Assembly: GCA_907163375.1 (NCBI GenBank)
Contig: CAJQUW010012887.1
Coordinates: 310,001-374,000, forward strand
Reading direction: 5' to 3'
Source of the DNA: Prostheceraeus crozeri
Taxonomy: Eukaryota; Platyhelminthes; Polycladida; Euryleptidae
Length of the DNA: 64,000 nt
A model generated the notes under the pieces. That model was given only the letters and a program-made list of their open reading frames with translations. It had not been told where the DNA came from and did not search any database. A program made the translations under genes and the position numbers. Below, piece after piece: positions 1-64,000 of this stretch (its first letter is position 1; each line of letters begins with the position of its first letter).

Positions 1-1398
1 CTACTCTGTCTCAACATGCCCAGATGTTTGTGCTATTTTAAATACAAGCAATCAGAAATTACGGATTTAAAAATAATATAATATCATTTCAACATAATTC
101 CATTTAATTATAATTCTTTTCACGACACAATCAACTTTTTATCGATTTTTCAACGAGAAACGTCGACTTGAAAACTGATAAACAGGCACAACTCAATTTC
201 TCATACTGAATTCGAAGTAAATAAGCCTTGAGCATGTGACATCATTTTTTCCATCACACAAATGAATTCAAAGTATTGTGATAAGTCTGCTACACAGCTA
301 AGAGTAATTGAGATATTTTGTTGTTACCAGTAAATTATATGAAGTATGACGCTTATAACTTTAGCATTTGTAAAAGTAAGAGCAGATATAACAGTCATCA
401 CTAATAGAAAGGTCTATACGTTCATGATCAATGAACCCAAATCCATGCCCAAATCTCTCCCTCGATTTTGTTTTTGGGATTTCCAAATACATGTACCTAG
501 ACTTGCAGTTAAATGCTGAAACAAAATTGATAAGCTAAATCTGAAAACATTTAGAAACTTTTTTTGTAGTCTGATCCAATAGATGCTTTTTTAATTCAAT
601 AATTCTGACACTTGAATCAAAGGAACTTGATGGCTTCATTGAGTAGAAGAAGGTACGGTGTATAAGTAGAAATATCCTCTTGATGCGCTGACTTTTGTAA
701 TAGCAAGCAGCACACGTAAACACGGGTCCGATAAACCACGAGCGCGAAGAGTGCACAAGCTACTGCGCCTGACTTGCGCAGCTTTCTGTTTCACGTCTGG
801 GCGGACAATAATTATAAGCAGGGACTATGAGTCACAGGCATCAACAATTTGCAGCGGGAGAATATTATCGACCACTACTTCTCAGTCTGCACGCAGATGC
901 GGCCACGGCCATCAAAGGCTGCCAACAATGTGACTGAACTCCCTCAGCTGCGTGCGCGTGGCGATCGAATTTCCTTAAGTGACGGAAAGTTATAGAAGCG
1001 AAATACGATTACGCAGATGGAGCTGGATGCTTATGCAATTGTTTAGTCCAGTTACACACTGATTTAATATCAAAATTTTTGCAAATTATTAGCCAAGCAA
1101 TTTGGCGAACACACGAGCAAATCGATCAAAATCGACATGCTGATGGGTACGGTATACGTGGAGCTTATAGATTTCAATTGACAGATATTTCGATTTGAGA
1201 AGCAAAATGTGTGCCAGTAGAATTGCTTAGGCTCCCTTTGAGAATATATGTCATGTGTAATTGTTGACCTGATTCGTTCGTCAGTGTTGATTGATGTTGT
1301 TGCTATAATAGCTATACAGTATGTAGTGAGTGTGAACGATGATGAAAAATGAGAGGAAGAAGAAAAGGGGACAGAGTGAGTGAGAAAGAGAGAGGGAG
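1..1398. other. AT-rich non-coding DNA
   Basis: No exon, RNA gene or recognisable transposon was seen. The open frames here are short and have low-complexity, non-conserved translations. A purine-rich GAGA-type stretch (about 1330-1400) leads into the hairpin at 1399. Confidence 0.5.
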
Positions 1399-1464
1399 AT
1401 GATGAAGTCACCCGAATATCTATTTTATACAGGCATAAAGTAGATATTCGGGTGACTTCATCAT
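1399..1464. repeat. Perfect 24-bp inverted repeat (hairpin)
   Basis: Arms 1399-1422 and 1441-1464 are exact reverse complements, separated by an 18-nt loop. The size resembles a small-RNA precursor or a tiny foldback element. I recognise no known miRNA seed, so the function is unknown. Confidence 0.75.
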
Positions 1465-1960
1465 TTTTTTCTGTAGGTCTACAAAATTTCATCAAATAAA
1501 AAGAGCACATATATATAAAATACTCGAAATACGCATGTTTCATATGCCAATGTTATATCCATGAGCGATTCTTTGAGTTATTTAAATGCATTTATGTCAC
1601 TTCTTACAGCATCAATATTATTAGTTAAAGTCGGTATCTAATTCAAATGGACAATGAAACGCTCTTTTAGTTATATTTTATCCACGTACATGGATGATCG
1701 ATGTTTTAACCATGTACAATTCCAAATTATTATTTAGAGCAAATTTTATATACATTACCCACTCTTCACAGTGTTAAATATTATAATATAATATAATTAT
1801 TAGTAGCGTATAGCCATTCTTATTCCAAAGAAAGACCATTTTACTTAATATGTAACGATACTTCTTGATAGGTTTATCCATGGTGCATGCATTATCCATG
1901 TTTTATCCAAAAACGGTCATCTAGGGCTTATATCCGAAGAAACAATTAAAATGTTTAATC

Positions 1961-2128
1961 AACGTTTATTCGACGTTTTTTCAAAGTTTTTGACACCAAG
2001 TTGATTTTTGGTTAGTTTTCAACGATGATTTCAACCGTACGTTTATCAGCAACGTTTATTCAACGTTTTTTCAACGTTCGTCACACCAAGTTGATTTTTG
2101 GTTAGTTTTCAACGATGATTTCAACCGT
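1961..2128. repeat. Two-copy tandem repeat, 90-bp period
   Basis: The segment starting AACGTTTATT at 1961 recurs at 2051. Both copies share the same tail (CAAGTTGATTTTTGGTTAG and CAACGATGATTTCAACCGT). The motif CAACGTT occurs several times. This may be the remains of a foldback or MITE-like element. Confidence 0.7.
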
Positions 2129-2618
2129 TGAAAAAACGTCATTTTTTACTTGGGTCGAGATACTAATGAACTCAAGTAAGACTTTCATAGACTTCGTTTT
2201 TAAGCTTAGTTTTTGTTGTTGAACTTGTTATTAATTGATTTCGTAATAGATTTTATCAGTTATAAACACAGAAATTCACATATATTAGTTGGGTATTAGG
2301 CCTACCTTATGTGGAGGAAAAAATTTAGGAAATAGTTTGATTAAGATATTTTTAGATGTAGACCTAGGCCTTCATAAGTTTTTTATGACTCAAATTATCT
2401 AATGGAATTAGGCCTAAGTTTCTCACATGCAAACTCTGTAGCTTTCTCAGCATGCTTTTAGGAATCATTTGTTTCATTAAAAATGTCTGCTTTAGAAATA
2501 ATCTGATAGATTAGACACAAAAAAAATCGCGGCAAAGGACCCTATTCCACTCTGGGATCATTTATATTGAATTATTCAGACTGTCAGTTGAGATATTGCT
2601 TCAAAGCCACAATTTAAT

Positions 2619-2683
2619 AATTGTTCATCTTGCCCCACTATAATTGTCCAACTTACCCACAGGGTGGGGTAAGATGAACAATT
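2619..2683. repeat. 20-bp imperfect inverted repeat
   Basis: Arms 2619-2638 and 2664-2683 pair with one mismatch around a 25-nt loop. The loop holds a third related copy (TTGTCCAACTTACCCAC), and similar sequence lies just right of the retrotransposon near 14298. The retrotransposon therefore probably inserted beside an older MITE-like repeat. Confidence 0.6.
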
Positions 2684-2823
2684 CGTCATCCTATTTCAAA
2701 ATGAAAAAGTAACCTTGAAGACGTAAAGTTAGAGAATCAAAATTTTGCTACGATCTTGTAGATACCCAATAGCAATGGAATACATTTATTGCAATAATTA
2801 AAACATAGTTATCATTCTGTTAG

Positions 2824-2828
2824 GTATC
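2824..2828. repeat. Target site duplication (left) of gypsy element
   Basis: GTATC directly precedes the left LTR and recurs at 14282-14286 directly after the right LTR. Five base pairs is the usual duplication for Ty3/gypsy integrases. Confidence 0.9.
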
Positions 2829-3082
2829 TGTGGAATTTGAGATGTAAATTTATTCCCTTAAATAAACTAGGTGTTATGCTTCAGGTACTCTTTTGTGAGT
2901 CAATGAAGTAGTATGCGTTTTTGTTCATACATGTTCGTGTCGTGAATTGTCGGTGTTGCTAAGTTACTGGGTCAGTTCTCCCGCACTGTTATATATATAT
3001 GTGTCTGCGCGCTTGATTTTGAAATATACCGCACATCGCGCTGTCCCGAACGGTTGTTTTTACGTGGTAATAAGATTCAACA
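2829..3082 (+). repeat. 5' LTR of gypsy element
   Basis: A 254-bp repeat beginning TG and ending CA, matching 14030-14281. It carries an AATAAA at 2861-2866 and an AT-repeat TATA-like run near 2989-3000. Confidence 0.93.
2989..3000 (+). promoter_or_regulatory. Probable LTR TATA element
   Basis: A TTATATATATAT run sits about 80 bp before the LTR end, where a promoter is expected. It is also the only length-variable site between the two LTRs (one extra TA here). Confidence 0.4.
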
Positions 3083-3087
3083 TTTAA

Positions 3088-3100
3088 TGGCGACGAGGAT
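3088..3100 (+). other. Primer binding site for tRNA-Ser(GCU)
   Basis: TGGCGACGAGGAT begins 5 nt after the LTR. It is complementary to the 3' end of animal tRNA-Ser(GCU) (acceptor strand CCTCGTCG plus CCA). Serine primers are typical of Mag-like gypsy elements. Confidence 0.75.
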
Positions 3101-3118
3101 AAAGTGAACTGCTGAGCC

Positions 3119-4138
3119 ATGGAGCGAATTATCGTACCGGTGCTGTGTTCGAATCCCAAGTCTGAAGATTGGAACTATTTCTTACGTACTTTCGAGAACT
3201 ACCTCGAAATCGTCGCTGCTACGAAAGCGCAGAAACTTCCGTTACTACTGAATTCCATCGGACGAGACGGACTGGACATATTCGACGGGTTACCTGAGCC
3301 CAAATCAGACTACGACGAAGCAGTTGCTGGATTTAAAGCTCACTTCAAGTGCCGGACGTCAATTCTTCTACGACGAAAACAATTCTTCGAAGCCAAACAA
3401 GGGCAGAGTGAAACTTCTACAGACTACGCGTGTCGACTACGGCGGATAATTAAGGAATGTGATTTCGGTGCTACTCAAGCGGTTCTTCTACGTGACATTT
3501 TCGTTTGTGGTATTTACAATAACTTTCTAGGTGAACGTCTTCTCGCTGAGGACGCCACCGTGCTTACATTTGAAACCGCGTTGTCCAAGGCCGAAGCCTA
3601 CGAACGTGCCCGGCAAGACCGAAAAACAGTGGTGCCGCAATCTGTTTCAAATTTGCGTCTTCCTAATGGTACAAGTCCAGCTTCCCGTGTCCAGAAGTCT
3701 AATCCTGCTCGTTTTCAAAATTCAACCAAGAATATGCCTACGGAACGAGGAAGGTGCTATCGATGCAATTCTACTAATCATTGGGCGAACGACTCATCCT
3801 GTCCTGCGAGGAACGTGTTGTGCAGTGCATGTAATCGTAAGGGACATTTCAAAGCTGCGTGCAAATCTACAATGCTATCCGTTCAACCCAACCCTGCTGA
3901 TCAGTGTAAACGAACGACTGCTGCGGTGTGTGCTTCTAATGATCCCAGTGCTTCTTCTAGTGCTTCCAATTCAAATACCACGTTGCATTCTTACATTAAT
4001 ACTAACGAGTTTTCCATTTTTGCAACTGATAATAGCACGAATGGCATGTCTGATTGTGAACGTCAAGTTTTTTTGAATCATCAAATTGTAAAACGTTTTG
4101 ATAGATACAGGTGCGCAAGTGAATGCCATTCCACGTGA
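3119..4138 (+). CDS. gag: Gag protein of gypsy element
   Basis: A 339-residue Gag polyprotein that would form the cytoplasmic virus-like particle and package element RNA. The first 150 or so residues resemble a capsid-type retrotransposon Gag domain. A basic linker follows, then two zinc knuckles at about residues 213-249: CYRC with later H and C, and CSACNRKGHFKAAC (CX2CX4HX4C). The start is the first ATG, 19 nt after the primer site. The frame overlaps the protease frame at 4098-4138, and moving between them needs a +1 shift, which could be programmed or a mutation. The ORF itself looks intact. Confidence 0.88.
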   Translation: MERIIVPVLCSNPKSEDWNYFLRTFENYLEIVAATKAQKLPLLLNSIGRDGLDIFDGLPEPKSDYDEAVAGFKAHFKCRTSILLRRKQFFEAKQGQSETSTDYACRLRRIIKECDFGATQAVLLRDIFVCGIYNNFLGERLLAEDATVLTFETALSKAEAYERARQDRKTVVPQSVSNLRLPNGTSPASRVQKSNPARFQNSTKNMPTERGRCYRCNSTNHWANDSSCPARNVLCSACNRKGHFKAACKSTMLSVQPNPADQCKRTTAAVCASNDPSASSSASNSNTTLHSYINTNEFSIFATDNSTNGMSDCERQVFLNHQIVKRFDRYRCASECHST

Positions 4139-4574
4139 TTGTATAAGTTTGAATTCGATTTCTCCTACTTCAACAGGTATAAACGCCTGGGGAACTTTTC
4201 CCGTTACTGTTTTGGGTACTACTGAAATTAATGTTTGTTATAAGTCAGTATCAGTGAATGCATTATTTTATGTCGTTGATTTGCCTCCTACTGTTTACCC
4301 TCTATTAAGTTATACTCTTTGTAAACAACTAGGTTTGATTGCTGAGCTTGCTCAGCTGAGTATGGACGAGTTTTCCGAAAATATTGTGGCTAAGTTTTCT
4401 CATGTTTTTGATAGGCAAGGTATTTTGACTACAGGCTACAAGTATTCAGTTTCACTCAAGTCTAATGCTGTTCCTTTCAGTCCACCTGCCAGAAGGTTGG
4501 CTCCCGCGTTACACGCTAAAGTTAAGGCAGAACTAGAGAGGTTAGTAGATACGGTATTATCCGCCGTATCATAG
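4098..4574 (+). CDS. pol: Protease and start of Pol
   Basis: An aspartic protease of the retropepsin type, shown by the active-site motif LIDTGAQVNAIP at the beginning. No ATG is needed because it is expected to be read through from gag by a +1 shift. The frame continues into the connector before reverse transcriptase (ARRLAPALHAKVKAELERLV) and then meets a stop at 4572-4574. The next reverse-transcriptase sequence lies in another frame, next to an imperfect local repeat (GTATTATC / GTATCATA), so a small insertion or duplication has broken this copy. Confidence 0.8.
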   Translation: MIDTGAQVNAIPRDCISLNSISPTSTGINAWGTFPVTVLGTTEINVCYKSVSVNALFYVVDLPPTVYPLLSYTLCKQLGLIAELAQLSMDEFSENIVAKFSHVFDRQGILTTGYKYSVSLKSNAVPFSPPARRLAPALHAKVKAELERLVDTVLSAVS

Positions 4575-4857
4575 AGCCCACTCAGTTTTGTGCGCCTATG
4601 GTTATTGCCCATAAAAAGTCGGGTGAAATTCGAATCTGTACTGATTTTCGTAAACTGAACGAAAACATTTTGCGTGAGCAGTTCCAAATTCCTACGTTTG
4701 AGGAGCTAGCTATGAAAGTTGTTAAACCAAAGTACTTCTCTCAGTTGGATTGTAAAAGTGGGTTTTATCAAATTCCAGTACAAGAGGATTCACAGCATTT
4801 CTTATCTTTCTCTACACCGTTTGGCCGGTATACGTATACGAAGTTGCCGTTCGGTAG
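4575..4857 (+). pseudogene. pol: Reverse transcriptase, N-terminal part (frameshifted)
   Basis: This frame carries the RT fingers and start of the palm: APMVIAHKKSGEIRICTDFR, then KLNENILREQFQIPTFEEL, then FSQLDCKSGFYQIPV and TPFGRYTYTKLPFG. The frame is lost at 4854-4861, where GGTA is present twice in tandem (TTCGGTAGGTATC). One 4-nt copy is surplus and shifts the frame before the catalytic YVDD box. The break is small and recent-looking. Confidence 0.85.
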
Positions 4858-6344
4858 GTATCAGTGTTGCTCCTGAGGTATTTTCGCAATGCATGTATAC
4901 AGTTCTAGAAGGCATTCCTAATGTCCTAATTTATGTTGATGACATTATTGTCTGGGGTTCGTCTCGGGAGGAACATGATCGTACTTTGAATACAGTTTTA
5001 CAGTGCATAGATTCTGCCGGCTTAGCGCTGAACCGTTCTAAATGCAAGTTTGCTGTTCAGTCAATTTCATTTTTAGGACATGTTTGGTCCGTTGATGGCA
5101 TATCTCCGTGCCCTACTAAGGTGGCGGCTATTTCTAAGATGTCATTTCCTGATTGTGCGGCCTCTTTACGTTCATTCTTAGGATTGGCTACTTATGTTGG
5201 CCAGCGTCATGTCCCTCACTTCAGTTCTCTTGTTAATCCGCTGTGGAATCTCTTGAAAGTGAGTGGTAATTCCTCCATAACATGGGATGATAATTCGAAG
5301 ACCGCTTTTCTCTCTGTTAAAAGTGCAATTGCTAATTCTACTTTGTGTTCATTCCTCGATCCAACTAATAAGATTTCTGTTCAAGTTGATGCTAGTGGAG
5401 TCGGTCTAGGGGCGGCTGTTATGCAGGGCGATTCTGTCATTTCCTTTGCCTCACGTGCTCTCACCGATGTCGAAAAAAGATACTCTCAAATAGAGAGGGA
5501 ATTTCTTTCTATTGTTTTTGCACTGAAACGGTTTTCAATGATATTATTGCCTGTTCGATTTGAGTTAAAAACTGATCATGCGCCGTTATTGAGTCTTTTG
5601 CGCAAACCTATTGATAAAATTTCTTGCCGAATGCAAAGATGGATAGTAGCTATTCAACAGTACCAGTTTGATATCAAACACATTCGGGGTCTTGATAACG
5701 TTATTGCTGACGGGTTGTCCAGAAATCCTATAGTTTCTCAAGCAACTCCAGAAGAAACTGCTGAGTATTCTGTTTGCTTCATGTTGAAATCTCTCTCGCT
5801 TGATTTGAGTCGAATTGCTGCTGAATCGGTTAAAGATTCATTGTTATCAGCTGTTGCCACGGCAGTTAATTCTAATTGGCCCGTTAGTTGCAAAAGTTTG
5901 AAACCGTTCTACTCTTTCCGTCAGGAAATCTCCTTGAAACACGGTAGAAATCCTGATGAATTTATCCTTTGTAAAGGGAATGTCGTGATATTGCCGAAGT
6001 CTTTGCAGACTGCTTTTATTGAACTAGCTCACGAAGAGCATGCTGGCGTAAACAAAATCAAAGCTGTCTTGCGTACGCTCGTATATTGGCCAGGTATGTC
6101 TGGTGATATTGAAGATTTTTGTCGTAAGTGTATTTCTTGTACTACATATTCAAACCGCGGAGATAATCCACCTCTGACAGTTGTATCAGAGTCAGTATCA
6201 ATTCCTTGGGAGGTTGTTGCTGTTGATTTGACCGGTCCTTCTGAACTTTTAGAGGGAAATGTACTTTTAACCCTCATTGACCTTCATTCTCGCTATCCTG
6301 AGGTTCATATTCTGAAACAGGGCAACTCACAAAGTATAATACAA
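4858..6344 (+). CDS. pol: Pol: RT catalytic part, RNase H, integrase N-terminal part
   Basis: Continues RT with VAPEVFSQCMY and the catalytic YVDD (4932-4943), then the connection domain and an RNase H (VDASGVGLGAAV, later IEREFLSIVFALKRF and TDHAPLL). Integrase begins with its zinc-binding HHCC region (LAHEEHAGVN, then CRKCISC) and the first catalytic Asp in VDLTGP (near 6225). It is cut at 6344 by the nested transposon. The same frame resumes at 13062, and the inserted length of 6,717 bp (with one duplication) is divisible by three, so the insertion did not shift the frame. Confidence 0.9.
6341..6344. repeat. Target site duplication (left) of nested transposon
   Basis: ACAA just left of the inverted end at 6345 recurs at 13058-13061, just right of the other end. 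The gypsy integrase frame is continuous if one copy and the insert are ignored, which confirms the boundary. Confidence 0.9.
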
Positions 6345-6373
6345 GGGTAAATCCAATTTATTCCACAACATTT
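6345..6373 (+). repeat. Left terminal inverted repeat
   Basis: Twenty-nine bases starting GGGTAAATCC, an exact reverse complement of 13029-13057. Similarity stops abruptly after base 29. Confidence 0.95.
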
Positions 6374-6733
6374 GACGAAAATGTGTCTTCGAATTGTAAA
6401 ATCCATATTTCTGAACCGATTTCAATAGTTTTTTTTTTAATCGAACCGTCAGGATCTCATCAATTATGCCGTGGTTTTTAAAAAGTCACATAGCCAAAAG
6501 CTTCTTCAGAAGTTCCCGTTTTTTGCCAAAAAATACTCAAAAAAGCATGTCCAAAATTGCAGTACTCTAACTTCAACACAAATTTTCGATTAGTTGCATT
6601 GAAATGCACCCACTAATATTTATATCATCTGAAAGAAGAAGATCAGCTCTTTAAGACAGTCTAATTTTGAGTATCGTATTTCATATTGATCATTGATTTC
6701 TCAGTGGGTTTCCATTGTCCAATGAAAAAAATG

Positions 6734-6769
6734 TCCTCTGACCGAGACGTTTTCTGTCCTCTGACCGAG
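6734..6769 (+). promoter_or_regulatory. Subterminal 13-mer pair (plus orientation)
   Basis: TCCTCTGACCGAG at 6734-6746 and 6757-6769, 23 bp apart. Likely a transposase-binding repeat, by analogy with subterminal repeats of other DNA transposons (inference). Confidence 0.6.
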
Positions 6770-7100
6770 GTACCTTTTCTCGAAGAATATTGATTTTTCC
6801 ATCAAACTTTTTGGACCAAACGAATCCTCTAGTGTGCTAGTTTATAAATCCGTAAAGAAAATTCAACATGGTGCCGCAACAAGTGAGCAATATTGATTTG
6901 AAAATATTTTTATCCGTTTTTTCGACCAGAGGATTTGAATATTCCTAAAAAGTTCATAGTAATGCTGAAACCAGAAATTTTGTCAGAAATCGATGAAATT
7001 TCACAGCATAGGAGGGATCCATGCTCTTAACATCTATGCAAAAGAATTTTTTCATTTATCGTAATTAACCTTTTCAAAATCTCCAAAAACCACGAAAATG

Positions 7101-7190
7101 TCCTCTGACCGAGACCATAAAAAATCTCGGTCAGAGGACAGCGTTGAAATTGAAGATCTCGGTCAGAGGACAAGGGTCTCGGTCAGAGGA
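7101..7190. promoter_or_regulatory. Subterminal 13-mer cluster, mixed orientation
   Basis: One plus copy (7101-7113) followed by three inverted copies (7126-7138, 7158-7170, 7178-7190). The first two form a short palindrome. The inverted copies mirror the cluster at the right end. Confidence 0.6.
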
Positions 7191-8840
7191 CATTACATAT
7201 GCATTGCATTTAGGTCACTTCGTTTTGCGCATGCAAATATTCACTCCGAGTTCCCAGGCTCATGAACCCTAATGCATAAACCAGAAACTCTCGTAATCAG
7301 TGACTCACACATCAGACACAATAGCACATTGTTTCGATCGCACCAAGCGTAAGACGCATTTCTCTCGACGTCAGTCAGCGAATGGCAGTGAATAGCTCAT
7401 TCTCATCGTTTCATCATCTCGCGTTGCTGCTCGTAGGTGATCAGCGCTCTCAATGTTTTTGAATTCCTGGTTCTGATCAGTTTATCGCTTTTCCTTCGGT
7501 TGCTTCAACTCGTCACAACGTTTTTGAATTCCTGGTTCTGATCATTTTATCGCCTTTCCGTCGGTTGGGTCAACTCGTCTCAGTGATTTTGAATTCATAT
7601 TTTGATCATTTTATCGCTTTTCCGTGTATCATGCCACTTGGTGATCATCTGTATGTGTTTATAACACATTTGCAATATGGAAACCGCATATTAAGGTGAG
7701 GAAAGAAGCGTCATTTGCACTAATTTAAACTACAGTGTAGAAAGAAACAATCATTTTGAAGTGCATTTATCCTGAATTATAGCTTATGTCTGGTACTCGA
7801 CGCATCATATAGATACTCGTATGCTGCTTATCCAAATCAAAAAATGTTGTGATCCAAACTATCTCACTTTGTTGGTATCTTGATAATGCAATTAAATGCA
7901 AATATGTGTATCATATTGTTTTCACTGGTATTCATGTATCATTAATTTCCTTTTATAGGCATATTTTGTGCTCTTTTGAGATTGACATCCATTCTGTCGG
8001 CGCCAGAATATGGTCAATCGGTGGATGTTTATAGCTGTTATGACAATTATAATCTAGTATACATTTGTAGCTATTGATCATGAATAATATTGAGTGAATG
8101 AATGGCCTACCACACATGAAATGCACGTAGTGTACCGTTTTACTACGTGCACAATTTCGGTGTGAAAATGATGCTGTCATCTTGTACATGCTAAGGGCCT
8201 GTCATATAATAATCAATGTATTTAATTGTAGATTTTATTAAAGGTGATTGTATTTAGACAGTCTAGGCAGGTTAGATGGGCCTACTTAGGCCACATGACA
8301 TACATGTAGTTTAACATAGCATAACAATGCAACATCAAATAGCTACACCCTATGGCCTGTAAACTTAATTCAACTAATAATATGCATGCCCACCGTATAA
8401 CTTCGCTCTTTGTTTGAAATGTCTTCATACATGCATGTATTTCTCTTTTAAATGCTTCATGTTTCTCTGTATGTAGGCAATTGCTAATACAGTTATTACT
8501 ATTCCAATTTGCTAGCTGCTGAAGGCTACTACTCGCAGTGAAGTTATCATGAATTTCCAAAATTCGCGTTTTATTATTGGGCTTGTTATTTATAGTTTCG
8601 TACATGTAACCAACAACACATTGCCGGTAGTAGGCTAATTGTCATGCATGTCATTTCATGATCTCGGATTCTGAAGTATTTTAAACGCACCCCTCAGTAA
8701 ATTTGAATTAATATATGAATGCAATAAGAAAAGTTATAACCCAAATGAAACAAAACCTGTAAAGTGTTGAATTACATGCGATATCGCTTCAGTGTCACCT
8801 ATGCAAACTTAAATAATCACAGTTTACAAATGTAGGCTAT

Positions 8841-9335
8841 ATGGAAAGCATGAATAAATCTCAGTCTCACTATATAGTGCAACTAGCTTCTTCACATTGT
8901 CCAGCACAAGTGATGCCCGATATTAAAAAGAAGAAAAAGCTCACGGCTGAACAGCGTGAACGGAAAAGGCAGTATGATAGAGACTATCGGGAACGTAAGA
9001 AAAAAAGAGAGGGTGAAGCCTTCCTTGAGAGGCGCAGGATAATTTCAAGAGAATCATACAAGAAAAAGAGAGATAGTGAAGATGATAGAGCTAAGCGCTT
9101 GCGAAGAAGAAATTGGAGTGCTCAGAAGCGCAACATGCGGACAACTAAAAGCGACAACTCTTTAATAGATGTGTCAGCTAGTTCTGTGCAAACCATTGAG
9201 TCAGATGAGAAAAGTTTTAAGGCACAAAAACGAGAGACACGGAAAAAGAAAGATAAAATTAAAAAGCTGCGAAAAGAAGTAAAATCATTGAAAAGGGAAA
9301 ATTGGAGATTAACAAAACGCTTGCAACGACGCAAG
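8841..9335 (+). CDS. Transposase exon 1: basic, bZIP-like N-terminus
   Basis: 165 codons, ending in phase 0 before GTAAGA. From about residue 25 it is extremely rich in Lys and Arg (PDIKKKKKLTAEQRERKRQY, then RDYRERKKKR). It ends in a heptad-like coiled coil (KKLRKEVKSLKREN, then WRLTKRLQRRK). The order basic stretch then leucine-containing helix suggests DNA binding with dimerisation. Confidence 0.75.
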
Positions 9336-12300
9336 GTAAGAGTTCTATTTATGCGAGTGTGTCACGATTATTCAATAACATCATTTTTATATTGCCACCA
9401 TAGAAATGCTCCAATCTTGATGTGAACTCAAACAATTCGTCACCAATAAAAGCAGCCACGCAAACCTTGCAGTCTGAGACTGAAACTTCCAAGATAGTTT
9501 TGACGCATCATCGCATTATGAGTGCTATTAAAAAAAGAAACGCGAGACGCATTAAGATGTGTGACCTAATTAAAAAGGTAAATATCCTGGAAAATTGAAG
9601 TTTTGATTTTTTTAATTAAATATTACGAAGTTTAATTCTTCTATAGCTGAAATCAAAATACCGCGGGATGCAGTGTCATTTCAAATCCCTGGCAAAAATC
9701 GATCCGAGAATGAGTGACAAAATGACAATCGAGCGCAAAGCCACAGTTCAGAGAAATGAAGTCGTCGATTTCTTTTTACGCGACGACAACAGCCGAGCAA
9801 CTGCTGGAAAGAAGGAAACACGTACCTCTAAAGGAGTAAAACAACAAATACGGTACTTGAACTTTACAATGGACCAGCTCTATCATAAATTTTTGTCTGA
9901 GCGTGGACCGGATGCTGAACCCATCGGTAAATTATCATGCTATGCAATATTATAAAATACTTCTGTAACAGTATTATGTTTTTGTAGGACGCAGTACATT
10001 CTATACGTTGAAGCCATTCTATGCAATGCGACCAAAACTGAAAGATCGTGGAGTCTGTCTGTGTATAAAATGTACCAACTTTCAGGTCAGTGAACAAAAC
10101 TCGACTTTCACATAAGTCATTTATCTTTTTAAATTAGACCTGCTTCATACTTGCAACTATATGTGTTGTAGTATGTTTGGAGTTTGGCTTCCATTTTTAT
10201 ACATGAGAGCAAATTGTGGAATACAAATAATTCGAAGTAATAAACTTCGATAATAATAAATTTCGATATATTTATGTAGTCTTAATTATAGAAAAAATCG
10301 CTATCACGTATATAGAGCCATGAACAACAATATTTAGAATAAAATAAAATTTGAGTCTGTTCTGTCACTTGCTATAACACGAACGTCACACATTTTATAG
10401 CTTTTGGTGGACACACTGTACATGAGAGGTATTTTAGCCAGTCGGGAGAAAGAAACGTTAGCGTCAGAGATGGTGTGTGATATCACTAGCGAAAACTGCG
10501 CCTATCGGAAGTGTAATAACTGCAACGGTCGCAACAGTATTCATGCAAACAATGTAACCGCCGACATTGTCAAATTCTGTCGCTGGGAGCGATCGGATGA
10601 TGGCGATCATATTACAACAAAATTGGTTGAGGTACATTTTTTAAAATTAAGTTGCTTTGGAATATTAATAAACATGTATTCCTTTCTTTTAGAAACTTGA
10701 AAGTGTAGCGGAATTGACGAGAATTTATTTACATGAATCGGAGCAATTTTCAGCTCATACTTTTCGGGTAAAGCAAATTTATAAAGCCATCACGCATTTG
10801 ATGAATACTCTTGAGACAGGATTGATGGTCTTGCACATCGATTTTTCCGAAAATTATACTTTAAAGTATGGAACAGAAGTTCAATCTGCTCACTTCGGGC
10901 ACTCATCTCAAATTGTTATCCATCAAGGAATGGCTTATGGGGATCACTTTAAACAATCGTTCTCCACAATTTCGGACGATTATCGAAAAACAAGCGAAAG
11001 TGTGGCAGCTCATCTCCTCAGCATTCTTGAGGAATTGAAAAATATCTACAAATTTTCGAAGGTAGGCTATAAACAGAGCTTCGTGGCACGAAATTTTGAG
11101 AAGACCTATGCTGAAGTCCTGGTAGACCTCTGGGCACATGCCTATTATTGTGTATAATGACTGACAGGTTAGGCCCATTGTGAATTGTGACCTAAATTGG
11201 TTTCGCATTTCATTTCATTGTATAGGCATTCATGTAATTAATAGATTACATTATTGGCCATTTGCACCAGGTTGGGGCGTACATGTGCATGCATAAACAA
11301 TCTCTTAAACATTATAGATATTTTATTATACGAACATAATTATAAGCTTCGAAATACTTTCTGCAATTAGTCTTGTGTGCAATTACAACTTGCCATATTG
11401 TAAATTAAAATTAATTTAATTATGAGGATGGCAAATTTCGGTTTCAGCTTGTCATTATTTCCGATTCCCCGACTTCTCAGTATCGAAACAGAACGACAAT
11501 GTTCCTTCTTCGTCACATTTGTCAAGTGCAACAGATAGAAGATTTTGAATGGATTTTTTTCGGAGGCGGGACATGGGAAAGGAGCCCCAGATGGGATCGG
11601 GGCATCCATAAAGCGTGCAGCTGATCAACATGTCTCGACCGGGAATCATGTAAAAAACAGCAAAGATATCGTGCAGCTGCTTGAATCAAACGATTCAAAA
11701 ATTTTGGTGAAAGAAGTAAGTAAAGTAAAGGGTTTTGTATAGAGACACTGTGATAACAGCTTCGAGTCAGCGAGAAGTTTTCTAACATGTTTTAATGTAG
11801 ACTTTGATCCTTACGTCTTATGTTTGTGACTGCGTTGTATTATACATTTGGAAAAATGAATACTATGGGTCATCAAATTGTAACTTATGCTTAAAGTTTT
11901 TCTATACGGATCTAAAAACAATTAAATAAAATTCACAGAAAATCTATTTTATCGTTTCCTTGCAGGTGACTACGGAAGAAATTGACTCCATGAGGCTCCA
12001 AATTCCAACTTTGGTGCCGAAGATTCCCGGAATTATGAAAACGCATAACGTTTTCGGTACATGTAATGGACCAATGTACTACAGACGCATGCCATGTGGC
12101 ACATGCATTCGTACCCTAGATATGACATGTCAGTGTTTTGATCCAAAAGTATGGACTTTAGACGATGCTCCTTATGATATTCCTACTAGCGATGTAGCTA
12201 GCACACCATGTAGGCCTATCACTCAATCAAGCACAGGCCATTGGGTGGCCGTAGCATTGGCCGCGGCATCTGGTCGCCGGTCCAATCGACGTATCTACAT

Positions 12301-12550
12301 CGGACAAATTATGTCTGTTGATTCTGGTCCTACATGTGCTCTTCTTGCGATTCGGTATGTCAGTGTACCATTGGACACGAAAAGATCTTTCTACACTCTC
12401 CCCACTGTAGACGATTTGGACACCGGTGTCCCGGAGACAGACTGTCATCTTCTTCCTATGCCTGTTTCCACAATGCCTGGAGCTACTTCAGGCTATGAGT
12501 TTGAAAAGAGCAGTCTGATAAATGCTGTCAGCTTTTTTGATCAACGATGA
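8841..12550 (+). CDS. DDE-type transposase, eight exons
   Basis: Exons 8841-9335, 9404-9577, 9647-9926, 9988-10085, 10401-10631, 10693-11061, 11448-11715 and 11966-12550. Every junction has GT...AG ends and the phases agree, giving about 830 residues. The N-terminus is very basic with a coiled coil, the middle has Cys pairs, and the core has Asp in HIDFSENY (GAT 10840-10842), Asp in ISDSPTSQYRN (GAT 11463-11465) and Glu in SEAGHGKGAPDG (GAG 11563-11565). These look like an RNase H-fold DDE triad with 32 residues between the last two (inference). It would cut and rejoin the element's ends in the nucleus. The start is the first ATG at 8841; ATG 8913 is an alternative. A surplus T in exon 7 breaks the frame. 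Confidence 0.82.
9404..9577 (+). CDS. Transposase exon 2
   Basis: 58 codons between CCATAG and GTAAAT. Polar and basic, with no recognised domain (contains HHRIMSAIKKRNARRIKMCD). Found from splice sites and matching phase, not from a long ORF. Confidence 0.65.
9647..10085 (+). CDS. Transposase exons 3 and 4
   Basis: Exon 3 (9647-9926, phase 1 end) and exon 4 (9988-10085), with a 61-nt intron. The first contains QRNEVVDFFLRDDNSR and YLNFTMDQLYHKFL. The second ends DRGVCLCIKCTNFQ, the first of several Cys pairs that may bind zinc ahead of the catalytic core. Confidence 0.72.
10401..10631 (+). CDS. Transposase exon 5: Cys-rich segment
   Basis: 77 codons, phase 0 at both ends. Contains EMVCDITSENCAYRKCNNC, a Cys cluster that could complete a zinc site with the CLCIKC pair of exon 4. 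Confidence 0.72.
10693..11061 (+). CDS. Transposase exon 6: first catalytic Asp
   Basis: 123 codons between TTTTAG and GTAGGC. Carries VLHIDFSENYTLKYGTEVQ followed by SAHFGHSSQIVIHQG, the signature I associate with an otherwise unnamed animal protein family. The Asp in HIDFSENY is the best candidate for the first carboxylate of the DDE triad. Confidence 0.8.
11448..11715 (+). CDS. Transposase exon 7: second Asp and Glu, frame broken by one T
   Basis: Begins LVIISDSPTSQYRN after TTTCAG and ends LVKE before GTAAGT. The two halves are in different frames: the change falls in a run of seven T at 11554-11560, directly before SEAGHGKGAPDG. The exon is 268 nt, one more than a phase-0 exon should be. 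It is either a mutation, an assembly error in a homopolymer, or a frameshift site. Confidence 0.8.
11966..12550 (+). CDS. Transposase exon 8: C-terminus
   Basis: 195 codons including the stop, after CCTTGCAG. Starts VTTEEIDSMRLQIP. A Cys cluster (RMPCGTCIRTLDMTCQCFD) probably binds zinc. The remainder, up to SFFDQR, has no recognised domain. Confidence 0.78.
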   Translation: MTTEEIDSMRLQIPTLVPKIPGIMKTHNVFGTCNGPMYYRRMPCGTCIRTLDMTCQCFDPKVWTLDDAPYDIPTSDVASTPCRPITQSSTGHWVAVALAAASGRRSNRRIYIGQIMSVDSGPTCALLAIRYVSVPLDTKRSFYTLPTVDDLDTGVPETDCHLLPMPVSTMPGATSGYEFEKSSLINAVSFFDQR

Positions 12551-13028
12551 GTGAATGCGCGCCCACTGTAGGCACTATTCCAATTTCGTTGGCAATTTCG
12601 TTTTGGATATTCTATGAGTTCTGGAAATACAGTGGTTATTTTCAAATCACCAGTTTTCATTGAAATTATAATTGGAGCAGATAGCACATTGACAAACCAA
12701 CAATCTACATGTAATGTAGCCTTATACCGCTCAAATTGTACAAAAATCATATAAGTATAGGTCTATTAGGTAGCAAGTCCTCTGACCGAGATCAATTTGT
12801 CCTCTGACCGAGATCATGTGTCCTCTGACCGAGATCAATTTGTCCTCTGACCGAGATCATGTGTCCTCTGACCGAGATGCAGAAAATATAGCTTTTTTAA
12901 AAATGCTAGATTTCTATGGAAAGTCTTTATTTGGTGTGGTCGCCATTAGGATTTTCGTGCTCAGCGTAAAAAAATGAGTATATATGCAAACTTTCACGGA
13001 AATCTGAAACCCAAAGTTGAAAAGACAG
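12551..13028. other. Right non-coding part of the DNA transposon
   Basis: Contains the transcript 3' region and the five-copy subterminal array at 12778-12876, then about 150 bp of AT-rich DNA leading to the right inverted end. Confidence 0.6.
12778..12876 (+). promoter_or_regulatory. Five phased subterminal 13-mers
   Basis: TCCTCTGACCGAG at 12778, 12800, 12821, 12843 and 12864, spaced 22, 21, 22 and 21 bp, which is two helical turns. The spacers alternate between AT-rich ATCAATTTG and ATCATGTG. Such phasing places all sites on one DNA face, as expected for cooperative protein binding (inference). Confidence 0.7.
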
Positions 13029-13057
13029 AAATGTTGTGGAATAAATTGGATTTACCC
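13029..13057 (-). repeat. Right terminal inverted repeat
   Basis: Exact reverse complement of 6345-6373, ending in GGATTTACCC. Confidence 0.95.
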
Positions 13058-13838
13058 ACAAGCCCTTACATACACTTTTAGTAAATTCGGGATGCCAAAG
13101 AAAATATTGTCAGATAATGGGACTCCATTTGTTTCTGCTGAATTTTCTTCATTCTTATTGAATTGTGGAGTTAAGCATGTTCGTGCTTCAAACTTTAATC
13201 CGAGATGTAATGGCACTATTGAAAGATTCCATTCTACGCTAAAGAGTCGATTGAAGCGTATTATTCATGAACATCGAGTCCCTCTGTGGAAGGCTATTCA
13301 AGCGATTTTGTATGATCTTCGGGCATCTCCGCATGATATAAATGGCGAGACGCCGTTCTTTCGACTCTTCGGTCGTTCCATGCCTACTAAGCTTTCACGT
13401 GCTCTTCTTGTTAAAAATGAATCTCCCACTTGCAGAAAACGAAAAGTTGACGTTGAGTATGATAATCGTTGGTCAATTAGTCGACCATATGATCCAGGTA
13501 CTAAAGTTCGTGTGAGAAAGGGGGATGGGCAACCATTCGATTTCACGGGTACTGTGAAAAGAAAAGTATCGGATTATACTTATGAAATTGACTTTGGAAA
13601 TTACGTTAGGAATTATAACCAACGCCATATAAAACATATGTATGACGATAGTACTGATGATGGGTTACTTTATTTTGATGCGGACGAGGCCTACGATTCT
13701 GTTGAAGCACCTATGGTTGAGGATTCAGTACCTACTTTTTCTCCTTCCCCTCGTAGTGCGTCTAATGATATACCAGCACGTGTTCAGAGAGGTAGACTTC
13801 GTAAACCTATTGATCGCTATGGTGTTGTACCGTACTAA
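13058..13838 (+). CDS. pol: Integrase C-terminal part of gypsy Pol
   Basis: The interrupted integrase resumes after the ACAA duplication (13058-13061). It contains the second catalytic Asp in SDNGTPF (GAT 13113-13115) and the Glu in CNGTIERFH, completing a DD35E-type core. A GPY/F-like C-terminal module follows (PYDPGTKVRVRKGDGQPFDF, then GTVKRKVSDYTYEIDFG). It ends at TAA 13836-13838, about 180 bp before the purine tract. Confidence 0.9.
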
Positions 13839-14015
13839 TAATACAGTAATCTGTTTTATCGAGTGTTAATGGCATGATTTTATTGAGTGTTCTACTTCTT
13901 TGTGCGTAAGTTCTTTCCCTTGAACTATCGGACTCATTACATCTTGGCTTTTATCGTTTTCTTGTAATTTGTTAAAATGCTTTGTTGCTGGTACGAGTAA
14001 ATTTGTAATTTTTCT

Positions 14016-14029
14016 AAGAAAAGGGTGAA
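14016..14029 (+). other. Polypurine tract of gypsy element
   Basis: AAGAAAAGGGTGAA abuts the right LTR, the expected primer for plus-strand DNA synthesis. Confidence 0.65.
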
Positions 14030-14281
14030 TGTGGAATTTGAAATGTAAATTTATTCCCTTAAATAAACTAGGTGTTATGCTTCAGGTACTCTTTTGTGAG
14101 TCAATTAAGTAGTATGCGTTTTTGTTCATACATGTTCGTGTCGTGAATTGTCGGTGTTGCTAAGTTACTGGGTCAGTTCTCCCGCACTGTTATATATATG
14201 TGTCTGCGCGCTTGATTTTGAAATATACCGCACATCGCGCTGTCCCGAACGGTTGTTTTTACGTGGTAATAAGATTCAACA
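14030..14281 (+). repeat. 3' LTR of gypsy element
   Basis: 252 bp, TG...CA, nearly identical to 2829-3082 (two substitutions, one TA fewer). Flanked on the right by GTATC at 14282-14286, the target duplication. Confidence 0.93.
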
Positions 14282-14286
14282 GTATC

Positions 14287-16768
14287 CTAGAAGCTTAGGT
14301 TGTCCGTCTTACCCTACTCTCCCCTACAAGTCTATGATAGCTCATAAAAGCAGAGTTTGATGTATGACACGTTGGTGTGCATGATAATCGATTGAATCTC
14401 AAGGTGGTCCGTTTTTTTATTATCAGCAGTATGTCATAGGAACCATGAAAGTGGCTAAACAGCGATGATTTGCATTCTTTTGGTCTCAATTGAGTCATTG
14501 ATTTTTGGCGAAATTAGTGAATTAGATGTTTTGGCATATTGGGAAACAAAATGCATTTTGCATCCCATTCACCAACGAACCGATAAAATTTAAGTCATAG
14601 ACGGCAGTCCTGTTATATAAACTTTGCGTCTCATGTGTCTGCATGTATCAGAGGCTAAGCAATGTGATAGGACCTCAATTTCATGCTCAGGGAGGACAGA
14701 ACATGCTTAGCGGTTCATCCGTGGTTCAAGCGGCAACGCAGACAACCGTAGACGACTCACAAACTATAAACGCTCGCCCGCGCGTATTCATAAACATTCC
14801 CCATGTTTTAACAGCATCAGATCAAGTGATTTCTGACTCTTAGTGCAGCGCGTATGTACGCGGGTAGAAGAATATAATGTCCTTAACCACGGATGTTCCA
14901 CGCGTGGCATGTCACTAGTGCATCCTGTTAAAAAACGCACTCTGTAGAACGCTTTTTTTAATATTTCATTTTGAAGCTCTCCAAAATTCAATTTCGTCTA
15001 CCTACAACGACTCATGCCTCGGGATTGATCGCATTGAAAGAATTATTCATCATATCCAATAAGAACATTTGTACTTCAATCTCATGTTCAATTTATGAGC
15101 ATTGAATATAACACGAATTATAACGGATGTCATGTGTGTACTGTGGACTGCTATGACAGATTGAAATTGGTTTGATTTTATAACAATGTGCTTTATCTGT
15201 CAAACCATTATTTCGATGGAATTCGGGAATATGGAAGACCTCTCTCTTTTGCACTTTTCAGCGACTTGTGAGAACAAATGAGATGTTTCCATCAATTTGC
15301 TGAATTTGCATAAAATTGCGTCTCTAATTAGTCGATTTCAGATCACTTGAACGCCCCCAGAATTTAAACTCAGACAAAAACGAAGGCGCATTTGAAGCTC
15401 TGTAATAAAAATTCGACAGCATCTGCCATAGCATGACAATGTAAATGACTCTGAAAACAATGGACAAGAACTCAATGATTAGAGGACATCACAGACGAAG
15501 TTTCCTCACCAAAGCTTGAATCGAAATTCAATAGTCAATACTCAATTCTGGTCAATAATTCCGAAAACAACACGAAGAGAATTATTTGAAAGAAAAGTAC
15601 ATTTTCGAGTTATCATTTGTTTACAAAATTCTTAATACACAAGGATTCACACAAAATACATAACCTCCTTCACAATAACTTATAGATTCCAGCCTCATCA
15701 TTAACAATGCGATGTCTGACGTCATTCGTCGCCTCCAGAATGTTATCTTGTCTTGTGGGGCACAATGAAATCAACAGCATTTTCGTCGCTCTTAGTGCCG
15801 CTCAGTCGGTGATATGGACTTTGGACGCTTACTGCAACCATCTGATGGCGTACATCAAGGGTCTCTTCCATAATGCGCATCACATGAGCATGACGTGCAC
15901 CAGAGGGCTCTTTCATGAAGTGCACACGCGATTATTTGATGTCAAGCAGTGTGTGACTCGCTGATGACGAGAACCACTGATCTCACGGATAGGCCAAACG
16001 TCGCATTGTTAATGGAGTTTTACAAAATTGACTTTTGTCATTATCAAAATATCCTTCCATTGATATTGTCTTTGAAGATATCGCCAATTATTCAAAGCGA
16101 ACTCAATTGAAACAACAATCCGACTCTCATTACATTCATCCATTCAATTCATTCTCAAATAAAAACAAACTGTCGAATGTCATGTTCATAATTGACTTAT
16201 CATCGGACAAACTTGGACAGCATAATTGTCGATATCTTCGAACATTGTAGAGTTTACAAAAAAGAGAGAAGTTGCTCAGATAAAATGCTTCATTGATATT
16301 CCTTAGAAGAAAGACTTGAAACGTTCACTTGAAGTGAACAATATTATTGAAAGTTTGTTTCTTGAGCAACATTGCTGTTCTCATCAAGAATCCATGCTCA
16401 GCGGAGAAGATTGACATCTTCCGAGTCGAAAACAAAATGAGAATTTCTGTTACAAGGAAATGACTTTGATTAACAAACCAGTAGGTAGAACCGCCCCCAT
16501 TTCCTTTGTCGTCCAAACTGTGGATTCCGCTCCCGTTCTTGATTGTACAGCCTGAGGCACTGCAGTGTACGAGCCTGGTCTTACCCGAACTTCCATGACG
16601 AAATGTGCCGCATATGACCGATTCTTATGGGAAAACCTGAAAGTTGAGGACTTATTTGTGTCAATAAATCAAAAGGCAAGTTCTTTACGATGCTGAAATA
16701 ACTTCAATTTGCACGACGTTTCGGAGTGCACGCTTGGTCACGCATACACGCATCGAGAATCGTAAATA
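14287..16768. other. Non-coding DNA
   Basis: No exon or RNA gene was recognised. The only structure noted is a 14-bp inverted pair (CATTAACAATGCGA at 15699-15712 and its complement at 16001-16014) about 290 bp apart, possibly a degraded MITE. Confidence 0.45.
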
Positions 16769-17170
16769 CAGTGATGATCACAAAAAGTGGACCACCTAAA
16801 TTTTGTGTAACTTTCATGAAATTTTGTCAATTAAAGGTGGAAATTTTTGCAGAGAAATGAAAACACAAGTTGAAATAAAACTTTCATTATTGTTCAGTTG
16901 GCCCTTGATGAAATCGCCCATGATGCATTCGCGGGTGGTCACTAGCATTTCGTAACCTCACCAGAAAGTTCAATCACTTGTCGAGTTCGGGAAGGCATGT
17001 TTTTGATCAGGCGATTGACTACTTCTTGACCTAAACTTTAGAAGCGCTTCAAGTCGAGTAGGATCATCTCCAGGAACAACTGATCGCCTCACACTGTGCT
17101 TCAGTAAACTCCAGACATTTTCAATGGGATTGAAGTCAGATAGCAAGCGGGCCATTTCAAAGTTCGCATG
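16769..17170 (-). mobile_element. Tc1-like transposon, 3' remnant
   Basis: Minus-strand end of a Tc1/mariner transposase gene. It holds SDFNPIENVWSLLKHSVRR, which contains the conserved DFNPIEN with its catalytic Asp. In another frame it has the typical C-terminus MPSRTRQVIELSGEVTKC followed by a stop near 16942. Its outer end is TA followed by CAGTGATGATCACAAAAAG at 16769, a Tc1-type terminal repeat. The 5' part and second end are missing and the frame is broken, so this copy is dead. Confidence 0.82.
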
Positions 17171-18029
17171 CCGACTTGAGTTTTGAATTAATGAGTCACA
17201 CAGGTCCTGTACTCTGCGCCATATTCTGTGTGGCAGAGGCCTAGGGCTGGCGGTTGATGCCCTTTTCTGTGTGATAGGTTGTATTCTTTTCTAAATGCAA
17301 TTAAAGGGAAATCCCAAATGGAAGATGGAAAATGAAATGCGGCTTATTTCTCTGTGACAGCGGCCTTAGACGGACACATTCAGAGCTTCTAACCCACGTG
17401 CGTGCTTGAGGCTGCAGTTTACTGTGCATCTAGGTGGCTGCGTAAACAGCCAATCAGAAGTCAGCATTCCTACTTTGTATTGGGAAGACAATGCAAGAAT
17501 GTCCCTGTGCAAAGCACTGACATATCCATCGGAATTCATGCTATTCCTGTGAATATTGAATTCAATTCGGACATTCATCCATCTCGCAGCCAAAATATGC
17601 GATCTTCCTCCTCCTTGATTCCCTGATGTCAAATGGAAAGGTAGGAAACATTAGCTTTCCGTCTTTGAGACGACCACTCTTCGACTTGCCCTTGGACTGT
17701 CCTTCTGACAAAAAAGTAGAAACTTAGGCCTTCAAAAAGACCTTCACAAGCTTCGACTAATCGAAACAAGATGAATTTGGAGCCGAATAAGATCTTGTTT
17801 ACAACTTATCTGGATCAGCATTTTGATCTGAATGTGTAGCTACAGCAGAAGTCTATAGACGATGGATACTGAAAGCGTGAAAAGATGTACAAAACTTTGC
17901 AACAATCATGAATCAACAGAAAATTATGCAATTAATTTAGGACATCGTAACTTGAAGTTCGACCTCATTCAAGTGGATGACGGATGATTTAAATTCGGAA
18001 TATTCGCTATAATTACCATATAATTTCCA
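17171..18029. other. Non-coding DNA
   Basis: No conserved coding or RNA sequence was seen. Short open frames on both strands at 17366-17632 overlap each other and resemble nothing known. Confidence 0.45.
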
Positions 18030-18255
18030 CACATCCTTTGTATGGCAATTTGATCTATCGTGTATTTAATCTCATTATTGTTAATTGCATTCACGACATG
18101 GTTTAAGATGCTTTGGTGGACAATCGATCCCCGCTACTTGACTTAATGTCGGCGGTCACAATTGTGACGTGTTATTTATTCATTGATTATTATTGCCTTG
18201 ACAACTGATGTGTGGTGGTGAGGGTTTGATCCTGCCATTTGACACAGTCGCATAA

Positions 18256-18329
18256 GTGGCGCGTAGCTCAGTTGGTAAGAGCACAGGTCTAGTTAACCTT
18301 GGTCGTAGGTTCGAATCCTACCAGCCGCA
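18256..18329 (+). tRNA. tRNA-like gene, copy 1
   Basis: A box TAGCTCAGTTGG and B box GGTTCGAATCC are exact Pol III promoter matches, and TTTT follows the 3' end closely. The position-based anticodon is AGT (Thr). This copy starts GTGGCGC and has an extra acceptor-stem mismatch. It is probably a tRNA pseudogene or SINE head rather than a working tRNA. Confidence 0.5.
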
Positions 18330-18553
18330 CATCTTTTGCATGGCAATTTGATCTATTGTTTATTTAATCTCATTGTTGTTAATTGCATTCTCGACATGAT
18401 TTAAGATGCTTTGGTGGACAATCGATCCCCGCTACTTGCCTTGATGTCGGCGGTCACAATTGTGACGTGTTATTTATTCATTGATTATTATTGCCTTGAC
18501 AACTGATGTGTGGTGGTGAGGGTTTGATCCTGCCAATTGACACAGTCGCATAA

Positions 18554-18627
18554 GTGGCTCGTAGCTCAGTTGGTTAGAGCACAGGTCTAGTTAACCTTGG
18601 TCGTAGGTTCGAATCCTACCAGCCGCA
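18554..18627 (+). tRNA. tRNA-like gene, copy 2
   Basis: Acceptor GTGGCT pairs with AGCCGC (one G-U), but position 7-66 is C-C, there is one surplus base before the D stem, and the outermost anticodon-stem pair is C-T. The T arm (GTAGG-TTCGAAT-CCTAC) and D arm (GCTC/GAGC) are perfect. Loop CTAGTTA gives anticodon AGT at 18589-18591. Confidence 0.5.
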
Positions 18628-18851
18628 CATCTTTTGCATGGCAATCTGATCTATCGTGTATTTAATCTCATTGTTGTTAATTGCATTCACGACATGGTTT
18701 AAGATGCTTTGGTGGACAATCGATCCCCGCTACTTGCCTTAATGTCGGCGGTCACAATTGTGACGTGTTATTTATTCATTGATTATTATTGCCTTGACAA
18801 CTGATGTGTGGTGGTGAGGGTTTGATCCTGCCAATTGACACAGTCGCATAA

Positions 18852-18925
18852 GTGGCTCGTAGCTCAGCTGGTTAGAGCACAGGTCTAGTTAACCTTGGTC
18901 GTAGGTTCGAATCCTACCAGCCGCA
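18852..18925 (+). tRNA. tRNA-like gene, copy 3
   Basis: Same as copy 2 except AGCTCAGCTGG in the D loop, which still fits the A-box consensus. A TTTT terminator follows within 10 nt. Confidence 0.5.
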
Positions 18926-19162
18926 CATCTTTTGCATGGCAATCTGATCTATCGTGTATTTAATTTCATTGTTGTTAATTGCATTCACGACATGGCATAA
19001 AGTACTGACTGTCTAAAATACTAATATCAAAGTTAAAAACAGCACCAGAAAATCGAAAATTAAAGCAGAGGAAGAAAATAAAGAAACATAGACTTTAGCA
19101 ATTGATAGTCACATAGTAACCAATACAGCAGCTGATCGAGCTGGAAACATGTAGCGCTTCTA

Positions 19163-19459
19163 TTGTTATCATTGAGACCTGTTTGTAATGCTGCTCACAA
19201 TAATATATTCAGTCTCAAAATATACAAAGTCAACTTGGTGAAGACACTTTTCTCCCGAGCGAGACAGCTTTGCTCACCCGAGCATTTACAGCAAGAGCTC
19301 AATGTTTTCTATCAAGTGTTGGAGAGTAATGGTTATCCTCGCTGGTTTATAGAGAAGCACTCGGCACCACCACCACCTAGCCAAGCTGGATTGGTCCCAA
19401 TTGGTTACTTACCTCAAATTCGCGGCCCAAGTCAAGAAAGGCGATACAATCAGCCATAA
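19163..19459 (+). pseudogene. Penelope-like element fragment (RT-endonuclease connector)
   Basis: Contains KVNLVKTLFSRARQLCSPEH then NVFYQVLESNGYPRWFIEKH, the pattern found between reverse transcriptase and the GIY-YIG domain of Penelope-like elements (family knowledge). No RT motif precedes it and no endonuclease motif follows in frame, so it is a short relic. It is a different subfamily from the neighbouring inverted pair. Confidence 0.6.
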
Positions 19460-19704
19460 CTCGCCATTTAACTGAGTGTCAACACAAACCGAATGTCCTG
19501 AACTCGAATGACAAAGGCTTTCAAGTCCACAAGCAGGCTAAAGATCCCCTCCAACTTTCCATCATCGAAAGTGTGACAATACGTCAGATGAAACCTGATC
19601 TTTGCTGCCAAAAGGACCGTTTATTCCTTCTCCGACTTAGTTGAGTTTCTAGGATTACATGTACAGGATTGTCTATTATTTATTCTTTTACTGTCAATTT
19701 TAAG

Positions 19705-19716
19705 TTATTCAGTATT
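19705..19716. repeat. Left target site duplication of Penelope pair
   Basis: TTATTCAGTATT, repeated at 20944-20955. The two copies flank the whole inverted pair, so it probably arrived in one insertion. Confidence 0.7.
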
Positions 19717-19724
19717 TTGAAGAG

Positions 19725-19785
19725 TTTATTCGCAAACATGTTTCTGTGGCGTCGGTGGCCACCATCATCAGTGCATAGAGATAAA
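19725..19785 (-). ncRNA. Hammerhead ribozyme motif, left copy
   Basis: Mirror copy of the motif at 20849-20909, with the CUGAUGA core at 19765-19771 on the minus strand and the AAACATGTTT palindrome adjoining GAAA. The same stem and core bases are preserved. Confidence 0.65.
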
Positions 19786-19945
19786 ATACAATAAAGAGTT
19801 GGTTTTTATACAAATTTACAATCACTGGAAAATCAATAAAGTAAAAGTGGCTCTGATTGGATGTTGTTGTTCATCAGTTGATTCTTGTTGGTGAAAGATT
19901 TGATGTATAGCGATTCAGCAATTTTAGTGTATGGCGTTTTCATCA

Positions 19946-20459
19946 TTATTTTGAAATTTCGGATGGTGGTCGTCCTTTAAGGTGTTCGTTAATTCGTTTG
20001 TGCAAATGGCGACGAGTCTCTCCGAAGTAGCTTTTATTGCATAGCTCACAAGAGTATTTGTATACGAGGGAAGAGCATTCGTCAAAAGGAATTCCGTCTT
20101 TATTTTTTACAAAGTTTTGACTTTTCAAGGTGGTGATGGCAACTTTCAGCGTGATTTTTTCCAAACTTTTATTTATTTGCTTGACCTTGGATTTTATTTC
20201 GCTCAAAGTACTACCGATGAAGGGTAATTTCCAGTACATATCTACTTTTTCACTGTCTTCATTTTCATTTTTTCTTTTAGGACTTTTTTCAAATATTCTT
20301 TCAATTTGCTTCGGGTGATATCCATTTTGTACGAAGATTTCACGAACGATATTTTTATTGTTCTCACGGTCGAGGGGGTCACTAGTCAATCTTTGTGATC
20401 TATTGAATAGAGCTTGTATGACATTATTTTTGTAGGAATCTGGATTTGGAATCTGAATT
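19946..20459 (-). pseudogene. Penelope connector and GIY-YIG endonuclease, left copy
   Basis: Minus-strand reading with a connector (NVIQALFNRSQRLTSDPLD, then NGYHPKQIERIF) followed by the endonuclease: VYKYSCELCNKSYFGETRRH and LHKRINEHLKG, i.e. the C..C..Y.G.T...L..R..EH pattern of GIY-YIG nucleases. The frame ends early because of the 34-bp deletion. The apparent upstream Met lies across the junction with the right copy and is not original. RT is absent. Confidence 0.78.
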
Positions 20460-20801
20460 GCCATCACCACCTTGAAAAGTCAAAACTTTGTAAAAAATAA
20501 AGACGGAATTCCTTTTGACGAATGCTCTTCCCTCGTATACAAATACTCTTGTGAGCTATGCAATAAAAGCTACTTCGGAGAGACTCGTCGCCATTTGCAC
20601 AAACGAATTAACGAACACCTTAAAGGACGACCACCATCCGAAATTTCAATGCACGAGCATATACCAAAGAAAGAAAATTTCAAAATAATGATGAAAACGC
20701 CATACACTAAAATTGCTGAATCGCTATACATCAAATCTTTCACCAACAAGAATCAACTGATGAACAACAACATCCAATCAGAGCCACTTTTACTTTATTG
20801 A
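20460..20801 (+). pseudogene. Penelope GIY-YIG endonuclease end, right copy
   Basis: Carries the same endonuclease motif without the deletion, then HEHIPKKENFKIMMKTPYTK and a natural-looking C-terminus with stop at 20799-20801. The 3' UTR with the hammerhead motif follows. Truncated at the 5' side, so not autonomous. Confidence 0.78.
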
Positions 20802-20848
20802 TTTTCCAGTGATTGTAAATTTGTATAAAAACCAACTATTTATTGTAT

Positions 20849-20909
20849 TTTATCTCTATGCACTGATGATGGTGGCCACCGACGCCACAGAAACATGTTT
20901 GCGAATAAA
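20849..20909 (+). ncRNA. Hammerhead ribozyme motif, right copy
   Basis: Core CUGAUGA at 20863-20869 and GAAA at 20890-20893. Stem II is TGGTGGC with GCCACA (one bulged G, 7-nt loop). Stem III is minimal (AC/GU) within the palindrome AAACATGTTT. Stem I pairs ATGCA with TGCG, then an internal loop, then TTTAT with ATAAA. Predicted cleavage follows base 20899. Hammerheads of this minimal type I form are known from Penelope-like elements. Confidence 0.68.
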
Positions 20910-20943
20910 CTCTGTTCAAAATTTACGGCTCCTCTCTCTCAAA

Positions 20944-20955
20944 TTATTCAGTATT
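20944..20955. repeat. Right target site duplication of Penelope pair
   Basis: TTATTCAGTATT, identical to 19705-19716. Thirty-four bases of unassigned sequence lie between the hammerhead and this repeat. Confidence 0.7.
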
Positions 20956-21757
20956 ACTATTTACTTTCATTGATAAGTAACTACATTGTACATGAAATTT
21001 TTATTTTAGAGTCCCGACAAGATGCATATTTTTCATATCTATGACTCGTGCTTTCTGAGTCTGAAACATCAATAATAACATCATTTGCTAAGAAGCTGTT
21101 ATGTAGTATTCAGTCCAGAATGTATCTGAGTCGGACAACGATGCTCAAATTATTCCAAACTTAATTTGTTTTGTCTAGTAGTCTACATGAATTGAAAAAT
21201 TATTTGGAAACAAGTCTTCTGAGAATTTCTTTTGCAGGTGCAGAAATATAGAGGATTACAAAAAAGTGAGTCTTTATTTTATTCTTTTAGGGACATTTTG
21301 GAACTAACGGCGACCTCTCAGCATAGCTCTGAGAGCTTCTCATTTGGCTATTCGACAGTATACACCAGCCACATGAACTCACTAAATAGTGAGAACTACT
21401 TATGATTTTTTCCTCTGCTGAGCCTGTTGCTACATGTAAGACGCTGCGATAAGTTTTGACAAATTAATAACATAATGAATTATATGAATAGAATAATTAG
21501 ATATCATTAGTCAATAGTTTACTTCTTTATCTTTTGTCCATTTGTACATTACATAGCTCACAGAGACGCTCATCATTCTTCAGTCTATTATTATAACATT
21601 CTGTAGCAATGTCTAATTCATGACTTTTTGTTCTAAATTTCAGGATGATGTTGATGTCATTGCATATGTTTTCGTATTGTTTTCAAACCGGCACAATTCT
21701 AATTTTCTATCAACATTTTCGCAGCTGGCCCGACCACTGTGCAATTCATCAACTTAC
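20956..21757. other. Non-coding DNA downstream of last recognised NEURL4 exon
   Basis: If the donor at 21752-21757 is used, this is the start of the next NEURL4 intron. I could not find the next exon here. Confidence 0.4.
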
Positions 21758-22398
21758 TCAAAGCCTCTGCCGAGCCTCTCTTGTCCTCTCTCTACTCCAC
21801 AGGCTCTGCCGATGTCTGGGACCATTTTCACGGCTCGCCCACATTCCTTTTCTCTCTCACTCGTCTCTCTTCCGCCTTCCTCGCCTCCTCCACAGAGAAA
21901 GGTCATCCAGTTCTCCTCCTCTCCGTCCTCCCAGGTCATCCTCGTGGCATCTGCGTTGTCCAGCAGGAGTCTGAGATGGATGGGAGACAGGCGTGGGATG
22001 AAGGCCAGATGATGGCCTCGCTGTGAGGAGCGCTGCAGGCCGAGCCGTGCCCATCCCAGCGGCAGTGTGTTGGGATCCTTGGGCAGGTCCGTGTTGAGGT
22101 CGAGGTTGGAGGAAGGTGGACAGCAGTATGAACAGAAGCAGCGCACTTCAGCCGGACGGAATGCAGAGTCGGGCAGGAAGAGTAGACGGCGCAGGATATT
22201 GACCAGCTGCCGATGATGGCAGAGTGACGGACACGGAGCTGCCCCGGACGATGGTGGGTCCAGGGGAGGCGGAGAGGAGGCAGAGGAGCTGGACTTGTGT
22301 TTCTCACTGTTCAATTCGTTCAGTTCTGCCCCGGCCTTCTCCGCGATCCGATCCCGGGAGAGAGACAAAGCGACGGACGGGATGGTGTTGAGACTAAC
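21758..22398 (-). CDS. NEURL4: NEURL4 exon k: Cys-rich C-terminal region
   Basis: [20 protein letters not shown] and a Ser/Pro-rich linker. A Cys motif ([10 protein letters not shown]) follows, then [10 protein letters not shown] and [20 protein letters not shown], which match the order I remember in vertebrate NEURL4 C-termini (Cys cluster, GW, then HMAYHG-like). The frame reaches TAA at 21754-21756, but a consensus donor GTAAGT (21752-21757) overlaps that stop, so the true protein may splice onward to an exon I could not locate. Confidence 0.75.
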
Positions 22399-25300
22399 CT
22401 GCAAGCAATGAAAACTTCAGTGAGAAATAGAGTTGGTAATCTCGAGATAGGTTCGATAACTACCAAACGTCATTATCAAGTGTCGATCTGCAGGACGATC
22501 TCGAGTCTTTCCCGGACGCAGTTATCTTGGGCAGAAATCTGATTTTCTAATTTCTCCTTTGCTATCCTTTTGACTGTAGTTAGATTAGAGACTTGCAATG
22601 GTTTGCGATTCGGCCGGTCAAAAACTGCTCCGATTATTTTCATTTGTTTGGAGGTTCTTCTCGTTCGACTCGACTTCAACGTTGAAGCTGTTGAAGACGA
22701 CAGTTACAAAAGCTAGTCGAAGCAGTTGCACATTAGGCAGTACGTGATACATGCTTCTCCATTTCTCTAGATATTTCGTTGCTTGGGTGACATTAATGGG
22801 TGACAACTGTTTAGCACATCATCTACAGGCCTATGTTTGGATGAGTGGCTGAGAAGGGAACATTCGGGGTCACTGATGATAGACTTACCTCCTTGCAGCG
22901 CCCATAGACATCAACGAAAGGGAAGAGTGGAATCGAACTATTGATACAATCGGAGGCAAGGAGAGGCCCAAGATCATCACCATTGACTGACAGTCTTACA
23001 ATACCATCACCGTCCAATAGGAGACCAACCCAATCTCCACTTCTCAACGTGGACAGATTGTACTTCAAATCTGAACGATACGGAATCCGATCTACGATGA
23101 CGTTGTTACCAATCACCTGGAAATGTAGAGACAGAGATCTGAAGAACGGAACACAATTCTTCAGAAGTGCGCGGCACATTGCCGGCATTTTTGAAACACA
23201 TTGTTGCGTTTCAGAAGCATTTTTGCTTATTTTTCAAAAACAATTTGATGTCACTTACGACGATAAAGGTTGATTAACTTTTGATGCAGTTCTTAATGAC
23301 TATTTTATAGTTTTCCTTTAGTAACATAACGATGACAGCTGCATAATAAGAGAATATCAGAATTCAATCATTTTAGTAAATTTTGTCAGCTGGCAAATAC
23401 GCGAAATGTTTTCCAGATATAGGCTAGTGGCATCAATGGGCACAAAAAGTAAAAAAAGAAGAAATGTCATTATACAAAAGAGACAGTATCCAATTATAGA
23501 TAGAATTTTTGCTATTCGACATTGTCATTCAGAAATTTGAGAATTTGTAATGTGAACACGTAGCTCTCTATGCTGTCATTAAAAGTAGAAGGGTCCTGAT
23601 TTGCAGCAGTCTCAAAACATGACTGACAAGAAATCAGACGAATCAACAGAATGCTGATTCCGTTCAGCTGTAGTTGCTCGGCAAATAAACTTATGACAGT
23701 AGATTTGAACATGTGAAATTGCAGAGTTTTCTACCAATATTTCAGCGGTCATTTTTCCATGAAAGTCGCTCATTTATCTCCTATGCCAGATTAAACGGCC
23801 TTAATTATGTATAATTGCCATGATTAAGGCCGTCTAATTTGCTATGTAATACCATTGAGGTAGGAGCCTCTCACCTTCCATCTTCGTATTCCCAGTGAAA
23901 ATGGCCTTGAGGTGATAACTATGTTTCACAATTTGGAATCGTAGATATCTCAAGCTTTACATACTTCAATGCATGGGCTATGTAGAAAATGATCATAGAT
24001 TTAAATCTTAGATCAAAATCTTGGAATTTTGATGTCATAGATTTTAGGTTCAATAACAATGCATGTATTGTCCTAAGCTTTTCCATGATAGTTTCCCCAA
24101 AACTTATCATATCAATGCGCTGAAAAAACACGATATTTTCTCATTGAATATTATTTACATGAATATATCTATGACTCAATATCTAAAACTCAAATGACTC
24201 ACGCTTTTTTCTGCATTGTTACATGCAAAATCTATATAATGACACATTGCCTTTCAAATGATCAGCCTAAATCGTCTGGCGCTGTTGAAAGGTCATTTGG
24301 AAGGTGATACATCTTCATTGAGGTAGGAGCACTCGGGGACCTTCGCTTTCCCAGTGAAAATGACATTGAGGTGATTTCTATGGTGTCGTAGATATCTCAA
24401 GCTAGATAGACAAGTTTTAAAGTTCTGAGTTGCATCAGCTATGTAGAAAATCATCATAGATTTGAGTCTTTTGCAAATCAAAATCTTGGAATTTTCATAT
24501 CATAGATTTTACCATCGAGCGATATGGACTTAAAGTAAATGTTCGTAAGACGGAGTACCGAAGACCCTGACGAAACAATGTTCCTACCATCAGGAGAGGT
24601 GAAGAAAATCGATCATTAAATAATTTCAAGTACCTGAGATCTGTGACATCAACATTGACAAATGCATAACGTGTAGAAGAATCTGCGAGATTTGTACCTC
24701 GACTGTCGCACTACGCAGGACTGTGCTGCATGGACACGTGCAATCCGCCCACACCGGAAATTGCATGACATATGGTCCAACTCCCAAACCTGAGGAAATA
24801 AGGACTCAAAATCAGGCAGATGAGATGATCGACAAAGAAGTCAACAGATGGATCCAAGTGGCTTGGAGGTATGACAGCGAGTGTTGTGCAGTCAATGAGA
24901 AGAATCGCCAAAAGATCGCCGCAACAGAGATGCGTAGCATCGTCCGGGTAACACGAAGAGATTCGCGGAGCACTCGCAATTCATCATGCAGTGGCACAGA
25001 CTGAGGTGGTACGGAGACCTCGGAAACACCAGACCCAACTATAGGGAATGCCTGTGCTAGGGCCATGAAACAGAGGGCGACCAAAGAAAACATGGGAGCG
25101 CCAAGTGCTTGAAGACATTAAGATCATTCGAGCCTTCACTGCGGATTCAATGGACCGCTCGGGATGGGAGAGGAAATCTAGATTCACTCATTCAGCATCA
25201 TAGAAGACATTAAGATCATTCGAGCCTTCACCGCGGATGCAATGGACAGCTCGGGATGGGAGAGGAAATCTAGATTCACTCATTCAGCATCATAGAAGAC

Positions 25301-28300
25301 ATTAAGATCATTGGAGCCTTCACTGCGGATTCAATGGACAGCTCGGGATGGGAGAGGAAATCTAGATTCACTCATTCAGCATCATAGAAGACATTAAGAT
25401 CATTCGAACCTTCACCGCGGATGCAATGGACCGCTCGGGATGATAGAGGAAATCTAGATTCACTCATTCAGCATCATAGAAGACATTAAGATCATTGGAG
25501 CCTTCACCGCGGATGCAATGGACAGCTCGGGATGATAGAGGAAATCTAGATTCACTCATTCAGCATCATAGAAGACATTAAGATCATTGGAGCCTTCACT
25601 GCGGATTCAATGGACAGCTCGGGATGGGAGAGGAAATCTAGATTCACTCATTCAGCATCATAGAAGACATTAAGATCATTCGAGCCTTCACCGCGGATGC
25701 AATGGACCGCTCGGGATGATAGAGGAAATCTAGATTCACTCATTCAGCATCATAGAAGACATTAAGATCATTCGAGCCTTCACCGCGGATGCAATGGACC
25801 GCTCGGAATGATAGAGGAAATCTAGATTCACTCATTCAGCATCATAGAAGACATTAAGATCATTGGAGCCTTCACCGCGGATGCAATGGACCGCTCGGGA
25901 TGATAGAGGAAATCTAGATTCACTCATTCAGCATCATAGAAGACATTAAGATCATTGGAGCCTTCACTGCGGATTCAAGGGACCGCTCGGGATGATAGAG
26001 GAAATCTAGATTCACTCATTCAGCATCATAGAAGACATTAAGATCATTCGAGCCTTCACCGCGGATGCAATGGACAGCTCGGGATGGGAGAGGAAATCTA
26101 GATTCACTCATTCAGCATCATAGAAGACATTAAGATCATTGGAGCCTTCACTGCGGATTCAATGGACAGCTCGGGATGGGAGAGGAAATCTAGATTCACT
26201 CATTCAGCATCATAGAAGACATTAAGATCATTCGAACCTTCACCGCGGATGCAATGGACCGCTCGGGATGATAGAGGAAATCTAGATTCACTCATTCAGC
26301 ATCATAGAAGACATTAAGATCATTGGAGCCTTCACCGCGGATGCAATGGACAGCTCGGGATGATAGAGGAAATCTAGATTCACTCATTCAGCATCATAGA
26401 AGACATTAAGATCATTGGAGCCTTCACTGCGGATTCAATGGACCGCTCGGGATGATAGAGGAAATCTAGATTCACTCATTCAGCATCATAGAAGACATTA
26501 AGATCATTCGAGCCTTCACCGCGGATTCAATGGACAGCTCGGGATGGGAGAGGAAATCTAGATTCACTCATTCAGCATCATAGAAGACATTAAGATCATT
26601 CGAGCCTTCACCGCGGATGCAATGGACAGCTCGGGATGATAGAGGAAATCTAGATTCACTCATTCAGCATCATAGAAGACATTAAGATCATTGGAAACTT
26701 CACCGCGGATTCAATGGACAGCTCGGGATGATAGAGGAAATCTAGATTCACTCATTCAGCATCATAGAAGACATTAAGATCATTGGAGCCTTCACTGCGG
26801 ATTCAATGGACCGCTCGGGATGATAGAGGAAATCTAGATTCACTCATTCAGCATCATAGAAGACATTAAGATCATTCGATCCTTCACCGCGGATTCAATG
26901 GACAGCTCGGGATGGGAGAGGAAATCTAGATTCACTCATTCAGCATCATAGAAGACATTAAGATCATTGGAGCCTTCACCGCGGATGCAATGGACCGCTC
27001 GGGATGATAGAGGAAATCTAGATTCACTCATTCAGCATCATAGAAGACATTAAGATCATTGGAGCCTTCACTGCGGATTCAATGGACCGCTCGGGATGAT
27101 AGAGGAAATCTAGATTCACTCATTCAGCATCATAGAAGACATTAAGATCATTCGATCCTTCACCGCGGATTCAATGGACAGCTGGGATGGGAGAGGAAAT
27201 CTAGATTCACTCATTCAGCATCATAGAAGACATTAAGATCATTGGAGCCTTCACCGCGGATGCAATGGACCGCTCGGGATGATAGAGGAAATCTAGATTC
27301 ACTCATTTAGCATCATAGAAGACATTAAGATCATTCGAGCCTTCACCGCGGATGCAATGGACAGCTCGGGATGATAGAGGAAATCTAGATCACTCATTCA
27401 GCATCATAGAAGACATTAAGATCATTGGAGCCTTCACTGCGGATTCAATGGACCGCTCGGGATGATAGAGGAAATCTAGATTCACTCATTCAGCATCATA
27501 GAAGACATTAAGATCATTCGAGCCTTCACCGCGGATTCAATGGACAGCTCGGGATGGGAGAGGAAATCTAGATTCACTCATTCAGCATCATAGAAGACAT
27601 TAAGATCATTCGAGCCTTCACCGCGGATTCAATGGACAGCTCGGGATGGGAGAGGAAATCTAGATTCACTCATTCAGCATCATAGAAGACATTAAGATCA
27701 TTCGAGCCTTCACCGCGGATGCAATGGACAGCTCGGGATGGGAGAGGAAATCTAGATTCACTCATTCAGCATCATAGAAGACATTAAGATCATTCGAGCC
27801 TTCACCGCGGATGCAATGGACCGCTCGGGATGATAGAGGAAATCTAGATTCACTCATTCAGCATCATAGAAGACATTAAGATCATTCGAGCCTTCACTGC
27901 GGATTCAATGGACCGCTCGGCATGATAGAGGAAATCTAGATTCACTCATTCAGCATCATAGAAGACATTAAGATCATTGGAGCCTTCACTGCGGATTCAA
28001 TGGACCGCTCGGGATGATAGAGGAAATCTAGATTCACTCATTCAGCATCATAGAAGACATTAAGATCATTGAGCCTTCACCGCGGATGCAATGGACCGCT
28101 CGGGATGATAGAGGAAATCTAGATTCACTCATTCAGCATCATAGAAGACATTAAGATCATTGGAGCCTTCACCGCGGATGCAATGGACAGCTCGGGATGA
28201 TAGAGGAAATCTAGATTCACTCATTCAGCATCATAGAAGACATTAAGATCATTGGAGCCTTCACCGCGGATTCAATGGACCGCTCGGGATGGGAGAGGAA

Positions 28301-31300
28301 ATCTAGATTCACTCATTCAGCATCATAGAAGACATTAAGATCATTCGAGCCTTCACCGCGGATTCAATGGACCGCTCGGGATGGGAGAGGAAATCTAGAT
28401 TCACTCATTCAGCATCATAGAAGACATTAAGATCATTGGAGCCTTCACCGCGGATGCAATGGACCGCTCGGGATGGGAGAGGAAATCTAGATTCACTCAT
28501 TCAGCATCATAGAAGACATTAAGATCATTGGAGCCTTCACCGCGGATGCAATGGACAGCTCGGGATGATAGAGGAAATCTAGATTCACTCATTCAGCATC
28601 ATAGAAGACATTAAGATCATTGGAGCCTTCACCGCGGATTCAATGGACCGCTCGGGATGGGAGAGGAAATCTAGAATCACTCATTCATCATCATAGAAGA
28701 CATTAAGATCATTGGAGCCTTCACCGCGGATGCAATGGACCGCTCGGGATGGGAGAGGAAATCTAGATTCACTCATTCAGCATCATAGAAGACATTAAGA
28801 TCATTGGAGCCTTCACCGCGGATTCAATGGACCGCTCGGGATGGGAGAGGAAATCTAGATTCACTCATTCAGCATCATAGAAGACATTAAGATCATTGGA
28901 GCCTTCACCGCGGATGCAATGGACCGCTCGGGATGATAGAGGAAATCTAGATTCACTCATTCAGCATCATAGAAGACATTAAGATCATTGGAGCCTTCAC
29001 CGCGGATTCAATGGACCGCTCGGGATGATAGAGGAAATCTAGATTCACTCATTCAGCATCATAGAAGACATTAAGATCATTGGAGCCTTCACCGCGGATG
29101 CAATGGACAGCTCGGGATGATAGAGGAAATCTAGATTCACTCATTCAGCATCATAGAAGACATTAAGATCATTGGAGCCTTCACCGCGGATTCAATGGAC
29201 AGCTCGGGATGGGAGAGGAAATCTAGATTCACTCATTCAGCATCATAGAAGACATTAAGATCATTCGAGCCTTCACTGCGGATGCAATGGACCGCTCGGG
29301 ATGGGAGAGGAAATCTAGATTCACTCATTCAGCATCATAGAAGACATTAAGATCATTCGAGCCTTCACCGCGGATTCAATGGACCGCTCGGGATGGGAGA
29401 GGAAATCTAGATTCACTCATTCAGCATCATAGAAGACATTAAGATCATTCGAGCCTTCACTGCGGATGCAATGGACCGCTCGGAATGATAGAGGAAATCT
29501 AGATTCACTCATTCAGCATCATAGAAGACATTAAGATCATTCGAGCCTTCACCGCGGATGCAATGGACAGCTCGGGATGGGAGAGGAAATCTATATTCAC
29601 TCATTCAGCATCATAGAAGACATTAAGATCATTGGAGCCTTCACTGCGGATTCAATGGACCGCTCGTGATGGGAGAGGAAATCTAGATTCACTCATTCAG
29701 CATCATAGAAGACATTAAGATCATTGGAGCCTTCACCGCGGATTCAATGGACCGCTCGGGATGGGAGAGGAAATCTAGATTCACTCATTCAGCATCATAG
29801 AAGACATTAAGATCATTCGAGCCTTCACCGCGGATGCTATGGACCGCTCGGGATGGGAGAGGAAATCTAGATTCACTCATTCAGCATCATAGAAGACATT
29901 AAGATCATTGGAGCCTTCACCGCGGATTCAATGGACCGCTCGGGATGGGAGAAGAAATCTATCTAGATTCACTCATTCAGCATCATAGAAGACATTAAGA
30001 TCATTCGAGCCTTCACCGCGGATTCAATGGACAGCTCGGGATGATAGAGGAAATCTAGATTCACTCATTCAGCATCATAGAAGACATTAAGATCATTCGA
30101 GCCTTCACCGCGGATTCAATGGACAGCTCGGGATGGGAGAGGAAATCTAGATTCACTCATTCAGCATCATAGAAGACATTAAGATCATTCGAGCCTTCAC
30201 CGCGGATGCAATGGACCGCTCGGCATGATAGAGGAAATCTAGATTCACTCATTCAGCATCATAGAAGACATTAAGATCATTCGAGCCTTAACCGCGGATT
30301 CAATGGACCGCTCGGGATGGGAGAGGAAATCTAGATTCACTCATTCAGCATCATAGAAGACATTAAGATCATTGGAGCCTTCACCGCGGATGCAATGGAC
30401 AGCTCGGGATGGGAGAGGAAATCTAGATTCACTCATTCAGCATCATAGAAGACATTAAGATCATTGGAGCCTTCACCGCGGATTCAATGGACCGCTCGGG
30501 ATGATAGAGGAAATCTAGATTCACTCATTCAGCATCATAGAAGACATTAAGATCATTGGAGCCTTCACCGCGGATGCAATGGACCGCTCGGGATGATAGA
30601 GGAAATCTAGATTCACTCATTCAGCATCATAGAAGACATTAAGATCATTCGAGCCTTCACCGCGGATGCAATGGACCGCTCGGGATGGGAGAGGAAATCT
30701 AGATTCACTCATTCAGCATCATAGAAGACATTAAGATCATTGGAGCCTTCACCGCGGATTCAATGGACCGCTCGGGATGGGAGAGGAAATCTAGATTCAC
30801 TCATTCAGCATCATAGAAGACATTAAGATCATTGGAGCCTTCACTGCGGATGCAATGGACCGATCGGGATGGGAGAGGAAATCTAGATTCACTCATTCAG
30901 CATCATAGAAGACATTAAGATCATTGGAAACTTCACCGCGGATTCAATGGACCGCTCGGGATGATAGAGGAAATCTAGATTCACTCATTCAGCATCATAG
31001 AAGACATTAAGATCATTCGAGCCTTCACCGCGGATGCAATGGACAGCTCGGGATGATAGAGGAAATCTAGATTCACTCATTCAGCATCATAGAAGACATT
31101 AAGATCATTCGAGCCTTCACCGCGGATGCAATGGACAGCTCGGGATGATAGAGGAAATCTAGATTCACTCATTCAGCATCATAGAAGACATTAAGATCAT
31201 TCGAGCCTTCACCGCAGATTCAATGGACAGCTCGGGATGGGAGAGGAAATCTAGATTCACTCATTCAGCATCATAGAAGACATTAAGATCATTGGAGCCT

Positions 31301-34300
31301 TCACCGCGGATTCAATGGACCGCTCGGGATGGGAGAGGAAATCTAGATTCACTCATTCAGCATCATAGAAGACATTAAGATCATTCGAGCCTTCACCGCG
31401 GATTCAATGGACAGCTCGGGATGGGAGAGGAAATCTAGATTCACTCATTCAGCATCATAGAAGACATTAAGATCATTGGAGCCTTCACCGCGGATGCAAT
31501 GGACCGCTCGGGATGATAGAGGAAATCTAGATTCACTCATTCAGCATCATAGAAGACATTAAGATCATTCGAGCCTTCACCGCGGATGCAATGGACCGCT
31601 CGGGATGATAGAGGAAATCTAGATTCACTCATTCAGCATCATAGAAGACATTAAGATCATTGGAGCCTTCACCGCGGATGCAATGGACAGCTCGGGATGG
31701 GAGAGGAAATCTAGATTCACTCATTCAGCATCATAGAAGACATTAAGATCATTGGAGCCTTCACTGCGGATGCAATGGACAGCTCGGGATGGGAGAGGAA
31801 ATCTAGATTCACTCATTCAGCATCATAGAAGACATTAAGATCATTCGAGCCTTCACTGCGGATTCAATGGACCGCTCGGGATGGGAGAGGAAATCTAGAT
31901 TCACTCATTCAGCATCATAGAAGACATTAAGATCATTCGAGCCTTCACCGCGAATGCAATGGACAGCTCGGGATGATAGAGGAAATCTAGATTCACTCAT
32001 TCAGCATCATAGAAGACATTAAGATCATTCGAGCCTTAACCGCGGATTCAATGGACCGCTCGGGATGATAGAGGAAATCTAGATTCACTCATTCAGCATC
32101 ATAGAAGACATTAAGATCATTGGAGCCTTCACCGCGGATGCAATGGACAGCTCGGGATGGGAGAGGAAATCTAGATTCACTCATTCAGCATCATAGAAGA
32201 CATTAAGATCATTCGAGCCTTCACCGCGGATTCAATGGACAGCTCGGGATGATAGAGGAAATCTAGATTCACTCATTCAGCATCATAGAAGACATTAAGA
32301 TCATTCGAGCCTTCACCGCAGATTCAATGGACAGCTCGGGATGGGAGAGGAAATCTAGATTCACTCATTCAGCATCATAGAAGACATTAAGATCATTGGA
32401 GCCTTCACCGCGGATGCAATGGACCGCTCGGGATGATAGAGGAAATCTAGATTCACTCATTCAGCATCATAGAAGACATTAAGATCATTCGAGCCTTCAC
32501 CGCGGATGCAATGGACCGCTCGGAATGATAGAGGAAATCTAGATTCACTCATTCAGCATCATAGAAGACATTAAGATCATTCGAGCCTTCACCGCGGATG
32601 CAATGGACCGCTCGGGATGGGAGAGGAAATCTAGATTCACTCATTCAGCATCATAGAAGACATTAAGATCATTCGAGCCTTCACCGCGGATGCAATGGAC
32701 AGCTCGGGATGGGAGAGGAAATCTAGATTCACTCATTCAGCATCATAGAAGACATTAAGATCATTCGAGCCTTCACCGCGGATGCAATGGACAGCTCGGG
32801 ATGGGAGAGGAAATCTAGATTCACTCATTCAGCATCATAGAAGACATTAAGATCATTGGAGCCTTCACCGCGGATGCAATGGACCGCTCGGGATGGGAGA
32901 GGAAATCTAGATTCACTCATTCAGCATCATAGAAGACATTAAGATCATTGGAGCCTTCACCGCGGATGCAATGGACCGCTCGGGATGGGAGAGGAAATCT
33001 AGATTCACTCATTCAGCATCATAGAAGACATTAAGATCATTCGAGCCTTCACCGCGGATGCTATGGACCGCTCGGGATGGGAGAGGAAATCTAGATTCAC
33101 TCATTCAGCATCATAGAAGACATTAAGATCATTGGAGCCTTCACCGCGGATTCAATGGACCGCTCGGGATGGGAGAGGAAATCTAGATTCACTCATTCAG
33201 CATCATAGAAGACATTAAGATCATTGGAGCCTTCACCGCGGATGCAATGGACCGCTCGGGATGATAGAGGAAATCTAGATTCACTCATTCAGCATCATAG
33301 AAGACATTAAGATCATTGGAGCCTTCACCGCGGATTCAATGGACCGCTCGGGATGATAGAGGAAATCACTCATTCAGCATCATAGAAGACATTAAGATCA
33401 TTGGAGCCTTCACCGCAGATTCAATGGACAGCTCGGGATGGGAGAGGAAATCTAGATTCACTCATTCAGCATCATAGAAGACATTAAGATCATTGGAGCC
33501 TTCACCGCGGATTCAATGGACCACTCGGGATGATAGAGGAAATCTAGAGTCACTCATTCAGCATCATAGAAGACATTAAGATCATTGGAGCCTTCACTGC
33601 GGATTCAATGGACAGCTCGGGATGGGAGAGGAAATCTAGATTCACTCATTCAGCATCATAGAAGACATTAAGATCATTGGAGCCTTCACCGCGGATGCAA
33701 TGGACCGCTCGGGATGGGAGAGGAAATCTAGATTCACTCATTCAGCATCATAGAAGACATTAAGATCATTCGAGCCTTCACCGCGGATGCAATGGACCGC
33801 TCGGGATGATAGAGGAAATCTAGATTCACTCATTCACCATCATAGAAGACATTAAGATCATTAGAGCCTTCACCGCGGATTCAATGGACCGCTGGGGATG
33901 ATAGAGGAAATCTAGATTCACTCATTCACCATCATAGAAGACATTAAGATCATTGGAGCCTTCACTGCGGATTCAATGGACCGCTCGGGATGATAGAGGA
34001 AATCTAGATTCACTCATTCAGCATCATAGAAGACATTAAGATCATTGGAGCCTTCACCGCGGATGCAATGGACAGCTCGGGATGATAGAGGAAATCTAGA
34101 TTCACTCATTCAGCATCATAGAAGACATTAAGATCATTGGAGCCTTCACCGCGGATGCAATGGACCGCTCGGGATGGGAGAGGAAATCTAGATTCACTCA
34201 TTCACCATCATAGAAGACATTAAGATCATTCGAGCCTTCACCGCGGATTCAATGGACCGCTCGGGATGATAGAGGAAATCTAGATTCACTCATTCAGCAT

Positions 34301-37300
34301 CATAGAAGACATTAAGATCATTGGAGCCTTCACCGCGGATTCAATGGACAGCTCGAGATGGGAGAGGAAATCTAGATTCACTCATTCAGCATCATAGAAG
34401 ACATTAAGATCATTCGAGCCTTCACCGCGGATTCAATGGACCGCTCGGGATGGGAGAGGAAATCTAGATTCACTCATTCAGCATCATAGAAGACATTAAG
34501 ATCATTGGAGCCTTCACCGCGGATGCAATGGACCGCTCGGGATGATAGAGGAAATCTAGATTCACTCATTCAGCATCATAGAAGACATTAAGATCATTCG
34601 AGCCTTCACCGCGGATGCAATGGACAGCTCGGGATGATAGAGGAAATCTAGATTCACTCATTCAGCATCATAGAAGACATTAAGATCATTGGAGCCTTCA
34701 CTGCGGATTCAATGGACAGCTCAGGATGGGAGAGGAAATCTAGATTCACTCATTCAGCATCATAGAAGACATTAAGATCATTCGAGCCTTCACCGCGGAT
34801 GCAATGGACCGCTCGGCATGATAGAGGAAATCTAGATTCACTCATTCAGCATCATAGAAGACATTAAGATCATTCGAGCCTTCACCGCGGATTCAATGGA
34901 CAGCTCGAGATGGGAGAGGAAATCTAGATTCACTCATTCAGCATCATAGAAGACATTAAGATCATTCGAGCCTTAACCGCGGATTCAATGGACAGCTCGG
35001 GATGGGAGAGGAAATCTAGATTCACTCATTCAGCATCATAGAAGACATTAAGATCATTGGAGCCTTCACTGCGGATTCAATGGACCGCTCGGGATGGGAG
35101 AGGAAATCTAGATTCACTCATTCAGCATCATAGAAGACATTAAGATCATTCGAGCCTTCACCGCGGATGCAATGGACCACTCGGGATGATAGAGGAAATC
35201 TAGATTCACTCATTCAGCATCACAGAAGACATTAAGATCATTGGAGCCTTCACCGCGGATGCAATGGACAGCTCGGGATGGGAAAGGAAATCTAGATTCA
35301 CTCATTCAGCATCATAGAAGACATTAAGATCATTCGAGCCTTCACCGCGGATTCAATGGACCGCTCGGGATGGGAGAGGAAATCTAGATTCACTCATTCA
35401 GCATCATAGAAGACATTAAGATCATTGGAGCCTTCACTGCGGATTCAATGGACAGCTCGGGATGGGAGAGGAAATCTAGATTCACTCATTCAGCATCATA
35501 GAAGACATTAAGATCATTCGAGCCTTCACCGCGGATGCAATGGACAGCTCGGGATGGGAGAGGAAATCTAGATTCACTCATTCAGCATCATAGAAGACAT
35601 TAAGATCATTGGAGCCTTCACCGCGGATGCAATGGACCGCTCGGGATGATAGAGGAAATCTAGATTCACTCATTCAGCATCATAGAAGACATTAAGATCA
35701 TTCGAGCCTTCACCGCGGATTCAATGGACCGCTCGGGATGATAGAGGAAATCTAGATTCACTCATTCAGCATCATAGAAGACATTAAGATCATTGGAGCC
35801 TTCACCGCGGATGCAATGGACCGCTCGGAATGGGAGAGGAAATCTAGATTCACTCATTCAGCATCATAGAAGACATTAAGATCATTCGAGCCTTCACCGC
35901 GGATGCAATGGACAGCTCGGGATGGGAGAGGAAATCTAGATTCACTCATTCAGCATCATAGAAGACATTAAGATCATTGGAGCCTTCACCGCGGATGCAA
36001 TGGACCGCTCGGCATGATAGAGGAAATCTAGATTCACTCATTCAGCATCATAGAAGACATTAAGATCATTCGAGCCTTCACCGCGGATTCAATGGACCGC
36101 TCGGGATGGGAGAGGAAATCTAGATTCACTCATTCAGCATCATAGAAGACATTAAGATCATTGGAGCCTTCACCGCGGATGCAATGGACAGCTCGGGATG
36201 ATAGAGGAAATCTAGATTCACTCATTCAGCATCATAGAAGACATTAAGATCATTGGAGCCTTCACCGCGGATGCAATGGGCCGCTCGGGATGGGAGAGGA
36301 AATCTAGATTCACTCATTCAGCATCATAGAAGACATTAAGATCATTGGAGCCTTCACCTCGGATTCAATGGACAGCTCGGGATGGGAGAGGAAATCTAGA
36401 TTCACTCATTCAGCATCATAGAAGACATTAAGATCATTGGAGCCTTCACCGCGGATTCAATGGACCGCTCGGGATGATAGAGGAAATCTAGATTCACTCA
36501 TTCAGCATCATAGAAGACATTAAGATCATTCGAGCCTTCACCGCGGATTCAATGGACCGCTCGGGATGGGAGAGGAAATCTAGATTCACTCATTCAGCAT
36601 CATAGAAGACATTAAGATCATTGGAGCCTTCACCGCGGATGCAATGGACAGCTCGGGATGATAGAGGAAATCTAGATTCACTCATTCAGCATCATAGAAG
36701 ACATTAAGATCATTGGAGCCTTCACCGCGGATGCAATGGACAGCTCGGGATGGGAGAGGAAATCTAGATTCACTCATTCAGCATCATAGAAGACATTAAG
36801 ATCATTGGAGCCTTCACCGCGGATGCAATGGACAGCTCGGATGGGAGAGGAAATCTAGATTCACTCATTCAGCATCATAGAAGACATTAAGATCATTGGA
36901 GCCTTCACCGCGGATGCAATGGACAGCTCGGGATGATAGAGGAAATCTAGATTCACTCATTCAGCATCATAGAAGACATTAAGATCATTGGAGCCTTCAC
37001 CGCGGATTCAATGGACAGCTCGGGATGATAGAGGAAATCTAGATTCACTCATTCAGCATCATAGAAGACATTAAGATCATTCGAGCCTTCACCGCGGATG
37101 CAATGGACCGCTCGGGATGATAGAGGAAATCTAGATTCACTCATTCAGCATCATAGAAGACATTAAGATCATTCGAGCCTTCACCGCGGATGCAATGGAC
37201 CGCTCGGGATGGGAGAGGAAATCTAGATTCACTCATTCAGCATCATAGAAGACATTAAGATCATTGGAAACTTCACCGCAGATTCAATGGACAGCTCGGG

Positions 37301-40300
37301 ATGGGAGAGGAAATCTGGATTCACTCATTCAGCATCATAGAAGACATTAAGATCATTCGAGCCTTCACCGCGGATGCAATGGACCGCTCGGGATGATAGA
37401 GGAAATCTAGATTCACTCATTCAGCATCATAGAAGACATTAAGATCATTCGAGCCTTCACCGCGGATGCAATGGACAGCTCGGGATGATAGAGGAAATCT
37501 AGATTCACTCATTCAGCATCATAGAAGACATTAAGATCATTCGAGCCTTCACCGCGGATGCAATGGACCGCTCGGGATGGGAGAGGAAATCTAGATTCAC
37601 TCATTCAGCATCATAGAAGACATTAAGATCATTGGAAACTTCACCGCGGATTCAATGGACAGCTGGGGATGGGAGAGGAAATCTGGATTCACTCATTCAG
37701 CATCATAGAAGACATTAAGATCATTCGAGCCTTCACCGCGGATGCAATGGACAGCTCGGGATGGGAGAGGAAATCTAGATTCACTCATTCAGCATCATAG
37801 AAGACATTAAGATCATTCGAGCCTTCACCGCGGATGCAATGGACAGCTCGGGATGGGAGAGGAAATCTAGATTCACTCATTCAGCATCATAGAAGACATT
37901 AAGATCATTGGAGCCTTCACCGCGGATGCAATGGACAGCTCGGGATGATAGAGGAAATCTAGATTCACTCATTCAGCATCATAGAAGACATTAAGATCAT
38001 TCGAGCCTTCACCGCAGATTCAATGGACCGCTCGGGATGGGAGAGGAAATCTAGATTCACTCATTCAGCATCATAGAAGACATTAAGATCATTGGAGCCT
38101 TCACCGCGGATGCAATGGACCGCTCGGGATGATAGAGGAAATCTAGATTCACTCATTCAGCATCATAGAAGACATTAAGATCATTGGAGCCTTCACCGCG
38201 GATTCAATGGACAGCTCGGGATGGGAGAGGAAATCTAGATTCACTCATTCAGCATCATAGAAGACATTAAGATCATTGGAGCCTTCACCGCGGATGCAAT
38301 GGACAGCTCGGGATGATAGAGGAAATCTAGATTCACTCATTCAGCATCATAGAAGACATTAAGATCATTGGAGCCTTCACCGCGGATGCAATGGACCGCT
38401 CGGGATGGGAGAGGAAATCTAGATTCACTCATTCAGCATCATAGAAGACATTAAGATCATTCGAGCCTTCACTGCGGATTCAATGGACAGCTCGGGATGG
38501 GAGAGGAAATCTAGATTCACTCATTCAGCATCATAGAAGACATTAAGATCATTGGAGCCTTCACCGCGGATGCAATGGACCGCTCGGGATGGGAGAGGAA
38601 ATCTAGATTCACTCATTCAGCATCATAGAAGACATTAAGATCATTCGAGCCTTCACTGCGGATTCAATGGACAGCTCGGGATGGGAGAGGAAATCTAGAT
38701 TCACTCATTCAGCATCATAGAAGACATTAAGATCATTCGAGCCTTCACCGCGGATTCAATGGACAGCTCGGGATGGGAGAGGAAATCTAGATTCACTCAT
38801 TCAGCATCATAGAAGACATTAAGATCATTGGAGCCTTCACCGCGGATGCAATGGACAGCTCGGGATGATAGAGGAAATCTAGATTCACTCATTCAGCATT
38901 ATAGAAGACATTAAGATCATTCGAGCCTTCACTGCGGATTCAATGGACCGCTCGGGATGGGAGAGGAAATCTAGATTCACTCATTCAGCATCATAGAAGA
39001 CATTAAGATCATTCGAGCCTTCACTGCGGATTCAATGGACCGCTCGGGATGGGAGAGGAAATCTAGATTCACTCATTCAGCATCATAGAAGACATTAAGA
39101 TCATTGGAGCCTTCACCGCGGATTCAATGGACAGCTCGGGATGATAGAGGAAATCTAGATTCACTCATTCAGCATCATAGAAGACATTAAGATCATTGGA
39201 GCCTTCACCGCGGATGCAATGGACCGTTCGGGATGATAGAGGAAATCTAGATTCACTCATTCAGCATCATAGAAGACATTAAGATCATTCGAGCCTTCAC
39301 CGCGGATTCAATGGACCGCTCGGGATGGGAGAGGAAATCTAGATTCACTCATTCAGCATCATAGAAGACATTAAGATCATTCGAGCCTTCACCGCGGATT
39401 CAATGGACCGCTCGGGATGGGAGAGGAAATCTAGATTCACTCATTCAGCATCATAGAAGACATTAAGATCATTCGAGCCTTCACTGCGGATGCAATGGAC
39501 CGCTCGGGATGATAGAGGAAATCTAGATTCACTCATTCAGCATCATAGAAGACATTAAGATCATTCGAGCCTTCACCGCGGATGCAATGGACCGCTCGGG
39601 ATGGGAGAGGAAATCTAGATTCACTCATTCAGCATCATAGAAGACATTAAGATCATTGGAGCCTTCACCGCGGATGCAATGGACCGCTCGGGATGATAGA
39701 GGAAATCTAGATTCACTCATTCAGCATCATAGAAGACATTAAGATCATTCGATCCTTCACCGCGGATTCAATGGACAGCTCGGGATGATAGAGGAAATCT
39801 AGATTCACTCATTCAGCATCATAGAAGACATTAAGATCATTCGAGCCTTCACCGCGGATTCAATGGACAGCTCGGGATGATAGAGGAAATCTAGATTCAC
39901 TCATTCAGCATCATAGAAGACATTAAGATCATTCGAGCCTTCACCGCGGATGCAATGGACAGCTCGGGATGGGAGAGGAAATCTAGATTCACTCATTCAG
40001 CATCATAGAAGACATTAAGATCATTGGAGCCTTCACCGCGGATGCAATGGACCGCTCGGGATGGGAGAGGAAATCTAGATTCACTCATTCAGCATCATAG
40101 AAGACATTAAGATCATTGGAGCCTTCACCGCGGATGCAATGGACCGCTCGGGATGGGAGAGGAAATCTAGATTCACTCATTCAGCATCATAGAAGACATT
40201 AAGATCATTCGAGCCTTCACCGCGGATGCAATGGACCGCTCGGGATGATAGAGGAAATCTAGATTCACTCATTCAGCATCATAGAAGACATTAAGATCAT

Positions 40301-43300
40301 TCGAGCCTTCACCGCGGATGCAATGGACAGCTCGGGATGATAGAGGAAATCTAGATTCACTCATTCAGCATCATAGAAGACATTAAGATCATTGGAGCCT
40401 TCACCGCGGATTCAATGGACCGCTCGGGATGGGAGAGGAAATCTAGATTCACTCATTCAGCATCATAGAAGACATTAAGATCATTCGAGCCTTCACCGCG
40501 GATGCAATGGACCGCTCGGGATGGGAGAGGAAATCTAGATTCACTCATTCAGCATCATAGAAGACATTAAGATCATTGGAGCCTTCACCGCGGATGCAAT
40601 GGACAGCTCGGGATGATAGAGGAAATCTAGATTCACTCATTCACCATCATAGAAGACATTAAGATCATTGGAGCCTTCACTGCGGATTCAATGGACCGCT
40701 CGGGATGGGAGAGGAAATCTAGATTCACTCATTCAGCATCATAGAAGACATTAAGATCATTGGAGCCTTCACCGCGGATGCAATGGACAGCTCGGGATGG
40801 GAGAGGAAATCTAGATTCACTCATTCAGCATCATAGAAGACATTAAGATCATTGGAGCCTTCACCGCGGATGCAATGGACCGCTCGGGATGGGAGAGGAA
40901 ATCTAGATTCACTCATTCAGCATCATAGAAGACATTAAGATCATTCGAGCCTTCACCGCGGATGCAATGGACCGCTCGGGATGGGAGAGGAAATCTAGAT
41001 TCACTCATTCAGCATCATAGAAGACATTAAGATCATTCGAGCCTTCACTGCGGATTCAATGGACCGCTCGGGATGATAGAGGAAATCTAGATTCACTCAT
41101 TCAGCATCATAGAAGACATTAAGATCATTCGATCCTTCACCGCGGATTCAATGGACAGCTCGGGATGATAGAGGAAATCTAGATTCACTCATTCAGCATC
41201 ATAGAAGACATTAAGATCATTCGAGCCTTCACCGCGGATTCAATGGACAGCTCGGGATGATAGAGGAAATCTAGATTCACTCATTCAGCATCATAGAAGA
41301 CATTAAGATCATTCGAGCCTTCACCGCGGATGCAATGGACAGCTCGGGATGATAGAGGAAATCTAGATTCACTCATTCAGCATCATAGAAGACATTAAGA
41401 TCATTGGAGCCTTCACTGCGGATTCAATGGACCGCTCGGGATGATAGAGGAAATCTAGATTCACTCATTCAGCATCATAGAAGACATTAAGATCATTCGA
41501 GCCTTCACCGCGGATTCAATGGACCGCTCGGGATGGGAGAGGAAATCTAGATTCACTCATTCAGCATCATAGAAGACATTAAGATCATTGGAGCCTTCAC
41601 CGCGGATGCAATGGACCGCTCGGGATGGGAGAGGAAATCTAGATTCACTCATTCAGCATCATAGAAGACATTAAGATCATTCGAGCCTTCACCGCGGATG
41701 CAATGGACAGCTCGGGATGGGAGAGGAAATCTAGATTCACTCATTCAGCATCATAGAAGACATTAAGATCATTCGAGCCTTCACCGCGGATGCAATGGAC
41801 CGCTCGGGATGATAGAGGAAATCTAGATTCACTCATTCAGCATCATAGAAGACATTAAGATCATTGGAGCCTTCACCGCGGATGCAATGGACCGCTCGGG
41901 ATGGGAGAGGAAATCTAGATTCACTCATTCAGCATCATAGAAGACATTAAGATCATTCGAACCTTCACCGCGGATTCAATGGACCGCTCGGGATGATAGA
42001 GGAAATCTAGATTCACTCATTCAGCATCATAGAAGACATTAAGATCATTCGAGCCTTCACCGCGGATGCAATGGACCGCTCGGGATGATAGAGGAAATCT
42101 AGATTCACTCATTCAGCATCATAGAAGACATTAAGATCATTCGAGCCTTCACCGCGGATGCAATGGACAGCTCGGGATGATAGAGGAAATCTAGATTCAC
42201 TCATTCAGCATCATAGAAGACATTAAGATCATTCGAGCCTTCACCGCGGATTCAATGGACCGCTCGGGATGGGAGAGGAAATCTAGATTCACTCATTCAG
42301 CATCATAGAAGACATTAAGATCATTCGAGCCTTCACCGCGGATTCAATGGACCGCTCGGGATGGGAGAGGAAATCTAGATTCACTCATTCAGCATCATAG
42401 AAGACATTAAGATCATTGGAGCCTTCACCGCGGATTCAATGGACCGCTCGGGATGGGAGAGGAAATCTAGATTCACTCATTCAGCATCATAGAAGACATT
42501 AAGATCATTCGAGCCTTCACCGCGGATGCAATGGACAGCTCGGGATGATAGAGGAAATCTAGATTCACTCATTCAGCATCATAGAAGACATTAAGATCAT
42601 TGGAGCCTTCACCGCGGATGCAATGGACCGCTCGGGATGGGAGAGGAAATCTAGATTCACTCATTCAGCATCATAGAAGACATTAAGATCATTGGAGCCT
42701 TCACCGCGGATGCAATGGACCGCTCGGGATGGGAGAGGAAATCTAGATTCACTCATTCAGCATCATAGAAGACATTAAGATCATTCGAGCCTTCACTGCG
42801 GATTCAATGGACCGCTCGGGATGGGAGAGGAAATCTAGATTCACTCATTCAGCATCATAGAAGACATTAAGATCATTCGAGCCTTCACCGCGGATGCAAT
42901 GGACAGCTCGGGATGGGAGAGGAAATCTAGATTCACTCATTCAGCATCATAGAAGACATTAAGATCATTCGAGCCTTCACTGCGGATTCAATGGACCGCT
43001 CGGGATGATAGAGGAAATCTAGATTCACTCATTCAGCATCATAGAAGACATTAAGATCATTGGAGCCTTCACCGCGGATTCAATGGACAGCTCGGGATGA
43101 TAGAGGAAATCTAGATTCACTCATTCAGCATCATAGAAGACATTAAGATCATTCGAGCCTTCACCGCGGATGCAATGGACCGCTCGGGATGGGAGAGGAA
43201 ATCTAGATTCACTCATTCAGCATCATAGAAGACATTAAGATCATTGGAGCCTTCACCGCGGATTCAATGGACAGCTCGGGATGATAGAGGAAATCTAGAT

Positions 43301-46300
43301 TCACTCATTCAGCATCATAGAAGACATTAAGATCATTGGAGCCTTCACCGCGGATGCAATGGACCGCTCGGGATGGGAGAGGAAATCTAGATTCACTCAT
43401 TCAGCATCATAGAAGACATTAAGATCATTGGAGCCTTCACCGCGGATGCAATGGACCGCTCGGGATGGGAGAGGAAATCTAGATTCACTCATTCAGCATC
43501 ATAGAAGACATTAAGATCATTCGAGCCTTCACCGCGGATGCAATGGACCGCTCGGGATGGGAGAGGAAATCTAGATTCACTCATTCAGCATCATAGAAGA
43601 CATTAAGATCATTGGAGCCTTCACCGCGGATTCAATGGACCGCTCGGGATGGGAGAGGAAATCTAGATTCACTCATTCAGCATCATAGAAGACATTAAGA
43701 TCATTCGAGCCTTCACCGCGGATGCAATGGACCGCTCGGGATGGGAGAGGAAATCTAGATTCACTCATTCAGCATCATAGAAGACATTAAGATCATTCGA
43801 GCCTTCACCGCGGATTCAATGGACCGCTCGGGATGATAGAGGAAATCTAGATTCACTCATTCAGCATCATAGAAGACATTAAGATCATTCGAGCCTTCAC
43901 TGCGGATGCAATGGACAGCTCGGGATGATAGAGGAAATCTAGATTCACTCATTCAGCATCATAGAAGACATTAAGATCATTGGAGCCTTCACTGCGGATT
44001 CAATGGACCGCTCGGGATGGGAGAGGAAATCTAGATTCACTCATTCAGCATCATAGAAGACATTAAGATCATTGGAGCCTTCACCGCGGATTCAATGGAC
44101 CGCTCGGGATGGGAGAGGAAATCTAGATTCACTCATTCAGCATCATAGAAGACATTAAGATCATTGGAGCCTTCACCGCGGATTCAATGGACCGCTCGGG
44201 ATGGGAGAGGAAATCTAGATTCACTCATTCAGCATCATAGAAGACATTAAGATCATTCGAGCCTTCACCGCGGATTCAATGGACCGCTCGGGATGGGAGA
44301 GGAAATCTAGATTCACTCATTCAGCATCATAGAAGACATTAAGATCATTCGAGCCTTCACCGCGGATTCAATGGACCGCTCGGGATGGGAGAGGAAATCT
44401 AGATTCACTCATTCAGCATCATAGAAGACATTAAGATCATTCGAGCCTTCACCGCGGATTCAATGGACAGCTCGGGATGATAGAGGAAATCTAGATTCAC
44501 TCATTCAGCATCATAGAAGACATTAAGATCATTCGAGCATTCACTGCGGATTCAATGGACCGCTCGGGATGGGAAAGGAAATCTAGATTCACTCATTCAG
44601 CATCATAGAAGACATTAAGATCATTCGAGCCTTCACCGCGGATTCAATGGACAGCTCGGGATGGGAGAGGAAATCTAGATTCACTCATTCAGCATCATAG
44701 AAGACATTAAGATCATTGGAGCCTTCACCGCGGATTCAATGGACCGCTCGGGATGATAGAGGAAATCTAGATTCACTTATTCAGCATCATAGAAGACATT
44801 AAGATCATTCGAGCCTTCACCGCGGATGCAATGGACCGCTCGGGATGATAGAGGAAATCTAGATTCACTCATTCAGCATCATAGAAGACATTAAGATCAT
44901 TGGAGCCTTCACCGCGGATGCAATGGACAGCTCGGGATGGGAGAGGAAATCTAGATTCACTCATTCAGCATCATAGAAGACATTAAGATCATTGGAGCCT
45001 TCACCGCGGATGCAATGGACCGCTCGGGATGGGAGAGGAAATCTAGATTCACTCATTCAGCATCATAGAAGACATTAAGATCATTGGAGCCTTCACCGCG
45101 GATTCAATGGACCGCTCGGGATGGGAGAGGAAATCTAGATTCACTCATTCAGCATCATAGAAGACATTAAGATCATTCGAGCCTTCACCGCGGATGCAAT
45201 GGACCGCTCGGGATGGGAGAGGAAATCTAGATTCACTCATTCAGCATCATAGAAGACATTAAGATCATTCGAGCCTTCACCGCGGATGCAATGGACAGCT
45301 CGGGATGATAGAGGAAATCTAGATTCACTCATTCAGCATCATAGAAGACATTAAGATCATTCGAGCCTTCACCGCGGATTCAATGGACAGCTGGGGATGG
45401 GAGAGGAAATCTAGATTCACTCATTCAGCATCATAGAAGACATTAAGATCATTCGAGCCTTCACCGCGGATGCAATGGACCGCTCGGGATGATAGAGGAA
45501 ATCTAGATTCACTCATTCAGCATCATAGAAGACATTAAGATCATTGGAGCCTTCACTGCGGATTCAATGGACCGCTCGGGATGGGAGAGGAAATCTAGAT
45601 TCACTCATTCAGCATCATAGAAGACATTAAGATCATTGGAGCCTTCACTGCGGATTCAATGGACCGCTCGGGATGGGAGAGGAAATCTAGATTCACTCAT
45701 TCAGCATCATAGAAGACATTAAGATCATTCGAGCCTTCACCGCGGATTCAATGGACAGCTCGGGATGATAGAGGAAATCTAGATTCACTCATTCAGCATC
45801 ATAGAAGACATTAAGATCATTCGAGCCTTCACAGCGGATGCAATGGACAGCTCGGGATGGGAGAGGAAATCTAGATTCACTCATTCAGCATCATAGAAGA
45901 CATTAAGATCATTGGAGCCTTCACCGCGGATTCAATGGACCGCTCGGGATGATAGAGGAAATCTAGATTCACTCATTCAGCATCATAGAAGACATTAAGA
46001 TCATTGGAGCCTTCACCGCGGATGCAATGGACCGCTCGGGATGGGAGAGGAAATCTAGATTCACTCATTCAGCATCATAGAAGACATTAAGATCATTGGA
46101 GCCTTCACTGCGGATGCAATGGACAGCTCGGGATGGGAGAGGAAATCTAGATTCACTCATTCAGCATCATAGAAGACATTAAGATCATTCGAGCCTTCAC
46201 GGCGGATGCAATGGACAGCTGGGGATGGGAGAGGAAATCTAGATTCACTCATTCAGCATCATAGAAGACATTAAGATCATTCGAGCCTTCACCGCGGATG

Positions 46301-49300
46301 CAATGGACCGCTCGGGATGATAGAGGAAATCTAGATTCACTCATTCAGCATCATAGAAGACATTAAGATCATTGGAGCCTTCACCGCGGATGCAATGGAC
46401 CGCTCGGGATGATAGAGGAAATCTAGATTCACTCATTCAGCATCATAGAAGACATTAAGATCATTGGAGCCTTCACTGCGGATTCAATGGACCGCTCGGG
46501 ATGATAGAGGAAATCTAGATTCACTCATTCAGCATCATAGAAGACATTAAGATCATTCGAGCCTTCACCGCGGATGCAATGGACCGCTCGGGATGATAGA
46601 GGAAATCTAGATTCACTCATTCAGCATCATAGAAGACATTAAGATCATTGGAGCCTTCACCGCGGATTCAATGGACAGCTCGGGATGGGAGAGGAAATCT
46701 AGATTCACTCATTCAGCATCATAGAAGACATTAAGATCATTGGAGCCTTCACCGCGGATGCAATGGACCGCTCGGGATGATAGAGGAAATCTAGATTCAC
46801 TCATTCAGCATCATAGAAGACATTAAGATCATTGGAGCCTTCACTGCGGATTCAATGGACCGCTCGGGATGATAGAGGAAATCTAGATTCACTCATTCAG
46901 CATCATAGAAGACATTAAGATCATTCGAGCCTTCACCGCGGATGCAATGGACCGCTCGGGATGATAGAGGAAATCTAGATTCACTCATTCAGCATCATAG
47001 AAGACATTAAGATCATTGGAGCCTTCACCGCGGATTCAATGGACAGCTCGGGATGGGAGAGGAAATCTAGATTCACTCATTCAGCATCATAGAAGACATT
47101 AAGATCATTGGAGCCTTCACCGCGGATGCAATGGACCGCTCGGGATGATAGAGGAAATCTAGATTCACTCATTCAGCATCATAGAAGACATTAAGATCAT
47201 TGGAGCCTTCACTGCGGATTCAATGGACCGCTCGGGATGATAGAGGAAATCTAGATTCACTCATTCAGCATCATAGAAGACATTAAGATCATTGGAGCCT
47301 TCACCGCGGATGCAATGGACCGCTCGGGATGAGAGAAGAAATCTAGATTCACTCATTCAGCATCATAGAAGACATTAAGATCATTGGAGCCTTCACCGCG
47401 GATTCAATGGACCGCTCGGGATGGGAGAGGAAATCTAGATTCACTCATTCAGCATCATAGAAGACATTAAGATCATTGAAGCCTTCAACGCGGATGCAAT
47501 GGACCGCTCGGGATGGGAGAGGAAATCTAGATTCACTCATTCAGCATCATAGAAGACATTAAGATCATTCGAGCCTTCACCGCGGATGCAATGGACCGCT
47601 CCGGATGGGAGAGGAAATCTAGATTCACTCATTCAGCATCATGTTAAAGGAAAGTATTGATGAAGTGGCATTACCTGACAGTATGACAAGGAGGAAATGT
47701 TCTCCGGGCTCCTCAGAGCTGATTTCCCTGCCAAGAGGTTGGAGGCACTGTCCGGGAGGCTCCTGTCGGGTAAGAACAGCTCCTCCGGCGGGCTCCGTGA
47801 GGCGATGAAGCCGAGAGTGAGAGAGCCGCACCATTCTCCATCCGGGCCTTTGTCCTCCACACGGTTCACACGGACCTGGAAGAGCTGCAACTTCGCCAGC
47901 GGCGTTCTTCCAATCACTAGACCATTCCGGAATCCATTGAGGCGCGAAATCTTCTGACCGACAATGCGAACATTGGAACAGAAAATGAAATGTGCAGAGG
48001 AGGAATGTCTCCAGCCGTCACCATCATAATCCTCCTCGCGACGACACACGGATTCCACATCACCATCCATTGCCTCACCGATACCTGCCTCATTCTCCAA
48101 CTGCAAGATGGGAACTTTATACAAGAACTCATCAGAGATTCAAGAACATCGCACGCAATATCCATGAGCAAACTATGCGAAATCATCTGAGTTTTCCAAT
48201 GTTTCAGGATGAAAACTGATCTCCAAAATGTCGTGGAGACTTCTCATAACCATAATTAGGTGGAAATTCAATTGTTTCTCATGCCATTCAGCGGTGTCGC
48301 GCAATAACTCGTACATCACTCGAGAGCTTATATTCACAGCATCCAAGCATTTCAACGTAGCAAAGTGCGTCAAGGTGACACAATTTTTTAAAAAACAAGC
48401 TAACGACTAGTTGATTTTTAGTAGGTGCAAAATATGATTTAAAAGAGACTTTTTATATCCTAAAATGTCTAAAAATTTGAAACTACTTACTAGAAGGACA
48501 AACAACGCTTGTCCTCTCCTCATGTGTAATGAATTGGCGAGAAAGTCGTTCAGTTCAAAATCACCTACATATTGAAAAGATTCTATTTAACAGTCTGCCC
48601 ATTCAGATGATAAGAGGACAGGTCTGTTTCCAATCAAAATACCAGATCTAGCTAACACAGCGGGATTACGCTATCTAAAATCTACCAGGTGTGTAAGAGA
48701 ATTAATATCAGTTCCTTAAGCTAAAGCGTGAAATAGAATTCTACAAAATATGCATACAAATTATTTGACTATTTTTAATGAGGTCATCAACAGGAACTTG
48801 GTCAGAACGATCGCGTTTCGATCGCTAAATCCTGGACGCTCAAACCCAACATTTAAGATGCACAGCCTCAAAAATTAAATTTATAGTAGAGAAAAATTAG
48901 CATCTATCAAAAAAAAGATAGAGTCACTATTGACTGAAATGTACCTCAGGCATTTGAAAGAAGGACAGAGTCCAGCCAAGCTTGATGTACTTTTGAATCT
49001 TCCACCTTGTAGTGGTTGAAGTAAAAGATCAATCTAGATGTAGATATTTTTCATTAGGCACGAGGAGGACCAACGATTTCTCCGCTTTTATTTAATGTAT
49101 TACTCGCGGAAATAGGGGACAAGGAGAGAAGTTTTCATATCGCTAGCCAGTTAGTAAGGTACTAACTTGAGTATTTTTCATTATCAACACAGTGCATTCC
49201 GTATCCATTCTGAGGAGAGGTATGAAATTTATTCTAAGGTCGTGCTAACTTCTTATAAGAAAATTTGAGTGCGAAATTCGAATAATTAATGAAAAAATGT

Positions 49301-52300
49301 TTCATTCGTCATACGAGTCTCACCTGGTCTGGAGTCGCTGCATCATGTGTCATTGCATCTCCCTCGGGGCAGATGAGGTCTGCAACATTTCTATCCACTT
49401 CTTCACCTACTTCTTCGTCAGATTCGCAATGATCTTCATGAGAGAGTGACAGAGATTCACTTCTCAACAAGTCGCTCACATCATTGACACGTTGAGGAGA
49501 ATTGGAGGTCGTCCTCTTCAAAGGCAAATGACGGACATTCTTGAACTTGACGCAGTTCATCGATCCTCCAAGATCGACGACTAGAAAGCAGTTCTGAGGA
49601 TGAGATAAGAATAATTTGACATTGGAGCAGAGAGATCCTGTCTTGACCCATTCAATCATGCTAATTATTGCTGAAATTTGCTTGAACAAATTTGCTTTAA
49701 TTATGGGTTCAGCAGACGTCAGACATTCAATCAGTCAATTTATTTTATGCATTACCCTAGTCATCATATTGCATCAAAATAAAGGACGTAAAATAATTAT
49801 CAGATTCTTCTCGGGAAAACTTTATCATAGCCGTTATCGTGTCTTATATTCATGAAATCCGTTTAAATGTCTGAAGAAGATACGTCAATCACACCCGGTC
49901 ACTTCGAATACTTTATTTACAGCATGAAATGCATTTTGTACACTGATAGCGTTCGCGAGGCACATAAGTGTGCAGAAATGTATTCATGAATACTTAGGAA
50001 AGCATGTTGTTGATTTCTATGGTAATAAATGGAGATATCTGATAAGAATTGAGTGATGAGCAGGTTAAATGAAATATATCATCAGCTGACTGCGTAGAAA
50101 TGAGAATATCCAATCTTTGGGGCTTGCATGAGCTATGGAACACATGCATCCGAACCTGTCATATATAGCTACTGCAGCGTCTCGATATCAGTCTCCTTGC
50201 TTTAGCTTAGCTACAGTTGTATGTTGAATAACAGGAATGATGCTCGTACAGAAGGGACTGTATTTTCTATAACGTTGAACAAATCGCTTCATAAGTAAGC
50301 CTGAATTTTCGAGAGAATTCAAGGATCAACTCTTCCAGACAACCAAACTGCTCTTGACGAGTCATGAAGATGAAGGAGACTTATTGAGTCTCCAAAGACG
50401 GTAGTTGAGTTCGACAGTGGAGCTTAGAGCAACTCAGTGAAACTCATCGCTCATCCGTTGACAAGAGGCCTTCTGTACATTCTATACAAATCCAATCCAA
50501 CCAGCACTGAGTTCAGGCAATCCACCGACAAAAGAAGTCAAACCTGGTAATTAGCCAGGAAGTATAGCAGTCCTGCTTCTATTCCGACCTCTCGCACCAG
50601 CTTATGTAGGCCTATAGTGTAATTTTTTTGACTTTGAGTCTTACTGGTAGAAAGAAACAATACAAAAACTCCTATATCAGCGCGTATGACTTAAACTGCG
50701 TTAATTTAATCAAATTCATGAACTGAATGACTCAATACATGAAACGCAATAATAAGACCACAAATGCGACACAGTAAGAACTCCCGGTGTTGATCTCCTT
50801 GGCATGAGAGTGTAGAGCTTCTTACCTTGGGCACATTTTCAGCTGCAGTTCCAAGATACATGCCATCGAGGAAGAATGAAAGCGTCGCCTCGCTGCTGTA
50901 ATGAACTCCGACACGCAGAGGTTCCACACTGGCCAGTTCCAGCCTGGGCGCATAGTTAGGTTTGACAATCCGTCCTGACGTCACCACATCTCCTCCAGTG
51001 ACCAGCCAATGAGCTTTCTCTAACTGACAAGCGAATGTGGGCAACATGTCTGCACCCACCGCCTCTTTATCCACCACCCAATCCACCAAACCAACACCAA
51101 GGAGGCCGCCAACTTCACCGCAAGGCATGTCAGAGCGCGGCTCAGTGCTCGATACCTCCAATTCCAGCAACTCATCGGGACGGATCGGGTCTGCAGAGAA
51201 GACAAGCGCCCCGGTGGGCGAATGTCGTCGAGTGGCAGTCTGTCGGGAGTCGTCCAATCGAACTGAGTCGCCGTGACATTGATTAAACTTGCAGATATTA
51301 GCAGCTCGGGAACCTGCAAACGAGGAATGAAAGCCTGATGCACCGACTGTGTCCACAATTTATTCTTCATTTTGTGTGAGTGAAAGATATCTCTTCTATG
51401 CAAACTACAGGGAGGAAACACACGGGATCACAAAGGCAACTTTTCCTGTGTAAGCTGCTGAGTTAAAAAGGTCATAGAAGTCTATAAACAAGTTGTGATT
51501 AGCCAGAGACTACCAAGATATCGATATAGTCCCTGGATTACCTCATTCATAGATTTTGCGGCATAGACATCAACTTCATAATGAACAATAGACATCTATA
51601 AATCACAAAATGAAAAGCTACATTCTTTCGAGAGGAAATAAACGCTTCCTCTCTTAGTTATCTGTCTATCCTCGCTGCGCTCGGGCTGTACAACATAGCT
51701 GTGGGAGGAAAAGTTGATATTTCCTCTCTCAAGAAAATAGCTGTGATTACTGTAACGACACTTCTAGTGATCCTCGCCGCTGGAAAAATGGCGTGTGACC
51801 TACCTCTCATTAAGTCAGACATGTTGGTATCTATCGATGGTCCGGACCGTAGAATCAAGCGATTGATATCTGCCTCTAAACTTTCACGACGACTGGCCGA
51901 CGTGTCTCGTGTTTCCATGTTGTGGAACGGTGTGATGACTCGATCCAAGCATGTCAATGAAGACACGATCGCTGAAGCTTGAGTGGTGGATAATGACGAC
52001 GTCTGCATCACCATCGAGCTGGCGTCCTGATGAGGTCGGTCAGTACCCTCCATGCTGGTCGACATGATGACCACGGGATTGGACGCAGACGTCTCATCTT
52101 CAGCAGGGATCACGGTGGTCCCAGCAGGCACTATCAGACCTGAGCGTGACGTGAGTGATACCTGAGGACGGAAGATTATAGAATGAATGAATCACATGGA
52201 AAGAGAAGTGTCTCTCACCTGTGCACATTGGCCGTACAAGTCGATAAGGGCGTAGACCCCTTCAGGAACATCCCGACAGGCGGATCCCATGTCTTTACCA

Positions 52301-55300
52301 TCGAGGAAGAAATGTAGAGAACCATCTGATCGACGGAGCAGTCCAACTCGGGATCCAAGCACCAACCGGTCCAAATCAAATGTATACTGGCTTTGAATGG
52401 TTTTTCCATCTCTCATCACGGAGTTCCCGCTGCAATGAAGAGATCAGCATGTGATCGTGCTCACCTGTCCTTGATTCATTATCAGTTAGGACTTTCGTTA
52501 ACTATCGTGAATTCCCCCCCCCATGGACAGACTTTTAAGGATATTTGAATGATAGTCTTGATGTTAAAGATCAGATACGAGTTACATTGCGTGTGGAGCG
52601 TCATTTTGACAGATGTGATGCTCTGGACTGTATTTGATGTGATGTGCAGCTAAATTCGATTCATCACGCTCATAAAGACGGAAACTACACTGTGCTGGTC
52701 GTCATCACATCATTAGAAGTACGGCTTTAAGTTGAATTTACATTTCATCCGTACGGCATGCCGCATAACGCAAATGTCGGACAGTACATGGATTGCAGTT
52801 GTCCGGTGAGATACACAAATGTTGTCCCACATAGTCATTGATTGCTGTTCTAACAGAATCAGATTGTTTATATAAGTGCAAGCAAATTATATAGTCCCTT
52901 TCCTATAATGCAAACTGATTCGAAAAGATGGCACATGAAGGAACTTAATAAGTGGGCGTAAAGAAATTTTTAATGCCTTACAGAGATAGGAAAAATAGTC
53001 GTGTGTCACATGTGGATTGCTGTGAATTCCTTCAAAATACTCCGATCGCCACCATTCCTTCAGATTCGAAGAATTCAGATCATTGCGCAAACGTTTTCTC
53101 GATAATGTTGGGCTCTCCGATCATTTTAAAAAAAGTTAGCAGGCGCACGAAAAAACGTTCACAAACTTCTCTGTAGAACTTGACATCGTCTGCGTCTCTT
53201 TGCTGTGTGATCCGGCTGATAACAGTCACTGAAACTTTGCACAATTTGGCGTGTTTAATGTTGAATTGGCTGCTCATTGTTCGATTTCTATGGTATTTAG
53301 TCAGCAGATTGTGCCATTTCATTAACGTTACATGTTCCAATGCTTCCTTTCTAGTCAAACAGGAGAAAAGACTGTCTAATTCTATGACTGTTCCTGTGGC
53401 ATTGTCATACGTTCATATTGCTGTAAATAAGAAAGTGGGCCGTGTTGCCGTGTACTGCTTGTAGCGATCTGATGACACCTCTGAACATACCACACAGCAT
53501 AAGGGATAAGGGTTGCCTGCCAGAAAAGGACCATGAAGTGCCCTTCAATTGCTTTTAGCAAACATCCCATGACAGGCCGACATCCCCTCCCCCGAAACTG
53601 AGCATCTTCATCCTCCCACGCTAGGTTGACTGCGTCATCAATGAGATGCGTGAGTGAAATGCCCTGGCTGGCATATGACGTCAGCTCACCTCAGCACCCA
53701 CGTTTCATGCTCCAAATCCGTCATCGTACTCGGGAACCGCAGTCTCTCCGGCGGGATCAGCGTCACGCCTGCCTCTAAGCTGCCACTCCATCTGTCCACC
53801 ATTCTCTCCACGCGCACTTCAAACAGTTCATCATTGAGAAGAGGGCGCGTGGATACGAGCATGGCATCGTTGAATTCGGACTGCGCATGAGGCCGGTAGG
53901 CGATGCTGCCATCGGCGGCCACACACGCATTCCGACCATGCGAATGATGAAATGCCAACGGCGGCGACATGCACGCCACGTGAGCGTCCAGAGCTGTGGC
54001 AGCCGCGGCAGGACTGAGAATACTGACCTGTAAGAGGAAGGGGTTGTTGCAAGTTCGCATGTAATGGCTACAGACCAGTAGGATCACTCACTTGCGCCGC
54101 TCGTCCATATAAGTCAACGACACCATAGACGACAGGCGGAACGTTCCTGGCTGCACATCCAAGATCCACACCGTTGACATAGAAGTGGAGATTTCCATTG
54201 GGACGTCGTTGGACGCCCACCAAGTCCCACACTTGCAGACGGTCTGGTTCATCATCCTCCAGCGAGCCTCCGACGGCACCTTCCTCCTCATCTCCATCTT
54301 CATCTAAGTCACTCAATTCCCCGTCTTCATCGTCTCCTGTAATTCAAGAGAATTCGTACAATTTGTGCAATGAATTGAGGAAAATTTCGGACAATCAGTG
54401 GGCAATTAATTCTGTAAAGCATTTACACACAAATTATTATCTACTTACAATGAATATTCAGTGGTACTGCGTTTACGTGAAGTTATCTTAAGTTGTCGAA
54501 AAGTTAGTTGACAAAATCCATTCAATACGTGCTTCAAAATTGCATTGATACCGTTGAGCTACATCTTTGAGTTCGACAGACAAACTTCTCAATGATTTTT
54601 ATGACATGAGAAATGAAAATCAAACCAACCAAAACTTAAATAATTTAATTTAGATCTTTACAGGGTTGAGCGCGAATATTCGAATCCGCCTGAACGAATC
54701 CGGACTAAGGATCATTCATTGCACGAATCTTAGATTCTATAAATGAATCAAAATAATCATCTTTCTCTACTCGATAGACTTTCATTTCATCTGAAGAACG
54801 TTCGGATCATCTCATTTCATGTGATCCCCTGACTATCCCAAAAACAATGTCTATTGGATGTCCTCTACTCGCGAAATGAATTGCCTGAATGATTGTGTGA
54901 AGTCACAGCACTTTTCACACAATACTTGCATCGGTAGGCTATGTATGAAATCGGTGTTGAAATTTGTATTTACCGGCGTGAAACGTCGGGACATTGTTTT
55001 TAATACGACTGATCTTAGCAATAAACTTGTTTTCACCAAGAAGACAACTTGTTTTTTCCCGATAACGGCAACCACTACGAATACTGAGTTATGTTTTGAG
55101 GTGTCCTATGCGGTGGCCATAAAAGATGTATAGAAAATGAAGTCGACGGTCTTCATTAACGCAATACATATACATCACACGATCATAGATATAGGACACT
55201 TAACACTATGGGAAAACCTGTATTTACGTTATAATATAAAGTAACGTGTCAGTGACCAACCAGTATTTCAAGGAATACTTGCCTTAATGTCGGCGGTCAC

Positions 55301-57836
55301 AATTGTGACGAGTTACTTATTCATTGATTATTATTGCCTTGACAACTGATGTGTGGTGGTGAGGTTTTGATCCTGCCAATTGACAGAGTCGCGTAAGTGG
55401 CTCGTAGCTCAGTTGGTTAGAGCACAGGTCTAGTTAACCTTGGTCGTAGGTTCGAATCCTACCAGCCGCACATCTTTTGCATGGAAATCTCACTGTTGTT
55501 AAAGTAAATAAGTGATATTATGGTGTAGTATTATGGGATTCGCGCAAATCCACCGAATAGAAGAACCCTTGAATTTCGTATTCGCATCCAACCCTAAAGC
55601 CCTGTATTTAAGTTTGATCAACCGCAAGTCGGATCAGCTTATCGTACGGTAACGCATTGCCGTGCTTTAAATTACCTCGTTGTCGTGAAGACTTCACTTT
55701 CTTCTTCTTCGGAGGTCCGTAATGATCCAAGACAGTCACTCCGTTGTGCATCACACCATTGGAAGTCATCATATAGGTCTCAGCACTGGTCAGGTTCGTC
55801 ATAGTGGTAGGAAACTTGAGCTCTGCAGGATTGGCTGTCGTTACTCCAATTTCCAATGTGCCAGCCCATTTAGTGACTGTTCGTTCCAATTGTACAGTGA
55901 ATATCTCTCCGGGCCGCAATGGACGATTTGTGATAACGACACCTTCGTTGAAATCCTCTTCGGGGCTGAAGCATAGATGGTAATTAGTTAGATAAAAACA
56001 TTTTGAATACACTAAAATGTGAATACAAATACTTGACGACAATATTGACAATGAAATACATGATACTGAAAGGCAATATATTAATAAAGCTCGTCGCAAA
56101 AGTAATCGACTTGGTCTTGTCTCGCATGAGACTGATCACCCGAATCAAGGACTATGAAGCAGCTGTTCACCGGGGGACGCCGAAGAAGGGACGTGTGATG
56201 ACCTTGTAGATGGCCACGATGGTCTCTTGTTGTTGCTCCCAATTCGTGCAAGTGAAGCATGATAGGATGCCTAGGGTGTGTCTTGCTGTTTACAAATGTT
56301 GTTGACGTGTGTTGTATATGTATGCTGAGTGTCTAGGCCAGCGCCCAGGATCCGATTGTTGTTGTGAGTTGTGAGTGGAATACTGTCAATCGTGAGAGTT
56401 TTGTACTGTGTTCATAGGGCTACGGTGTGGAGAGTGAGAGTTGAGTTTTGTTGGAGTTGACGTGGAAGTTGTTTTGTTGGACAGTAGTGTTGAGGTAGAG
56501 TTGGAGATTGCTTTGAACTGTCTTGATGTTTAGATGTGTACCCGTGATGGTGATGTCGTCAGCGTAGACCGTTGTTTTGAGTGCAGCGTCTGTTAGAAAT
56601 GGACTGTCTTACATGTAGTGTAGAGATTGAAGAGGAAGGGGAGAGAACTCCTCCTTGTGGAACGCCTGTTTTGATGTTTTTGTTGGTTGAGCGTGTTTGG
56701 TTGTATGTGGTGTAGGCTTGCCTACCTTTCATGTAGTTTGCTATGCATTGAATGAAAAGAGATGGAATATTGGTCAGTTGGAATTTGTGGATTAGTGTGT
56801 GAATGTATGCGGACTGTGTCGAAAGCTTTTGTCAAGTCCAGCGATGTGGTGATTGTGCGCAAGGGTGGCCTTTTTATACTGAAGCCAGCAGCGATGGCGC
56901 TGTTGATTCAATGCATTACAGTGGCTGTGGAGTGCTCCTTTTTGAATCCGTGTTGAAAAGGCAGCGAAGAGACCGATTATGTGATGATGATGATGTCTTT
57001 TTCAGTGTTTCGGCAAGGGGAGAGAGAAGAGACATTGATCTGCAAGAGCAGTGGTTTGTTGAGTTTTGATATTGATGTGATGTTGCCAGTTTTCCAGATG
57101 CTGGGAATCTGGCTGGTGTTGAATGAGGAAGTGCATGCGCAGTGGATGGCAGTCAGGCCGAGGTGTTTGTGTGTTTTATGTTAATTTTTTCAGGGGAATT
57201 GTTGCTAGAGGAGTCTGAGATGGCTTTCTCTGTTTGTTCTGCCATGACGTCTATGTTGGTTGCAGTGAGGCGGAGTGTGCGTTTGCCAATTACTGTGTTC
57301 TCGCATCTCTGTGGGGGTTTGGCGAAGAGATTTGTTGAAGGCGCTCGCTATGTCACGGATAGTTGCGGAATCACTCACTTATTTCGATAAGCGGTTCGAT
57401 TACTGTTATCCAAATGTACTGCTTCTCCACTTCGGGAGTGGAAGACTAACTTCTCTGTTTCTTCATAGTTATCTGAAATGACGGAGAAATTCGTCAATAC
57501 ATCGGAAATGCATGACACAGCGATCTTCATACCTTCGTCTTCAGACAGACCACTTTCTCTTCGAACTACACGACCTGCTGCTCCAACAGCGGCTACTGCA
57601 GCTGCTAATGCCCTCCGAGAAGCGCCTTCAAGCTGCTGATAGCTGGAAGAAGGACTTGTTGGAGCAGGAGGAGGCACTGGATGCATCAGTGTCACTTTCA
57701 CCGTCATCCCGTACAAATCCACAACACCCCAATATGGACCATTTTGACATACAGCTGCCATGCCCTGATCACGACCATTGATGTAGAAATGAAGATGATT
57801 GGTGTTCCGCAACATCATTCCTACACGATCACCAAC
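21758..57836 (-). CDS. NEURL4: Neuralized-like protein 4 (NEURL4-type), 11 exons seen
   Basis: Minus strand, exons in order 57379-57836, 55676-55965, 54092-54336, 53690-54027, 52219-52429, 51804-52161, 50826-51313, 49324-49593, 47675-48100, 22889-23116, 21758-22398. All ten junctions are GT-AG and phase-compatible, giving about 1,350 residues. The protein has serial NHR (neuralized homology repeat) domains, beta-sandwich modules used for protein binding, and a Cys-rich C-terminal part. In vertebrates NEURL4 has six NHRs, binds HERC2 and CP110 at the centrosome and helps control centriolar protein ubiquitination (established knowledge). Here five NHRs are seen, the first only in its second half, so the 5' end lies beyond 57.8 kb or outside. 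The final C-terminal exon was not found. Confidence 0.88.
22889..23116 (-). CDS. NEURL4: NEURL4 exon j: NHR-E second half
   Basis: [40 protein letters not shown] and [13 protein letters not shown]. Phase 0 at both ends (acceptor TTCCAG, donor GTAAGT). It continues the NHR begun in exon i, 24.6 kb away, which shows the satellite is intronic. Confidence 0.9.
23851..24046 (+). repeat. Diverged direct repeat, copy 1
   Basis: About 195 bp, similar to 24316-24511. Shared blocks include TTGAGGTAGGAGC, TCCCAGTGAAAATG, CGTAGATATCTCAAGCT and AAAATCTTGGAATTTT. The two copies are about 465 bp apart and clearly diverged. Confidence 0.65.
24316..24511 (+). repeat. Diverged direct repeat, copy 2
   Basis: Second copy of the 23851-24046 repeat, with the same block order and several small indels. 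Confidence 0.65.
24519..25203 (+). pseudogene. Decayed LINE 3' end, source of the satellite
   Basis: Reads in several frames as the C-terminal part of a non-LTR retrotransposon ORF2: [20 protein letters not shown], then RWYGDLGN. Finally [20 protein letters not shown] and [20 protein letters not shown] end at TAG 25201-25203, the usual GRPKK-W...DR-W ending of such proteins. Multiple frame changes show it is old. Its last 92 bp (25109-25200) are the first unit of the satellite. Confidence 0.75.
25201..26396 (+). repeat. Nine-unit (828-bp) duplication inside the satellite
   Basis: Units at 25201, 25293, 25385 and 25477 match those at 26029, 26121, 26213 and 26305 in all five variable sites. 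They also share the rare CGAACC variant (25404 and 26232). Confidence 0.75.
26765..27315 (+). repeat. Three-unit (276-bp) higher-order repeat
   Basis: The unit order CTG-type, CGATCC-type, GCA-type occurs twice in succession, marked by the rare TTCGATCC variant 276 bp apart. Confidence 0.7.
46273..47280 (+). repeat. Four-unit (368-bp) higher-order repeat
   Basis: Four unit types recur in fixed order for about eleven units at the exon-proximal end of the array, for example GGAGCC/CTG/TC/CC/GAT always followed by CGAGCC/CCG/GC/CC/GAT. This is the clearest regular higher-order structure in the array. Confidence 0.75.
47675..48100 (-). CDS. NEURL4: NEURL4 exon i: NHR-E first half
   Basis: Acidic lead-in ([20 protein letters not shown]), then [40 protein letters not shown] and an SSLSYCQ end before GTAATG. 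The donor lies only about 33 nt from the edge of the 22.5-kb satellite that fills the following intron. Confidence 0.88.
48101..49323 (-). other. NEURL4 intron between exons h and i
   Basis: About 1.2 kb of intron with no repeat or exon recognised. Confidence 0.6.
49324..49593 (-). CDS. NEURL4: NEURL4 exon h: end of NHR-D and linker
   Basis: [20 protein letters not shown] closes NHR-D in place of the usual DLYG. An acidic Ser-rich linker follows. Exactly 90 codons, phase 0 at both ends, acceptor CCTCAG and donor GTGAGA. Confidence 0.82.
49594..50825 (-). other. NEURL4 intron between exons g and h
   Basis: About 1.2 kb of AT-rich intron. The open frame at 49616-49855 on the plus strand is not conserved. 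Confidence 0.6.
50826..51313 (-). CDS. NEURL4: NEURL4 exon g: most of NHR-D
   Basis: Contains [53 protein letters not shown] and [20 protein letters not shown]. The W-x-G strand is replaced by [13 protein letters not shown], so this NHR is divergent in its centre. Ends phase 0 at VPK before GTAAGA. Confidence 0.87.
51804..52161 (-). CDS. NEURL4: NEURL4 exon f: inter-domain linker
   Basis: 119 codons of Ser/Thr-rich linker ([20 protein letters not shown] onward) with no NHR motif. Assigned from its matching phases (0 in, 1 out), a good acceptor (CTCAG) and donor (GTAGGT), and position. Lower conservation is expected for a linker. Confidence 0.75.
52219..52429 (-). CDS. NEURL4: NEURL4 exon e: NHR-C second half
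   Basis: Completes Ser, then [40 protein letters not shown] and [13 protein letters not shown]. Starts after TTGCAG and ends phase 0 before GTGAGA. Confidence 0.9.
52430..53689 (-). other. NEURL4 intron between exons d and e
   Basis: About 1.26 kb. Several overlapping short frames on both strands around 53080-53570 have no recognisable content. Confidence 0.6.
53690..54027 (-). CDS. NEURL4: NEURL4 exon d: linker and NHR-C first half
   Basis: [19 protein letters not shown] linker, then [20 protein letters not shown] and [19 protein letters not shown]. Ends TWVL plus AG (phase 2) before GTGAGC. Confidence 0.88.
54092..54336 (-). CDS. NEURL4: NEURL4 exon c: acidic insert and NHR-B second half
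   Basis: Starts with an acidic run ([18 protein letters not shown]), then NHR sequence [20 protein letters not shown] and [13 protein letters not shown]. With the end of exon b this makes an insertion of about 45 residues, basic then acidic, in the middle of NHR-B. Ends phase 0 at CAA before GTGAGT. Confidence 0.87.
55276..55500 (+). repeat. Solitary copy of the 298-bp tRNA-like repeat
   Basis: Matches the internal two thirds of the units at 18030-18994, from TACTTGCCTTAATGTCGGCG to the first bases after the tRNA-like gene. It lies antisense to NEURL4 in an intron, 36 kb from the tandem copies. Confidence 0.85.
55397..55470 (+). tRNA. tRNA-like gene, copy 4
   Basis: Identical in the body to copy 2, with intact A and B boxes and a nearby TTTT. 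The same stem defects are kept, which suggests copying of one master rather than independent decay. Confidence 0.5.
55676..55965 (-). CDS. NEURL4: NEURL4 exon b: NHR-B first half
   Basis: Begins by completing the Asn codon, then [20 protein letters not shown] and [20 protein letters not shown], the NHR hallmark W-x-G-x-[LI]-x-[IF]-G. Ends GVTVLDHYG followed by a basic stretch [13 protein letters not shown], phase 1 before GTAATT. Confidence 0.88.
56130..57300 (-). pseudogene. LINE reverse transcriptase remnant in NEURL4 intron
   Basis: On the minus strand it reads, in shifting frames, [59 protein letters not shown] and finally [20 protein letters not shown]. These are the ordered RT motifs of a jockey/CR1-group non-LTR retrotransposon. 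The YADD box is at about 56555-56567. Many stops and shifts show it is long dead. It lies in the gene's own orientation within the intron 55966-57378. Confidence 0.8.
57379..57836 (-). CDS. NEURL4: NEURL4 exon a: end of NHR-A, linker, start of NHR-B
   Basis: Starts phase 0 after TTTCAG with [20 protein letters not shown], then [11 protein letters not shown], the second half of an NHR. An Ala/Pro-rich linker follows, then [20 protein letters not shown], the first strand of the next NHR. Ends phase 2 at AA before GTGAGT. The first half of NHR-A should be in a preceding exon, not found in the window. Confidence 0.88.
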
Positions 57837-59339
57837 CTGAAAGGTAATTACAGTGCATCATGGAATGGCAAAACCAGGAATCTTAAGCATTACCGAAGTC
57901 AAGAACTTTCTGTGTTTTTCCTTCTGTTGTAAATAACACGATATGCACAGGTCTACTTACTTTTCGCTTTAAATAGTAATATCATTACTACAGAATAATT
58001 TGATACAGAAATCGTATTCCTGCTAAGAATTGCTGGGAAATAGATGATTGATCACAATTCATTGCATGATTGTACACACGGGCGATTGACAGAAATGATA
58101 CACAAAAAGAAGTTCGTTGGTACAGTTTTTCTCGACCACCGCAAGTGGTCTGGTATAGTCTGAGATAGGTAAAACACTGCAACTAATTTTTTAAATGAAT
58201 CCCAATAGCGAATGGAGCATTTTCTTGTCGAGTGTAATCGAATCATACTTGTGTCAACTACTCATGAAATGTGATTGATTGCAATTACAAATTGCTCCGC
58301 TTTTCTTGAATTACATTTCAGTTACTCTACAATTACTTTGGATAACTTGCGGTGTTACACTATGAGTTTGTCCACTATTTTTCCGAGCTATTATAGGGTT
58401 GATTTCAATTGCTCCTTGAAATAACGGACGACGCTCGTATCGTTGACATCAGCGTTGCCACCGAGCCTCGAGACACCATCCGCGTACGAAGTGTATCGAT
58501 ACAGGGTAGAATAAATGAAGGTCTAGACTCAAGCCTATGAATTGCTTGACAGTTTAGGGGTCGAAACAGAACTAGTCAACCTGCTGATGACTGACGGACT
58601 GCAGTGTTATGTTTTATGTCCCTTAATCGGTAACTGAAGAAGTGGTCGATGTATTGTAATTCAAATGAAGAAATGTGGGATTACATTAAGTACTATAGAC
58701 GGATGAAGAAACTGGCGATAACAAATTCAAGTGAAGAAATAGTATTTTCCATGTGTAGTCTTAGGTATAGTGTGTATAGTTTCATTGCTTTCGGTGTAGT
58801 AGAGTGTCATTGTAGTTCTATTGTTTACCTCCATTATCCACTTTCCACTTATCCACTCTTACCATTATCCACTTTGTGTAGTGTCAGATATAGTTCACTT
58901 GTAATCAGTGTAGTAGCATCGTTGTATTTCCATGTTTTACCTCCACTTTTCCAATTTTTATTCATCGGTTTCCTGTTGTTTTATAATATCCATTTTTAAT
59001 TTCCTTAACCTATGATGACCATTGTCTTATCCTATTTCCACTATCAGCATCTGTAGTCGGTACAGTATAGTAGACGTCTGTTTTGAATCTATGGTATTAG
59101 TATATTAACAGCAAGAATGAGTAGTGTTACAAGTCTGAAGATTTCCATTTTTACCAGATATTGGGCCAAAGCTGATCAATTTTAATTCGTTGCCACGAGA
59201 AAGCTACATTGAGTTCTTTGAAGAACTGATTAATCCAATGGTTACAATAGCATTGCATTTATACACTTGGGGATTGGAGAACGCCATCAGTCCTCATTAG
59301 GACTACTTTAACTAATCATTTAAATTAGTAAGCATTATA
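57837..59339. other. Non-coding DNA upstream of first recognised NEURL4 exon
   Basis: The preceding NEURL4 exon (first half of NHR-A) was looked for and not found. Around 58750-58955 a diverged tandem pair (TGTGTAGT...TATAGT, later TTTACCTCCA) has a period of about 123 bp. Confidence 0.45.
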
Positions 59340-59640
59340 TTCTATTATAAATGGCTGCTGTGATGATTTTCATCATCCTATGAAAATTGACGTGTGGGCG
59401 TAGGCGAGGATCGCCCCTTGCTCCCACCTTCCTGGACTCTTTGTGCCAACCTTCTCGGTCTTCTGCTCGACGATCAAAAGGTAGACCTGTGTCCAACTTG
59501 ATTTGGTCAGTCCAACGTTTCTTGGGTCTCCTCTGCATCCTTCGACTTGAGAAATCTTGCTGCTATGATTTGTACACGTAATTTTCAAATGGTCTTCTCA
59601 CTACATGTCCAAACCAGCGCAGCCTTTCTTCTGAATTTCC
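59340..59640 (-). pseudogene. LINE ORF2 C-terminal remnant
   Basis: Minus strand: EERLRWFGHVVRRPFENYV then RRPKKRWTDQIKLDTGLPF and DRRAEDREGWHK, the RLRW-GH...RPKK-W...DR-W ending of non-LTR retrotransposons. It is the same region of the protein that seeded the satellite, but from a different element. Confidence 0.75.
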
Positions 59641-61105
59641 AACGAAATGGAGGTGTTTACAGAGAGACAGTTTCTTATTTCTACATTTTTCATTCTATCA
59701 CGTATGCTGACTCCTAGGATAGAATGCAGATATAATTTCGAAGAAGTTGGCAAAATCAGGGCCTTGTATAATCTGCAAGCCTATGTTAAACTAGGAAACT
59801 GTATCCGTGAGCACTTACTTTTGGGAACATATTCGCTGTTCCTGGAAGCTATCTACTAAGCAGTGGATTGGTAATTTGCTTCATGAAAAACGTTCAAGAA
59901 AGGAAAGTTTCTGTTCCTTGAAACTTGTTTCCAGCCTGGTCTAGGTTTCATGAATATCCAGTTCAGATCGATGAAATAAACAGCACAAGTATTAGACAGA
60001 ACAAAACATGTATTGAAAATATAAATATAGGGACTAGATATGAGCAACGCGTGCTAATGTGCGAAAAATGTCAATACTTTTTAAATAATGTCTCGTGGTT
60101 GCTGAATGATAACAGCATCACACTGGAAAAATCAAATTATGTACATGAAGTATTAAATCAGACGTTAATTAAGGATTGCACGCCCTGTATGCACTGACAA
60201 GGAGTTTTGCATTATATCATCATTCGACTTCTCCGAAAATGAAAGGCTTTGTTCCTGAAACGAAGTTGGTCAGGACCATGAATTCCGCGCACGTGAGCAA
60301 CTTTAGAAATATATCGACCTATATGTTTCTTTCGAGTTCATTAATACGAATTACCATTTTAGCTCAACCACATCGATAAGACTCTGCTCAAGATGTGTTT
60401 TGAGCTTCTCCTAAGTTGTTATTATTATCACAAGTAAAAGAAAACAGGTTATTTCAACATTAACAAAACATGCCAACCGATATAACTCAAAAATACTAGC
60501 TAGAAAATTCGGACATCAAATCAATGTCATAATCAGCTATAGGCTGAAATATATTATCTTTTAGCTACATATTTATCGATAGCCTAATTGTTGGATAAAA
60601 TCGAAGTAGCAGCTCTAGTAGAAAAATGTCTAATTCTATATTTACAATCAGCTACGTCCGGTTTTTCAAAAAACATATCACTTCTAAATTTATAACCCCA
60701 AATAAAAGAATATTTTTCTGAGACCTTCATCCACGCAGGTTCCGCGCAGCTCAAGCCCTCATCCGAACCGCGCAGCGATGGCAACGCTGGTTGACATAAA
60801 ATTACCAACTTTTTCTTCTTCCGCCAAGTGTCTTCGCCTTGCATCTCTGCTATGACTGAAATTGATTTAAAGATTTAAGCCGTATCTTCTAGAAGTATGT
60901 ATCTGCATCTCCTTTTCCGAGGGGGAATTAAGTAACAGTAATTTCATGATTGGCATTTTTCGATCAGAACGTTTTTCCGAGCAATTCTTTGAAAAAATCA
61001 GAGGAGTTGTACACCTGCTACACATCTAAGTATGGCAACCCATTATCGGCGAGGAGAGTGAATATTCAACGTTGTTGTTTGTAAAGTAATTCAATTTTTA
61101 AAGTA
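59641..61105. other. Non-coding DNA
   Basis: No exon, RNA or transposon was recognised. Short open frames on both strands look random. Confidence 0.45.
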
Positions 61106-61416
61106 GTCAATTTAATTCAATTCTTTGTGTCTTGTATCATCCATACTGGGGAAATGTTAATTCTCATGATATAGTGATAGACTCTCTTCAATCGCTGGTA
61201 GACAACCTTTCGTCCAAACATGTTATCTTAACAGGAGATGTGAATGACCTGCGTCATAAATTGTGTGACTTTTTTGTTTTGAACAACATGAAACAACTTG
61301 TCCAATTTCCTACTAGAGGAAATGTTTTGGATATTTTTGCCTCAAGCCAGCCCCTCAGATTTGAACTGTCCTCCTCTCCCTCATTGGTAGATCTGATTAT
61401 AAAGGTATCTTTGTGA
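61106..61416 (+). pseudogene. LINE endonuclease fragment
   Basis: VYHPYWGNVNSHDIVIDSLQ, then VILTGDVNDLRHKL (the GDFND box) and GNVLDIFASSQP. The SDH box would fall near 61394, where the frame changes and the His is Tyr (SDYKGIFVK), so catalysis would be lost. Confidence 0.75.
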
Positions 61417-62777
61417 AAACTGTCGCTAACAAACCTGTTACTGTCACTAAGGTCAAAGTTAGGTCTTTCTCTCCCGCCTCCTTTGCTCAGTGCTATAGTG
61501 TCCTTCAGTCAATTGATTGGAACGCCTGTTGTCTTGATTTTGATGATATCAATAAAGCTATTGACGCCTTACAGTTTCTTCTTCTACAATTCTATCATTT
61601 ATTCTTTCCAGAAAAAACAGTCAGGATGAGAAGTTCTGATCCGACTTGGCTTACTCCATCTCTTAAAGCCATTTCAGATGCTAGAGATAGAGCTCTCTCC
61701 CGTGGCAATTATCCCAAGTACCTGTGTCTTAGAGAAAAATTTCTTTCAGAAGTGAAAAAATCCAAAATGAATCAATTCCGTAGAATGAAGTCCTCTTCCC
61801 CTGCTGATAGCTGGAAAGATATTAATGCGCAGATTAAGAACCGGCATGGATCTTCTAATATCGACTATAACAAGGCCGTTGAACTCAATGAAGATTTTCA
61901 ATCCTTCTTCTCTGATCCTGACGTCGACTCCTTTCTTGAGGATGGGCCTTCTACTCCTACCCACATCCCCCTAATTCCCGAGACTAAAATTTCTGAATTG
62001 ATAAGATCGTCCAAGTCGAATTCAGTCGGACCTGATGGTATTCCAGGATTATTTTACAGGAAATTCCGCAATGTCTTGGTTGCGCCCTTGACCGTTCTAT
62101 TTAACAGATGCCTTCAATCTGGTACCTTTCCTACTACCTGGCAATTGGCTAATGTCCTCCCTCTTCCGAAAGGCAATGGTGAATTCAGACCAATTTTGAT
62201 CTTGCCTTTCCTCAGTAAAGTGCTTGAGCGCCTGATTCGTGATCACCTGCTTTTGCCGTCTATTTGTTCTTTTGACTCACGGCAGTTTGGGTTCATTCCT
62301 AATTCGTTTGGGGGATGCACTAACGCTCTTCTCAGTCTTCGTTTGACTATTCTGCAACACCTCAGCGCCAAGTCCTCCAACTCTTGGAAAATTCTCGCAG
62401 TAGACTTCAGAAAGGCCTTCGATTCGTTAAGTCACCTATCTGTTCTGAACACCCTTGTGACTGTTTTTCAATGCAATCCTTATATTGTTTCTATGATTCA
62501 GTCCTTTTTGAAAGATCGTTTTCAGAGGGTCGCTACCAATGGTGTGCAAGCTTCGTGGAAAGCTGTTTCCAGCAGAGTCCCTCAAGGGTCTATCTTGGGG
62601 CCTCTGTTGTTTGTCATGTACATTAATGATCTTCCTCATCTGACAAATACCAAAATCATAGCTTACGCGGACGATAAATCTCTCGTTCACCTGTCAGAAT
62701 CGTCTTCCTCTTCTGTCTGTCAAGATGACATTGATATTTTTGTCGAGTGGGCTCAGAATAAGAATCCGCATCAATGA
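61394..62777 (+). pseudogene. LINE reverse transcriptase
   Basis: Open for about 460 codons. Contains SVGPDGIPGLFYRKF, PLTVLFNRCLQSGTFPTTWQ, FRPILILPFLSKVLERLI, LAVDFRKAFDSLSH, RVPQGSILGPLLFVMYINDL and the catalytic YADD at 62664-62675. Copies element RNA at the nicked target in active relatives. The frame ends at 62777 because of a small indel just before INEAKTK-like sequence. Confidence 0.87.
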
Positions 62778-63352
62778 AGCAAAAAACCAAGAGTCTCACT
62801 ATTTCAGGCAAACCGACCTCTTCCTCTCCCACTCATATTCATGTGAATGGCACTGTCATTGAAAATGTTCCTTCTCTCAAAATTTTGGGAATGTTTTTCT
62901 CCTCCGATAACAAATGGGACGATCAATTTAATTTCCTGTACAAAAAATGTTGCCGGTCCCTACCATTAGTTAGACGGATTCGGTATAACTGTGGGCAAGG
63001 AGATATTGTTTGGCAGGCCTATGTTGATCTTGTTTTTGCCCATATTTCTTTCTGCTGGCCCGTTATTTGCGACCTAAAGAAGTCCCATGTGAAAAAACTT
63101 GAACGACTTGATCGCGTTGCTTGTCGTTGGGCCAATATCAATTTTAAATGTGATTTTCATCAAATGCTTAATAACATCTGTATACGACTGATTCGTAAAG
63201 TTTCTAGGTTTTCTGCATGCCATCCTTTATCTGAATTTTTCATTGTCAGATCCACTGATTCCCAAATCAGATCTCGGAGAAAATTGTTATGCTTTCAACG
63301 GAGATCGTCTGTTTGCAACAATTCATTTATTAAGTATTCGAAATTTTCATGA
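62774..63352 (+). pseudogene. LINE ORF2 C-terminal region
   Basis: Starts within ATGA overlapping the previous stop, but this is a frame break, not a true start. Contains VPSLKILGMFFSSDNKWDDQ, then LEKLDR-type sequence KKLERLDRVACRWANINF, typical of the post-RT region of CR1-like elements. Ends at TGA 63350-63352. Confidence 0.78.
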
Positions 63353-63403
63353 TTTGTGAACCATGCCATATACCGCTCGTTGTATTGGTGAATAAAGTCT
63401 CTT

Positions 63404-63431
63404 TATTATTATTATTATTATTATTATTATT
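63404..63431 (+). repeat. TTA microsatellite, LINE 3' tail
   Basis: About nine TTA repeats straight after AATAAAGTCTC. It serves as the 3' end of the LINE instead of poly(A). Confidence 0.85.
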
Positions 63432-63845
63432 CTTGATTACATGGCTAAAAATGTAACTGAGTCCAATAACAAATTACTCATCAGAAAATATAATTGATTG
63501 CGAGTACTAATTACTATTACAACACAAGTTTGAATAGAGGTAATGAAGTTAACACAAGGAGGTGTATAGATATCATTGGCTGGATCTAACTGCAAAAATA
63601 GACAGAAAATGATTGGTGCGAATTACTACAACAAGAAGACGCTCCTTTCGGACACAAAGACTGGATTGACGTTTTAATAACAATGGTTTCGTGCATCATC
63701 AATTGTCGAGTACTCTGACGACTGCAGATGACTGGAAAGTAAGGGGATGGAGTTTCATTGCCGGTATTGTAAAGGACAGCTGAGGACCGACTGTCCATCT
63801 AGAACGAACACCGCTATTCAAGACCGACTTCGGCGGATGCTCTGA

Positions 63846-64000
63846 GACTGTGGTGGACAAACGGCACTCAGAAGTCAATTCCACAAATTTGATTTGTCGA
63901 CTGAGGCCGTCTTGTCTTTCGGAGAACGAATGAGGACAGACAGAGTTCCGAAAATAGTGCCTCTGGATACTAATCTTCTTCCTTGCTTTAATTTCATGAC
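63846..64000 (+). CDS. Possible exon at right edge (unrecognised)
   Basis: Open on the plus strand from after TGA 63843-63845 to the window end. It reads STEAVLSFGERMRTDRVPKI then VPLDTNLLPCFNFM, which looks protein-like in composition but matches no family I know. No clear acceptor was defined, so it may be chance. Confidence 0.2.

Follow-up and report, generated by a model that had tools for sequence, protein, structure and literature searches.

The piggyBac and Kolobok transposons target and duplicate the sequence TTAA. Sola elements, in a published description (PMC10741241), encode a DDD transposase, generate 4-bp duplications, carry terminal inverted repeats (TIRs) of 11-1124 bp and mostly measure 2-9 kb, and the same description gives TA as the target duplication of Tc1/mariner elements. 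For dictyostelid Sola2, the 4-bp duplications are described as AT-rich and the transposase as 888 aa long (PMC3627910), and Chapaev ends are described as invariably CAC/GTG (PMC4079192). The transposon analyzed here, located in a 64-kb stretch of DNA (hereafter, the window), shares the 4-bp duplication with Sola and is predicted to share its DDD transposase.

A complete transposon inside a young gypsy element

Positions 6345-13057 of the window (6,713 bp) are a complete TIR DNA transposon. Its 29-bp ends, at 6345-6373 on the plus strand and 13029-13057 on the minus strand, are inverted copies with 100% complementarity (29/29), and they are bordered by the two copies of the target site duplication ACAA (6341-6344 and 13058-13061). 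The transposon splits a plus-strand Ty3/gypsy element (2829-14281), which was delineated by its LTRs, by the frame join across the insertion and by Pfam domains: the piece to the left of the transposon contains an integrase zinc domain (H2C2, E 2.4e-14), and the piece to the right contains the final portion of rve (E 7.9e-6, at 26.5 bits below the Pfam cut-off of 32.6). When 45 nt from each flank were joined, the integrase frame was kept with one ACAA and lost with both copies, in agreement with the earlier note, made from the sequence alone, which had read this frame as continuous across the insertion point. The gypsy LTRs (2829-3082 and 14030-14281), with GTATC on both flanks of the element, align over 254 columns with 2 substitutions and one 2-nt gap, so that the likeness of over 99% claimed for them holds by substitutions (99.2%) but not when the gap is counted (98.4%). 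Because the transposon sits inside the gypsy integrase, the LTRs are nearly identical and the join with one ACAA restores the frame, the transposon inserted later than the host gypsy element, which is itself a young insertion. The claim of a complete, recent TIR transposon is borne out.

When up to 2 substitutions were tolerated, the 64-kb window yielded 11 occurrences of the motif TGTCCTCTGACCGAGA, all of them inside the transposon. At the same threshold, a left subterminal cluster (6732-7192) consists of TGTCCTCTGACCGAGA-like repeats, three on the plus and three on the minus strand, and a right subterminal tandem array (12776-12878, plus strand) comprises five copies. The right array differs in length between transposon copies; in two of them (L020 and L026), it is much longer and reaches the end of the retrieved stretch. 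We regard the TGTCCTCTGACCGAGA repeats as putative transposase binding sites. Upstream of exon 1, still inside the transposon, a 65-bp unit is repeated 2.7 times in tandem (7451-7625).

The remainder of the window includes a 22.5-kb satellite array (25111-47642), in which a 92-bp unit recurs ~245 times with 96% likeness, a tandem repeat with 3.2 copies of a 298-bp unit and three tRNA-like genes identified with Rfam (18030-18995), and a single tRNA-bearing block resembling that unit (55276-55500). A plus-strand ORF of 454 codons (61413-62774), whose product matches the reverse transcriptase family RVT_1 (E 1.5e-23), belongs to another retroelement, and a minus-strand ORF of 216 codons (50706-51356) with a Neuralized domain (E 4.9e-13) is possibly a host gene exon.

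Copies and target site duplications

The genome searched comprises 2.05 Gb in 14,165 contigs. With the left 156 bp of the transposon as the query, 40 loci were scored among 1059 candidates, which is a lower bound. All 40 were read, namely, the window, a first set of 20 stretches and 19 of the 20 stretches of a second set, from which L048 was left out. Both ends are kept in 30 rows, representing 29 distinct insertions, and an exact 4-bp duplication is present in 26 of these rows, that is, in 25 of the 29 distinct insertions. The exceptions are L019, L025, L038 and L041, and in the first two of these, a matching word was found a few bases away from the expected position. Two rows (L021 and L022; internal lengths 5,809 and 6,138 bp) are one insertion with identical flanks on two contigs, which suggests that both haplotypes were retained in the assembly. 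Ten of the 20 stretches in the first set yielded a left end but no right end within the sequence retrieved.

The 19 loci of the second set are short non-autonomous copies of 1,077-1,390 bp, 17 of which have a 4-bp duplication, and each contains 5-9 TGTCCTCTGACCGAGA motifs. Nine of these copies (L029-L037) were compared with the window transposon and proved 87-91% identical to it in the left 0.8-0.95 kb and ~92% identical in the right 213 bp. A deletion derivative of 1,076 bp (L024) was found as well. The ends occur many times, both with and without the gene, so that the refuting outcome named by the earlier note, ends present only once and never with the gene, was not observed.

The duplications have A or T at 71 of 104 positions (26 rows, one insertion counted twice), about two-thirds, and show no clear preference for a target palindrome, with 5-10 of the 26 rows complementary at each position. 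Membership in another known superfamily with 4-bp duplications, that is, Chapaev, Ginger or piggyBac, appears highly improbable: duplication length alone speaks for these, but the ends here are GGG/CCC instead of the CAC/GTG required by the description of Chapaev (PMC4079192), no rve domain of the kind found in the gypsy-like integrase of Ginger was detected at E ≤ 0.01 in any of 30 members of the protein family (30/30), and TTAA, expected of piggyBac and Kolobok, is present in none of the 25 duplications.

The transposase gene

The gene is predicted to consist of eight plus-strand exons, and all seven introns are GT-AG in the window copy. Exon 1 (8841-9335) encodes a basic, helix-forming N terminus and is followed by exon 2 (9404-9577) and by exon 3 (9647-9926), with the conserved stretch DDNSRxTAGKKET. 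A conserved Cys cluster begins in exon 4 (9988-10085), and its remainder lies in exon 5 (10401-10631). Exon 6 (10693-11061) contains the HIDFSENY box with the predicted first catalytic D (D476 of L012, another copy of the transposon), exon 7 (11448-11715) contains the ISDSPTSQYRN (D555) and HGKGAPDG (D597) boxes, and exon 8, including the stop codon (11966-12550), encodes the conserved C-terminal part. L012 has a single open frame of 832 aa through the eight exons and is the one element, among the 12 aligned, that is open in all of them.

In the window copy, a one-base frame change in a T run of exon 7, before the HGKG box, places the ISDSPTSQYRN and SEAGHGKG boxes in different frames. Hence, the exons and GT-AG junctions reported previously stand, but the matching phases fail in exon 7 of this copy. 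A splice variant or a programmed shift was considered and ruled out because all 12 other retrieved copies holding this stretch (12/12) differ there from the window copy. In the assembly as it stands, the reading frame of the window copy is interrupted, possibly by an assembly error. Compared with other copies, L027, near the end of contig C4328, is densely strewn with single-base insertions and resembles unpolished long-read sequence, so some of the frame breaks elsewhere in the assembly may also be assembly errors. The introns of L027 seemed better conserved than its exons, contrary to what purifying selection would produce; because its differences are these insertions, the copy was dropped from a test of selection in which it would have served as the diverged sequence.

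Age and activity of the family

Divergence was compared for seven of the 12 aligned copies. Any two of five full-length copies (window, L010, L011, L012 and L015) are separated by 12-20 substitutions in ~6.7 kb (0.18-0.30%) and 5-10 indels, and L019 and L025 show a divergence of 1.0-1.6%. The family is thus very young, has many copies and is possibly still active, as the earlier note had proposed. A family that recently became extinct after a single burst, with no copy now mobile and the open L012 inactive for other reasons, is a less probable, if serious, alternative. It would account for the broken coding part of 11 of the 12 aligned copies and for the many indels in the copies at 1.0-1.6% divergence, but the five copies lie very close to each other, and several of the breaks are single-base indels, possibly assembly errors comparable to the noise in L027. 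We consider the transposon a good candidate for an active element of a little-charted lineage with an ordinary mechanism.

Predicted fold and catalytic residues

No Pfam family matched any of seven pieces from six window-copy exons at the cut-off, or L012 at E 0.01. Across the 30 members of alignment A1, Pfam yielded no transposase family, with single matches to OTU and three weak families, and NCBIfam yielded no family at all. No sequence relation to retroviral integrases, IstA or Mos1/mariner transposase was found either, the top PDB profile match having an E value of 0.2. AlphaFold models of two homologues show the RNase H order of elements and likeness to retroviral integrases and Mos1, and no other fold, which agrees with the expectation set out in advance by the earlier note. 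Plain Foldseek supported the RNase H likeness of these models weakly, and a BFVD search gave two unnamed matches at E ≤ 0.001 with an rmsd of 19-24 Å. The protein is thus predicted to be an RNase H-type transposase with clustered carboxylates.

Six residues of the homologue P0004, D400, D481, H517, K519, D523 and G526 (D476, D555, H591, K593, D597 and G600 of L012), are present in 90 of 90 aligned rows, whereas E514 (E588 of L012), the E of SEAG, is present in 86. In a wider set of 28 rows, the second D is unaligned in three rows and the third in four, all of which are fragments or unaligned ends. Five Cys residues of L012 (340, 342, 375, 382 and 387) are invariant in the 30-row alignment. Given the conservation of D597 in all 90 rows, compared with 86 for the SEAG glutamate, a DDD triad is favored over DDE, with the D of HGKGAPDG as the probable third residue; E588 is disfavored in this role. 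The DDE-like triad suggested at the outset is accordingly retained for the D residues of HIDFSENY and ISDSPTSQYRN and revised for the third position.

Homologues and phylogeny

The first protein search detected at least 200 homologues among 7,991 candidates scored. Among the 120 that were listed, those with a name are labeled hypothetical, uncharacterized or unnamed, except for P0108 (methionine aminopeptidase) and P0115 (SWIM-type), the names of which reflect side domains. The closest homologue among the matches listed, P0001, has an OTU-type protease domain at its C terminus, and P0014 is also annotated with one; these domains were probably captured by the transposase family.

In a tree of the protein core (28 rows), the window family falls within a clade of eight, together with P0001, P0002, P0003, P0121, P0122, P0123 and P0170 (support 100/99). 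The 30-row tree recovered the same clade for the four members then known, with a long-branch warning. Further homologues come from insects, molluscs and fish. A second group, reached via P0194 and including proteins from Hydra, a crinoid, a sea cucumber, a sea spider and insects (alignment A5), is homologous to the first by profile comparison (576 columns, probability 100, E 1.1e-79). Like the window family, this Hydra-containing group has recognizable motifs (DFAENY, SDG..QYKN and HGK..CDGIGG) and is without an informative Pfam model, with a stray match in one of 26 members, but its identity to the window family is 15% over aligned columns. Pattern searches matched 19 stretches of viral contigs, none of which is a relative by tblastn, and gave 46 matches in prokaryote genomes, none of which is a relative. 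The enzyme family is widespread and poorly named.

Mechanism and significance

Taken together, the fixed ends, the fixed 4-bp stagger, the internal-deletion derivatives that keep the ends and the subterminal repeats, and the RNase H-type enzyme argue for a cut-and-paste transposon encoding a transposase with an RNase H-like core and a DDD triad, a reading to which we assign a probability of about 85%. The ends, the duplications, the series of copies, their youth and the one open copy can be read directly from the DNA, and to these, we add the predicted exons, fold and triad. The transposase would recognize the 29-bp ends, probably aided by the subterminal TGTCCTCTGACCGAGA repeats, excise the element and join its ends to the target at positions 4 bp apart on the two strands; repair of the resulting gaps would produce the 4-bp duplication. 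Binding and cleavage of this kind could be extended in trans, such that the enzyme would mobilize, besides its own copies, the short non-autonomous copies with the same ends.

Open, near-identical native copies are rare starting points for activity tests in animals. Furthermore, the element supplies an exact anatomy for a transposase family, including ends, duplication, exons, subterminal repeats and short non-autonomous partners, against which many "uncharacterized protein" entries in animal genomes could become recognizable as transposases.

Comparison with known transposons

The predicted RNase H-like core and the positions of its carboxylates are shared with retroviral integrases, IstA and Mos1/mariner, from all of which this transposase differs in its third carboxylate, here predicted to be an Asp separated from the second by 41 residues, and in the Cys cluster upstream of the core. 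The 4-bp duplication further separates the family from Tc1/mariner, described as duplicating TA (PMC10741241).

A transposase superfamily without a name, using the same mechanism and distinct from Sola1-3, is a possibility we consider rather unlikely. It would fit the lack of any Pfam or NCBIfam model in the 30 members, single side-domains aside, the uninformative names of all 120 homologues listed except P0108 and P0115, and the failure to find any of five motif strings in the literature searched, but Sola as described in the literature (PMC10741241) agrees with the family in its 4-bp duplication, DDD triad, TIR length and element size. Similarly doubtful is the broader proposal of a separate, non-Sola superfamily extending from Hydra to fish and defined by DDD, 4-bp duplications, the Cys cluster and the lack of a database model, of which the window element would be a complete, datable and still jumping member from a deep clade otherwise seen in this analysis only in environmental contigs.

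The "unassigned superfamily" of the earlier note was too strong a statement, given the match of DDD and 4-bp duplications to the description of Sola (PMC10741241). Because the triad, duplications, TIR length and element size fit that description, the family is filed as Sola-like, not as proven Sola2; placement in the Sola2 group of the Sola superfamily, by likeness to published descriptions and not by sequence, is the assignment we lean toward. Like Sola, it has 4-bp duplications (25 of 29 distinct two-ended insertions), three Asp residues in 90 of 90 homologues with a predicted RNase H order, a likeness of conservation and model, and a 29-bp TIR and a 6713-bp length that fall within 11-1124 bp and 2-9 kb, respectively. 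Compared with dictyostelid Sola2, the transposase has 832 aa (L012) as against 888 aa, and the duplications, AT-rich in that group, are about two-thirds A+T here.
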